Positions 1 to 64,000 of a DNA stretch of 64,000 bases are shown one piece after another; the first letter of the stretch is position 1, and every line of letters starts with the position of its first letter. The stretch spans positions 14,436,787 to 14,500,786 of the forward strand of contig CM055895.1 in NCBI GenBank assembly GCA_029582155.1. Direction: 5' to 3'. The position numbers and the translations under genes were made by a program. The notes below the pieces were generated by a model, which did no database searches, was not told where the DNA came from, and worked only from the letters and a program-made list of their open reading frames with translations. Source of the DNA: Panopea generosa (Eukaryota; Mollusca; Bivalvia; Adapedonta; Hiatellidae).

Positions 1-214
1 CACTGTTTCCTTGGATCCTGGAAGGTTAACTCCTACTCGAGCACATCCCATCTCCGCAAGTAACTGATAACTTTCACCCTTGAATCAGCTATGAGAGACG
101 AATACTAATGAGACGCAATGTCGTATATCAACCATCACGGAGATTGTGGCCGAGTGGAGATTTGAACCCCTGAATTGATAGTCATACGCGCTACCGACTG
201 AGCTTATCGGGCCC
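1..214 (-). mobile_element. tRNA-derived SINE, family A, copy 1 (cut by window edge)
   Basis: Read on the minus strand, the head near 214-120 has an A-box-like GCTCAGTCGGT and a B-box-like GGGTTCAAATC, followed by a body that matches the longer plus-strand copy at 1113-1396. The 3' tail lies beyond the window start. The internal RNA polymerase III promoter is inferred from the boxes. It is a mobile element copy and not a tRNA gene, because the same head with the same non-tRNA body recurs at 1113, 12389 and 30880. Confidence 0.8.
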
Positions 215-264
215 GACTTATTGTTTTTGAAATTTTATGTATAAAATATATAAATACTACTATT

Positions 265-1040
265 TAGAATGTTGATCTACGATCTCAGACCTGGGTCTAC
301 ATTGAATGTCGATCTACGATTACAGACCTGGGTCGTTATTCAAATTCCAACTTTTATTTTGAATGTTGATCTACGATCTCAGACCCGGCTCGTTATTCAA
401 ATTCCGACTTTTATTTTGAATGTCGATCTACGATCTCAGACCGGCTTGTTTTTAATGTCGATCTACGATCACAGAACTGGGTCGTTGTTCAAATTCCGAC
501 TTTTATTTATTTAATTGAATGTTGATCTACGATATCAGACCTGGCTCGTTATTCAAATTCCGACTTTATTCTGAATGTCGATCTATGATCTCAGACCTGG
601 GTCTACATTGAATGTTGATCTACGATATCAGACCTGGCTCGTTATTCAAATTCCGACTTTATTCTGAATGTTGATCTATGATCTCAGACCTGGGTTTACA
701 TTGAATGTCGATCTACGATTGCAGACCTGGTTCGTTATTCAAATTCCGACTTTTATTTTGAATGTTGATCTACGATCTCAGACCAGGCTCGTTAATCAAA
801 TTCAGTCCGTCTTTTAATTTTTATTTTGTTTGACAATCTACGATATTAGACCTGGCTCGTTATTCTGGATCTACATTGAATATCGATCTTCGATTGCAGA
901 CCTGGGTCGTTTTTGAAATTCCGGCTATATTTTGAATGTTGATCTACAATCTCAGACCTGAGTCTACATTGAATGTCTATCTGCGATTGCAGACCTGGGT
1001 CTACATTGAATGTCGATCTACTATTGCCGATCTAATAGCC
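265..1040. repeat. Minisatellite with 57-bp and 37-bp monomers
   Basis: Tandem copies built on GATCTACGATCTCAGACCTG. Long monomers (about 57 bp) continue into a CGTTATTCAAATTCCGAC segment; short ones (about 37 bp) go straight to GTCTACATTGAATG. Both forms are interspersed. The array sits between two SINE copies in opposite orientation. The short open frame across it is a by-product of the repeat and is not taken as coding. Confidence 0.9.
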
Positions 1041-1112
1041 AACTTCACGCAGCTAAAAGACAATTTTTTTTATTTTGTATTTCTATCTTTATAGTTTTTC
1101 AACAACCACACG

Positions 1113-1396
1113 CCGGGCTCGATTAGCTCAGTCGGTTACGCGTCTGACTATCAATCCAGGGGTCGTGAGTTCGAATTCCCCGCCCGGCAACAGTCTCCGT
1201 GATGATTGATATACGACATTGTATCTCATTATCATTCATCTCTCACCACTGATTCAAGTGGGAAAGTTATCAGTTACTTGCGGAGATGGGTCGTGCTCGA
1301 GTACTGGTTAATCCCAGGAAACAGTGGTTAGGTTAACTGATCGTCTGTTAGTCCTCGATGGAATAAAAATGACGCTAAATATTCAATCAATCAACA
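1113..1396 (+). mobile_element. tRNA-derived SINE, family A, copy 2 (near full length)
   Basis: The best copy of this family in the window. Head: GATTAGCTCAGTCGGTTACG (A box) and GGTCGTGAGTTCGAATTCC (B box), ending CCGCCCGGC, so an acceptor-stem-like pairing with the start survives. The body follows, then a tail ending in GACGCTAAATATTCAATCAA. The GACGCTAAA tail start is shared with family C (for example near 19115), which suggests both used a related LINE partner for retroposition. This resembles the molluscan V-SINE/RUDI type from memory; the family name is not confirmed. Confidence 0.85.
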
Positions 1397-1929
1397 ACCA
1401 CATTATAATTATAGTCAATGTATTTTGAAAAATATAATAATAAACATAAGATTGCATGTTGAATTAATGAAAAAGACGTGACGTTTGCGATAGCACGCCC
1501 GGCAGTTTATAAAGTTGATTTATATATTATAGAGATGGTTTCTATAGAGATGGTTTCTATAATCTGATTTATTTCCTGAAAACAGATGCATTTTATTAAC
1601 CCATGTTCATTTCTCATGTTAAACAATTGATAAAATGTGTTTTGTTGTGTTGGTTGTAGCGTTTAGTCGTTATTTGTTTTCGATGACGCTTGTAAATAAT
1701 TGTGGCTCTAAAAAAGTAAAGTGGTGTAATCAAAATCCAAGACCGTCATCAACACACTGTGTATATACTATGAAATCGTACAATATGATAGTTTTATATC
1801 ATGGTTTAATTTATAAAATATAGTATTGTATTAAAATAGTGTGTATATTTCGTTCGGCGAAGACTTGTCCTTAGTGGGTAGTACGAAGCTGCCAAATAAA
1901 CTTTAGTGTTCGTTAGTACATACCATTAG
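1397..1929. other. No feature recognised
   Basis: AT-rich sequence. It holds a short direct duplication (TAGAGATGGTTTCTA twice near 1530-1560) and only short open frames without family resemblance. Confidence 0.6.
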
Positions 1930-2137
1930 TACAGGAGAACTTCGATAACTCGAACCTGACGGGACTGGACTTAATAGTTCGAGTTATGGGTCGTTAGATC
2001 CAAGTATTGTTCAACATTATACTATACATGTAAATGTATTTACATCCAAATAGGCACTCGACCGGGACCAGATAAATGGTTCGAGCTTAGCATGATGTTC
2101 GAGCCATCCATGTTCGAGCCAACGAAACTCTGCTGTA
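1930..2137. mobile_element. Small inverted-repeat element flanked by TA (MITE, Tc1/mariner-pogo type)
   Basis: The left end (from 1930, TACAGGAGAACTTCGATAAC) and the reverse complement of the right end (to 2137, TACAGCAGAGTTTCGTTGGC) align over about 27 bp, both continuing into CTCGAA. The 208-bp interval has no coding capacity. Ends in CAG with flanking TA fit a non-autonomous relative of Tc1/mariner/pogo elements; that assignment is inferred from the TA flanks and end sequence. Confidence 0.6.
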
Positions 2138-2536
2138 CTTAATTGTAATGTTCATACTCCTCCTTAATATATGCTTCATATATTTTTATACTCGGATTAC
2201 ATTCCATCAATTATATCAATAGTTGGTATTCAGTCATTTCTATTAAAATAGCACATGTTAGCTATATAACCGATTAAAACATACCAGCAAAAGTGCAACA
2301 TTAGCATACGTTGTTCATGTTGTACAGGACAGATTTGAAGAAATTAGAACAGAACACGTGTATGATTCATTTATGCATCTCATAAAGCACTTATGTAATT
2401 ATATTAGGCGTCATATTTCCTTTAATTTACAAAGACAATAGCATATTTTAAAGTATTACATTCTTGGACATATACTGCGCTGCACGCTGCTACATTTCAA
2501 CGTCAAATGTATTGAAAAATCAATTTCGCCGCCAAC
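2138..2536. other. 3' flank of the EF-hand gene, with candidate polyadenylation signal
   Basis: On the minus strand an ATTAAA variant polyadenylation signal lies at 2426-2421, about 110 bases after the stop codon of the EF-hand gene. No canonical AATAAA was found on that strand closer to the stop. The rest of this stretch shows nothing recognisable. Confidence 0.4.
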
Positions 2537-3100
2537 TCAAAAGCCGGCGGCTGCGAATGCAGCTTTACACATTTGATGTTTGTCTACATTTTCTCCCATA
2601 ATCAGCTCGGTATAGAACTCCACAACGTTATCCAGTGAACAACTTCCGCTCGCAGCCCCACCGCACACTTGGAAAAGTCCTTTTATAAAATTCTCATCCG
2701 TCAAGTTAAAAGCATTATGCATCGTTTTGAATTGATCGTAAGAGAAAGACTTGTTGCCTGCCATATCCGCAGCGCTGCACAAATTTTCCGTTGCACGGCG
2801 CGTGGCTGCAACTGTTGCGCTTTTATCTTTTTCAAACATTTCTCGACGTGATGCGACAAAGTCATCGGCTTTAAACGAACGGCTCCAGTCTGGCGTTCCA
2901 GTTAAAAATATTGAGAAATTCCAAAGTTCATCCAAGTCTGCTAACATGGCCTTAGATTGATCAGGGTTCGGTTTATAGGTAGCAATGAATGATTCTTTGC
3001 AGTCGTCACGATCTTTGCTAGATATGACTCCGTCCCGATTAAAATCAAGCAACTTGAAGATCATTTGCCATTTCTCCGCCATCATCGTCATGTCAGCCAT
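2537..3100 (-). CDS. Sarcoplasmic calcium-binding-protein-like EF-hand protein (187 aa)
   Basis: An uninterrupted 187-residue frame from ATG (3100-3098) to TGA (2539-2537). Residues 19-30 form a good EF-hand loop (DFNRDGVISSKD): acidic or amide ligands at positions 1, 3 and 5, Gly at 6, Ile at 8, Asp at 12. A second, degenerate loop is seen at about 112-123 (DMAGNKSFSYDQ, Gln in place of the position-12 acid). Near 146-157 a third has the spacing but no acidic ligands. Length and layout fit invertebrate sarcoplasmic calcium-binding proteins, soluble Ca2+ buffers of muscle and neurons usually about 175-195 residues long. With one canonical site it may bind little Ca2+. The coding part has no intron, but a polypyrimidine tract and AG end 15 bases upstream of the ATG, so a 5' UTR exon should exist further up. 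A related calexcitin-like protein is the main alternative. Confidence 0.85.
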   Translation of the reverse strand: MADMTMMAEKWQMIFKLLDFNRDGVISSKDRDDCKESFIATYKPNPDQSKAMLADLDELWNFSIFLTGTPDWSRSFKADDFVASRREMFEKDKSATVAATRRATENLCSAADMAGNKSFSYDQFKTMHNAFNLTDENFIKGLFQVCGGAASGSCSLDNVVEFYTELIMGENVDKHQMCKAAFAAAGF

Positions 3101-3146
3101 TGTGAGATTGTCTTCCTATAATGGAAAATGGAAAACAAAAGTTAAC
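3101..3146 (-). promoter_or_regulatory. 3' splice site of a 5' UTR intron in the EF-hand gene
   Basis: Read on the minus strand, TTTTGTTTTCCATTTTCCAT then TATAG ends at 3116. The exon would begin at 3115 and carry 15 UTR bases before the ATG at 3100. The tract is pyrimidine-rich for about 20 bases with no competing AG. An intron immediately before the start codon is common in this kind of gene. The upstream non-coding exon and promoter could not be placed. Confidence 0.55.
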
Positions 3147-4555
3147 GGGACGAACTTTTTTTATATTTACTAACACATTTACTGTTGTTTTCTTGTTGTA
3201 AATACATGTACACTTACAGGAATTAAGCAAACAAAGACATATATGTATATAAGATGAACAGCATTTTAAGTGGTTGCGTGAAAATGGCAATACCTTTCTA
3301 AAGAAATCATTATAGTTTTATCATAAAACATTTAACTGATCTCAAGTCGTTGTCAAAATATTGGCTAAAATGGCAACACTTTTAAACTGTCAATATCAAC
3401 TAGATTAAATACGTTTAATAAGTCAACATGTTTTAAAATATTATTTTTTACGTTTAATACATTTTCCTGTTAATTGTATTTTTCTAATATGTAAAAAAGG
3501 ATCCCGCACAACAAACCGTGGATTAAATACTTTCGTATAACCAGTTTATGCTGTTTAGGAAGAAGACACATTATGTAAAGCACAGCTATGATACATATAA
3601 TTAATACCTTAACAGCCATTAGGCCATTATAATTGCTACATTATCATCCCCGCCCGCCCCTAATTTTCACGCCACCCGATCCGTTTTATTTTTATAAAAA
3701 AAAAATATAAAAAAAAAAAAATTAAAAAAATTAAAAAATATTAAAAAACATTCAGAAATAAAAATAAAGAATAAAAATAAAATCCTCCCGCCCTCCCGGT
3801 TTTTAAGAAAAAATTGTATGATAATCTAACAATTAATTTATAATGGCCTTAATGGTAATATTTTAACAAGCACCTCTTTTAAACACGTTTCATTCAACTG
3901 TAAAAACGTTTGCTTGTACCTTATGAAAAATAGAAACGTTTACTTAATAGTAAGAAATCATAACCAATACAACAGAAAACGTAGCATTCACATTCGGAAC
4001 ACCTCGCTCAATTCTCCGAATCAAACTAAAGTGCTGCGAGCAGTGCCCAAGGAGTTCCGAATGGTAGCATTCAATGGGCACAGACGCCAAAGCAGTATAA
4101 ACACAGTTAATTATAAAGTATAATGCATACATTGATAAGAGTTGCCAACAATATCCACCGCCTTGGAACAGTCAACAACAAAATATGCCACTGTGGAGTG
4201 TACTGTTAAACGTTTGGTAACATTATCCCATTTATTTTCATGGCCCAATCCCTTACAAGCCCACATTAAACAATGCAATTCGAATATCAGGCAGCAAATG
4301 TGTTTGCTTTTTAACGTCACTGGGCGTAACCGTGTTTAATGGGTGCACCCATCCTCACTCTTTACCATCGTCGTCATATCATAAGGTGAGACATTGTACA
4401 TAAAATAAGTCCCGCCAGCTTATTCTCTTACGTATACGGCAAAATGCACACGCGTATGATGTGAAACACATAAATATGCCCAAAGAAATATATTAAAAAG
4501 AACAAGTAATGCTATATTCAACTGTTCTCGATGATTTTTGCTAAAGGCAGAGAGG
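3147..4555. other. No gene recognised; A-rich tract
   Basis: Upstream flank of the EF-hand gene. At 3645-3800 a C-rich segment (CCCCGCCCGCCCC) is followed by over 100 bases of A/T runs and a second C-rich segment (CCTCCCGCCCTCCCGG); a similar C-rich and T-rich junction occurs near 47020. The remaining open frames are short and without family resemblance. Confidence 0.5.
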
Positions 4556-5957
4556 CGACGGAATTAAGGTTACGACAAGACGGAGATAAGGATAAGGGTT
4601 TGACAAGACGGAGATAAGGAAAATGTTACGACAAGACGGAGATAAGGACAAGTGTACGACAATACGGAGATAGGACAATGTTACGACAAGACGGAGATAA
4701 GGACAAGTGTACGACATAACGGAGATAAGGACAATGTTACGACAAGACGGATAAGGACACGTGCACGACAAGACGAATATAAGGATACGTGTACGACAAG
4801 ACGAAGATAAGGACAAGAGTATGACAAAACGGAGATAAGGACAAGGGTACGACAATATGGAGACAAGGATAATGTAACGACAAGACGGAGATAGTGACAA
4901 GGTTACGACAAGACGGAGATAAGGACAAGTGTACAACAAGACGGAGATAAGGACAATGTTACGACAAGACGGAGATAAGGACAAGGTTACGACAAGACGG
5001 AGATGAGGACAAGTGTACGACAAGACGGATATAAGAATAAGATTACAACAAGACGGAGATAAGGTCAAGGTTACGACAACACGGAGATAAGGACAATGTT
5101 ACGACAAGACAGAGATAAAGGCAAGGTTACGACAAGGTGGAGATAAGGACAGGGTTACGACAAGACGGATATAAGGACAAGTATACGACAAGACGGAGAT
5201 AAGGACAATGGTACGACAAGACGGAGATACGGACAAGTGTACGACAAAACGGAAAAGAGGACAATGTTTCAACAAGATGGAGATAAAGGCAATGTTACGG
5301 CAAGACGGAGATAAGAAGAGGTGTACGACAAGACGGAGATAAGGACAAGGTTACGAAAAGACGGAGATAAGAACAAGGTTACGACAAGACGATGATAAGA
5401 ACAAGGTTACGACAAGACGATGATAAGTACAATGTTACGACAAGACGGAGATAAGGACAAGGGTACGACAAGACGGAGATAAGGACAAGTGTATGACAAG
5501 ACGGAGATAAAGGCAAGGTAACGACAAGACGGAGATAAGGACAATGTTACGACAAGCCGGAGATAAGGACAATGTTACGACAAGACGGAGATAAGGAAAA
5601 GGTTACGTAAAGACGGATAAAGGACAAGGAAACGACAAGACGGTGATAAGGACAATGTTACGACAAGACGGAGATAAGGACAAGTGTACCACAAGACGGA
5701 GATAAGGACAAGGTTACGACAAATCGGAGATAAGGACAAATGAACGACAAGACGGAGATAAAGGCAAGGTTACGACAAGACGGACATAAGGATAAGATTA
5801 CGACAAGACGGAGATAAGGATAAGTGAACGACAAGACAGAGGTAAAGGACATGGTTACGTCAAGACGGAGATAAGGACAAAGGTACGACAAGACGGAGAT
5901 AAGGACAAGTGTACGCGTGGCAAGACGGAGATAAGGACACAGTTACGACAAGACGAG
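4556..5957. repeat. 28-bp minisatellite (about 50 copies)
   Basis: The monomer is close to TTACGACAAGACGGAGATAA followed by GGACAAGG, 28 bp, in an array of about 1.4 kb. Variation is mainly at the junction (AAGTGT, AATGTT, AAGGTT) and there are a few 1-bp indels. Because 28 is not a multiple of three, the long minus-strand frames repeat every 84 bp (28 residues); they reflect a stop-poor repeat strand and carry no sign of a real gene. Confidence 0.95.
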
Positions 5958-7556
5958 CAATTCTGGAAACTTGTTATCTAAAGGGACTAATAGCTTTGTT
6001 GTAAATTTTAACGCATTACACTAACCTTAATCGTCATTTTTAATCAGTAAAATATGTATAGTGGTTTTACCTATTACCGCGAGTATAAAACTTTGTAAAT
6101 AATGGCATCAATAATAAACTTTATTATCCACCAGAACAAGCTATTTCAATGAGCTTCGTGCATTTGTACCACGTGATTGTACATAAGAAATCATTACTGT
6201 GCGCTTCAAAGCGGAAGCGTCCCGAAAATCCGGATAGAGTTTTCGTAGGAACGGTAACTCTAATTATAACTACCCCGCATACCTCAGATATAACATAATT
6301 ATATAGGAAATCACCGAGGCACTCCTAATGAATATTGTGTCATTTGAAACAACAAGAAACTTATTTATTTGAGAAATTGAAGTATATATTATTCCAAAAT
6401 AGATACTTAAAATATAATTAGAAAAAGAAAACAGCTGTGATAAAGGTGTTATATTAATATTGATATATTTATATAATAGAGCCAACTTCAATATTATCAA
6501 AACAGTGATAAACATCAACTATATGTTATTTTTCCGTAAAAATGACTATTTGTTAAAATAAATTGTTTTATAAAACTTTAATCTGATATTGTGTTCCATA
6601 TGAAAAGAACTCTAGGTGTCTCGTCCAATACAGGTTTTCACCACAACATTGACTCGTACAATATAAATCCATATTATACAGTGAACTGTATAATAACCTT
6701 ATAGTAGTAAAGTTATTTAAGTGTGCCGAGTAATAAACAGTTGCCGGTACGAAATGTAAACAAATGCCGACGCTAACGGAAGTTGGAGCTTTGCGCATGT
6801 CTGGGATATTGCTATTATACAGGCATTCGCGGTTATAGGTATATCGCGGTATTAGGTATACAAGGGATATATTTATCACGTGAATCAAAGTGTCCATATT
6901 TGTTCATTTTTGTCATACAAATAAAAGTGTTTTTATCATGTAGCTAAAAAGTGTACAATTTTAGTTTGTGCATAAATCTTTAAAATGGCAATTGACAAGT
7001 CGTCTGCTCTTGGTCATTTTGTAACAAGCGTACCAGCAATGTGTTATATGACGCCGACCCGGTTCACCTCCGTGTACTAAAATCAACGATAATACCCGTA
7101 AAACTGTACAATTACATAAAACACTACCAAATATTAGCAAATTTACAATGTGTCCATTTAAAAATATATCTTAAGCATGCTTTTATGTTCGTATTAAAAT
7201 AAAAAGTCGGATTTAAAACATTCGTAACATAAACTTTTATATTTTGAAGCTTTCAGACGATTTAATTGTCTTCTGAAACGTTTTATATTAAGAGCCGACA
7301 CAAACTTAGGCAACTTTGGTATTAAGGTAACATTTTAAGAATTATTGATACATGTGGTCATATTTTTACATGATTAATATTGTTTATGTTAGCCTTACGC
7401 TGGTCTCCCCTCTTTGTAAACTATCCATCAGAAGTTTCAACTCTGTGCTAGAGTTATATTTAATTGCATTCATGTGTTCATATCAACATAACAAACGATT
7501 AAAAGCAGCATTGAAATACTGCTTATCTTAATATTTTTTATCCTTCACTCCACAGT
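5958..7556. other. No feature recognised
   Basis: AT-rich single-copy-looking sequence. The longest open frames (about 80-110 codons on the minus strand near 6270-6900) have no motif. A short hairpin (TTTCAGACGA / TCTTCTGAAA) lies near 7252-7281. Confidence 0.5.
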
Positions 7557-7770
7557 GGAGCGCGTGGTCTAGTGGTAGAGCACCGAAACCATGGTCGGAG
7601 GGTCGTGGGTTCGATCCTCCGCCACGGCTATGTGTGGTGTCCTTGCGCAAGAAACTTTTTCCGCATATGCTTTGTACTGGTTCTACCCAGGAAGACTTCG
7701 AGCGTGATTTGTTTAAGTTGTAAGAACTTGTTTCACAATCGAAGTAAAATAAATAAGTTTAAACTGAACA
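7557..7770 (+). mobile_element. tRNA-derived SINE, family B, copy 1
   Basis: The head has GTGGTCTAGTGGTAGAGCAC (A box) and GGGTCGTGGGTTCGATCCTC (B box). The body continues TGTGTGGTGTCCTTGCGCAA and the element ends near CACAATCGAAGTAAAATAAA. Two more copies are seen at 12701-12905 (minus) and 48646-48812 (plus), which fixes the element limits and rules out a lone tRNA gene. Confidence 0.85.
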
Positions 7771-7924
7771 CAGTTGGTTATCTATAAAGTTACGTATAAA
7801 ACACAACACGAAATAATTGCAGTACAATACTGTGTATGCAAGAGCACGTAGTCCAACCATTTATCACATTTAAACTTTGCCATAAGTGTAAACAAATAAA
7901 ATACTTCAACTGCACTTTTTTGTT

Positions 7925-8230
7925 TGTTTGATGTTTAACGTCGCTTTCAACAATTTGTTCAACTATCGTATCGCGACGGTGTCTGTTTGGGATAATCTTC
8001 TGAACTCTGCCATACTGGAATATCAAGGCCTAGACACATGGTATGATACCCCACCCAGTCACATTATACTGACGACAGGCCTACCAGACCTAGAAGTGTC
8101 CTCTAAATGCTGAGCGCCGAGCGAGGAAACTTTTAGTACCATTTTAAGTGTTTGATAAGACTGTGGCCGGGGTTCGAACCCACGACATTCCACAAGCAAT
8201 GCGGACGCTCTATCCCGATACCAACGCTGC
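7925..8230 (-). mobile_element. tRNA-derived SINE, family C, copy 1
   Basis: Minus-strand copy of the element best seen at 18833-19135. The B-box-like GTGGGTTCGAACCCCGGCCA lies near 8165-8190, the central GTCAGTATAATGTGACTG-like segment near 8060-8080, and the tail (GCGACGTTAAACATCAAAC on the minus strand) at 7925-7945. Confidence 0.8.
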
Positions 8231-8572
8231 AGTTTTGTTAATCAAAATCAAACCAATGTTTAGGACGTAGTTTATGTTTATAGTGCCGGACCCATAATCA
8301 GTGAGATTTATTCTTGATATTCATTATAATCATACGATCCTGTGTATGAATGTGTCTTCCTCTCAGCGATGAGGTTGCGAGTTTAGACCCACAATACTCC
8401 CATACCAAAGAATTTAAAAGAAAAAATAAAACAGTACTTCTTTCTAACCATAGTCTACGGTCTTCTTTCATCAATAAATAATTAATACTAAATGCCGTTT
8501 ATATCGACCAACAGTAAGTTGGACATGGCGTTAAATACCACACACCTCTTCGCGTAATGTTTATAATTGTTT
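8231..8572. other. No feature recognised
   Basis: AT-rich spacer. A segment near 8340-8395 (CTCAGCGATGAGGTTGCGAG) has a faint tRNA-like look, but no second copy was found in the window. Confidence 0.4.
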
Positions 8573-8575
8573 TAA

Positions 8576-8646
<71 letters not shown>
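8573..8646. repeat. (AAAT)n microsatellite
   Basis: About 18 uninterrupted AAAT tetranucleotides. The minus-strand frame reading a LFIY repeat across it is low-complexity and not coding. Confidence 0.95.
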
Positions 8647-8647
<1 letters not shown>

Positions 8648-9574
8648 ATGTATTACCTTGTATGTTTAATATTAATCCAGGATAATACACTAGATGTAGT
8701 CGACTGGTTCTAGATGTATTCCGTGTGTAACCCTTGACTAAATACCATGAGATATGGCTCATGCCAAACAGATAGTATTACAAGTAAAGGTACCAGCTGT
8801 AATCTATAATAACGTACGAAATATTAAAAGAATGACGATCTTTTATTTGGTAAGTAAAATAGAGGCTAAATATCAGGTAAAATAAAAAATATAATAAATG
8901 GTTGCCAATGAATCAAAGTATCTTAAAAGTTAAAAATAAAAAAAAAGTGTTTTGTTATCCAAATATTTCTTGTAAAAAAAAGTTATATTTCCCCATTTAG
9001 CCGGACACTTTTTCGTTTTTCACGTGAAGAATGCGTTTTTAGGATTAAACAAGTGTTAAGATTTACAGATCGGTTGGTTTTAAAATTTCATTACGCACGC
9101 GCACACATGCACTTACAGACATAAGATTGTTTCGGATTGTTTGGGACAAGGTCCGATACCCCAATTTAAACATTACATTCCAAATTACACAAGTAGTCTG
9201 TGTATTGATGACGTAAGTACTTTTATGCTGGCTGTGCCCTTTACAGACTGTGTCTGCTTTTTGAGATAGACATTCGTTTTATTTTTTTTTGCTATTTTGC
9301 CATAATCATTTTTTATCAATAAACACGTAAATTCACGTACTTTTAAAGTATTATGTCATCGGTTGTAGTTCATTACAGTACGTACCTTTACATTACATCA
9401 TTCTCTACTTCGGTAATGGCTAGAACGAAATATCATATAACACTGTGCTCAACCATTAAGTTGATAGACATTCAGCTATGTACACCGTGATGATTGCATC
9501 TGTTCTGTAAGGCTATTGATGCAAACTGCTGCGTTTGAATCCAGTCATTTGGCCGGGCGGGATTCGAACTATGG
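8647..9574. other. No feature recognised
   Basis: AT-rich DNA with short homopolymer runs; no open frame of note and no repeat match elsewhere in the window. Confidence 0.5.
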
Positions 9575-9696
9575 CCCCGGTTTCGCAAAATTACTTAAGT
9601 CCGTTGTTTTACGTTAACAGAAATAGTGTGTGTGGATTGAGCACGCCAATGAGTTTAAGTAAAGTAACCGACTTAAATAGTTTCGTGAAACCGGGG
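9575..9696. mobile_element. Short inverted-repeat element (122 bp)
   Basis: The left end, CCCCGGTTTCGCAAAATTAC then TTAAGTC, and the reverse complement of the right end, CCCCGGTTTCACGAAACTAT then TTAAGTC, align over about 27 bp with few mismatches. The interior has no coding capacity. A related half-end (ACCCCGGTTTCAC) occurs near 47665. It is taken as a MITE-like hairpin; target duplication not resolved. Confidence 0.5.
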
Positions 9697-10763
9697 TCTT
9701 CAAGATCTCTAGTTTGGCAGTTTTCTTGACGTGTCATCATTTGATGTATCAGGTCGGCTGACAAGTGTAATGTTTCAATAAAATATTCCTATTGTAAATA
9801 GTGACACTGTGTATTGGAATGAAACCGATTTAGATTACCTCATCCGCAATGTGGTTATTCAATATACCATAAAAATGGTAGGTAATGGTCCTGTGTAATT
9901 GAAACGTAATTAAACTTTTTCTATTGAACCCAAACATTTCTTAATGAAATGTGATACAGTAACCTTGTGTTATAATACATTGATAATACATCGATAATAC
10001 ATTGTTTCGACTTGACTTAATTTAAGAAATATGCCACGATGACCCCCAACGGAACACCGTACATAATTGAAATCAAACCGTTAAGTTAAAAAACATTGAA
10101 AACATACACATGATTGACAATTTAAGAAATGCAATATATAAATATTATCATAGGACACAACAGTTATATAAAATATCCCCATCTACTTCTTTTAAATCCA
10201 AGTCACCAAATATGCAGTGACCCGTTTATCCATCCCGTAATGGATCTGTGGGGATCTGTATACCAATATGCTTAACATGCAACCATTTTTGAAAAACAAA
10301 TCTTTATACGGCCTTTTGTCATTTGAAAGCTTTCAACATCTCTAGGGTATATTAGTTACCAAATTCCATTTCACTAATGATGGTGTCCTGTTAATAGTTA
10401 CATGCAAAATTATGTTACACAGTCTCTAGGGCACAATATTGGAATAACATATACAACACAAACGAGGATAAATTACATGTTATTTGAACTATATTCCTCG
10501 TTTCAAATTTAGAATAATTGTCTTCAGCACATTTACTGTTCTGGCACAATTTGTCCTTTTATAAAATAACAGAGATAGTGTGTCTTTATAAGTGTATGTC
10601 GGCTGAACACGAATCGATTTTCTGCCGGAATAAATCATTTAGAAAAAAGACAAAATAGCAAACTTAAACTGCATAAGCACTATTTTACCATTTTAATATG
10701 TTTAAATCATTAAAAAGCGATTCGCATGATAAATCTACATTCAAAGCTGTGTAAACGGTCGTC
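9697..10763. other. No feature recognised
   Basis: AT-rich DNA without motifs, repeats shared with the rest of the window, or long open frames. Confidence 0.5.
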
Positions 10764-11335
10764 TTAAAGAAAATATATATCAGAGGATTTTTCAAAATTT
10801 TAAAATTCGATAAAAGCATTTCCCCCTCCAATATATCATGCCTATATATATTCACTGGCCCCGTGTTGCCAAAAAGAATATTTATTTAAGCATGCCAAAA
10901 CATTATTCTAGTACTGAAAAGCGTTAACCCAACTTGGGCTAAGCGCCTAGGTTAGTGTAAAATAAATTTTCCTCTTAAAATTGCAATATATTTTGTGAAA
11001 TATAAAAGAAGTTTAAAACGATTTCATTTCGATTTTAATTTGATCCGTTACAAAGGTTTACACGTAGCAAAAATTGTTTCATCTTAGGTACAGTCAGAAT
11101 GACGATGCGTAGGTCGTCAAGCCGTATTTACGAGCTGTCTATTTCTAGAAAGGGGATTTTATTCCAAGCTTACCATTCAAATTTAGGTATCGATTTTGGC
11201 ACGTTTTGGTGGATTTGACATACCGAACTATGCGGTTTCTGTTTATTAATTATAATGAGATGCGCTTTATTTAAATGAATAAATATTTTATTCTTATGAC
11301 TTTTATAGCGTTTTATCCTGATATACTCCCTTTAA
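10764..11335. mobile_element. TTAA-ended inverted-repeat element, copy 1 (572 bp)
   Basis: It starts TTAAAGAAAATATATATCAG and ends CTGATATACTCCCTTTAA, so the ends are imperfect inverted repeats. It matches the 343-bp element at 19865-20207 in order: GGATTTTTCAAAATTTTAAA near the start, the CTATATATATTCACTG segment, an ACTTGGGCTA segment, and the TCCTGATATACTCCCTTTAA end. The shorter copy lacks internal blocks. There is no coding capacity. TTAA at both ends suggests, but does not prove, piggyBac-type mobilisation. Confidence 0.6.
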
Positions 11336-12102
11336 GCAGCCACATTTGCTATTTCCCATGTCTGTACTTTCAGAGCAAAGAAACAACCTGTCTTAAAATG
11401 ACACTTTTAATCATTCCCTTGCCTGGCTGCTTGAGACAGGTTTGACTGTGAGTATGAGACTTTAAGAATAGTCTTAGACTTGAACCTAAGAATGAATTTA
11501 AATATCACACTTAGAGACCATTTTAAGACCAGAATTTGCAAGCAAATAGGGAAACTTATTATATATAGTTAAACAAATGTTCACAATTATTCTATCTGTC
11601 ATGGTAAACTAGATAGCTTAGGTTGAAATTAAGATTTTCAAGTTTAATTCTAAGAATATTCTCAAGAATGGTTGGCCATTTGTAATAAAGTTATGGCTGG
11701 TTTTAATATGTTGTTATTAAATTTGTTGATCGTTATATTTAAAGATTGTTTGTTGATGCTGTGCTGACCTATGTCCGATGAATGCTACATCTTCTTTTCA
11801 ACATATATTTTATTATTTACGAAATTTAAGAAATATTTAGGGAGCGGAAACCTATATAAACCTGTCAGTGCTAAGTGTGAACACATTTTGATATTCGTTC
11901 AGCTGTCGAGGTTTGAGATTATTGCAACAACTGCATAAGATCTTTATTTATTAAATCAGTTTCAGATGTAATGTTTATAAGAAATTCAACATACAGACAG
12001 AATAAATAAATCATTTAAACAGTTGACTTATAAAATGCAGTATGTATAATTCCTAACTATTCACAATCTTGAAAGAAATAGCATAATAAACGATATTAAA
12101 GA
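11336..12102. other. No feature recognised
   Basis: AT-rich sequence; nothing recognisable. Confidence 0.5.
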
Positions 12103-12290
12103 ACGATCGGGCAGTGGATAGTGTGTTGGTCGCTGACGCCAGAGGTCACGGCTTCGATCCCACACTGAACCTCATGAACTCTCATGAGCTCACAAACAAA
12201 CAAAACTCAATACTGGTTCTAGGCATGCACAGAGACTTGAAAGTACACATAAGCTCTTAGTTAAGTTCGCAATCGAGTTAAATTAGATAT
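12103..12290 (+). mobile_element. tRNA-derived SINE, family D, copy 1
   Basis: The head has GGGCAGTGGATAGTGTGTTG and the B-box-like GGTCACGGCTTCGATCCCAC. The shared body ACTCAATACTGGTTCTAG and the end TCGCAATCGAGTTAAATTAG match the copy at 19316-19480. Confidence 0.65.
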
Positions 12291-12388
12291 ATATAAACTT
12301 ATAAACCATAGTTTACGTAACACCGCAATATCTTAACTTAAGTACAAGGACTGCTATATAACTAATTAATAAGAATTAATAAGAATAT

Positions 12389-12680
12389 AGTTGGTTGAAT
12401 ATTTAGCGTCATTTTTATGCCATCGAGGGCTAACAGATGATCAGATAACCTAACAACAGTTTCCTGGGATCCTGAAATATTAACTAGTTTTCGAGCACAC
12501 CCCATCTCCACAAGTAACCGATGACTTTCCCACTTGAATCAGTGGTGAGAGACGATTGATAATGAGACACAATGTCGTATATCAATCATCACTGAGACTG
12601 TTGCCGGGCGAGGATTCGAACTCACGACCCTGGATTGATAGTCAGACGCGTAACCGATTGAGCTAATCGAGCCCGGCTAG
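12389..12680 (-). mobile_element. tRNA-derived SINE, family A, copy 3
   Basis: Near full-length minus-strand copy. The tail (ATATTTAGCGTCATTTTTAT as read on plus) is at 12399-12418, the body with CATATCAATCATCACTGA-like sequence near 12575-12595, and the head ending GAGCTAATCGAGCCCGGC at 12660-12677. Confidence 0.85.
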
Positions 12681-12700
12681 GAATAAAAAAGGATAGCTAG

Positions 12701-12905
12701 TTTAAACTTATTTATTTTACTCCGATTGTGAAACAAGTTCTTACAACTTAGACAAATCACGCATGAAGTACTCCCGGGAAGAACCAACAATAAGCATATG
12801 TGGAAAAGGTGTTTCGCTCCAGTACATCAAACATAGCCGTGACGGAGGATCGAACCAACGAACCCTTCCGTGGGTCCTGTGCTCTACCACTGGACCATGA
12901 GCACA
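12701..12905 (-). mobile_element. tRNA-derived SINE, family B, copy 2
   Basis: Minus-strand copy; the tail (TTATTTTACTCCGATTGTGA as read on plus) starts at 12710 and the head (GCTCTACCACTGGACCATGA) ends near 12900. It abuts SINE A copy 3, and family D lies just upstream, so three families cluster within 0.8 kb. A minus-strand open frame here is only the SINE body. Confidence 0.8.
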
Positions 12906-12976
12906 ACTGGAAACAGTGCTGCATTCATCTAAAGACAATGCATGACAACGGATAATATAAGATAACTTCAATTACA

Positions 12977-15900
12977 CCTGCACTAGTAAACACACTCAAG
13001 TACTGCTCGTTTACATTCTAAAACACATGTACTAGTAAACACACTCAAGTACTGCCCGTATACATTCTATAACACATGTACTAGTAAATACACTCAAGAA
13101 CTGCCCGTATACATTTTATAACACATGTACTAGTGAACACACTGAAGTACTGCTCGTATACATTCTATAACACATGTACTAATAAACACACTCAAGTACT
13201 GCTCGTATACATTCTATAACACATGTACAAGTAAACGCACTCAAGTACTGCTCGTATACATTCTATAACACATGTACTAGTTAACACACTGAAGTACTGC
13301 TCGTATACATTATATAACACATGTACTAGTAAACACACTCAAGTACTGCTCGTATACATTCTATAACACATGTACTAGTAAACGCACTCAAGTACTGCTC
13401 GTATACATTCTATAACACATGTACTAGTAAACACACTCAAGTACTGCCCGTATACATTCTATAACACATGTACTAGTTAGCACAATGAAGTACTGCTCGT
13501 ATACATCCTATAACACATGTACTAGTAAACGCACTCAAGTACTGCTTGTACACATTCTATAACACATGTACTAGTAAACACACTCAAATACTGCTCGTAT
13601 ACATTCTATAACACATGTACTAGTAAACACACTTAAATACTGCTCATATACATTCTATAACACATGTACTAGTAAACACTCTCAAATACTGCTCGTATAC
13701 ATTCCATAACATATGTACTAGTAAACACACTCAAGTACTGCTCGTATACATTCTATAACATATGTACTAGTAAACACACTCAAATACTGCTTGTATATAT
13801 TCTATAACATATGTACTAGTAAACACACTCAAGTACTGCTCGTATACATTCTATAACAAATGTACTAGTAAACACACTCAAGTACTGCTCGTATACATTC
13901 TATAACACATGTACTAGTAAACGCACTCAAGTACTGCCCGTATACATTCTATAACACATGTACTAGTAAACGTACTCAAGTACTGCCCGTATACATTCTA
14001 TAACACATGTACTAGTTAACACACTGAAGTACTGCTCGTATACATTTTATAACACATGTACTAGTAAACGCACTCAAGTACTGCCCGTATACATTCTATA
14101 ACACATGTACTAGTAAACGCACTCAAGTACTGCCCGCATGCATTCTATATCACATGTACTAGTAAACGCACTCAAGTACTGCCCGCATACATTCTATAAC
14201 ACGTGTACTAAAAAACACACTCAAGTACTGCCCGTATGCATTCTATAACACATGTACTAGTAAACACACTCAAGTACTGCCCGTATACCTTCTATAACAC
14301 ATGTGCTAGTATACACACTCATTTCTGCCCGTATATATTCTATAACACATGTACTAGTCAACACACTCATGTACTGCCCGTATACATTCTGTAACACATG
14401 TACTAGTGTACACACTCAAGTACTGCCCGTATTCATTCTGTAACACATGTACTAGTAAACACACTCAACTACTGCCCGTATACATTCTATAACACATGTA
14501 CTAGTAAACGCACTCAAGCACTGCCCGTATACATTCTGTAACACATGTACTAGTACACGCACTCAAGTACTGCTCGTATAGATTCTATAGAACATGTACT
14601 AGTAAAAGCACTCAAGTACTGCTTGTGTTCATTCTATAACACATGTACTAGTAAACACACTCATGTACTGCCCGTATACATTCTATAACACATATACTAG
14701 TAAACGCACTCAAGTACTGCCCGTATACATTCTATAACACATGTACTAGTAAACACACTCAAGTACTGCCCGTATACATTCTTTAACACATGTACTAGTA
14801 AACGCACTCATGTAATGCCCGTATACATTCTGTAACACATGTACTAATAAACACACTCAAGTACTGCCCGTATACATTCTATAACACATGTACTAGTATA
14901 CACACTCAAGCACTTCCCGTATATATTCTATAACACATGTACTAGTAAACACACTCAAATACTGCCCGTATACATTCTATAACACATGTACTAGTAAACT
15001 CACTCAAGTACTGCCCGTATACATTCTATAACACATGTACTAGTAAACGCACTCAAGCACTGCCCGTATACATTCTATAACACATGTACTAGTACACGCA
15101 CTCAAGTACTGCTCGTATACATTCTATAACACATGTACTAGTAAACGCACTCAAGTACTGCTCGTGTTCATTCTATAACACATGTACTAGTAAACGCACT
15201 CAAGTACTGCTCGTATACATTCTATAACACATGTACTAGTAAACACACTCAAGTACTGTCCGTATACATTCTATAACACATGTACTAGTAAACACACTCA
15301 AGTACTGCCCGTATATATTCTTTATCACATGTACTAGTAAACGCACCCAAGTATTGCTCGTATACAATCTATAACACATGTATTAGTGAACACACTCAAG
15401 TACTGCCCGTATACATTCTATAACACATGTACTAGTAAACGTACTCAAGTACTGCCTGTATACATTCTATAACACATGTACTAGTTAACGCACTCAAGTA
15501 CTGCTCGTGTACATTCTATAATACATGTACTAGTAAACACACTCAAGTACTGCTCGTGTACAATCTATAACACATGTACTAGTAAACGCACTCAAGTACT
15601 GCCCATATACATTTTATAACACATGTACTAGTAAACACACTCAAGTATTGCTCGTATACATTCTATAACACCTGTACTAGTAAACACACTAAAGTACTGC
15701 CGGTATACATTCTATAACACATGTACTAGTAAACACACTCAAGTACTGCCGGTATACATTCTATAACACATGTACTAGTAAAAGCACTCAAGTACTGCCC
15801 GTATACATTCTTTAACACATGTACTAGTAAACGCACTCAAGTACTGCTCGTATACATTCTATATCACATGTACTAGTAAACGCACTCAAGTACTGCCCGT

Positions 15901-16972
15901 ATACATTCTATAACACATGTACTAGTAAATGCACCCAAGTATTGCTCGTATACAATCTATAACACATGTATTAGTAAACACACTCAAGTACTGCCCGTAT
16001 ACATTCTATAACACATGTACTAGTTAACACACTCAAGTACTGCCCGTATACATTCTATATCACATGTACTAGCAAACGCACTCAAGTACTGCTTGTATAC
16101 ATTCTATAACACATGTACTAGTAAACGCACTCAAATACTGCTCGTATACATTCTATAACACATGTACTAGTAAACACATTCAAATACTGCTCGTATACAT
16201 TCTAAAACACATGTACTAGTAAACACACTCAAATACTGCTCGTATACATTCTATAACACATGTACTAGTAAACACACTGAAGTACTGCTCATATACATTC
16301 TATAACACATGTACTAGTTAGTAAACTCACTCAAGTACTGCCCGTATACATTCTATCTATAACACATCTACTAGTAAACACACTCAAGTACTGCTCGTAT
16401 ACATTCTATAACATATGTACTAGTAAACGCACTCAAGTACTGCTCGTATACATTCTATAACACATATACTAGTAAACACACTCAAGTACTGCTCGTATAC
16501 ATTCTATAACACATGTACTAGTAAACACACTCAAGTACTGCTCATATACATTCTATAACACATGTACTAGTTAGTAAACGCACTCAAGTACTGCTCATAT
16601 ACATTCTATAACACATGTACTAGTAAACACACTCAAGTACTGCTCGTATACATCTTGAACACATTTATTAGTAAACGCACTCAAGTACTGCTCGTATACA
16701 TTCTATAACACATGTACTAGTTAGTAAACACACTCAAGTACTGCTCGTATAAATTCTATAACACATGTACTAGTTAGTAAACACACTCAAATACTACCAG
16801 TATACATTCTATAACACATGTACTAGTTAAAACACTCAAGTACTGCTCGTAAACATTCTATAACACATGTACTAGTAAACACACTAAAGTGCTGCCCGTA
16901 TATATTCTATAACACATTTACTAATAAACACACTTAAGTATTGCCCGTATATATTTTATAACACATTTACAC
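12977..16972. repeat. 49-bp satellite/minisatellite array (about 81 copies)
   Basis: The monomer is ACATGTACTAGTAAACACAC, TCAAGTACTGCCCGTATACA, TTCTATAAC (49 bp). Variants alternate CCCG/CTCG and AAACAC/AAACGC. Occasional GTTA insertions (TAGTTAGTAAAC) cluster between 16310 and 16790. The array is nearly 4 kb long, with no inserted element and no open frame of note. Confidence 0.97.
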
Positions 16973-17280
16973 GGCGATGCTATGACAGAACAATAACACG
17001 ATGGTAACGATACGATTGTGATGGAGGGATAGCACGATGGTGATGGAGCGATTGCACTAGGACGAAGAAGCGGTGCAATATTGCGTCTTCGTCATCGTGC
17101 TGTCGTAGCAACGCTCAATCACGATCGTGTCATTGCGTCGTCGTCATCGTGCCATCGCTCCATCACCATCGTGTCATCGCTCCTTCAGCATCGTGTTATC
17201 GTACTGTCGTGCCATAACCATTGTGCCATCGTGTTACCCTGGCATTGCGAATACCTGTTAACAACGCGATAGCACGATGG
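16973..17280. repeat. Imperfect inverted repeat rich in CATCGTG words
   Basis: Left half in CACGATGG words, right half in CCATCGTG words. A perfect 20-bp inverted pair is present: 17033-17052 (CACGATGGTGATGGAGCGAT) and 17154-17173 (ATCGCTCCATCACCATCGTG). A nested GACGAAGA/TCTTCGTC pair lies near 17070-17095. The region starts directly at the end of the 49-bp array. The 63-codon plus-strand frame here is low-complexity. Confidence 0.75.
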
Positions 17281-17814
17281 CTCTAACGGAACACCGTACG
17301 TTTGGTTAAAAATGATCGAAGTTAATATAAGAAGGAAAAAAAAAGAAAATTATAACTTAAGTTAATATTGTCCACCTATTCAAACAATATTTAATGAGTA
17401 TTTTGTATGAGTATGTTGTATTTATTTGAGTATTATTAACATTTTCCCAAAGACTGTTGTGTTTGTTATTTTAACGATTAACCCATATCGAAACAATCTG
17501 ATCATATACTTTCATCTTGCCTTTTCGCATGTTTATAATGAGTCAACATTCCAACACTGGTTTCTACAGGCAGAACGCTCATCCATGATAAGATGAAGGT
17601 AATGTTCGTCCAGGATCACATGTGTTTGTGTTATATATCCAGATAACGCTTGGCAACAAGTCAATCTCAAGTTTATGGAAACAAAGTAATATTAACCATC
17701 ACTATTGTAAACAAAAGATTTTTTATTGACACATGTTTGTAATTAAATCAACCTTTTGTTTTGAAAACGTCATGCGGAACTCGGTGGTGATGTAGATGTA
17801 ATTATGACTGTGGT
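17281..17814. other. No feature recognised
   Basis: AT-rich spacer without motifs. Confidence 0.5.
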
Positions 17815-17999
17815 CGCACTACACAGTTGTGTCCCTTTTTTTCCACGGTAGCAAGATTCTTGCACTTAAAAAAAGCACTATGTAATTTGGTTTGAAATAT
17901 TTTCAAAATGGTTCATACGGGCTGTGCTTTTTTGCCGAATATGAATAAAGCAAAAGTTCTCTTTTTAAAGGATTTTAGGATGTTTAGGGTGTCACTGCA
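17815..17999 (+). mobile_element. Dispersed non-coding element, copy 1 (MITE-like)
   Basis: It matches the reverse complement of 22357-22606. Both begin with CACTACACAGTT, share TGTAATTTGGTTT and ATATTTTCAAAATGGTTC in the middle, and end with AGGGTGTCACTGCA. The two ends are weakly inverted relative to each other (GCACTACACAG versus GCAGTGACACC). It looks like a small non-autonomous DNA transposon; the superfamily is not determined. Confidence 0.55.
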
Positions 18000-18189
18000 A
18001 AATACTTAAAAATAATTCTATGTGGATTTTTTTAGCGTGGAAACCCTAGACGTTATTTTATATAGAACACAAAACAAAAATCAGCTATGAGGTGAGACCT
18101 CGTGGAATTGTGAATATGATGTCGCTGAGGTTGTAAGCTTGCTGTGGTGGTGGGGTGCCATTAATGTTGTATGTTAATTGCTGTAATTG

Positions 18190-18291
18190 TTGTGCTTGTG
18201 ATTGTGATAGTGGTTGCTTTGTGGTCGTGGTTGTGGTCGTGGTTGTTGTAGTTGTTGTTGATGATGATTTTGTGATGAGTGTTGTTGTTTT

Positions 18292-18369
<78 letters not shown>

Positions 18370-18440
18370 AGTTGTGGTGGTGGTGGTGGTGTTCGTGGTT
18401 GTTGTGTTCGTGGTTGTTTGGTGTTGTGGTTATTAATGTT
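18190..18440. repeat. Triplet-repeat tract: (CTG)14, then (TTG)n and (GTG)n
   Basis: Fourteen pure CTG triplets at 18297-18338, followed by about ten TTG triplets and then GTG-rich sequence; imperfect GTT/GTG triplets lie on both sides. The 93-codon frame across it (poly-Val/Ala) is a by-product and carries no domain, signal or flanking gene. Confidence 0.9.
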
Positions 18441-18832
18441 GGTTTAATGGTTGTAGTAGTTTATCTTTGACGATATCTGTAATAGCTTTTCAGTTGTCAT
18501 GTCTGTTTGGATTTTGATTTTTCTGTTTTGTGTTGTTGGAGTGTTTTTCTTCAGAGTGTGGCTATGTTTTGATGGTGTTGCTGTCGTTTCGTCAGAACAA
18601 ACAAAACAATGCACTTAAAGGACAACATTAAAACGTTGCACACCGAAGGAATGGCCACAGTTGTTACCTTGGAATAGAGAGATTAATGTATAATCGTGTG
18701 ATTACATGGAAATCTATGTTGATATAAATCACGGATATTCATTAAAAAGAAATATCTGACATTAGTAAAACGTAAATATATACAGTTTCTTATAAAACTT
18801 TAATTCTTTTCCAAACGTTTATTTTCATTTCA
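18441..18832. other. No feature recognised
   Basis: Spacer between the triplet tract and the next SINE; nothing seen. Confidence 0.5.
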
Positions 18833-19135
18833 CCGCAGCGTGGTACAGTGGTAAAGCGTCCGCCTCGCATGCGGAAGGTCGTGGGTTTGATCCCCGACCG
18901 GGTCATATCAATGACAATGGTACTAGAAGCTTCCTCACTTGACGCTCAGCATATAGAGGAGTGTTCTAGGTCTGGTCGGCCAGGTGTCAGTATAATGTGA
19001 CTGAGGGGGTATCATATCATGTGTCTGCGGCATGATACTCCAGTGTGAGCGCTCAGAATACTGTCTCAAGTAGACACCGTCGCGATATGACTGAAAAATT
19101 GTTGAAAGCGACGCTAAACACCATACAACAACATT
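18833..19135 (+). mobile_element. tRNA-derived SINE, family C, copy 2 (best copy)
   Basis: The head has GCGTGGTACAGTGGTAAAGC (A box) and GGTCGTGGGTTTGATCCCCG (B box). The central part has GTCAGTATAATGTGACTGAG and a TCATATCATGTGTCTGC stretch. The tail is GCGACGCTAAACACCATACA ending in CAACAA. The central segment and the GACGCTAAAC tail look like molluscan V-SINEs from memory; not confirmed. Confidence 0.85.
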
Positions 19136-19315
19136 TTTATTTCAGTTTGCAATTAAATATGCTAGTTAGAAATGTTATTAAAATAAGATTATAAATGTTA
19201 GGACCAAACATTCTATGTGTAAAGCCTACTATCGAATGAAATGCCCCAACATGTACTGATTACATGTACTATATAACCAGTGTCGGTTTGACTACTTGCA
19301 GCTCCAAGGAGGTAC

Positions 19316-19480
19316 GGGACGGTAGTTTAGCAGAAAAGTGTTATTCGCTCACGCTAGAGGATGCGGTTTCGATCCCCAGCTCGACCCGATGCTTTTAAAT
19401 ACAACACTCAATTCTGGTTCTAACACTTGCGAGCTGTTCAAATAAGCTTTGAACTTTCTTCGCAATCAAGTTTAAAATTA
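19316..19480 (+). mobile_element. tRNA-derived SINE, family D, copy 2
   Basis: The head GGGACGGTAGTTTAGCAGAA and B-box-like GCGGTTTCGATCCCCAGCTC match copy 1 at 12103 in order. The body ACTCAATTCTGGTTCTAAC and tail CGCAATCAAGTTTAAAATTAG follow. Confidence 0.65.
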
Positions 19481-19864
19481 GTAAACTTATGCAGTGACCC
19501 TTGTTACAATTTCTGGTACCTTGAATACTAACTACAACATGCTGTTGGTCAAATGTGTTCTGATATTTTTTGTAATGTTTCTAAAATAGTTATGTATTTG
19601 TGATAACCGTATACAGTATCACCGAAATGTCTATGTTGTTAGTTGTCTAGGGTTATAGACAATAAACTATGTTCATTGTTGAAAACACTTCAGTGAAAGA
19701 AGCAGCTTAAGAGACCGTCTACTTAACCACTTAACCAATTATATGCCGTAGCACAACCCTGGATTTGTTGAAAGTTGAATTAGAGGTACAGCTTTACACT
19801 AATTAAGTGTTGTTACGTGCTCTTTCTATTTTCCGAATCTTTTCGTTTTCTGAGTATACGCTTT
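19481..19864. other. No feature recognised
   Basis: AT-rich spacer. Confidence 0.5.
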
Positions 19865-20207
19865 TTAAAGGGAATTCATCAGGATTTTTCAAAATTTTAA
19901 AATTGACTAAAACATTTTTTTTCTCTTATATTTCATGGCTATATATACTCACTGACCGCATACAGCCAAAAGGATATATATTACAATACGCAAAAAAATA
20001 ATATATTGAGAGGGGATTCCCTAACTTGGGCTACGCGACTATGTAGGACTAAAATAGATTTCCCGCTTAAAATCGCAACATAGTTTGTGACGTAATGAAT
20101 GAGTCACATCATCATGATTACATTAATAAGTTGTTTTTTATTTATTTTAAAAATAATTTTATTTTTTAAGACATTTATAGCATTTTTTCCTGATATGCTC
20201 CCTTTAA
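19865..20207. mobile_element. TTAA-ended inverted-repeat element, copy 2 (343 bp)
   Basis: Starts TTAAAGGGAATTCATCAGGA and ends TCCTGATATGCTCCCTTTAA; the ends are inverted repeats of about 20 bp with few mismatches. It shares its interior with the 572-bp copy at 10764-11335. The 64-codon frame reading into it is not considered a gene. Confidence 0.65.
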
Positions 20208-22356
20208 AATAAGAAAATAAGCAAACTCTTTCAAATAGCGAGGATTCAATTGATTTGTTGGTTGGCCATATTGCGTATAGTTCTTTATCTGTATATAACA
20301 GGGATAAAATATATAAAAAAAAAAGAAGAAAAAAGACATAAACGCCAGAAGCATGTTTCGTTGTTTTATATCATCAGTAAAAGATACACTTTATTCTAAT
20401 TAAGTGCTGAAAGTCATATTGAAAATAAGAGATTGCCTTCAAAAAAAAAACTCACATAGGAAACTACCTTGAATGCATTGACCGTGTGCAGTTCTTGGTG
20501 ATATATTCGTACAGTACGCTCATGTCAGAATAAAGTAGCAGTGTTGGAGAAAGAGGAAGCAAATTAGATCTAATGCTAAATATGTCACTACATAGATTTC
20601 TCCCTGGAATTCATTATCGGCTGATGAATAACATCACGTGACCTCGACAAATGTCACGTTGAATGAAGCGACATCTAGTCGTATTCCATTATATGTCATT
20701 TAATTCATTATTCTTTTTCGGATATGAAGAAGACCATTGTCTGTGGTGTAATTTAATTTTCGCAAAACAATATATCGCTGCATGTAATCTGGCATCGTCA
20801 GATACACACGGGTATCAATTCCGAGTGTCGGAATGGATCACACGTGGGTATCCAGTAAACGTTCCAACCTCCTCGTTGGTGTAAAGTTGAAGTCCATCAT
20901 GAAGTATACTACATATCTGGTATATCATTATGCATGTCTATACATCGTCGTGGTGAAATAATATGTCTGATTAACCTTACCATCTGTAGCTGCAGACCCG
21001 CCGTTACTGCTACATGCTAGCAATCGTGAAACATCGGGTATTTCCGTATCCTCCGTATAATACACCTCGTGTATAGCTCTAGAATACACCAACGCTATTC
21101 GCCTGTGTTACAAGTCTGTGTTCATTCGCATGAAAGTAACAAAGTATGTATCCGTCATTAAGTTGAATATATGGCGTTATTATACAAGTATGAAATGGAA
21201 GTTGATGGTAATCACATTTAAAACATTCATGTTTTTCTTCCTCACAGATAAAAGTCTGTGCCGGCACAACTTCCACAAAAGTGGCATAAGGGGGCCGCAA
21301 TTTTATTTTATCATGAGACTGAAAGTAGTTCCAAAATGGCGCCTTAATATATCAGAGGTCTATTGCGTAGCATTAAGGCCGAGGTGATCAGATTGACATG
21401 CAAACTGCCACTTCTTCTCCAAGCACTTCAAATACTACCCCTATCATTCGGTGTTTTCCGTACAACTCGACTCTCGTACGTAAATTACCGAAGTACTTTC
21501 AGATTTAATGATACGATGACTCACGAAAACACATATGCTCGATTTTTTCTTTATATTATAGAGAAGATTTGTAATGTAATTTTCCGAATTGTGTGATAGA
21601 ACGAATTTGACATTCGTGCTCATTTATTATTGACTTTATCAAAAATTATATAGATTCTAATGCTCCGCAGAACCTCGCCTAATATATGTTTTTTCAACTC
21701 GTTTGATGAATTAAATAACAAATAAGCACTCATGTAAGATCCTCTATATACCCAATAGGAAATGTAGCATTCTAAGGACTAAGTTACTAACCACATTATC
21801 ACAAATGCATTGAAAGAACAAAACAAAGACGTTGAAACACATAGGACGAGTGGGCACAATATTTGCAGTGGAATGGTAAGAGCTATAAATATGTGATTAT
21901 ATGGAACCCTAAATCATGACATTTCACTAAAAATTAATTGATTTCTCCCTTTCTAATCAACGTTTTCAATATTTTCTCTAATAAATTCCCGCAGTTAAAC
22001 TTGAACACGGTATTTGATCTACCCAGGACTACCGCCACTACATTGCCACCACTACTTTGCCACTACTATCACTACAACTACTTCTACTTCTCCGCGGAGC
22101 TTTCAAAAAGAAACCAATCGACCGTATTCTATTTTTCTTAATATCCACAGAATCATATGAACTATCATGCACGTATAGGTCTCACTATACATTTGAATTT
22201 TGTACTTTGTTCTATATAAAATAAGGTATTGGATTTCCAAGGTAAAGAGGAATTCCACATAGATTTTTTTTAAGATTTTTTTTTCATAGCAGGAATATAA
22301 ACACACATAAAATACACATAAATGGTAGGTTGACCAGCTTGTTTTTTTAAAGAGGG
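20208..22356. other. No feature recognised (2.1 kb)
   Basis: Several open frames of 67-89 codons lie here on both strands (for example 20663-20884 and 21118-21387, plus). None shows a signal peptide with a following domain, a conserved cysteine pattern, or splice sites that extend it. I see no support for a gene. Single-copy within the window, so an undetected exon cannot be excluded. Confidence 0.4.
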
Positions 22357-22606
22357 TGCAGTGACACCCTAAGATTATTTTTTTTTAAAAAAAGTCCTCG
22401 AATGCTCATAAATACATGCATATGTTGAAATCCTATAAAAGTCACTTTTTAACACCAGTGATTTCTTATTTCAGGATATGCTATGCCAACTTTTGCGCTA
22501 CACATCTGCAGCAAGAAATTACAACCACTACGAACCATTTTGAAAATATTTCTAAACCAAATTACATTTTTTAAGCGGGGAAAAAAGGGGCGTAACTGTG
22601 TAGTGA
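22357..22606 (-). mobile_element. Dispersed non-coding element, copy 2 (MITE-like)
   Basis: Minus-strand relative of 17815-17999, longer by an internal segment of roughly 65 bp. Ends: TGCAGTGACACCCT at 22357 and AACTGTGTAGTG near 22594-22605. The conserved middle GAACCATTTTGAAAATATTT lies near 22530-22555. Confidence 0.55.
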
Positions 22607-23283
22607 GACGTTAAGTTACATCTTTTACGTATTGTAATTAATATATAACATTTATGTTTGTGAAATACGATGTCATACATGCAATTTTATAGCAACATTC
22701 GTCCAACGTTACGTGAAATGCGTAACAAAGCACTATCGAATGTCCTTTCTTGACTCCGCCAAAGTGCAAATGTTTTGTTTTTTTTAATTTGGGAAATGAA
22801 ATGTAGTTGATATGTATAGTTCAGTTAGACATATAACTTTAGAAATGGCCAGCTAATTTAGCTAGTCTACAGGAGTTCCCTTGTTTCTTTTTTATTATTT
22901 TGTTAATTGAAGCACCTGGTGAACGTACTTGGAGGTAAGACGTACTTCAGGTTTATTGGGAAACTTAAGATTACCTCATCAGTCAGTGTTTAACATTACA
23001 TGTACGTGTACTTCTGAACAAATTGATCGTGTCTCCTCGAAGAACATTAACTAAATTGGTGAGTGTGAAGGGATTGTTTATACATATTTCTCATGATATA
23101 TGTGACTGAATGATAAATGTTTACGTCATTCAATAATAGTAAATAAAAAGTAGAGGAGTAGATGTAAAACGGATAAAGTGTTTTGGACAGTTTGCTTGTA
23201 AAACATTACTTTTTCAAGCTTTTCGTCAAATGGCTTGCTTGTATTTTATATCATATAAAATTATGTTTTTTGGATAATAAGAC
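22607..23283. other. No feature recognised
   Basis: AT-rich spacer. Confidence 0.5.
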
Positions 23284-23415
23284 GATTTTTTGGATCTTTT
23301 CAGATGCTCATTCACAATGCATGATATATTATATGGAGATAATTATTTGTGAATAATATATATATATATATATATCATACATTATGAATGAGCATCTGAA
23401 AAGATGAAAAAATCG
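23284..23415. repeat. Inverted repeat around an AT microsatellite
   Basis: The left arm GATCTTTTCAGATGCTCATT lies near 23296-23315, and its reverse complement AATGAGCATCTGAAAAGAT near 23386-23405, separated by TGGAGATAATTATTTGTGAA and a (TA)n run. The same arm sequence recurs near 23948, and GGAGATAATTATTTGTGAAT recurs near 23465 and 23985, so this is a family of related units. Confidence 0.65.
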
Positions 23416-23464
23416 TAAATTCCGTTGATGTGAATTTAATTATCTCCTTTTATATATATATATA

Positions 23465-24303
23465 TATATGGAGATAATTATTTGTAAATAACCAAGACAT
23501 AAATGTACAGACAAGACTACGGCGAGTCCGCCTATCTACAATGCAAACCATAGATACAATATCAAGGCCTCTGCCAAACCAAAAATAAATTTGGTGTCGA
23601 CAATGACTTATATACTATAGAATTACATGCAACACATCTGAACAAATTAACATACATGAAGTGATAGCTTTATGTGAGTAGGATCCAGTTAAGGATTCAT
23701 GACTACTCACATGCTATATAAAGGACATATAAATAACCAAGACATAAATGTACAGACCAGACAACGGTAGGTGCGCCTGCAAACCATAGATACAATATCA
23801 AGGCCTCTGCCAAACCAATAAATTTGGTGTCGACCAAAGACAGATTATAAACCTGTTGGATCACAGAGATACTGTGAAATTATATATATTTAATTTCATA
23901 AAGGGAGTAAATTAAATTTACAACAACGAAATTTACGATTTTTGGGATCTTTTGAGATGCTCATTCACAATGCATGATATATATATGGAGATAATTATTT
24001 GTGAATAACCAAGACATAAATGTACAGACAAGACTACGGTGAGCGCGCCTAGCTAAAATGCAAACCATAGACACAATATCAAGGCCTCTGCCAAACCAAT
24101 AAATTTGGTGTCGACCATGACTTATATAGTACTATGGATTTACATGCAATACATCTGGACTGGACGGACAATTTATATACATGAAGTGATAGCTTTATTT
24201 GAATAGGATTCAGTTCAGGATTCATGACTACTCACATGCTATATAAAGGACATATTTATAAACTCGTTGGATCATAGTGATACAGTGAATTCATATACAA
24301 ATA

Positions 24304-24338
<35 letters not shown>

Positions 24339-24345
24339 CGAAACA
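23465..24345. repeat. Three related direct repeats plus (TA)n runs
   Basis: Units starting AACCAAGACATAAATGTACA are seen near 23487, 23734 and 24007. They continue through CAAACCATAGATACAATATC, AAGGCCTCTGCCAAACCA and TTTGGTGTCGAC. The first and third also carry ACATGAAGTGATAGCTTTAT and a block ending ACATGCTATATAAAGGACAT. A (TA)n run closes the block near 24307-24336. A weaker relative (GGGGATAACTATTGGTGAAC) is near 41587. They look like copies of a mobile element carrying a microsatellite; the class is not determined. Confidence 0.6.
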
Positions 24346-25433
24346 TCGCTGTATCTCATTTATAAGCGAAATCTATTGCCATTTAGATAATTTAAGCAAA
24401 GAGGCGTGTTTAATTTATCTCATAATTCTGTATGTGGAATATAATACCAAATATCTAATGAACCATAAAAAAGGTTATTTGATATGAAGGACCGTGATGT
24501 AGAGGAATGGCATTTATTTTATTGTCAATGGTTAATAAAATCATCTGGCCATCTGTTGATTTTGTGATATTAACGCCTTAATGTCCATTACGTTGGCTTA
24601 GCAGTGGTTCTCATTGGTTAATTTATTCATTCGCCCATTTGGAAAAGTAGATTTTGACAACTTTACTAAATTATTCATAGACAGCCGCATAGATGTAGAA
24701 CTTGGTCAATGACGTGTCGTGGAGGAGGTGTAAGAGGCGCGGATGTAAAATACAGATTGTGGCTCAGGCTTCTTTCTGCGAGACCCAAGATGAAACTGCA
24801 GGAACAGTGAAAAATCGCTAATGAGCAGTATTGAATACAAATGCTTTTTTATGACCTGCAGCAATTTTTGCAATTCTAATTTAAGAAATACATGTATAAC
24901 AATATAAATATTGAATATGAATAAAAGTTATACAATACAAAACAACAGGTATTAAATACAAATGAGAAATATAGAATATACGTTGTATATGAAACAATAT
25001 ACAATATATATCAAGAATTATTAAATACAAATAAGAACTATAACAATATACAATATAAATAAACAAATGTTAAATACAAATGAGAAACATAGAAAACAAA
25101 TGTAATTCATGCCTTTATTTGTGACATAAAAATGCCATTTGCAAGGTCTGACGGCATGGCAGCATTTAAGTTAGATTTTCTGAGAGTACATAAGCTTGAT
25201 ATAAATGTTCCATTGTTTTTTATTTTACTTCTAGTTTAATGAAGGTCACATAATACCAGAACTTATATATTTATACGTTGACGATTAAGGTAGCTCGCGG
25301 CGTTCCTGTCGGATTTTTTACATCTGACGTTATTTATAAAAAAATATGTACAATTGATCTATATTTTGTATAGTACCACAGTTTCTCGGTAAAGCGCCCC
25401 TAGCGGTACATAATTTTCGGCCGATATTTGCTG
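24346..25433. other. No gene; short degenerate AT-rich repeats
   Basis: At 24890-25090 there are four or so degenerate copies of an AAATACAAATGAGAAATATA-like unit. Otherwise nothing is recognised. Confidence 0.5.
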
Positions 25434-25780
25434 GTACCAAGTATAGCTGTGCATACTGTCGGCATGGTGCGTGAGAATAATTTTTTAATGAGTTATGGCC
25501 CTTTGAATTTTGCATACATATTTTTTGTGTCTTGGTAACCATTGGCTGGAATTCCATGAAACTTGACATTAGTGATATGTACCAAGCTTTGTTGTGTATA
25601 GCATCGGCATGTTGCACGCCAATAATTTTTCAATGAATTATGGCCCTTTGAATTTTTCAAACATTTTTTTTTTGTCGTTATTTCTCGACAACCGTTGACT
25701 GAAATGCATCGATACTTCACATACGTGATTGGTACCAAGCTTAATTGTGCATATCGTATATGCATGTTACCTCAGCATTA
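25434..25780. repeat. About 150-bp direct repeats (2.3 copies)
   Basis: GGTACCAAG/GTACCAAGC starts at 25434, 25579 and 25732, each followed by a CGGCATG or similar segment and, in the first two, TTATGGCCCTTTGAATTTT. Spacings are 145 and 153 bp. The two overlapping minus-strand frames here are repeat by-products. Confidence 0.8.
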
Positions 25781-26419
25781 TGCACAATCAAGCGTGAATG
25801 TTCAAAAGTTGTTGTTTTTTAACCCGCTTTTTAATCAACCTCGGCGTAATGATTAGATGTAAAGGTAACACAAATTGCGTTTTATCTGTTTTAAAGTTAC
25901 AATCTTATCACAGGAAATAAAAAAGGTATTTAATAGTGTTATTTAAGACGATTTTCAATTGATATTTACCATTTTATAAGGAAAAAAACGGCGAAAATCA
26001 TCCGAAAAACAAGTACTGCTAGGGGGCGCTGTTAACGATATTCTGCGGCTGCATATTAAAAAAAAAGCTAAAATGAAAGCTGATACTTTATAGTATAAGT
26101 GTTCAGATTTTTGATAATTTACAGGATACATTTTCATATACAAAACTCTTACTATTTAATTTAATGGTTTAATAAGTTACTTCAATTTCGGCCATATTTG
26201 TAACAAACGAATTGCCTCGCCGTTTATTCAGCCTAATACCAAAGGATGGCGAATTTACCGAATGTGTACGATTGGCGAATTGACATTTGAAGCGGGATAC
26301 CATTCTTTGTTGTGTTATATGGTGATTATATAGGCCTAACTGCCGTTTTGGAAATTCTATGACTAGAATATTTGTTTTATGTATCGGTTGTCTTGTTTGA
26401 ACAGTGGAATTAAGGCAAT
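25781..26419. other. No feature recognised
   Basis: AT-rich spacer; nothing seen. Confidence 0.5.
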
Positions 26420-27390
26420 GGACCATTGGTCCTTCAGATTTCATATGCATTCAAACGATTCCATCAACATTGATTTGTCGTGTACAATACCGTTCCAACG
26501 ATTTTATCACTTGTAATTTGTCGTGAACAATACCGTTCCAACGATTTTATCACTTTGTAACTTGTCGGACTCGTGTACAATACCGTTCCAACGATTTCAT
26601 CACTTTGTAACTTGTCGGACTTGTTTACAATATTGTTCTAACGATTTGATCACTTGTTATATGTCGGACTCGTGTACAATCAATACCGTTGCGGCGATTT
26701 CATCACTTGTTATTTGTCTGACTCGTGTACAATACCGTTCATGCGATTTCATTACTTGTAATTTGTCGGTCTCGTGTATAATACCGTTCCGTTGATTTCA
26801 TCACTTGTAATTTGTCGGTCTCGTGTACAATCCCGTTCCAACGATTTTATCACTTGTAATTTGTCGGACTCGTGTACAATACCTTTCCGGCGATTTCATC
26901 ACTTGTTATTTGTCGAACTCGTGTACAATACCCACCCAACGATTTCATCATTTTTGTACTTTGTCGGATTCTTGTACAATACCGTTCCAACGATTTTATC
27001 ACTTGTTATTTGTCGGACTCGTGTACAATACCGTTCCGGCGATTTCATCACTTGTAATTTGTCGGACTCGCGTACAATACCGTTCCGGTGATTTCATCAC
27101 TTGTAATTTGTCGGACTCGTGTACAATACCGTTCAGGCGATGGACCATTGGTCCTTCAGATTTCATGTGAATTCAAACGATTCCATCAACATTGATTTGT
27201 CGTGTACAATACCGTTCCAACGATTTTATCACTTGTAATTTGTCGTGAACAATACCGTTCCAACGATTTTATCACTTTGTAATTTGTCGGACTCGTGTAC
27301 AATACCGTTCCGGCGATTTCATCACATGTAATTTGCCGGACTCGTGTCCAATACCGTTCCGGCAATTCGATTCGAAGGCTTTACATTTTA
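26420..27390. repeat. 49-bp minisatellite (about 19 copies) with an internal block duplication
   Basis: The monomer is ACTTGTAATTTGTCGGACTC, GTGTACAATACCGTTCCAAC, GATTTTATC. It is unrelated in sequence to the 49-bp array at 13-17 kb. The leader GGACCATTGGTCCTTCAGAT appears twice, at about 26420 and 27142, each followed by the same four to five monomers, so a block of about 722 bp was duplicated. Overlapping plus-strand frames of 90-115 codons run through all three phases and are not genes. Confidence 0.93.
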
Positions 27391-27915
27391 CAGACATTTT
27401 AATGTTTGTTGTAATGTCTCCTTGTATATACGAGCATAAAGCCCATTTGTGTTTTATTGTTTTATACCTAAGTATATAAGTTGTTCAGGACATGGCATTT
27501 TATGGTGGGCAACATGTGTTACCAAATCCATACTTAATACAGTTCTGGATACATAGTCATTCATTTTCCTCCGGGGAGACCAGCATGTTAAATAAGCTTT
27601 TAAAATGACAATGTGTGGAATAAACATAGTTGTGCTCATCTTGGTGGCATTAGTTTGCCGTGTGGAGACGAAAAGAAATAAAGGGCTGGTAACGTGCAGG
27701 TAGGGATGTGACATACAGTCTTAAATTTATAAACAGTTAGATTTATCTGCAAGGTTGACGGTGATTTATTTTGTAAGTTTTGGCCAAATTCTGTCTCTGA
27801 TATATTGTCAATATAATCCAATAGAAATACAACATTTTTGGCAAAACTCGAAACTCAAAATAAAAGAAGGTTTCTTTGCGATTTTGTATATCTTATATAC
27901 TACTTGTTAAAACAC
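27391..27915. other. No feature recognised
   Basis: AT-rich spacer; open frames under 90 codons without motifs. Confidence 0.5.
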
Positions 27916-29641
27916 TTAAGGAGGAATATACCTTTTAAATTATTTCCGAAATCAGTGGAATATTTGGTATGTAATGAAACTAGAGGTAATTTCTAATTTG
28001 AATATGCTTTTTTCTGCGGTAAATATAACACTTCTTTACCTATGACGTCGTAAACATGGCCATGTTTGGTCTTTTTGACGTCCTGATTAATAGCAGAAAA
28101 ATCGCTTATTTATCGACCTCAGTCAAGTTATACCGAATGTACAGAATCGAAACACATAACACCACGTACACATTCAACGGATATATGAATTTACATTTGC
28201 AATAATTACGACGAACGCTTAATTCTGAAAATATTAGCAAAAAACAAAAATTATTATTTTCTCGATTTTTTCGAAAAAATACTTCAAATCAAAATTATCA
28301 AAAAACAAACCGAGCGATTTTGGAATAATTTTTATGTGATTTCAAATAATATACTTCACAATGATTGAGGGATTTTTAAAACAATTGACAAACAAGATAT
28401 ATTTTTTATTTTTAATTATTTTACCCCACCCTACGTCAAAAAAGACATCAACATATTGCATAATTCTACGCGTTTTCCATAAGATTTTCGGCGGTTGATT
28501 AAAGTTAAATTATTTTCCAAATCAGTGATATAAATTAGTTTATTACGAAACTATAAGTAATTTTTAATGCGAATATGTATTTTTGCAGCGGTCAATAGAA
28601 TATATATTTATATGTGACGTCGTAATCATGGCCATGTTCAGCCTTTTTGACGTCCCAATGTATAGCAGCAAAATCGCGTATTTTTCGACTTCAGTTGAGT
28701 TATTCCTAATACACAGAATAGAAACATATATCACCATGTACACATTTGACGGATGTATGTATTTACAAATGCAAAAATTACGACGAAAGCCACATTTTGA
28801 AAATACTAGCGAAAAAAAAGAAACTATTTTTTTCTCGATTTTTCCGAAAAAACGACTTCAAATCAAATTTACCAAAAAACAAATCGAGCGATTTTTACAT
28901 AATGTTTATATGATTTTATACTATATATTGTACAATTATTGTGAGATTTTCAGAAAAAAATTGACAAACTAGATTTTTCATGATATTCAATTATTTAACC
29001 CTACCCTACGTCAAAAACGCTTGAAAGCAAACGTCAACGTCGGTATAGCGCATGAGGTATACGTTTATGGAAAACGTGTAGAATTATGCAATATGTTGAC
29101 GTCTTTTTTGACGTAGGGTGGGGTTAAATAATTAAAAATAAAAAAATATCTAGTTTGTCAATTGTTCTAAAAATCTCACAATCACTGTGAAGCATATTGT
29201 TTGAAATCATATAAAAAATATTCCAAAATCGCTCGGTTTGTTGTTTGTTTTTTGGTAATTTTGATTTGAATCATTTTTTTTTTAAAAAATCGAGAAAATA
29301 ATAATTTTCGTTTTTTCGCTAATATTTTCAGAATTTGGCGTTGGTCGTAATTATTGCATATGTAAATTCATATATCCGTTGAATGTGTACGTGGTGATAT
29401 GTGTTTCGATTCTGTACATTCGGTACAACTTGACTGATGTCAACAAATACGCGATTTTGCTGCTATAAATCGGGACGTCAAAAAGACCAATCATGGCCAT
29501 GTTTACGACGTCATAGGTAAAGAAGTGTTATACTTTGCGCAGAAAAAAAGCATATTCAAATTGTAAATTACTTCTAGTTTCATTACATACCAAATATTCC
29601 ACTGATTTCGAAAATTATTTAAAAGGTATATTCTTCCTTAA
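27916..29641. mobile_element. 1.73-kb foldback element with three related arms and TTAA ends
   Basis: Ends: TTAAGGAGGAATATACCTTT at 27916 and AAAGGTATATTCTTCCTTAA to 29641. Arm A (27916-28490) and arm C (29064-29641) are inverted over their whole length of about 575 bp. Between them lies arm B (about 28491-29040), a diverged copy of A in the same orientation. Shared landmarks include GACGTCGTAA, CATGGCCATGTT, CACCATGTACACATT-like and CCCTACGTCAAAAA. Arm B has a 129-codon open frame (28583-28972) starting only at TTG, and the matching parts of A and C are not open, so it is treated as non-coding. Probably a non-autonomous transposon. Confidence 0.8.
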
Positions 29642-30879
29642 AGTTTAGGAAAATCGAAGAATATGAAGTTTGATTTTTTCAAGATTTAGTAATACGTATG
29701 TTGACATTAAATGAGAAAATGTGTTATTATCTGTCCAGGCAGAAAGTATAGATTTGTATACGAAATATTCATGTTTTGTTGACATGCTTATATAGTCTAA
29801 GCAAGGAATTCTATACAAGTCCTTGGTCTAAGTGATTACATTATGTTGTATTAACATACATGCTGTGTTAGCAATGATATTTAAAGAACGCTCGAGATGT
29901 GATAACAGTAGTTTAATATAAACCCACACATCTCTATTATAACATGAAAAAAATGGTACTTCAAATATTAATCATTTGCGCCATACTCGATATGCTATTG
30001 GTTTGTATTGACTATATTAAACTTTTTTAACATACGAGCGAATGCACATTAATATGAATAAACAACCGAGTATTACCGAAATAGTAATTATCATGCATTA
30101 GTAATGAACGCCTGCAAAGCGCCCTACTTTGTCTATAAACTTATTCATACGCTGGGAAGCACTCTGGACCGTGCTTCTTACATGTGCATCGAACCAAGCG
30201 ACAATCTGACTTTACACGTATATCTGACTACTTCCAATAAGCTTTCTAATGAAGGGGCTTTCGGTGCTTTTACATTCACCATCTAACCTTGTGCTGCTTT
30301 CCAGTCCCATTCATCTGATATAATTATGTCATTTTTGTCCTTCCATACTTGAATTTGATGGAACACTCTGAACTCATATTGCTGATGCAGACGTCGATGG
30401 TATACGCACAGATGTCACAAATATGATATTTGCAAGGCAACTTTTTGGAAGAAGTTATTAACTATTAGAGTATCAATGGTTTATCCCGGTTTTCCATATA
30501 CCATAATTACTAATGCCTCCTCTCCTTATCAGGCAATTGTATCGTTTGTGGAAGTTTTGTCATAAAAAAACAAAAGCGCAATAACAGATTTTCTGATTTA
30601 TTTGAAACTTCCGAAGTAAAAGTCCTGTTCCCGTACCAAACAGACGAGAGGTTGGGTCCCATCAAAGAACAACATGCACGAATGATATATGTTTGCATAC
30701 ATCTTTCACTAGCTTTATCTTTGTAAGCTATGCGCTCTAAATCTTAAATTTGGATTTCATATTCGTCTTGGTTTAGGTTTAAATAAAATATTATATGAGT
30801 CCATGTTGACATTATAGAAAAAAAAGCAATATCCGTATCATCAATCGATAGACAATCATTTAAACTTACCATTATTTCC
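29642..30879. other. No feature recognised
   Basis: AT-rich sequence; a 60-codon frame at 30104-30286 has no motif. Nothing supported. Confidence 0.5.
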
Positions 30880-31072
30880 TGGCATTCTGGAAGGTTAACC
30901 AGTACTCGAACACACCCGTAAGTAATTCGTAACTTTCCCACTTAAATAAACGTTGACAAACGAATGACATTGAGATGTAATGTCGCATATCATCACCGAG
31001 GCTGTAATGGGGTTCGAATTCACTACCCCTGTCAGATGCGTTACCGACTGAGCTAACCGGGGCGGCTGTTCA
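30880..31072 (-). mobile_element. tRNA-derived SINE, family A, copy 4 (diverged, 3'-shortened)
   Basis: Minus-strand copy with the head (GACTGAGCTAACCGGGGCGG as read on plus) near 31046-31066, a B-box remnant GGGTTCGAATTCACTACC near 31010-31027, and the GGAAGGTTAACCAGTACTCG segment near 30889-30908 that matches 1282-1305 in reverse complement. The tail beyond is missing. Confidence 0.75.
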
Positions 31073-31649
31073 AATAGAAACCGTCGTGATATACAAGTAA
31101 CTGTAAAGATGTTGAAAGACAACATAGATAACTTGATCTGAAGGAGATTTTTTTAAAATGTATGTAACGCTGGAAATTGCCTAAAAAGGGTTCGCATTTT
31201 TTTCCGCTCGATTGCGCATAAGCTCAGGAGTTCTGGGGAAATCGATTTCCAGTCTGTTTCTTTGGTATAAACATACTTAGTATAACGGTCCCAATGCTCC
31301 CGATTAAATCCGTTAAGTGGCAGCACAGTTGAGCACGTTGATTTGTCATTTGCTTCAGGGAAAGTTTGAATGACGTCATAGTTTAGTAAGCGTTCAATTG
31401 CTTTGAATTGTGGGAGAGGAATTTAAATCCCTGTTTTTTTCAATGGGTGTTGATAGACCTATATCTGGGTTTTTGCCACCTGAGAAGTCGTAAACTGCCA
31501 CAGCCTATAACACAAAACCCCACCGTCAGGGTTGAGTAAATGTATATAAAATACTTAATTGGATCAATAATAATAGTACAGTCTATATACTCGTGGAGGA
31601 GAGGTATGCAAAGATTGCCGAAACGATCCTGACTTGTTTCTTACCAGTG
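31073..31649. other. No feature recognised
   Basis: Spacer without motifs or shared repeats. Confidence 0.5.
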
Positions 31650-31930
31650 AATAGTTTTTGTATGGTGTTACCATCGCTTTCAACAATTGTTTAGTTATAT
31701 CACGACGGTGCCTACTTGTGACAGAATTCTCAGCGCTGTCACACTGGAGTATCACGACACATGGCATAATACTCCAATTAGTCACATTATACGACCAGAC
31801 CTTGAACTAATCTCTAATCGAGGAAGCTTCTAGTATTCTTTCTTTTTCTACACTTTGATGTGACCCGACCAGTGATCGAACCCACGAACTTCCGCATGCG
31901 AGACGGACGCGCTCTACCTCGAACCAGTGA
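31650..31930 (-). mobile_element. tRNA-derived SINE, family C, copy 3
   Basis: Minus-strand copy; the CGCTTTCAACAATTG tail-proximal segment lies near 31672-31690, the AGTCACATTATACG centre near 31780, and the head CCCACGAACTTCCGCATGCG near 31880-31900. Confidence 0.75.
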
Positions 31931-32399
31931 ATTAATTCCGAGATGTATAATAGATTCAATGTTAATTGATATTAGGGCAAGTTCATTATTGCACGGTATG
32001 GGTAAAGCAGGTTATTACTGTTTCTCGTGTAACCAATCAATAATTGAGTACTTGGTTTAAACATATTATTCATTAAAATGTACATATATACACATAAGTT
32101 TAGGTATACATATGGATTAGAACGGAAGATAAAATCTTATAAAGTTCTTTTCCATGACATATATCAATTGTGAACAAATTTGGCAGATTATCAACAATTT
32201 GATTTCTGCTCTTACCATTACGAATATAACATAGTTCAAAATATATTTTATAAAAATGTTTAACATACTTTTAGGAATATTGTTTCTGGTGTATTTAAGA
32301 AACTTAGAAAATGAAGTGAGTAATTAGAAAAAAAAAGAAAGGTGATGAAAATGATTAAAGTAATGGATAATTATGTGAATTCACATAATAATAACGGTT
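31931..32399. other. No feature recognised
   Basis: AT-rich spacer. Confidence 0.5.
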
Positions 32400-32974
32400 A
32401 ACACTTTTGGACAAGTTCTGAACGGCATGGACGAAATTGGGAGACGGGCTGACCTCACCACGTAAATAGAAACAGCCTTGTTATTTCTTCAGACTTACTT
32501 ACATGTTCAGGAGAAACGATTAGTGGATAAAATGTATTTGTGAACTGCTTCAAATATTTTAACATTATTATCATAAGAGAGTTGTAGTTCACCAAAAAGA
32601 AGTATATTTAAAGAAACTGTACATAACTCACTGACAGATGTCAGGAGTGGTATGCGTTGATGCTGGTAAAGGTGACAATTGAGAAAGAAGTGAGCTGTGC
32701 TTTCTATTTGTCCACATGTATACAGGGGGGAGTCTTCAATGTGTTTAAGAAATAGATGTTGTTTAAGTGCACTACAACTCGTTCGGAGGCGGGCATGCAA
32801 TAATTGGCATTTCCTTGTACCTTTGTAAAAGAATTTAGGTACTTTTGGTTCGTTACTTTCGAGTTTATGTTTAAAAGCATTCAGAGAAGAGGCTTGTCTT
32901 GTTTCAAGTGGGAGAGTGTTCCAGTCACGGACAACGGAAGGAATAAAGGAATTTGAGTACAGAGCGAGGAGCAT
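32400..32974 (-). mobile_element. 5'-truncated LINE, 3' fragment (C-terminus of a jockey/CR1-like RT polyprotein)
   Basis: Minus-strand frame of 155 codons (32974-32507) with the typical post-RT region of a non-LTR retrotransposon: SFIPSVVRDWNTLPLETRQA near residues 9-28, then a HARLRTSCSALKQHLF stretch and a Cys/His cluster (CGQIESTAHFFLNC). It ends IFEAVHKYILSTNRFS. The same ending (IFQAVQDYIKSTNRFSN) closes the element at 41805-42890, so both belong to one clade. Sequence from 32506 down to about 32400 is probably its 3' UTR. The endonuclease and RT catalytic core are missing: truncation lies at about 32975, where the next LINE starts. Not a functional gene. Confidence 0.8.
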
Positions 32975-33225
32975 TCAGTCAAGCTAAGACCCGTCCAATT
33001 GTAGCCAAATTCGCTTGGTCAGCAGATAAAGAAAACGTAAAAAGGTCGGCTAGAAACCTAAAGGGAACCACATATGGCATCAGCGAGCAGTACCCAAAAG
33101 AGATTATGGACGTACGCTGGAAACTCACGCCGATCATGAAACAGGCCAGACAGGAAGGAAAAGACGCGTATATCAGGATCGACAAACTATATATAGACAA
33201 GCAGTTGTACAGGGGAGATAACTAG
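32975..33225 (+). pseudogene. LINE ORF1 C-terminal fragment
   Basis: Open in plus frame 1 to TAG at 33223. It reads KTRPIVAKFAWSADKENVKR, then LKGTTYGISEQYPKEI, a RWKLTPIMKQAR stretch and DKLYIDKQLYRGDN. This is the C-terminal RNA-binding domain typical of L1-type ORF1 proteins, which coat LINE RNA as a nucleic-acid chaperone. The N-terminal coiled coil and RRM are missing because the element is 5'-truncated at about 32975-32987. The stop is in the same frame as the following EN/RT ORF, with no other stop for the next 85 codons. The apparent Met at 32953 is a TTG outside the homology. Confidence 0.75.
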
Positions 33226-36200
33226 GACAAATGTGAGAGTGAACTAAAGTGTTTAGCGTGGAATATTGAAGGGTTGACTATTGACAAAAGATCAAGCAAG
33301 GATTTTGTAAATTTAATTAATGATTATGATGTTATATGTTTTAGCGAAACATGGACCAACAAAACTTCAGATATCGACTTCAAAGGGTATAGTAATCCTA
33401 TTCATTCGTTTAGACGATTTCAGCACCGGAGGGCAAAACGCTCTAGAGGTGGTATCATTATTTATATAAAGGACTCGATTTGAAAAGGTATTAGCCTTAT
33501 AAAGAATGCTTATGATTGTTTAGTTTGGTTGCACTTTGATAGATTATTTTTTAATATTGATGAAGATATTTATTTGGCAGTAACATATATAGCGCCAGAA
33601 AATTCTCCTGCTCATAACATGTATGATATAGATATTTTTAGAACAATTGAACAATATGTAAATTATTTCTAAGATAAGGGGAAAATATTTATTGTAGGAG
33701 ATATGAATAGTAGAGTAGCTTTAAAAACCGACTACATAGATAATGACAGAAACATTGAGCAATTTGATTTTCTCGAGGTAGACAATCCACTACGTCGTGC
33801 GACCTCAGACTTGGTATCAAACCGTTACGGTGAATATTTAATTTATCTATGCAAATCAACGAATTTACGTATTGTTAATGGCAGGTTACATCGGGATAAA
33901 GGTTTAGGTAAAATTTCTTGCGTAACACATAATGGACAGAGCCTAGTTGACTACCTGTTAACGGCCCACAATAACTTTGACACACTTTCAGATTTTTGTG
34001 TTCACAATTTTAACGAATTCTCCAATCATGCCCCAATCGCATTTTCATTCGATATAACGCCTCAATATGAATCACGTGATACAAGAGAATACATTTATTA
34101 CAAGTGGAAACCCGAATTTATAAACGATTTTATTAATGGCATTGCTCAAGGTATAAATGATTTAGAACAATCGCTATTAGATGGAATAGATACTGATGAA
34201 CTAGTATCGAGTCTCACTGACTTCATTGACAAAAATGCAAATAAATATTTCAGGCCTACTGTTAAACCTTCGGGTAATTATTTTTTGTCAAATCAAAACA
34301 AAAACAAATGGTTTAATGATGAATGTAAAACTCGCCAATCACTATACAAGGAATATATTTTATTGTATAATATGAATAAATCGGATGCGAATAGGCAATT
34401 GATGCTACAATCGAAAAAGAATTATAAAAATTATTGCAGAAAATGTAAATATGCGTACAATCGGAACTTAGGATATAAGATGAACGAAATGAGACGTAAG
34501 CGGTCAAAAGAATTCTGGAACATGTTTAAAACACGTAAAAAACAGGGTATCAGTGATATACCATTGGGTAAATTCTATGACCACTTTAAAAACTTATCAT
34601 CGGATGTTACTATAAATCCTGATAACGAATGCGAGGATTTCTTAGATAGCTTCGATGGCTTTATAAATCCAAGTACTTTTTCTGAATTAGACAACCCCAT
34701 TAATCGTGAAGAAATAATTCCTGCGGCGAAGAGCCTTGGCACGAATAAATCAACCTCACTGGATAATATGCTCTATGAGTACTTTAAAGAGACAATCGAC
34801 CTAACAGCGAAGTCGCTGGAGATTTTATTTAATTATATTTTAAATACAAATAACTTTCCAAAAAATTGGTCAAAAGGAATCATTATCCCATTGCATAAAA
34901 AGGGGAGCATGAGCGATCCGAATAATTACCGTGGGATCACTTTGATAAGCTGTTTAGCCAAACTGTTTACCGTTATAATCAATGAACGGCTTAAAAAATG
35001 GGCAACACAGAACGACATTTTAACAGATGTGCAGTTTGAATTTAAAGCAAATTATAGTACAATAGATGCAATTTTTATACTTAACTCTTTTATCGAAAAG
35101 AATATCAATTCAAAGAAAAAATTGTATTGCTGCTTCGTAGATTTTAAAAAAGCCTTTGACTCGGTGTACCGAAACGGGCTTTGGTTTAAATTAATCAAAC
35201 TTGGTATAAATGGTAAATTGTAAAATCTACTCAGGTCTATGTATAATGACATCAAATTATGTGTTAAACACTTGAATAATTTGTCAGACTTTTTTGATTG
35301 CGAAGTAGGGCTATTGCAAGGGGAGATAACCTCGCCGATATTTTTCTCGTTATTTTTAAATGACATTGAACTGTCTCTTCAAGGTAACACCGATATAGGA
35401 ATAACACTTGATCAGCTATCTATTTATCTTTTGATGTTTGCTGATGATGCAGTGTTATGTTCAGAAACAAAAAAGGGATTACAAGCGTCACTTAATAATC
35501 TAGAAATATATTGCCACAAATGGAATTTAACAGTTAATACAGAAAAAATTAAGATCGTTGTATTTCGAAAGGGCGGGATGTTAAGTAAAAATGATAAATG
35601 GACATATTCCGGGTCAGAAATTGAAATAGTCAATAGTTTCAATTATCTAGGTATAGTATTGTCAAGTGGAGGGTCATTTATTAAAAACGCGAGCACTCTG
35701 TCTGGTAAAGCCATGCGGGCAATGAGTACCTTGCTTAGCGTAACAAAAACATATGAAATACCTATTAATATAATGTTTAACCTATTTGACTCATACGTTC
35801 TATCTGTCTTGAATTATGGTTGCAAAATATTGGGTTTTGATAAATCAGAGCAGCTGGGAAGGGTGCATAGAAAATTCTGTAAATGGACACTAAATGTAAA
35901 AATGTTTACAAATAGTTTATCTTTATACTCAGAAACGGGTAGATTCCCACTGTATATTGAAAGGTATATACGAATAATAAAATACTGGCTCAATTTACAT
36001 AAAGAAAAAAGCCGAAATTGTGTTTTAAACACAATTAAAAATGTACAGAGACAAGAAATTGAAACAAACCAGAATGCAAAAAACTGGTCTTCGAAAGTGC
36101 GAAATTTATTGTGCCAAAGCGGCTTTGCAGAAATATGGATGTATCCGGAATCAGTTATTGTAAACTTGTTCATACCTTTGTTAAGGAATAGATTAAGAGA

Positions 36201-36645
36201 TATTCATATAAATCATTGGCAAGAAACTATTTTAATCCACACTTCGTTGTCTTTGTACAGAAATATCAAACATACTTACCAAATATCAGACTACTTGATA
36301 AAACTGAACAACAAAAAACATAGACACATTATTGCCAAAATAAGATTGTCATCTCATTGTTTGTATATAGAAACCGGATGTCACAGGAACATAGTTAGAA
36401 ATGAAAGGAAATGTGTGCTTTGTAACAAAAACGATATAGAAGATGAATATCACTTTATTTTAATCTGTCCTCATTATAATGATATGCGAAAGCAATATAT
36501 TCCAAACTATTATATCAATAAACCTAGTATGCTCAAATTCATTAATCTTCTGCAGTCAAACAAAAAGTCTGTCTTAAACAAACTTGCATCATATTGTATC
36601 AACGCATTTAAAATGCGAGAACAGGTGCTTAATTCAAACACCTAA
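33226..36645 (+). pseudogene. LINE ORF2: AP-like endonuclease, reverse transcriptase and C-terminal Cys/His domain, three in-frame stops
   Basis: One plus frame (frame 1) runs from the ORF1 stop to TAA at 36643. It is broken only by TGA at 33481, TAA at 33670 and TAA at 35221; no frameshift was found in 3.4 kb. Endonuclease: start LAWNIEGL (33256), SETWTNKTSDIDF near 33340, GDMNSR at 33698-33715. RT: IIIPLHKKGSMSDPNNYRGI (fingers), CFVDFKKAFDSV with the motif A aspartate at 35140-35142, LLQGEITSPIFFSLFLND (motif B), FADD at 35437-35448 (motif C, both aspartates intact). The C-terminus has CVLCNKNDIEDEYHFILIC. Its protein would nick DNA and prime reverse transcription of its own RNA. All catalytic residues I can locate are kept, so this is a young or lightly decayed copy. 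Clade not assigned. Confidence 0.85.
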
Positions 36646-36920
36646 TTAGATAATATTTTTGATTATATTATAATAAGTCATATGTAAATAACAAGTCAAC
36701 CAGCCATGTTATTCACTCTCACTATAATTACTATTACCACCATAATTATTACTATTACTACCATATTTTCTAAAATGTTTGTATTTAATATTGATATGCA
36801 TTTTTGCATGTGCCTTATGTATTTGATTATGTATTTGAATATGTTATTTATGGTGAAAAGCTTTTGTAATGCTTAAGCCAAAATAAAAGAATGTTCTGTT
36901 CTGTTCTGTTCTGTAATTAG
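36646..36920 (+). mobile_element. LINE 3' UTR with (TGTTC)n tail
   Basis: Follows the ORF2 stop. It ends AAATAAAAGAATGTTCTGTT with about four TGTTC/CTGTT units to about 36915. A pentanucleotide tail in place of poly(A) is characteristic of several non-LTR clades, and marks the 3' end of this insertion. Confidence 0.65.
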
Positions 36921-36989
36921 CACGACGTCCTTATGACTTATCACTGCGCTGAATTGACATACTTGAAATCAAACGGCCTATGGTGAACG

Positions 36990-37136
36990 ATTTGACGCTT
37001 TATTGATGATATTGACATGCGATCCGTTTTATTGATGATATTGACATGCGATTGAACAAAGAATACTTCAAGAAGCTCCGTTTAAGCCATTTTCTTGGCT
37101 CCGTTTTATTGATGATATTGACATGCGATGTAGCCC
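36990..37136 (+). repeat. Duplicated pieces of the PLE catalytic-motif region
   Basis: CCGTTTTATTGATGATATTG followed by ACATGCGAT occurs at about 36997-37023 (partial), 37024-37052 and 37101-37129, and once more in the body of the element at 37459-37487. The segment 37053-37129 also repeats the sequence just before motif C (37410-37487, AAAGAATACTTCAAG and so on). These copies lie upstream of the RT homology and are not in the RT frame. In all three, the codons read Asp-Asp, whereas the resident copy reads Asp-Gly. Confidence 0.85.
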
Positions 37137-38032
37137 AAGGTCAGTTACCAGAAAACACTTTACTAGTCTCTACGGATGTCTCTTCACTTTATACAAATAT
37201 TCCTCACGACGAAGGTATTGAAGCGTGCAGGGAAGTGTGGGACAGTAGATCGATAAAAGATCCACCAACAAAATATCTTGTAGAGCTTTTAACCACTGTT
37301 TTGAAGTGTAACAACTTTGACTTTAATGGTGAACATTACTTTCAGATCAATGGCAGTGCTATGGGAACACGCATGGCACCTTCATATGTCAATGTGTTCA
37401 TGGGCCATCTTGAACAAAGAATACTTCAAGGAGCTCCGTTTAAGCCATTTTCTTGGCTCCGTTTTATTGATGGTATTGACATGCGATGGTGCCATGGTCG
37501 TGATAACCGTGATGATTTTATTAATTTCGTTAACAACTTTCACCCCACTATAAAGTTCACTGTAGTAATATCAAATGATGAACACATATTTTTAGACACG
37601 ACGTCTAAGATTATAAATAATACAGTACATACTGATTTATATTCAAAACCAACAGATACACATCAGTATCTTCTTCCAAGCAGTTGTCACCCAAAACATA
37701 TCTGTAAAAACATTCCGTACAGTTTGGCACTGCGTTTGGCACGTCGTATATGCACTGGTAATGAAAACTTTGAAACCCGTTCAAAAGAACTATTGCAACA
37801 TCTCACTGAACGCGATTATAAAGAAAACAATGTGAAACTTGATATATCGAAAGCAAGGAAAAAGGACCGAAAAGAAACACTTTCATATACTTCAAAAACA
37901 AATAAAACCTCTAATCGTATTCCTTTTGTAGCAACATATCATCCTAATCTGCCAAAACTTCGATCTGTCATCGACAAGCATTGGCCCACAATAAATTCTT
38001 CAGACACTCAGTCGTTAGTTTCCCGATTATAG
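37137..38032 (+). pseudogene. Penelope-like element reverse transcriptase, 5'-truncated, catalytic Asp lost
   Basis: Frame 2. Homology starts at [11 protein letters not shown] (about 37137). Motif [17 protein letters not shown] (37173-37220). Motif [21 protein letters not shown] (37352-37411). Motif [13 protein letters not shown] (about 37454-37489), where Penelope RTs have FxDD; the second Asp is Gly here (GAT GGT). After the thumb region the frame continues to 38029, then stops (TAG 38030). The expected continuation, AYRRPQNLRDLLVR, is in frame 1 from 38032, so a frameshift lies close to 38020. The N-terminal RT motifs before A are missing. Penelope RT is related to telomerase RT and would copy element RNA at an endonuclease nick. 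The open frame as it stands begins with scrambled duplicated sequence, so the Met at 37046 is not its real start. Confidence 0.85.
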
Positions 38033-38525
38033 CATACAGACGGCCTCAGAATCTGCGTGACTTACTTGTACGATAAAAAGCTCTGGTGAAGGTTCTGTAG
38101 TTGGAAAATCTGGTCCTTGTGGCTTAGCACGTTGTCAAATATGTAAAATTATGCCAGAATCATCTACAATCAAACAAATTTCTACGGGAGTCAGTATTTC
38201 CATTAAGTGTCACGTTACTTGTAAAACGGCTAACGCCGTGTATGTAATAACATGTTCTAAATGTAGTAAGCAACACATCGGCGAAACTAAACTGTCGTTG
38301 AGCCAGCGTGCATAGATCAGCTTGGAAACTACGCAGGTTCATTCGCTTGCCGTCTCTGAACATTTCAATAGTGACGTGCATTCGTTTGCCGATGTAATTT
38401 TACACTGCATTGGTCATGATCCAGATTGGACTGACAAGCAACGCTAAGATCGTGAAACTTATTGGATTAGACGATTCAATACCCTTTATCCATAAGGTAT
38501 AAACAAAAGCGATGGTTCTGCATAA
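38033..38525 (+). pseudogene. Penelope-like GIY-YIG endonuclease domain, broken
   Basis: After a short frame-1 piece (AYRRPQNLRDLLVR then TAA at 38074), frame 3 is open from 38079: a Cys cluster CGLARCQIC, then VYVITCSKCSKQHIGET, which matches the GIY-YIG core (VYxIxC...xxGET). Homology continues in the same frame past TAG at 38313 (SLAVSEHFNSDVHSFAD) and TAA at 38445 (DRETYWIRRFNTLYP), past TAA at 38493, and ends at TAA 38523. This is the C-terminal endonuclease that nicks target DNA for Penelope-like elements. Two frame changes and three in-frame stops make it inactive. Confidence 0.8.
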
Positions 38526-39060
38526 TTCGGTATGTTTGAATATACTGTATTTTTTATACATGCGTTCCAATAAAACTGTACTTCATTTCTCTTATTGGTG
38601 TTTGCGGCGCAATCTTTTTTTAATAATACCAGTTGTATTTTTGACGTTTAAAATAAATGTCATCGTTTGATATACTTCATAGCGCTAAAGAGTACACGAC
38701 GTTGTGTGACGTCACGTCAGAGTGAATTTTTCTTTAACAACTTTGCGCTTCACATTTTACTCAGCACAGTTTGAATTTTACCGGCGTATTTCACTGAAAA
38801 CACGGTATTTTTTCTTATAAATTTCACAATTTGCTTTATATTTTGGTGAAGTATATGCCGGTATATGAAGTATATACATCATAATTTGTGAACGTTTTCA
38901 CAATTTTATTAGTTTTTATTGTGATTTTTCCACACTTCCATGTTTTTATCATCGTAATCGTTTGACATCTTAACATTATCATCATATATATTTTCATTTT
39001 CTTCCCCTGAAGAAGAAATAATATTTATTTCGAAAGAGCTCGGGTTTTTTAAAATAATTT
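38526..39060 (+). mobile_element. Probable 3' region of the Penelope-like element
   Basis: Non-coding, AT-rich sequence after the endonuclease, containing GTGTGACGTCACGTCAGAGT (38713-38732) and, near its end, CCCCTGAAGAAGAAATAATA leading to TTTCGAAAG (39004-39036). A CTGAAGAAG...CGAAA signature near the 3' end is common in Penelope-like elements. The exact 3' boundary was not resolved; a (TA)n run follows near 39126-39144. Confidence 0.45.
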
Positions 39061-39218
39061 TAAAGAATTCAGTATTGTTTGGGTGTGTTAATTAATTTTT
39101 AATAATTAATTTATTATCTCTCCCCTCTCCCATATATATATATATATATAAATATACATTGAAATAAATAACATCTAATACATCACCGCCTAAGATATAT
39201 ATCTATTTATATCACCAG

Positions 39219-39313
39219 CACCTCCATCAACTGCGGTTATTATGACGTATGCATGAAGGGTTCGAAGATATGCACTGGTTCAACCAAAAGGTGTTACTGC
39301 AAGATTGGTTACT
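39219..39313 (+). CDS. Candidate exon A of a modular cysteine-rich protein
   Basis: Acceptor TTTATATCACCAG ends at 39218; donor GTGAGT starts at 39314. The 95-bp interval is open in one phase (one leftover base at each end, so intron phases 2 then 1) and reads TSINCGYYDVCMKG, then SKICTGSTKRCYCKIGY. The cysteine pattern is C-x5-C-x6-C-x6-C-x-C. The exon at 49702-49826 has the same pattern, the same KG after the second cysteine and the same phases, which is the main reason to believe both. No start codon or signal peptide is present, so earlier exons must lie upstream, beyond or within the retroelement block. The function is unknown; extracellular location is inferred from the cysteines. Confidence 0.5.
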
Positions 39314-40883
39314 GTGAGTTCATGTCGTATATTATATAGCCATGCATGTTGCATATCAAATAGTTTTTCGCATGTCATATAGCTTAGCATAGTTATGTAA
39401 ATGGTATACCATATAGCTATGCCCGTCGTAATATAGTTCTGCATGTCGTATCATATCGTGATAAATATCATATTGTTTTGCGTATCGTATTATATCGTGA
39501 ATAATATCACCGTTATGCCCGTCGTATTATAGTTATGCATGTCGTATCATATCGTGATAAATACCATATCGTTTGCGTATCGTATTATATCGTGTTAAAT
39601 ATAATCGCTATGCGTGTCGTATTATTGTATGTATGTCATTTTATATCATTTAGTTATGTAAGTGATTGATATCATATCGTTATATATGCATGTCGTATTA
39701 TAGGAATGCATGTCGTATTATAGGTATGCATATCGTATTATAGTTATGCATGTCGTATTATAAGTATGCATGTCGCATTATAGTTATGCATGTCTATTAT
39801 ATGTATGCGTGTCATATTATAATTATGCATGTCATAGTGTATCATTAAGATATGTAAGTGGTAAATATCATATCGTTATATATGCATGTCTTAATGTTTA
39901 ATTATAGTTAATAAATGTTCAATATATCATATCGCTATGCACGCCGTATATCATATAGCTATGCATGTCGTATATATGCAGTATATCGTATAGCTATGCA
40001 TGCCGTATATCGTATAGCTATGCATGCCGTATATTGTATAGCTATGCAACCCGTATATCGTATAGCTATGCATGTCTCGTATATCGTATAGCTATGCATG
40101 CCGTATATCGTATAACTGTGCATGTCGTATATCGTATAGCTGTGCATGCCGTATATCGTATAGCTATGCAAGCCGTATATATCGTATAGCTATGCACGTC
40201 GTATATCGTATAGCTATGCAAGCCGTATATCGTATAGCTATGCATGCCGTATATCGTATAGCTATGCAAGCCGTATATCGTATAGCTGTGCATGTCATAT
40301 ATAATATAGCTATGCATGTCGTATACCATATAGCTATGCATGTCAAATATAATATAGCCATGCAAGCCGTATATCATATAGCTATGCATGCCGTATATCA
40401 TATAGCTATGCATGTCGTATATAACATAGCTATGCATGCCGTATATCATATAGCTGTGCATGTCAAATATAATATAGCTATGCATGTCGTATATCATATA
40501 TCTATGCATGTCTTATATAATATAGCTATGCATGCCGTATATCATATATCTATGCATGCAGTATATCATATAGCTATGCATGTCGTATATCATATAGCTA
40601 TGCATGTCATATATAATATAGCTATGTATGTCGTATATAATATAGCTATGCATGTCGTATATAATATAGCTATGCATGCCGTATATCATATAGCTATGCA
40701 TGCAGTATATCATATAGCTATGCATGTCGTATATCATATAGCTATGTATGTCATATATAATATAGCTATGCATGTCGTATATCATAGCTATGCATGTCGT
40801 ATATAATATAGCTATGCATGTCGTATATCATATAGTTATGCATGTCATATATAATATAGCTATGCATGTCGTATATCATAGTG
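39314..40883. repeat. 24-bp minisatellite starting at the exon A donor
   Basis: The monomer is ATAGCTATGCATGTCGTATA plus TCAT (24 bp). It is regular from about 39940 to 40883, and degenerate, with longer spacing, from 39314 to 39940. The sequence right after the donor (TTCATGTCGTATATTATATA) already looks like a monomer. Long frames on both strands (up to 244 codons) repeat every 8 residues because 24 is a multiple of three; a mirror-image frame exists on the other strand, and none is credible as a gene. Confidence 0.95.
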
Positions 40884-40953
40884 TTATATATTTTCTCATT
40901 CGCTTTCTCAAATGAAAGTAAATATGTATGTGTTTCTGTTATATTCGACATAG

Positions 40954-41041
40954 GTCCTTGTGTATTATTTGAAGTTGTTACTCATGGCGTATTTGGCATA
41001 GTTATAAATGACACATTTGTCAAAGGTGTTGAAATTGTCAG
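40954..41041 (+). CDS. Tentative alternative exon (X)
   Basis: Acceptor TGTTATATTCGACATAG ends at 40953; donor GTAAAG starts at 41042. The 88-bp interval is open with phases 1 then 2 and reads PCVLFEVVTHGVFGIVINDT, then FVKGVEIV. It has the same phases as exon B (41198-41234), so either could join exon A to exon A', but not both in one transcript. It has one cysteine and no homology I recognise. This may be chance. Confidence 0.2.
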
Positions 41042-41197
41042 GTAAAGTATAGCTAAAAACTGTCTTTTACCCAATTCTTTCGGTATAAATGCAATAAAAA
41101 ATTACTTATTGCATGGGGCTTAGTTTCTTTTAAAAAATGTTAATAAAATATTTATTCAACATTTGTTTAATGAATCTGTTCTCCTTTTATCAAACAG

Positions 41198-41234
41198 CTG
41201 GAAAAACTGGGTGTCTTGACCGGTTTGGTAATAA
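41198..41234 (+). CDS. Candidate micro-exon B of the cysteine-rich protein
   Basis: Strong splice sites: polypyrimidine and AG (CTCCTTTTATCAAACAG, ending 41197) and a perfect GTAAGT donor at 41235. The 37-bp exon has phases 1 then 2 and reads GKTGCLDRFGN with split codons at both ends. Joined to exon A' it gives GCLDRFGNK followed by ACRFDEEC, adding a sixth cysteine to the module. A 37-bp exon is short; support comes from the splice sites and phase fit only. Confidence 0.4.
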
Positions 41235-41439
41235 GTAAGTATAAAGTATATTTTACAATACTATGTCATAGCTTTTTTTCTTTGTTTTTAAGAAGAAATT
41301 GGTCTGAGTGTATATGGCCTCAGATGCTGAGAACTTTTATTATTAAATAATCTTGGAAGACCAGTAAATTTGGAAGTATATTACCCCTTTTCATTTATTA
41401 CATTATATGTATGGACATGTATGTAGGTGTATACATATA

Positions 41440-41456
41440 TATATATGTGTGTGTGT

Positions 41457-41502
<46 letters not shown>

Positions 41503-41505
41503 TAG
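41440..41505. repeat. (GT)n microsatellite
   Basis: About 28 GT dinucleotides with one CTCT interruption, next to short TA runs. A relative of the 23.5-24.3 kb repeat family (GGGGATAACTATTGGTGAAC) lies just downstream near 41587. Confidence 0.95.
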
Positions 41506-41804
41506 TGTGCATGTATATATATATAAAGGGAGATAATTGGTATGTTGATAAAGGTAAAATGATTAAAATGTGATATGATATAAATATGGGGATAACTATT
41601 GGTGAACAACCAGGCACATATGAGTGTAGAGTTGTGTGTGAATAGGATTGTATGTTTGTATATGTGTATATATATATGTATATATAAGTATATCATGTCA
41701 GTACTTTCTATTAAAATATTGGATTGATCTTGAAAACAATGAAGTATCCTAAAGTGAAAGTATGTTTTTATTACCGTTTTTTCAAATAATTGCCCTAAAT
41801 TTTT

Positions 41805-43230
41805 GTGTACATGATGTTTTTGTGTTATTTTAAATTTTTACTATTATCTTGTTCGAGAGGAGATGGAAATTTAGAGATAAATTTATACAATACCTCCATT
41901 AACGCTGATCAATGCAACTTGCATGCACACAGCAGACTTCGCCTGGGAGTTATATTTAATAGAAATGGAAAATGGACAAAACATATAGAAGAAATCTTGA
42001 CTACCTCATCAAAAATATTTGGTACGATGTAAAAATTGAAATTTTCCCTTAATAGAGCAGCATTAAATCAAATATACTTGTCATATGTTCGACCTATTCT
42101 CGAGTATGCATCTATAGCATGGGGCGGTTGTACAGTTTCCTTTTCTGTATCCCTTGAAAAGCTTCAAAACGAAGCAGCTCGTATAGTTACCGGGCTTACA
42201 AGATCCGTTTCGTTAGAAAAAAAAATATAAAGAATGTGGTTGGAAAACTCTTTCCTAAAGAAGAGAAAATCAAAAGTGTTCCTTTATATTTAAATCGGTT
42301 AATCGTATAGTTCCTGAGTATATAAATGATATTATGCCTCCGCATGTTGGTGATATTACACGTTATCCATTGCGTAACAGAAATGATATTGAACTTCCCC
42401 TTACACGAACTGCTTTATTTAAAAAATCTTGTATCCCATCATCGATATCATTATGGAATTCTTTAAAACCTGATATTAGACAATCAGCGTCGTCTTACTC
42501 TGTTTTTAAGAAAAAAAAACTTTCTTCTTCATCTGGCACGAATGGGATCCCTGATTAGTTTTTACATGACAATTCATATTTATTGGTTATCCATGCTAGA
42601 ATTAGAAACAACTGCAGCAAACTTAATAATGACCTTTTTTCTAAATCACTTAAAACCAAACGCTATACGTGATTGTTCCAACGGAGTAGTAAATGCTGAA
42701 CATTTCTTTTTTTCAATGCAGTCGTTACAGAAATCTAAGATATTCACTTTCCCAATCTACGAGAGAATTCCAACCGTTTAATAATAATGTATTACTAGGT
42801 GGTAATAAGAATTTAAAATGGGATGAAAACATTCACATTTTTCAAGCTGTCCAGGACTATATCAAAAGTACAAACAGGTTTTCAAATTAAGTTGTATTAC
42901 ATTCCGAGAACATTTGATAAGCTTTCCAATATGTATATGTATGATGTGGTAAATAGCCAAATAAACGTATGCAAAGTTATATATGTAATTATGTTTGTAG
43001 TTTTAGTATTTTTTTTAAGTTTGTTATAAGTTTTCTGTTGTCTCTGCTCTCATTCTCTTACAATTCTGTCTTTTTCTCCTTCATATTTATTTTTTATTTG
43101 TTTACAACTGTCGTACTCTATATGTTATTTGTTAAACTGTAGGGGGAAGACCGAATCTAATGTTGGAAGAACTTGTGGCCCAAACCAATTTCTGTATATA
43201 TAAATAGAAATAAAATATGTTTAAACGAAA
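41805..43230 (+). pseudogene. 5'-truncated, frameshifted LINE fragment (jockey/CR1-like RT C-terminus)
   Basis: Begins inside the RT after the catalytic core: LHAHSRLRLGVIFNRNGKWT near 41920-41980, then in the same frame, past TAA at 42030, YVRPILEYASIAWGG (about 42083-42127). The reading shifts after 42230. FKKSCIPSSISLWNSL is in frame 1 (about 42418-42465), NAIRDCSNGVVNAEHFFF in frame 2 (42660-42715), and the end IFQAVQDYIKSTNRFSN in frame 3 (to 42887). The ending matches the minus-strand LINE fragment at 32507, so they share a clade. Sequence to about 43230 is probably 3' UTR. Inactive. It lies in the intron between candidate exons B and A'. Confidence 0.8.
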
Positions 43231-43344
43231 CACAGACTTTTTTACCGGTACCTTACATAACAACACTGCCACAACAATGAATAATACATTTTTTTGTTAA
43301 GCGCAACTTGTGTCTCTGCATATATTATTTTTAGTGCATATTTT

Positions 43345-46300
43345 AAATGACGAGTAATAATCCAATTATATATATGAATGTACAGGGTATTTTAGATAAA
43401 AATGAGTGACAAGATACATTTGACTTTCTCAAAAGTAAACAAAAATCAATTTATTTCCTTCAAGACACTCATTTTACTGATGCAGATATACCTTTTATAC
43501 GTACTCAGTGGGGTAATGACTGTTTTTTAGCATTTTTTCTAGCCAATCTAGAGGTGTAGCTACTCTTTTTAACAACAATTCTTAATTCAAAGTACATTCA
43601 TTGGAAAACAGACCAAAATGGAAATAAAATCATATGACATACAACTTTATGTAATAAAAAAAATCAACTTATAAACAGCTATGGCCCAAATAGAGATGAT
43701 CCTAATATCTATGATAACCTGAATGAGAATATTCTAGCAACTGATTTTTTAACCGTCATTGCTGGAGACATGACTAATTTTTAATTTCAACATGTTTAAT
43801 GATGGATGTTGACACTGTAGATATAAAACGAGGATATAGCACTGACCATTCTCCAATCCGTTTAATACTAGAATTTTGAAAATTTGAAAAAGGAAAATCG
43901 TATTGGAAATTCAACAATTCACTTTTAAAGAACATTAATAAAATAAAGAAAACAATAAACTGCGTAAAATTACAATACGCTAAAAGGGTTTTTAATAATG
44001 ATATAAATAATATACAATGAGGAGTAACAATTTAATATAAGTGATCAACTATTTTTAGAAGTGATTTTATTTGAAATTCGTGGAGTAACTATTTCTCATT
44101 CCTCTTACATCAAACGACAACAAGACCAAAGGGAAGCAATACTTTATAATGAAATTGAAAATCTAGAAAAAGAAATCATAGAAAACCATACTTTAATAGA
44201 ATAAAAAAAAGAATTAATTGATATAAGAAAGAAAAAAATAGAAGGGATAAGAATAAGATTACGGGCAAAATGGGTGCAAGAAGGAGAAAAGAACTCTAAA
44301 TATTTTTGCAATTAAGAAAATAGGAACTATACATCAAAATCAATGTTTCAACTTCAGGTATCTAATGGTCAAATCTTAAAAACACAAGATGAAATTCTTA
44401 AAGAAACGAAACGGTTTTATAAAGAATTATATTCACCTAGGGAAATTAAAAACATAAATTTAAATGATACTTTTTCGCATTTAAATATATCAAAATTTAA
44501 TGAAATTAAGAAAACATTACTTGAAGGTCCCATTACCTATGAGGAACTGCTTGCTTTTTTAAAATGTCGAATGATAAAAGTCCGGCTTTGACGGATATAC
44601 GGTTGAATTTTAAAAATTCTTTTGGATAGACGTAGGACATTTTTACTGCGTGCTATAAATGAGTGATATACTAAGGGAGAACTTTCAATTTCACAAAAGC
44701 AAGGGGTCATAACATGTTTACCAAAGGGGAACAAAGATAAATCGTTTTTAAAAAATTGGCGCCCAATTTCACTTTTAAATGTTTCTTACAAGTTAGCATC
44801 TGAATGTATAGCCAACAGAATGAAAGAAACTTTACCATTTATTATTAATGAGGATTAGACAGGATTTTTGTCAGGCCGATACATTGGCGAAAATACTCGA
44901 TTATTGTATGATCTAATGTTTTATTTAGAAAAGAATCATGTACCAGGCATGTTACTACTTATTGACTTTGAAAAACATTCGACTCGGTCGCCCGAGCTTT
45001 TATTTTTGCTTTTCTTATTTTTTTCTAACTTTGGTCCATCCTTTATTAAATGGGTCATGGTATTTTATACAAATATAGAATCATGTGAAAAAGTCAATGG
45101 ACACTTGTCAGAGTGGTTCTACTTACAGAGAGGCTTAGACAAGGAGACCCATTATCCCCATATATATATTCATTTTATGTGCAGAGATCCTCGCTGTTCT
45201 AATCGGAAATAACCCTAATATAAAAGGAATACAGATTGACGATACATTTTTTTTTTAATTTCACAATATGCCGTTGAAAAAACACTCATGCTTGATGGTT
45301 CAGAAAAATTCACTTGTAAACACTTCAAACACTCAAATTCTATACCGAAATCTCCGTCTTAATATCAATGTTGATAAAACTAAGGCAGTGTGGATAGGTT
45401 AAATGAAAAAAAGTAATATTAAGTTATGTGAACAATATAATCTATCTTGGGACAATGAATTTACTGTCCTAAGTATTCGATTTTCAGTAGATCTAGACAA
45501 AATGATTAATGAGAACTTTGATGATAAAATACATGATATAAAACAACTTATTATCCATTGGTCAAAACAAATATTAACACCAATTTGTAAAATAACAATC
45601 TTAAAAAGTTTAGCCATATCAAAAATTAATCATCTTATCTTAGCTCTACCAAACCCTAACTCAGATAAAATTAAAGAGATTAAAAGTTTATTTTTTTAAA
45701 TTTATTTGGAATGGTTAAGCGGATAAGGTGAAAAGAACTACTCTTTGCAACTCTTACATAAAAGGAGTCTCAAAATGTTTGATATAGACCTTTTTATTAA
45801 CTCATTAAAACTCACATAGATAAGACACCTTTTAAACCCAAATAAAAAGTATCTAAATATATTTAAATCAATGTACCCATTCATGTCAAATGTTGGCGCA
45901 TATGGCCCGGATTTTATTAGAAGACACATAAACAGAATACATAATCCCTTCTGGAAAGATATTTTTGGAAGTAATCAAACATATTCAAACCTACTAAAGC
46001 CTGCAAATTGGTACACATTTAAAAAAATTCCAATTTGGTTTAACCCAAACATTTAGATCGGAGGCACAAGTATATTTTATAACCATTGGTTCTCTAAGGG
46101 TGTTTTATTGATAAGTGATATTATGAACACAAATGGTAATTTCTACTCAATGATTGATTTTATTAAGGTACAACATAAATACAAACTTCATAAAATATGA
46201 AGGATTGCTAGCATCTGTTAAAAGGTACTTATTTAAACTTTCAATTGTTCATTTAGCTAGTAATGGAGGGGTACCTACATGCCCTTTATCAATATCAATA

Positions 46301-46860
46301 ATTATGAAAGATAAAAAAGGGTGTAGGGCAATGTATCAGTCTTGTATACAAGAAAATATAATCCCTCAATCCGCTGTTAAATGGGAAAATGATTTGGATA
46401 TAAGAACCAATTTAGTTGAAATCAAATTTTGCTGCCATCCATTTAACTTGACAAATGACACAAATTTATAATGGTTTCAGTACAGAAAAAACTACCAAAT
46501 AGTAGGAACCAATTCTCTTCTATAAAAAATGAAAATAAAAGATTCTGATATTTGCAGTTTATGCAACAGAGAAGTAGAAACAATTAAACATATTTTTATC
46601 GAATGTGATATTTCTAAACAATTTATCTCGTGTTTGATAAACCATATTTGCGAAAATGTATAGGCATTAATTTAAATTGGACAAATACAGACATTATATT
46701 CGGAAATAAAAATTTTGACAAAGTTTTGAATAAAATAATATTAATTGCAAAGAAATTTATTTACATTCAGAAACTTAAAACAGTTAAACCTACACTTGAC
46801 AACTTTAAAAAACACATTATAAATCTGTATATACAGAACGGTATTTTGCAGCAATAAATT
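43345..46860 (+). pseudogene. Decayed L1/Tx1-like LINE ORF2 (endonuclease and RT)
   Basis: A nearly full-length but heavily broken ORF2. Endonuclease start MTSNNPIIYMNVQGILDKNE near 43348; SIYFLQDTHFTDADIPF near 43450. RT: KWVQEGEKNSKYF near 44260-44300, then [20 protein letters not shown] (44750-44810), TGFLSGRYIGENTRLLYDLM (44858-44917), a degraded motif A (LLLIDFEKHS, 44953-44982), a degraded motif B region (LQRGLDKETHYPHIYI, ancestrally of the RQGDPLSPY type), and ISQYA at about 45261-45276 before motif C. Many stops and frameshifts. The C-terminus has CSLCNREVETIKHIFIEC-like sequence near 46551-46610. [11 protein letters not shown] and the SPY-type motif B point to the L1/Tx1 group. Non-functional, and older than the LINE at 33.2 kb. 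Confidence 0.8.
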
Positions 46861-48645
46861 GTAAAATACACACTTTTGATATTATTTGGAATGATTATAA
46901 GCTACTAATATTTTGATACAAATTTGAAACATTTTACATGTTACTTTTCAGTTTTGATTTAGACACATTTGTTTGATTACAAATACAATTATATTTTGTA
47001 GATAATGAATTATATCAATCCCCATCCCCGCCCCACAGTGTTTTTATTTTTTCCTTTTTTATTTTCTCCAATCAACTATAATATTTAACTGCTCATTATC
47101 AAGACTAGACCTGCATTTAGAATAATTATTTAATGTTAATAAACCACAATAAAGCATTACTTTCTTTTTAAAAAAATAAGTTTACAAAGTCAGATAAAAG
47201 ATTCAAAGCAGAATATTTTATGACAATTGGGTTGTTTTTTATGCACTTATCTATCATCAATAAATGAACTCCAACATTTAATTTAACATGTATTGTTGCT
47301 TTATAGTTTATAAATTACAATAAGTGAAAAGTATTTTGATAACGTAACAAGGTTGACTCTCATCAATGTTTGTTAGACTGGATGAATACTTATAAGGAAT
47401 TTGTTGGTGAAAATTTGCTCTTTTTAAGTTGTGTACTATTTGCTCAGGAATTTGCAGAGCTTATGCTTATATATTTATTGTTTTAAATATCTCTAACACA
47501 AATGATTAACCTGCAAGATGTTTGATGATATTCCACTATATAACTAACTACTTTATATTAAATTGTAAAAACTGATTTCAATTACATGTATATTGTTCAG
47601 CACGTCTACAAACGCATATATGTACAAGTTATCTTAATGTTTGGTAGCCATTAAGGTGTTGACCCCGGTTTCACTAATTTAACATATTTTGATAATTTCC
47701 TCAGCAATATTTTTAAATGCTAAAACATCACACTTACTGATTATGTTGCAAGTTATACTTTATCATTAAGTAAAGAGGTGTTATGACTGTATGTGGTAAC
47801 TTAACTGTGAAGTATGTCAAATAATAATTAAAAGAGAAAATTAAAAATTATATTGGCTGTGGAGGATTTAGTGGGCACTGCTTGTTATTATTTAATTCCA
47901 ACAGGCAGTCAGACACTCAATGGCTATTAGAAATTTCTAAATGTATATATAATTGTCATGAAATATTTTGTATCAATATGTCTGTTTTTGTACAACTAAA
48001 TTCAAATAAAAATTACAAAAAAATATTTTACAATACTGGTAAACACGTCGTATAAACCAATAATTGCGTGACAATTTTATCCAAAATATAACATGTGGGA
48101 ATTATGTTACATGTGGGAATTATGTTAACAAATACACAACCTCGATTTCCGGTTGAATTGTAAAATAACCGTGCGACTAAAATGCCTATTGATCATTGTT
48201 GACAACACGTCTATTTTCGAATTGTACTATTTCAACACTTACTGTAATTACTTGTTATCCATTGTCGGACAGCAGATGTTAATATTTGAATAATAAGAAA
48301 ATGAATCGGAAGTAATTTGCGTATAATGTCAAATGTTACTGGCAAAATATATTGAATATAACCATGTATATCGTCGAACTCTCCCACAAAAACTGACAAA
48401 TGTTGTTCCATTTTCTAGGTTATGAATTTGAAATATCTTATCTAGCTGTAAACGTTACTAACCATCTTATATGAGCCTTAACACTTTACAACTTTGCATT
48501 ACCTCATGATTTCATATATATGTGAACTGAGTGAATAAAGGATATTGTATTTTTTTAAATTTAGAACATAGTAAAGTGGTAATTTTTATGAGTATAGTAT
48601 AAAGTAAATGAAAGACACAAATACATATTACAACAATTTTATATA
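46861..48645. other. Intronic AT-rich sequence, no feature recognised
   Basis: About 1.8 kb, probably the LINE 3' end followed by unassigned DNA. A C-rich stretch CCCCATCCCCGCCCCACAG at 47019-47038 resembles the one at 3650. A single MITE-like end (GACCCCGGTTTCAC) is near 47663. Nothing else. Confidence 0.5.
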
Positions 48646-48812
48646 TTGAGCACGTGGTCCAGTGGTAGAGCATCGACCAAAGGATCGGGGTGTTGTGGGT
48701 GCAATCCTCTGCCAAGGCTATGTGTGGTGTCCTTGAGCAAGACACTTTGTTTGATTTGTCTAAGTTGCAAGAACATGTTTCACAATCGATGTAAAATAAA
48801 TAAGTGTAAAAC
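48646..48812 (+). mobile_element. tRNA-derived SINE, family B, copy 3 (internally deleted)
   Basis: Head GTGGTCCAGTGGTAGAGCAT, body TGTGTGGTGTCCTTGAGCAA, tail CACAATCGATGTAAAATAAA. Compared with copy 1 at 7557 it lacks about 40 bp between AAGACACTTTG and TTTGATTTGT. Confidence 0.8.
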
Positions 48813-49061
48813 AATTTTATATATTGTGGAGTACTCTTAAAAAATTAAAACGTCATTTCCGGTTTAAATAATTACGTAATATGTCCATGGGGTCAGTGAA
48901 ATAAGATTTTTTGAACAGACCCTACTTTTTTTATCAGATCAAGAAGCTCTTTACTGTTATAACATAACCAGACGTCAGTTTGACGGTTGACTGCGCAAGA
49001 AATTGTAAAATTTAGCATCTAGTTTCTAGGGTGCGTTGTCACCCAATCGAATTTAAGCTTT

Positions 49062-49701
49062 TAGCAGTCTCATATAAATACTAAAATATCCAATGCATGT
49101 CTCATATAAATACTAAAATAGCCAGTGCATGTCTCATATAAATAATACAATATATAGTTCATGTCTCATATAAATAATACAATATATAGTGCATGTCTCA
49201 TATAAATAATAAAATATCCAATGCATGTCTCATATAAATAATAAAATATCATGTGCATGTCTCATATAAATAATAAAATATCCTGTGCATGTCTCATATA
49301 AATAATACAATATATAGTGCATATCTCATATAAATAATAAAATATCCAGTGCATGTCTCATATAAATAATAAAATATCCTGTGCATGTCTCATATAAATA
49401 ATAAAATATCCTGTGCATGTCTCATATAAATAATAAAATATCCAATGCATGTCTCATATAAATAATAAAATATTCAGCGTATGTCTCATATAAATAATAA
49501 AATATATAGTGCATGTCTCATATAATTAATAAAATATCCAATACATGTCTCATATAAATAATAAAATATCCAGTGCATGTCTCATATAAATAATACAATA
49601 TATAGTGCATGTCTCATATAAATAATACAATATATAGTGCATGTCTCATATAAATAATACAATATATAGTGCATGTCTCATATAAATAATGTAATATTCA
49701 G
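49062..49701. repeat. 32-bp minisatellite ending at the exon A' splice acceptor
   Basis: The monomer is GCATGTCTCATATAAATAAT plus AAAATATCCAGT (32 bp), about 20 copies. The last copy runs ATAATGTAATATTCAGAGCA then TGTCGATTT, so the real 3' splice site (TTCAG, ending 49701) and the first exon bases (AGCATGTC) are themselves the last monomer. Most upstream monomers carry a CCA or CCAG before TGCATGTC. Confidence 0.93.
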
Positions 49702-49826
49702 AGCATGTCGATTTGACGAGGAATGTATCAAAGGAAAGAATAAGAAATGTACTGAGGAGAAAATGAGCTCTAAAAAATGTGCATGCAAGTCAACAACACC
49801 AACGACGCCTCCAAATAATGCAAGAC
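49702..49826 (+). CDS. Candidate exon A' of the modular cysteine-rich protein
   Basis: Acceptor TAATATTCAG ends at 49701; donor GTATGT starts at 49827. 125 bp, phases 2 then 1. It reads ACRFDEECIKGKNKKCTEEK, then MSSKKCACKS, then a Thr/Pro linker TTPTTPPNNAR. Cysteine pattern: C-x5-C-x7-C-x9-C-x-C. It is homologous to exon A (39219-39313), which lacks the linker. Base composition is clearly less AT-rich than the flanks. The Thr/Pro linker suggests a boundary between extracellular modules, possibly O-glycosylated. The domain family is not recognised. Confidence 0.6.
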
Positions 49827-50095
49827 GTATGTAGCCTTTGTCTCATTTTTTCTATTATCTTGGCGTTTATAATATACATGTTTAAATACTTATTTCTTTA
49901 TTTTGAAAATTTGATCTACAATATTTTTACAACTTATAGTTAAAGACCCACCTGTTGAAAAAATAAAATGAAATTGATTGCATCCATGGCCGATTTATTA
50001 CAACATTAAAACACACGCGTTTATAGATTTCTTACATGTTGTTGAACTATTTGTCAACATGCCTGGATATTAAACGTGTATGTATTTTTAATCCA
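49827..50095. other. Intron between exons A' and C
   Basis: 269 bp of AT-rich sequence bounded by GTATGT and CAG; no other feature. Confidence 0.5.
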
Positions 50096-50221
50096 GAATG
50101 TACTGTATACGACGGGCATACTCGAGTTGATATTCCTGCAAATCAAAATAACAACTTTGTTAGAATAGCAGATACGTGCAGAGAATGTTGGTGTGCCGAT
50201 CCATCAAACGGAAAGTCCATT
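50096..50221 (+). CDS. Candidate exon C, half-VWC-like module
   Basis: Acceptor GTATTTTTAATCCAG ends at 50095. It enters in phase 1, matching exon A'. It reads CTVYDGHTRVDIPANQNNNF, then VRIADTCRECWCADPSNGKS. The C-(x)n-C-x2-C-x-C spacing is that of the N-terminal half of von Willebrand type C-like modules, which mediate extracellular protein binding; homology is suggested by pattern only. Two donors are possible: GTGTCG at 50222 (phase 1, fits the longer frame of the next exon) or the better-looking GTAAAT at 50230 (phase 0, adding Gly-Val-Gly). The upstream Met at 50036 belongs to intron sequence. Confidence 0.55.
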
Positions 50222-50715
50222 GGTGTCGGGGTAAATATAAATTACCCAAATTTAGAAATGGTTTACCTAAATGCTGTACTTCGTTTCCATCATTTTAGAA
50301 GTGTTTATAGCATATAGAGTTATAAAATGATTGTTCGATTTGATATTATATTGTATCGGTTGTTATACATATAGATTGGAATAACGTTTAAAATTGACAG
50401 TTTTTAATTGTTTTTATGTTTTCAATCAAAAATTGCAGTAAACAACACTTTATCCAGGATATTCAAAATTCTCTATAATTGTATTGTTTCTTTTTTTTTA
50501 ATTATAATGCCTTATTTTTTAAGTTTGTTTACTATCTTCAAAATTCTGTGTTTAGTCTCTAATAATTGTTTTTATTTCACTTACCCGAAAGAACGCTGTC
50601 TTTATATAAAATTTTGCAATGTGACTATATTAACAATGAAATAAAAAGAGTTCTCAAAAACGAAACATGAAATTAAGTATTAACACTTTAAGTGAAACCG
50701 TTTTTTTCTTTGCAG
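50222..50715. other. Intron between exons C and D
   Basis: AT- and T-rich, ending in a strong polypyrimidine tract. Open frames here (for example 50408-50644) are low-complexity Phe/Leu/Ile runs of T-rich DNA and are not called. Confidence 0.45.
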
Positions 50716-50834
50716 CTTTTACTGCACTGCAGGCCGATAAGAAACTGTCTACCACACTTCCTCCGGCTAAAGATCACAAAATAACAAAGATCAATACAAT
50801 AAAAATAGCCAACGCCTTTGTATTGACTTGTTGA
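50716..50834 (+). CDS. Candidate 3' exon D
   Basis: Strong acceptor (TTTTTTTCTTTGCAG, ending 50715). In phase 1 it reads FTALQADKKLSTTLPPAKDH, then KITKINTIKIANAFVLTC and TGA at 50832. The STTLPP stretch recalls the Thr/Pro linker of exon A'. In phase 0 (if exon C uses the GTAAAT donor) it reads LLLHCRPIRNCLPHFLRLKI, then TK and TAA at 50782, followed by an AATAAA at 50798-50803 that could be the polyadenylation signal. The two readings cannot be separated here. The last codons of the phase 1 reading run into the next tandem repeat. Confidence 0.4.
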
Positions 50835-51005
50835 CTTTTAATTTGTTCCGGTTCCTTTTTGTATTGACTTGTTGACTTTAGTTTGTTCCAGGTTTTTTTA
50901 TTGACTTGTTTACTTCAATTTGTTCCGGGCTTTTTATATCCACTTGTTGACTTTCATTTGTTCCGGGATTTTTTTATCGACTTGTTGACTTTTAATTTAT
51001 TCGGT
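50815..51005. repeat. Short tandem repeat, about 45 bp, four to five copies
   Basis: Units of TATTGACTTGTTGACTTTAA, TTTGTTCCGG and a T-run. Copies begin near 50820, 50862, 50899, 50939 and 50977. It overlaps the end of candidate exon D. Confidence 0.85.
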
Positions 51006-51154
51006 TACTTGGCAAGTTTTTCTGCTTTACAAGAATGCAAACGTGCGAGCAAATATCGGTTTGCTTATTAAGGTTGGAATTCAAGTGAGCGTAAAAGATA
51101 AACCTAAAAACTGTAAGAGAAGCAAGTGGTATTACTTTTCTCAATTTCAAGATA

Positions 51155-54100
51155 AAATTATAGAACCTGTGCAGTTTACATCAGCATATCTTGGTGGTAT
51201 CATTAGTCTCAATAACACGACAGAGTTATAGAACCTATGCAGTTTACACCAGCATATCTTGGCGGTATCATTAGTCTCAATAACATGACAGCGTTATAAA
51301 ACCTATGCAGTTTACATCAGCATATCTTGGTGGTATCACTATTCTCAATATCATGACACAGTTATAGAACCTGCCCAATTTACATCAGCATATCCTGGCG
51401 GTATCACTAGTCTCAATAACATGACAGAGTTATAGAACGTGTGCAGTTTACATCAGCATATATCCAGGTGGTATCACTAGTCTCAATAACATGACAGAGT
51501 TATAAATCTGTGCAGTTTACATCAGCATATATCCTGGTGGTATCACTAGTCTCAATAACATGACAGAGTTATAGAACCTGTGCAGTTTACATCAGCATAT
51601 ATCCTGGTGGTATCACTAGTCTCAATATCATGACAGAGTTATAGAATCTGTGTAGTTTACATCAGCATATATCCTGGTGGTATCACTAGTCTAAATATAA
51701 TGACAGAGTTATAGAACCTGTGCAGTTTACATCAGCATATATCCAGGTGGTATCACTAGTCTCAATAACATGACAGAGTTAAAGAATCTGTGCAGTTTAC
51801 ATCAGCATATATCCTGGTGGTATCACTAGTCTCAATATCATGACAGAGTTATAGAACCTATGTAGTTTACATCAGCATATCTTGGTGGTAGTACTAGTCT
51901 CAATATCATGACAGAGTTATAGAACCTGTACAGTTTACATCACCATAACAAGGTGGTATCACTAGTCTCAATAACATTGCAGAGTTATAGAACCTGTGCA
52001 GTTTACATCAGCATATATCCAGGTGGTATCAATAGTCTCAATAACATGACAGAGTTATAGAACATGTGCAGTTTACATCAGCATATATTGGTGGTATCAC
52101 TAGTCTGAATATCATGACAGAGTTATAAAACCTGTACAGTTTACATCAGCATATCAAGGTGGTATCATTATTCTCAATATCATGACAGAGTTATAGATCC
52201 TGTACAGTTTACATCAGCATATATTGGTGGTATCACTAGTCTCAATAACATGACAAAATTATAGAACCTGTGCAGTTTACATCAGTATATCCTGGTGGTA
52301 TCACTAGTCTCAAAAACATGAAAGAGTTATAGAACCTGTGCAGTTTACATCAGCATATATTGATGGTATCACTAGTCTGAATATCATGACAGAGTTATAG
52401 AACCTCTACAGTTAACATCAGCATATCAAGGTGGTATCACTATTCTAAATATCATGACAGAGTTATAGAACATGTGCAGTTTACATCAGCATAACCTCGT
52501 GGTATCACTGGTCTCAATAACATGACAAAGTTATAGAACCTGTGCAGTTTACATTAGCATATATCCTGGTGGTATCACTAGTCTCAATATCATGACAGAG
52601 TTATAGAACCTGTGTAGTTTACATCAGCATATATCCTGGTGGTATCACTAGTCTCAATAACATGACAGAGTACTAAACCTGTGCAGTTTACATCAGCATA
52701 TCTTGGTGGTATCACTAGTCTCAATAACATGACAAAGTTATAGAACCTGTGCAGTTTACATCAGCAAATATCCTGGTGGTATCACTATTCTCAATAACAT
52801 GACAGAGTTATAGAACCTGTGCAGTTTACATCAGCATATATCCTTATGGTATCACTAGTCTCAATAACATGACAGAGTTAAAGAATCTGTGCAGTTTCCA
52901 CAGCATATCCTAGTGGTATCACTAATTTCAATATCATGACAGAGTTAAAGAACCTGTGAGGTTTACATCAGCATATCCTAGTGGTATCACTAGTCTCAAT
53001 AACATGACAGAGTTATAGAACGTGTGCAGTTTACATCAGCATATATCCTGGTGGTATCACTAGTCTCAATAACATGACACAGTTATAGAACCTGTGCAGT
53101 TTACATCAGCATATCCTAGTGCTATCACTAGTCTCAATATCATGACAGAGTTATAGAACCTGTGAGGTTTACATCAGCATATCCTAGTGGTATCACTAGA
53201 CTCAATAACATGAGAGTTATAGAACCTGTGTAGTTTACATCAGCATATATCCTGGTGGTATCACTAGTCTCAATATCATGACAGAGTTATAGAACCAGTG
53301 TAGTTTACATCAGCATATATCCTGGTGGTATCACTAGTCTCAATATCATGACAGAGTTATAGAACCTGTGTAGTTTACATCAGCATATATCCTGGTGGTA
53401 TCACTAGTCTCAAGAACATGACAGAGTTATAGAACCTGTGTAGTTTACATCAGCATATATCCTGGTGGTATCACTAGTCTCAATAACTTGACAGAGTTAA
53501 AGAATATGTGCAGTTTACATCAGCATATATCCTGGTGGTATCACTAGTCTCAATATCATGACAGAGTTATAGAACCTGTGTAGTTAACATCAGCATATAT
53601 CCTGGTGGTATCACCAGTCTCAATAACATGACAGAGTTATAAAACCTGTGCAGTTTACATCAGCATATATTGGTGGTATCACTAGTCTAAATATCATGAC
53701 AGAGTTAAAGAATCTGTGCAGTTTATATCAGCATATATCCTGGTGGTATCACTAGTCTCAATATCATGACACAGTTATAGAACCTGTGTAGTTTACATCA
53801 GCATATATCCTGGTGGTATCACTAGTCTCAGTAACATGACAGAGTTATAGAACGTGTGCAGTTTACATCAGCATATATCCAGGTGGTATCACTAGTCTCA
53901 ATAACATGACAGAGTTATAAATCTGTGCAGTTTACATCAGCATATATCCTGGTGGTATCACTAGTCTCAATAACATGACAGAGTTATAGAACCTGTGCAG
54001 TTTACATCAGCATATATCCTGGTGGTATCACTAGTCTCAATATCATGACAGAGTTATAGAATCTGTGTAGTTTACATCAGCATATATCCTGGTGGTATCA

Positions 54101-57100
54101 CTAGTCTAAATATAATGACAGAGTTATAGAACCTGTGCAGTTTACATCAGCATATATCCAGGTGGTATCACTAGTCTCAATAACATGACAGAGTTAAAGA
54201 ATCTGTGCAGTTTACATCAGCATATATCCTGGTGGTATCACTAGTCTCAATATCATGACAGAGTTATAGAACCTATGTAGTTTACATCAGCATATCTTGG
54301 TGGTAGTACTAGTCTCAATATCATGACAGAGTTATAGAACCTGTACAGTTTACATCACCATAACAAGGTGGTATCACTAGTCTCAATAACATTGCAGAGT
54401 TATAGAACCTGTGCAGTTTACATCAGCATATATCCAGGTGGTATCAATAGTCTCAATAACATGACAGAGTTATAGAACATGTGCAGTTTACATCAGCATA
54501 TATTGGTGGTATCACTAGTCTGAATATCATGACAGAGTTATAAAACCTGTACAGTTTACATCAGCATATCAAGGTGGTATCATTATTCTCAATATCATGA
54601 CAGAGTTATAGATCCTGTACAGTTTACATCAGCATATATTGGTGGTATCACTAGTCTCAATAACATGACAAAATTATAGAACCTGTGCAGTTTACATCAG
54701 TATATCCTGGTGGTATCACTAGTCTCAAAAACATGAAAGAGTTATAGAACCTGTGCAGTTTACATCAGCATATATTGATGGTATCACTAGTCTGAATATC
54801 ATGACAGAGTTATAGAACCTCTACAGTTAACATCAGCATATCAAGGTGGTATCACTATTCTAAATATCATGACAGAGTTATAGAACATGTGCAGTTTACA
54901 TCAGCATAACCTCGTGGTATCACTGGTCTCAATAACATGACAAAGTTATAGAACCTGTGCAGTTTACATTAGCATATATCCTGGTGGTATCACTAGTCTC
55001 AATATCATGACAGAGTTATAGAACCTGTGTAGTTTACATCAGCATATATCCTGGTGGTATCACTAGTCTCAATAACATGACAGAGTACTAAACCTGTGCA
55101 GTTTACATCAGCATATCTTGGTGGTATCACTAGTCTCAATAACATGACAAAGTTATAGAACCTGTGCAGTTTACATCAGCAAATATCCTGGTGGTATCAC
55201 TATTCTCAATAACATGACAGAGTTATAGAACCTGTGCAGTTTACATCAGCATATATCCTTATGGTATCACTAGTCTCAATAACATGACAGAGTTAAAGAA
55301 TCTGTGCAGTTTCCACAGCATATCCTAGTGGTATCACTAATTTCAATATCATGACAGAGTTAAAGAACCTGTGAGGTTTACATCAGCATATCCTAGTGGT
55401 ATCACTAGTCTCAATAACATGACAGAGTTATAGAACGTGTGCAGTTTACATCAGCATATATCCTGGTGGTATCACTAGTCTCAATAACATGACACAGTTA
55501 TAGAACCTGTGCAGTTTACATCAGCATATCCTAGTGCTATCACTAGTCTCAATATCATGACAGAGTTATAGAACCTGTGAGGTTTACATCAGCATATCCT
55601 AGTGGTATCACTAGACTCAATAACATGAGAGTTATAGAACCTGTGTAGTTTACATCAGCATATATCCTGGTGGTATCACTAGTCTCAATATCATGACAGA
55701 GTTATAGAACCAGTGTAGTTTACATCAGCATATATCCTGGTGGTATCACTAGTCTCAATATCATGACAGAGTTATAGAACCTGTGTAGTTTACATCAGCA
55801 TATATCCTGGTGGTATCACTAGTCTCAAGAACATGACAGAGTTATAGAACCTGTGTAGTTTACATCAGCATATATCCTGGTGGTATCACTAGTCTCAATA
55901 ACTTGACAGAGTTAAAGAATATGTGCAGTTTACATCAGCATATATCCTGGTGGTATCACTAGTCTCAATATCATGACAGAGTTATAGAACCTGTGTAGTT
56001 AACATCAGCATATATCCTGGTGGTATCACCAGTCTCAATAACATGACAGAGTTATAAAACCTGTGCAGTTTACATCAGCATATATTGGTGGTATCACTAG
56101 TCTAAATATCATGACAGAGTTAAAGAATCTGTGCAGTTTATATCAGCATATATCCTGGTGGTATCACTAGTCTCAATATCATGACACAGTTATAGAACCT
56201 GTGTAGTTTACATCAGCATATATCCTGGTGGTATCACTAGTCTCAGTAACATGACAGAGTTATAGAACCTGTGTAGTTTATATCAGCATATATCCTGGTG
56301 GTTTCACTAGTCTCAATAACATGACAGAGTTATAGAACCCGTGTAGTTTACATCAGCATATATCCTGGTCGTATCACTAGTCTCAATACCACGACAGAGT
56401 TATAGAACATGTGCAGTTTACATCAGCATATCCTAGTGGTATCATTAGTCTCAATATCATGACAGAGTTATAGAACCTGTGAGGTTTACATCAGCATATC
56501 CTGGTGGTATCACTAGTCTCAATAACATGAGAATTATAGAACCTGTGTAGTTTACATCAGCATATATCCTGGTGGTATCACTAGTCTCAATATCATGACA
56601 GAGTTATAGAACCTGTGTAGTTTAAATCAGCATATATCCTGGTGGTATCACTAGTCCCAATAACATGACCGAGTTATAGAACCTGTGTAGTTTACATCAG
56701 CATATATCCTGGTGGTTTTGCTAGTCTCAATAACATGACAGAGTTATAGAACCCGTGTAGTTTACATCAGCATATATCCTGGCGGTATCACTAGTCTAAA
56801 TAACATGACAGAGTTATAGAACCTGTGTAATTTACATCAGCATATCTTAATGGTAGTACATATCTCAATATCATGACAAAGTTATAGAACCTGTACAGTT
56901 TATATCAGCATATCAAGGTGGTATCACTAGTCTCAATAACATGGCAGAGTTATAGAACCTGTGCAGTTTACATCAGCATATATCCTGGGGGTATCACCAG
57001 TCTCAATAACATGACAGAGTTATAGAACCTGCCCATTTTACATCAATATATCCTAGTGGTATCACTAGTCTCAATAACATGACACAGTTATAGAACCTGT

Positions 57101-60100
57101 ACAGTTTACATCAGCATATATCCTGGTGGTACACTATTGTCACTATCAATGACAGAGTTATTATAGAACCTGTACAGTTTACATCAGCATATATCCTGGC
57201 GGTATCAATAGTCTAATTAACATGACAAAGTTATAGAACCTGTGCAGTTTACATCAGCATATATCCTGGTGGTATCACGAGTCTCAATAACATGACAGAG
57301 TTATACAACCTGTGAAGTTTACATCAGCATATCCTAGTGGTATCACTACTCTCAATAACATGACAGAGTTATAGAACGTGTTCAGTTTACATCAGCATAT
57401 ATCCTGGTGGTATCACTAGTCTCAATAACATGACAGAGTTATAGAACCTGTGAGGTTTACATCAGCATATCCTAGTGGTATCACTTGTCTCAATATCATG
57501 ACAGAGTTATAGAACCTGTGGGGTTTACATCAGCATATCGTAGTGGTATCACTAGTCTCAATAACATGACAGAGTCATAGAACGTGTGCAGTTTACATCA
57601 GCATATATCCTGGTGGTATCACTAGTCTCAATAACATGACAGAGTTATAGAACCTGTACAGTTTACATCAGCATATCCTAGTGGTATCACTAGTCTCAAT
57701 ATCATGACAGAGTTATAGAACCTGTGTAGTTTACATCTGCATATCCTAGTGGTATCACTATTCTCAATAACATGAAAGTTATAGAACCTGTGCAGTTTAC
57801 ATCAGCATATCCTAGTGGTATCACTTGTCTCAATATCATGACAGAGTTATAGAACCTGTGAGGTTTACATCAGCATATCCTAGTGGTATCACTGGTCTCA
57901 ATAACATGACAGAGTTATAGAATGTGTGCAGTTTACATCAGCATATCCTGGCGGTACCACTAGTCTCAATAACATGACAGAGTTATAAAACGTGTGCGTT
58001 TACATCAGCATATATCCTGGTGGTATCACTAGTCTCAATAACATGACAGAGTTATAGAATCTGTGTAGTTTACAGCAGCATATACCTGTTGTTATCACTA
58101 GTCTCAATAACATGACAGAGTTATAGAACCTGTATAGTTTACATCAGCATATATCCTGGATGTATCACTAGTCTCAATATCATGACAGAGTTATAGAACC
58201 TGTGCAGTTTACATCAGCATATATCCTGGTGGTATCACTAGTCTCAATAACATGACAGAGTTATAGAACCTGTGCAGTTTACATCAGCATATATCCTAGT
58301 GGTATCACTAGTCTCAATATCATGACAGAGTTATAGAACCTGTGCAGTTTACATCAGCATATATCCTGGTGGAATCACTAGTCTCAATAACATGACAGAG
58401 TTATAGAACCTGTGTAGTTTACATCAGCATATACTCTTTTGGTATCACTAGTCTCAATATCATGACAGAGTTATAGAACCTGTGTAGTTTACATCAGCAT
58501 ATATCCTGGTGGTATCACTAGTCTTAATAACATGACAGAGTTAAAGAATCTGTGCAGTTTACATCAGCATATATCCTGGTGGTATCACTAATCTCAATAT
58601 CATGACAGAGTTATAGAACCTGTATAGTTAACATCAGCATATCAAGGTGGTATCACTAGTCTCAATAACATTACAAAGTTATAGAACCTGTGCAGTTTAC
58701 ATCAACATATATTGGTGGTATCACTAGTCTGAATATCATGACAGAGTTATAAAACCTGTACAGTTTACATCAGCATATCAAAGTGGTATCACTAGTCTCA
58801 ATATCATGACAGAGTTATAGGTCCTGCAAAGTTTACATCAGCGTATATTGGTGGTATCACTAGTCTCAATAACATGACAAAGTTATAGAACCAGTGCAGT
58901 TAACATCAGCATATCTTGGTGGTATCACTAGTCTCAAAAACATGAAAGAGTTATAGAACCTGTGCAGTTTACATCAGCATATATTGATGGTATCACTAGT
59001 CTGAATATCATGACAGAGTGATAGAACCTGTACAGTTAACATCAGCATATCAATGTGGTATCACTATTCTAAATATCATGACAGAGTTATAGAACCTGTA
59101 CAGTTTACATCAACATATATTGGTGGTATCACTAGTCTCAATAATATGACAAAGTTATAGAACCTGTGCAGTTTACATTAGCATATCCTGGTGGTATCAC
59201 TAGTCTCAATATCGTGACAAAAGTTATAGAACGTGTGCAGTTTACACCAGCATATCCCGGCGGTATCACTAGTCTCAATAACATGACAGAGTTATAGAAC
59301 CTGTGTAGTTTACATCAGCATATATCCTGGTGGTATCACTAGTCTCAATAACATGACAGAGTTAAAGAATCTGTGCAGTTTACATCAGCATATATCCTGG
59401 TGGTATCACTAGTCTCAATATTATGACAGAGTTATAGAACCTGCCCAATTTACATCAATATATCCTGGTGGTACACTATTGTCAATATCAATGACAGAGT
59501 TATTATAGAACCTGTGCAGTTTACATCAGCATATATCCTGGCGGTATCACTGGTCTCAATAACATGACAAAGTTATAGAACGTGTGCAGTTTACATCAGC
59601 ATATATCCTGGTGGTATCACTAGTCTCAATAACATGACAGAGTTATAAAACCTGTAAGGTTTACATCAGCATATCCTAGTGGTATCACTAGTATCAATAT
59701 CATGACAGAGTTATAGAACCTGTGAGGTTTACATCAGCATATCCTAGTGGTATCACTAGTATCAATAACATGACAAAGTTATAGAACCTGTGCAGTTTAC
59801 ATTAGCATATATCCTGGTGGTATCACTAGTCTCAATAACATGACAGAGTTATAGAACCTGTGAGATTTACATCAGCATATCCTTGTGGTATTACTAGTCT
59901 CAATATCATGACAGAGTTATAGAACCTGTGAGGTTTACATCTGCATATCCTAGTGGTATCACTAGTCTCAATAACATGACAGAGTCATAGAACGTGTGCA
60001 GTTTACATCAGCATATATCCTGGTGGTATCACTAGTCTCAATATCATGACAGAGTTATAGAACCTGTGAAGTTTACATCAGCATATCCTAGTGGTATCAC

Positions 60101-63100
60101 TAGTTTCAATATCATGACAGAGTTATAGAACCTGTGAGGTTTACATCAGCATATCCTAGTGGTATCACTAGTCTCAATAACATGAGAGTTATAGAACCTG
60201 TGCAGTTTACATCAGCATATCCCGGCGGTATCACTAGTCTCAATAACATGACAGAGTTATAGAACCTGTGTAGTTTACATCAGCATAACTGGTGGTATCA
60301 CTAGTCTCAATAACATGACAGAGTTAAAGAATCTGTGCAGTTTACATCAGCATATATCCTGGTGGTATCACTAGTCTCAATATTATGACAGAGTTATAGA
60401 ACCTGCCCAATTTACATCAATATATCCTGGTGGTACACTATTGTCAATATCAATGACAGAGTTATTATAGAACCTGTGCAGTTTACATCAGCATATATCC
60501 TGGCGGTATCACTGGTCTCAATAACATGACAAAGTTATAGAACCTGTGCAGTTTACATCAGCATATATCCTGGTGGTATCACTAGTCTCAATAACATGAC
60601 AGAGTTATAAAACCTGTAAGGTTTACATCAGCATATCCTAGTGGTATCACTAGTATCAATAACATGACAAAGTTATAGAACGTGTGCAGTTTACATCAGC
60701 ATATATCCTGGTGGTATCACTAGACTCAATAACATGAGAGTTATAGAACCTGTGTAGTTTACATCAGCATATATCCTGGTGGTATCACTAGTCTCAATAT
60801 CATGACAGAGTTATAGAACCAGTGTAGTTTACATCAGCATATATCCTGGTGGTATCACTAGTCTAAATATCATGACAGAGTTATAGAACCTGTACAGTTT
60901 ACATCAACATATATTGGTGGTATCACTAGTCTCAATAATATGACAAAGTTATAGAACCTGTGCAGTTTACATTAGCATATCCTGGTGGTATCACTAGTCT
61001 CAATATCGTGACAAAAGTTATAGAACGTGTGCAGTTTACACCAGCATATCCCGGCGGTATCACTAGTCTCAATAACATGACAGAGTTATAGAACCTGTGT
61101 AGTTTACATCAGCATATATCCTGGTGGTATCACTAGTCTCAATAACATGACAGAGTTAAAGAATCTGTGCAGTTTACATCAGCATATATCCTGGTGGTAT
61201 CACTAGTCTCAATATTATGACAGAGTTATAGAACCTGCCCAATTTACATCAATATATCCTGGTGGTACACTATTGTCAATATCAATGACAGAGTTATTAT
61301 AGAACCTGTGCAGTTTACATCAGCATATATCCTGGCGGTATCACTGGTCTCAATAAAATGACAAAGTTATAGAACGTGTGCAGTTTACATCAGCATATAT
61401 CCTGGTGGTATCACTAGTCTCAATAACATGACAGAGTTATAAAACCTGTAAGATTTACATCAGCATATCCTAGTGGTATCACTAGTATCAATATCATGAC
61501 AGAGTTATAGAACCTGTGAGGTTTACATCAGCATATCCTAGTGGTATCACCAGTATCAATAACATGACAGAGTTATAGAACGTGTGCAGTTTACATCAGC
61601 ATATATCCTGGTGGTATCACTAGTCTCAATAACATGACAGAGTTATAGAACCTGTGAGGTTTACATCAGCATATATCCTGGTGGTATCACTAGTCTCAAT
61701 ATCATGACAGAGTTATAGAACCTGTGAAGTTTACATCAGCATATCCTAGTGGTATCACTAGTTTCAATATCATGACAGAGTTATAGAACCTGTGAGGTTT
61801 ACATCAGCATATCCTAGTGGTATCACTAGTCTCAATAACATGAGAGTTATAGAACCTGTGCAGTTTACATCAGCATATCCCGGCGGTATCACTAGTCTCA
61901 ATAACATGACAGAGTTATAGAACCTGTGTAGTTTACATCAGCATAACTGGTGGTATCACTAGTCTCAATAACATGACAGAGTTAAAGAATCTGTGCAGTT
62001 TACATCAGCATATATCCTGGTGGTATCACTAGTCTCAATATTATGACAGAGTTATAGAACCTGCCCAATTTACATCAATATATCCTGGTGGTACACTATT
62101 GTCAATATCAATGACAGAGTTATTATAGAACCTGTGCAGTTTACATCAGCATATATCCTGGCGGTATCACTGGTCTCAATAACATGACAAAGTTATAGAA
62201 CCTGTGCAGTTTACATCAGCATATATCCTGGTGGTATCACTAGTCTCAATAACATGACAGAGTTATAAAACCTGTAAGGTTTACATCAGCATATCCTAGT
62301 GGTATCACTAGTATCAATAACATGACAGAGTTATAGAACGTGTGCAGTTTACATCAGCATATATCCTGGTGGTATCACTAGTCTCAATAACATGACAGAG
62401 TTATAGAACCTGTGAAGTTTACATCAGCATATCCTAGTGGTATTACTAGTCTCAATATCATGACAGAGTTATAGAACCTGTGAAGTTTACATCAGCATAT
62501 CCTAGTGGTATCACTAGTCTCAATAACATGACAGAGTCATAGAACGTGTGCAGTTTACATCAGCATATATCCTGGTGGTATCACTAGTCTCAATATCATG
62601 ACAGAGTTATAGAACCTGTGAAGTTTACATCAGCATATCCTAGTGGTATCACTAGTTTCAATATCATGACAGAGTTATAGAACCTGTGAGGTTTACATCA
62701 GCATATCCTAGTGGTATCACTAGTCTCAATAACATGAGAGTTATAGAACCTGTGCAGTTTACATCAGCATATCCTAGTGGTATCACTAGTCTCAATATCA
62801 TGACAGTGTTATAGAACCTGTGAGGTTTATATCAGCATATCCTAGTGGTATCACTAGTCTCAATAACATGACAGAGTTATAGAACGTGTCAATTTACATC
62901 AGCATATCCTGGCGGTATCACTAGACTCAGTAACATGACAGAGTTATAGAACGTGTGTAGTTTACATCAGCATATATCCTGGTGGTATCACTAGTCTCAA
63001 TAACATGACAGAGTTATAGAACCTGTGTAGTTTACATCAGCATATATCCTGGTGGTATCACTAGTCTAAATATCATGACAGAGTTATAGAACCTGTGTAG

Positions 63101-64000
63101 TTTACATCAGCATATATCCTGGTGGTATCACTAGTCTCAATAACATGACAGAGTTATAGAACCTGTGTAGTTTACATCAGCATATATTCTGGTGGTATCA
63201 CTAGTCTCAATATCATGACAGAGTTATAGAACTTGTGTAGTTTAATTCAGCATATATCCTGGTGGTATCACTAGTCTCAATAACATGACAGAGTTATAGA
63301 ACCTGTGTAGTTTACATCAGTATATCTTGGTGGTATCACTAGTCTCAATATCATGACAGAGTTATAGAACCTGTACAGTTTACATCAGCATATCAAGGTG
63401 GTATCACTAGTCTCAATAACATGACACAGTTATAGAACCTGTGCAGTTTACATCAGGATAACCTGGTGGTAGTACTAGTCTCAATAACATGACAGAGTTA
63501 TAGAACCTGTGCAGTTTACATCAGCATATATCCTTATGGTATCACTAGTCTCAATAACATGACAGAGTTATAAAACCTGTACAGTTTACATCAGCATATA
63601 TTGGTGGTATCACTAGTCTGAATATCATGACAGAGTTATAAAACCTGTACAGTTTACATAAGCATATCAAGGTGGTATCACTAGTCTCAATAACATGACA
63701 AAGTTATAGAACCTGTGCAGTTTACATCAGCATATCCTGGTGGTATTACTAGTCTCAAAAACATGACAGAGTTATAGAACCTGTGCAGTTTACATCAGCA
63801 TATATTGGTGGTATTACTATTCTCAATATCATGACAGAGTTATAGAACCTGTACAGTTTACATCAGCATATCAAGGTGGTATTACTATTCTCAATATCAT
63901 GACCGAGTTATAGAACCTGTACAGTTTACATCAGCATATCAAGGTGGTATCACTAGTCTCAAAATCATGACAGAGTTATAGAACCTGTACAGTTTACATC
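51155..64000. repeat. About 70-bp satellite array (about 185 copies), continuing past the window
   Basis: The monomer is GTTATAGAACCTGTGCAGTT, TACATCAGCATATATCCTGG, TGGTATCACTAGTCTCAATA, ACATGACAGA (70 bp; 68 bp when CATATATCC is CATATCC). Sub-types differ at CAGTTT/TAGTTT/GAGGTTT, AACATG/ATCATG and TATCCTGG/CAAGG/TATTGG. No inserted element interrupts the 12.8 kb. A higher-order layer exists: 51436-53850 and 53851-56265 are near-identical 2415-bp blocks, and a further set of longer repeats is seen at 59.2-62.4 kb. No coding frame. Confidence 0.97.
51436..56265. repeat. Two tandem 2415-bp higher-order blocks in the satellite
   Basis: Rare variants recur at exactly 2415 bp: GAACGTGTGCAGTTTACATC with TATCCAGG at 51436/53851, GAGTACTAAACCTG at 52671/55086 (counted at TACTAAACCT), and the GTCTCAGTAAC variant just before the block ends. 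About 35 monomers per block. Every monomer I compared matched its partner, including point variants and short indels. Confidence 0.9.

Follow-up and report, generated by a model that had tools for sequence, protein, structure and literature searches.

The window, which is the whole stretch of 64,000 nucleotides of Panopea generosa DNA that was analysed, probably contains one animal gene on the plus strand, spanning about 23 kb (27605-50784), with six coding exons and with its splicing inferred from sequence. Each of the six exons has an open frame and intact borders, and the splice borders and phases are in agreement at all five junctions (start-2, 2-1, 1-2, 2-1, 1-0, 0-stop in the preferred reading). 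Judging from the open exons, the splice consensus and the matching phases, the exons would be spliced into one mRNA. The joined model has a coding sequence of 555 bases including the stop, giving 184 residues arranged as a signal peptide, two six-cysteine EGF/EB-like modules, a Thr/Pro linker and a VWC-like tail, with 18 cysteines, an even number, in the mature part of 166 residues. The coding sequence has a G+C content of 42%, and the two long introns have one of 31.8%. The features of the locus are as follows.

27605-27699, plus strand: exon that probably opens the coding sequence, with signal peptide MTMCGINIVVLILVALVCRVETKRNKGLVTC; it ends in phase 2, and a second ATG lies in frame at 27611
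39219-39313, plus strand: first cysteine module exon, TSINCGYYDVCMKGSKICTGSTKRCYCKIGY; phases 2-1
39416-40880, no strand: minisatellites of 20 to 96 bases, chiefly a 24-base array, some 100 bases downstream of exon 39219 in the following intron
41198-41234, plus strand: 37-base mini-exon, GKTGCLDRFGNK, carrying the sixth EGF-type cysteine; phases 1-2
49067-49709, no strand: 32-base array of 20 copies; the acceptor of exon 49702 and the first 8 bases of that exon fall within its last unit
49702-49826, plus strand: exon of the second cysteine module and the Thr/Pro linker; phases 2-1
50097-50230, plus strand: VWC-like first half, CTVYDG...DTCRECWC; phases 1-0, with a weaker alternative end at 50222 (phases 1-1)
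50716-50784, plus strand: last coding exon in frame 0, LLLHCRPIRNCLPHFLRLKITK then stop; the acceptor ranks among the best 0.06% of AG sites, and an AATAAA lies at 50798
50716-50834, plus strand: rival reading of the last exon in the frame of the earlier note, which needs the weak donor after 50222

The earlier note had proposed one secreted plus-strand gene, and this is still the best reading of the sequence; its C-terminal frame is the less likely one, and the EGF-like signature over exons 39219 and 41198 had been overlooked. The exons 39219-39313, 41198-41234 and 49702-49826 have AG/GT borders exactly there and open frames, and their proposed joins 2-1, 1-2 and 2-1 fit. The exon placed at 50096-50221 was retained with its start moved to 50097, the acceptor AG being 50095-50096, and the donor given as 50221 actually follows 50222 and is weak. 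In the last exon the acceptor at 50716 was kept and the frame and stop were replaced, the better donor giving frame 0 and a stop at 50784. The exons had also been described as phase-symmetric, but by the phases of that same note just one of the four internal exons is symmetric, and none is in the preferred reading; only the exon pairs 39219+41198 (2-2) and 41198+49702 (1-1) have symmetric phases. The remark that ORF-based annotation would find no frame long enough was fair, because the longest opening in the coding frame is only 96 codons from stop to stop.

Exons 39219 and 49702 share C-x5-C, x-K-G after the second cysteine and a C-x-C end, as had been pointed out. Splice matrices were approximate, and cysteine motifs and thresholds were written after the exons had been seen; under these motifs, two distinct exon-like EGF/EB motifs (the 39219 and 49702 exons) were observed, compared with 0 in 1000 dinucleotide shuffles. 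Stricter module patterns selected only the three exons of this gene in the window, while the cysteine-exon scan of the window gave 24 rows besides those of the gene, 11 of which belong to a TG repeat or to the stretch occupied by two retroelements (36371-38265). The similarity of the loops of exons 39219 and 49702 beyond the cysteines was equalled in 134 of 20000 loop shuffles, which modestly supports their being duplicated modules. When the cysteine from the preceding exon is added (27605-27699 for the first module), both modules take the same six-cysteine layout.

Joined to the mini-exon, exon 39219 reads C-x5-C-x6-C-x6-C-x-C-x2-G-Y-x5-C, and an EGF-type signature is thus completed across the junction. 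Of 12 strong acceptor/donor pairs in the 10.4-kb gap between 39314 and 49701, the mini-exon was the only one both open and phase-compatible; a match to the EGF signature through some strong exon also arose in 21 of 1000 intron shuffles. Exon 49702 has five EGF cysteines rather than six, followed by a Thr/Pro stretch.

Compared with known domains, the joined exons 39219 and 41198 match the PROSITE EGF_2 signature, C-x-C-x2-[GP]-[FYW]-x(4,8)-C with six cysteines, but here the fifth and sixth cysteines are separated by an exon junction, and neither the sixth cysteine nor the G-Y is present in the second module. In the PDB sequence search, the only match of these joined exons was a fibrillin EGF domain (1emn), which aligned weakly across the junction (E 0.7), five of the six cysteines being in register. 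Neither of two cysteine-fixed shuffles gave a match, and the fibrillin match disappeared when PDB was searched with longer versions of the protein, of 130 or 166 residues. The EB module (PF01683) is approached by the layout C-x(5/8)-C-x5-C-x(6/7)-C-x(6/9)-C-x-C of both modules, counting the cysteine of the preceding exon, although there are six cysteines per module here and eight in EB. The tail resembles a VWC domain in its first half, C...DG...C-x2-C-x-C (DTCRECWC), and in the C-x5-C of its second half after the 50230 splice. It differs from VWC, which has ten cysteines and a C-C-x2-C ending, in having 25 residues between the first and second cysteines, no C-C-x2-C end and, in the preferred reading, six cysteines with no C-C.

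Relatives were sought with the whole product and its parts. Pfam searches up to E 10, in which the HMMER filters dropped most matches above about 0.1, returned no family, including EGF, VWC (PF00093) and EB (PF01683), and NCBIfam, a library built for prokaryotes, gave no match. The half-VWC likeness proposed earlier for the exon at 50096 holds for the C-x2-C-x-C pattern, whereas membership in the family is not supported by a Pfam match. A PDB search with the VWC-like part gave three unrelated matches, the best at E 0.68, and the Hainantoxin-3 chain retrieved from PDB at E 1 with a two-sequence module profile was regarded as a chance cysteine alignment. A single search of the 1.47-Gb genome of the species, scoring the best candidates only, revealed no paralogue and no other significant place: three of its four matches were this locus, and the fourth (E 6.9) had no such exon in its surroundings. 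The flanking 50 kb of the same genome (5 kb of it N) were queried with the peptides of the exons other than the mini-exon, and among the matches listed (the best seven for four of the peptides) there was no relative; the best similarity beyond the gene among them, E 0.008 between exon 50097 and part of a retroelement frame lying at 33919 of the window, was taken as chance. In viral contigs, four stretches showed the pattern and none was confirmed. RNA families and tRNAs were not found, and a literature search did not find the protein named, which does not in itself establish that it is unpublished.

The signal-peptide exon, which the earlier note had expected upstream, has a probable candidate in 27605-27699 on the basis of its hydrophobic core, donor and phase. 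The core has a Kyte-Doolittle mean of 3.9, the signal-peptide call was made from hydrophobicity and the -3/-1 rule, and the donor at 27700 scored 6.8, the top score among 4204 GT sites in the window. None of 500 shuffles gave an exon of phase 2 with a core of at least 3.5 and a donor of at least 5, whereas some weaker signal-peptide-like exon of phase 2 occurred in 103 of 500. The exon lies 11.5 kb upstream of exon 39219, and phase is the sole tie between them. A further hydrophobic stretch at 37046 (ORF 37046-38032) was rejected as a fragment of a reverse-transcriptase-like element in a shifted frame, because 37052-37135 copies 37410-37493, in the same element, at 95%.

That long step leaves room for two neighbouring genes, in which case the signal-peptide exon would be part of one gene and the cysteine exons, with a first exon of their own, part of the other. 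No phase 2-2 exon with an acceptor of at least 1.0 and a donor of at least 0.5 was detected between 27700 and 39218, although exons no stronger than 49702 or 50097 would escape these thresholds. Two genes nevertheless appear unlikely: the phase matches, no other signal-peptide-like first exon of matching phase was present between 18501 and 39219, and the last cysteine of the 27605-27699 exon is the one that gives both modules one layout. It is likewise improbable that only the five downstream exons form the gene, with the donor after 50222, a C-terminal AFTALQADKK...VLTC running to 50834 and the signal peptide elsewhere. The phases fit in that case too, and the tail contains Thr/Pro, but the donor after 50222 is only in the top 27% of GT sites, compared with the top 2.1% for that after 50230 (GGG|gtaaat); the mature cysteines would number 17, and the only AATAAA in 50701-51200 (50798) would lie inside the coding sequence. 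With the donor after 50230, the last exon is in frame 0 with its stop at 50784, and the VWC-like cysteine pattern is complete.

The introns also bear on whether the gene is intact. The acceptor of exon 49702 is average (top 49% of AG sites), without a pyrimidine tract, and sits in the final repeat of the 32-base array, and the introns carry retroelements and minisatellites. Such features would suit a decayed gene or exon fragments, once functional and no longer spliced after repeat invasion, the array having overrun the acceptor; we consider this quite unlikely, as the six exons keep open frames, borders and phases, and the sole stop in the own-genome match to exon 49702 (49667-49669) is upstream of the exon. 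Noncoding DNA with open stretches and splice-like borders arising by chance is very unlikely. The exons are short, relatives were not found in Pfam, NCBIfam or the own genome, and shuffles yielded the matching mini-exon at the rate given above and the VWC-half motif, observed once, in 13 of 1000 dinucleotide shuffles, but the EGF/EB-like exons did not recur in shuffles and the phases agree throughout.

In the preferred six-exon reading, the locus is most likely an ordinary, fast-evolving gene for a secreted protein. The signal peptide would direct the product outside the cell, where the 18 mature cysteines would pair inside the two EGF/EB-like modules and the VWC-like tail, and the Thr/Pro linker joining modules and tail may be O-glycosylated. 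The product would most likely serve there as a small binding or matrix protein, with disulphide-locked modules that grip a ligand or a further matrix protein. Two introns, of 11.5 and 8.5 kb, would have been enlarged by repeats and retroelements, and the tiny exons and repeat-filled introns make the gene difficult to annotate. An AG stands in the acceptor place in 12 of the 20 units of the 32-base array. A more speculative and doubtful proposal is that this is a single-copy, lineage-specific secreted gene in which the minisatellite captured the 3' splice site of exon 49702, so that inclusion of the second module may vary with array length between individuals; the array at this acceptor offers a case in which an effect of a minisatellite on splicing could be tested.

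If spliced as inferred, the gene would encode a small secreted protein that both ORF-based and profile-based annotation could overlook, because its exons measure between 37 and 134 bases, it has no Pfam family and a paralogue was not found. The 'missing' fast-evolving secretome of repeat-rich invertebrate genomes may plausibly come from genes of this kind.

The window was located in the species' own genome (1.47 Gb, 39 contigs) at C2:14436787-14500786, and the exons proposed in the earlier note for a split cysteine-rich gene were read from the DNA and translated. The coordinates of exons 39219-39313, 41198-41234 (the mini-exon) and 49702-49826 were exact; exon 4 had been misplaced, since its acceptor AG lies at 50095-50096 and the exon thus starts at 50097. 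Splice sites were scored with approximate matrices and ranked among the 4204 GT and 3424 AG sites of the window.

Splice sites of the candidate gene, plus strand
Acceptor of exon 39219: top 3.0% of AG sites
Donor after 39313: top 1.6% of GT sites
Acceptor of the mini-exon, 41198: top 1.3% of AG sites
Donor after 41234: top 2.1% of GT sites
Acceptor of exon 49702: only top 49% of AG sites, the weakest acceptor in the gene
Donor after 49826: top 4.4% of GT sites
Acceptor of exon 50097: top 5.8% of AG sites
Donor after 50222, first option for exon 4 (TTG/gtgtcg): top 27% of GT sites
Donor after 50230, second option for exon 4 (GGG/gtaaat): top 2.1% of GT sites
Acceptor of the last exon, 50716: top 0.06% of AG sites

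With the main tandem arrays set aside, roughly 40 kb of the window was scanned on both strands for motifs in exon-like open stretches. The pattern C-x5-C-x(5,8)-C-x(5,10)-C-x-C occurred twice, precisely in exons 39219 (module 1) and 49702 (module 2), and the VWC-half pattern once; such exons arose in 0 of 1000 dinucleotide shuffles and the VWC-half pattern in 13 of 1000, counts that are not clean probabilities because both patterns were written with the exons already known. With the leading cysteine of the preceding exon included (the last residue of exon 27605-27699 for module 1, the mini-exon for module 2), both modules read C-x(5/8)-C-x5-C-x(6/7)-C-x(6/9)-C-x-C, and a phase-2 intron separates cysteines 1 and 2 in each. 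Their loop similarity was equalled in 134 of 20000 shuffles. The split cysteine-rich gene of the earlier note was upheld, and its argument from phase symmetry proved wrong.

A scan of 1-39219 for first exons (ATG, hydrophobic core, -3/-1 residues and donor) revealed five start positions, among which exon 27605-27699 (MTMCGINIVVLILVALVCRVETKRNKGLVTC) stood out. Its donor, CAG/gtaggg, is the top-scoring one in the window, and its outgoing phase is 2, as required by exon 39219. Of 500 shuffles of 18501-39219, 103 contained a weaker phase-2 candidate of some kind, and none combined that phase with a core score of 3.5 or more and a donor score of 5 or more. The signal-peptide candidate at 37046 was rejected because it stems from a duplication within a reverse-transcriptase element: 37052-37135 is a 95% copy of 37410-37493, both inside one reverse-transcriptase-like element, and the duplication yields a false signal peptide within a long open frame.

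Among 12 strong acceptor/donor pairs in 39314-49701, only the mini-exon was open and phase-compatible with both neighbours. Joining it to exon 39219 turns CYCKIGY into CYCKIGYSGKTGC, the EGF_2 signature. A strong matching pair was present in 21 of 1000 intron shuffles. When splice strength was not required, 41 of 211 compatible pairs (3375 pairs in all) matched EGF_2, so splice strength bears much of the argument. The joined peptide had a single PDB sequence match, a fibrillin EGF domain (E 0.7), in an alignment that spans the exon junction with five of six cysteines in register; neither of two cysteine-fixed shuffles matched the PDB, and the fibrillin match was absent for the 130- and 166-residue queries. 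The alignment and the splice evidence support the predicted mini-exon, short of proof.

Two endings are possible. With the donor after 50230, the last exon in frame 0 reads LLLHCRPIRNCLPHFLRLKITK and stops at 50784, ahead of an AATAAA at 50798. The two cysteines gained, spaced C-x5-C, lie C-terminal to DTCRECWC in an arrangement that could resemble the latter half of a VWC-like unit; they give the mature protein 18 cysteines, provided that ALVC is where the signal peptide ends. With the donor after 50222, the last exon reads AFTALQADKK...VLTC to 50834, with 17 cysteines. The ending at 50784 is favoured, and the tail to 50834 of the earlier note is probably wrong. The odds of the favoured explanation and of its rivals overlap, as the tail to 50834 can coexist with the same first exon, and need not total one.

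The joined coding sequence with the 50784 ending comprises 555 bases including the stop (184 residues), in the order signal peptide, two six-cysteine modules, STTPTTPP linker and VWC-like tail. G+C at codon positions 1/2/3 is 38/47/42%, and 31.8% in the two long introns.

Repeats in and beside the introns
27916-29641: element of nested inverted repeats, its 98-base outer arms being 94% complementary, directly behind the signal-peptide exon, in intron 27700-39218
33703-36645: LINE-type element with two RVT_1 matches, same intron
37046 onwards: reverse-transcriptase-like element, RVT_1 slightly under cut-off, same intron
39981-40880: 24-base array
49067-49709: 32-base array, 20 units, running into exon 49702

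Intron 39314-41197 is mostly minisatellite, and intron 41235-49701 holds reverse-transcriptase remnants (plus strand searched) and ends in the 32-base array. The last unit, identical to the consensus at 28 of 32 bases, holds the exon 49702 acceptor and the first eight exon bases, so the array overlaps the splice site; of the 32 bases after this last unit, 6 agree with the repeat unit, and AG stands at the acceptor place in 12 of 20 units. The 24-base and 32-base arrays lie at opposite ends of a 10-kb stretch and have the common core TGCATGTC. Since their unit similarity was equalled in 49 of 2000 shuffles, a common origin is possible but weakly indicated.

Elsewhere, a 12.9-kb satellite of 70-base units (51126-64000) starts about 340 bases past the stop at 50784 and was not listed in the 10 kb beyond 64000. 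At 12967-16970, 81 copies of a 49-base unit form a 4-kb array. On the minus strand, 2537-3100 is an intact intronless 187-codon frame resembling sarcoplasmic calcium-binding protein: the top PDB match is chain 9l5m (E 5.5e-11), and EF-hand models match under their cut-offs.

For the predicted cysteine-rich protein, searches of Pfam and NCBIfam (prokaryote library), and of the PDB with long queries, gave no match. A 144-residue query of the own genome, in a search that reads exon by exon, scores its best candidates only and is limited by short exons, recovered the exons of this gene plus a single match at E 6.9; the DNA around that match shows no exon of such kind. The stop counted in the genome match to exon 49702 lies upstream of the exon. 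Within the reach of this search, the gene therefore appears to be single-copy. Its splicing, secretion and function are predicted. The candidate gene belongs to a common kind of animal gene, and its product would be an extracellular binding or matrix protein.
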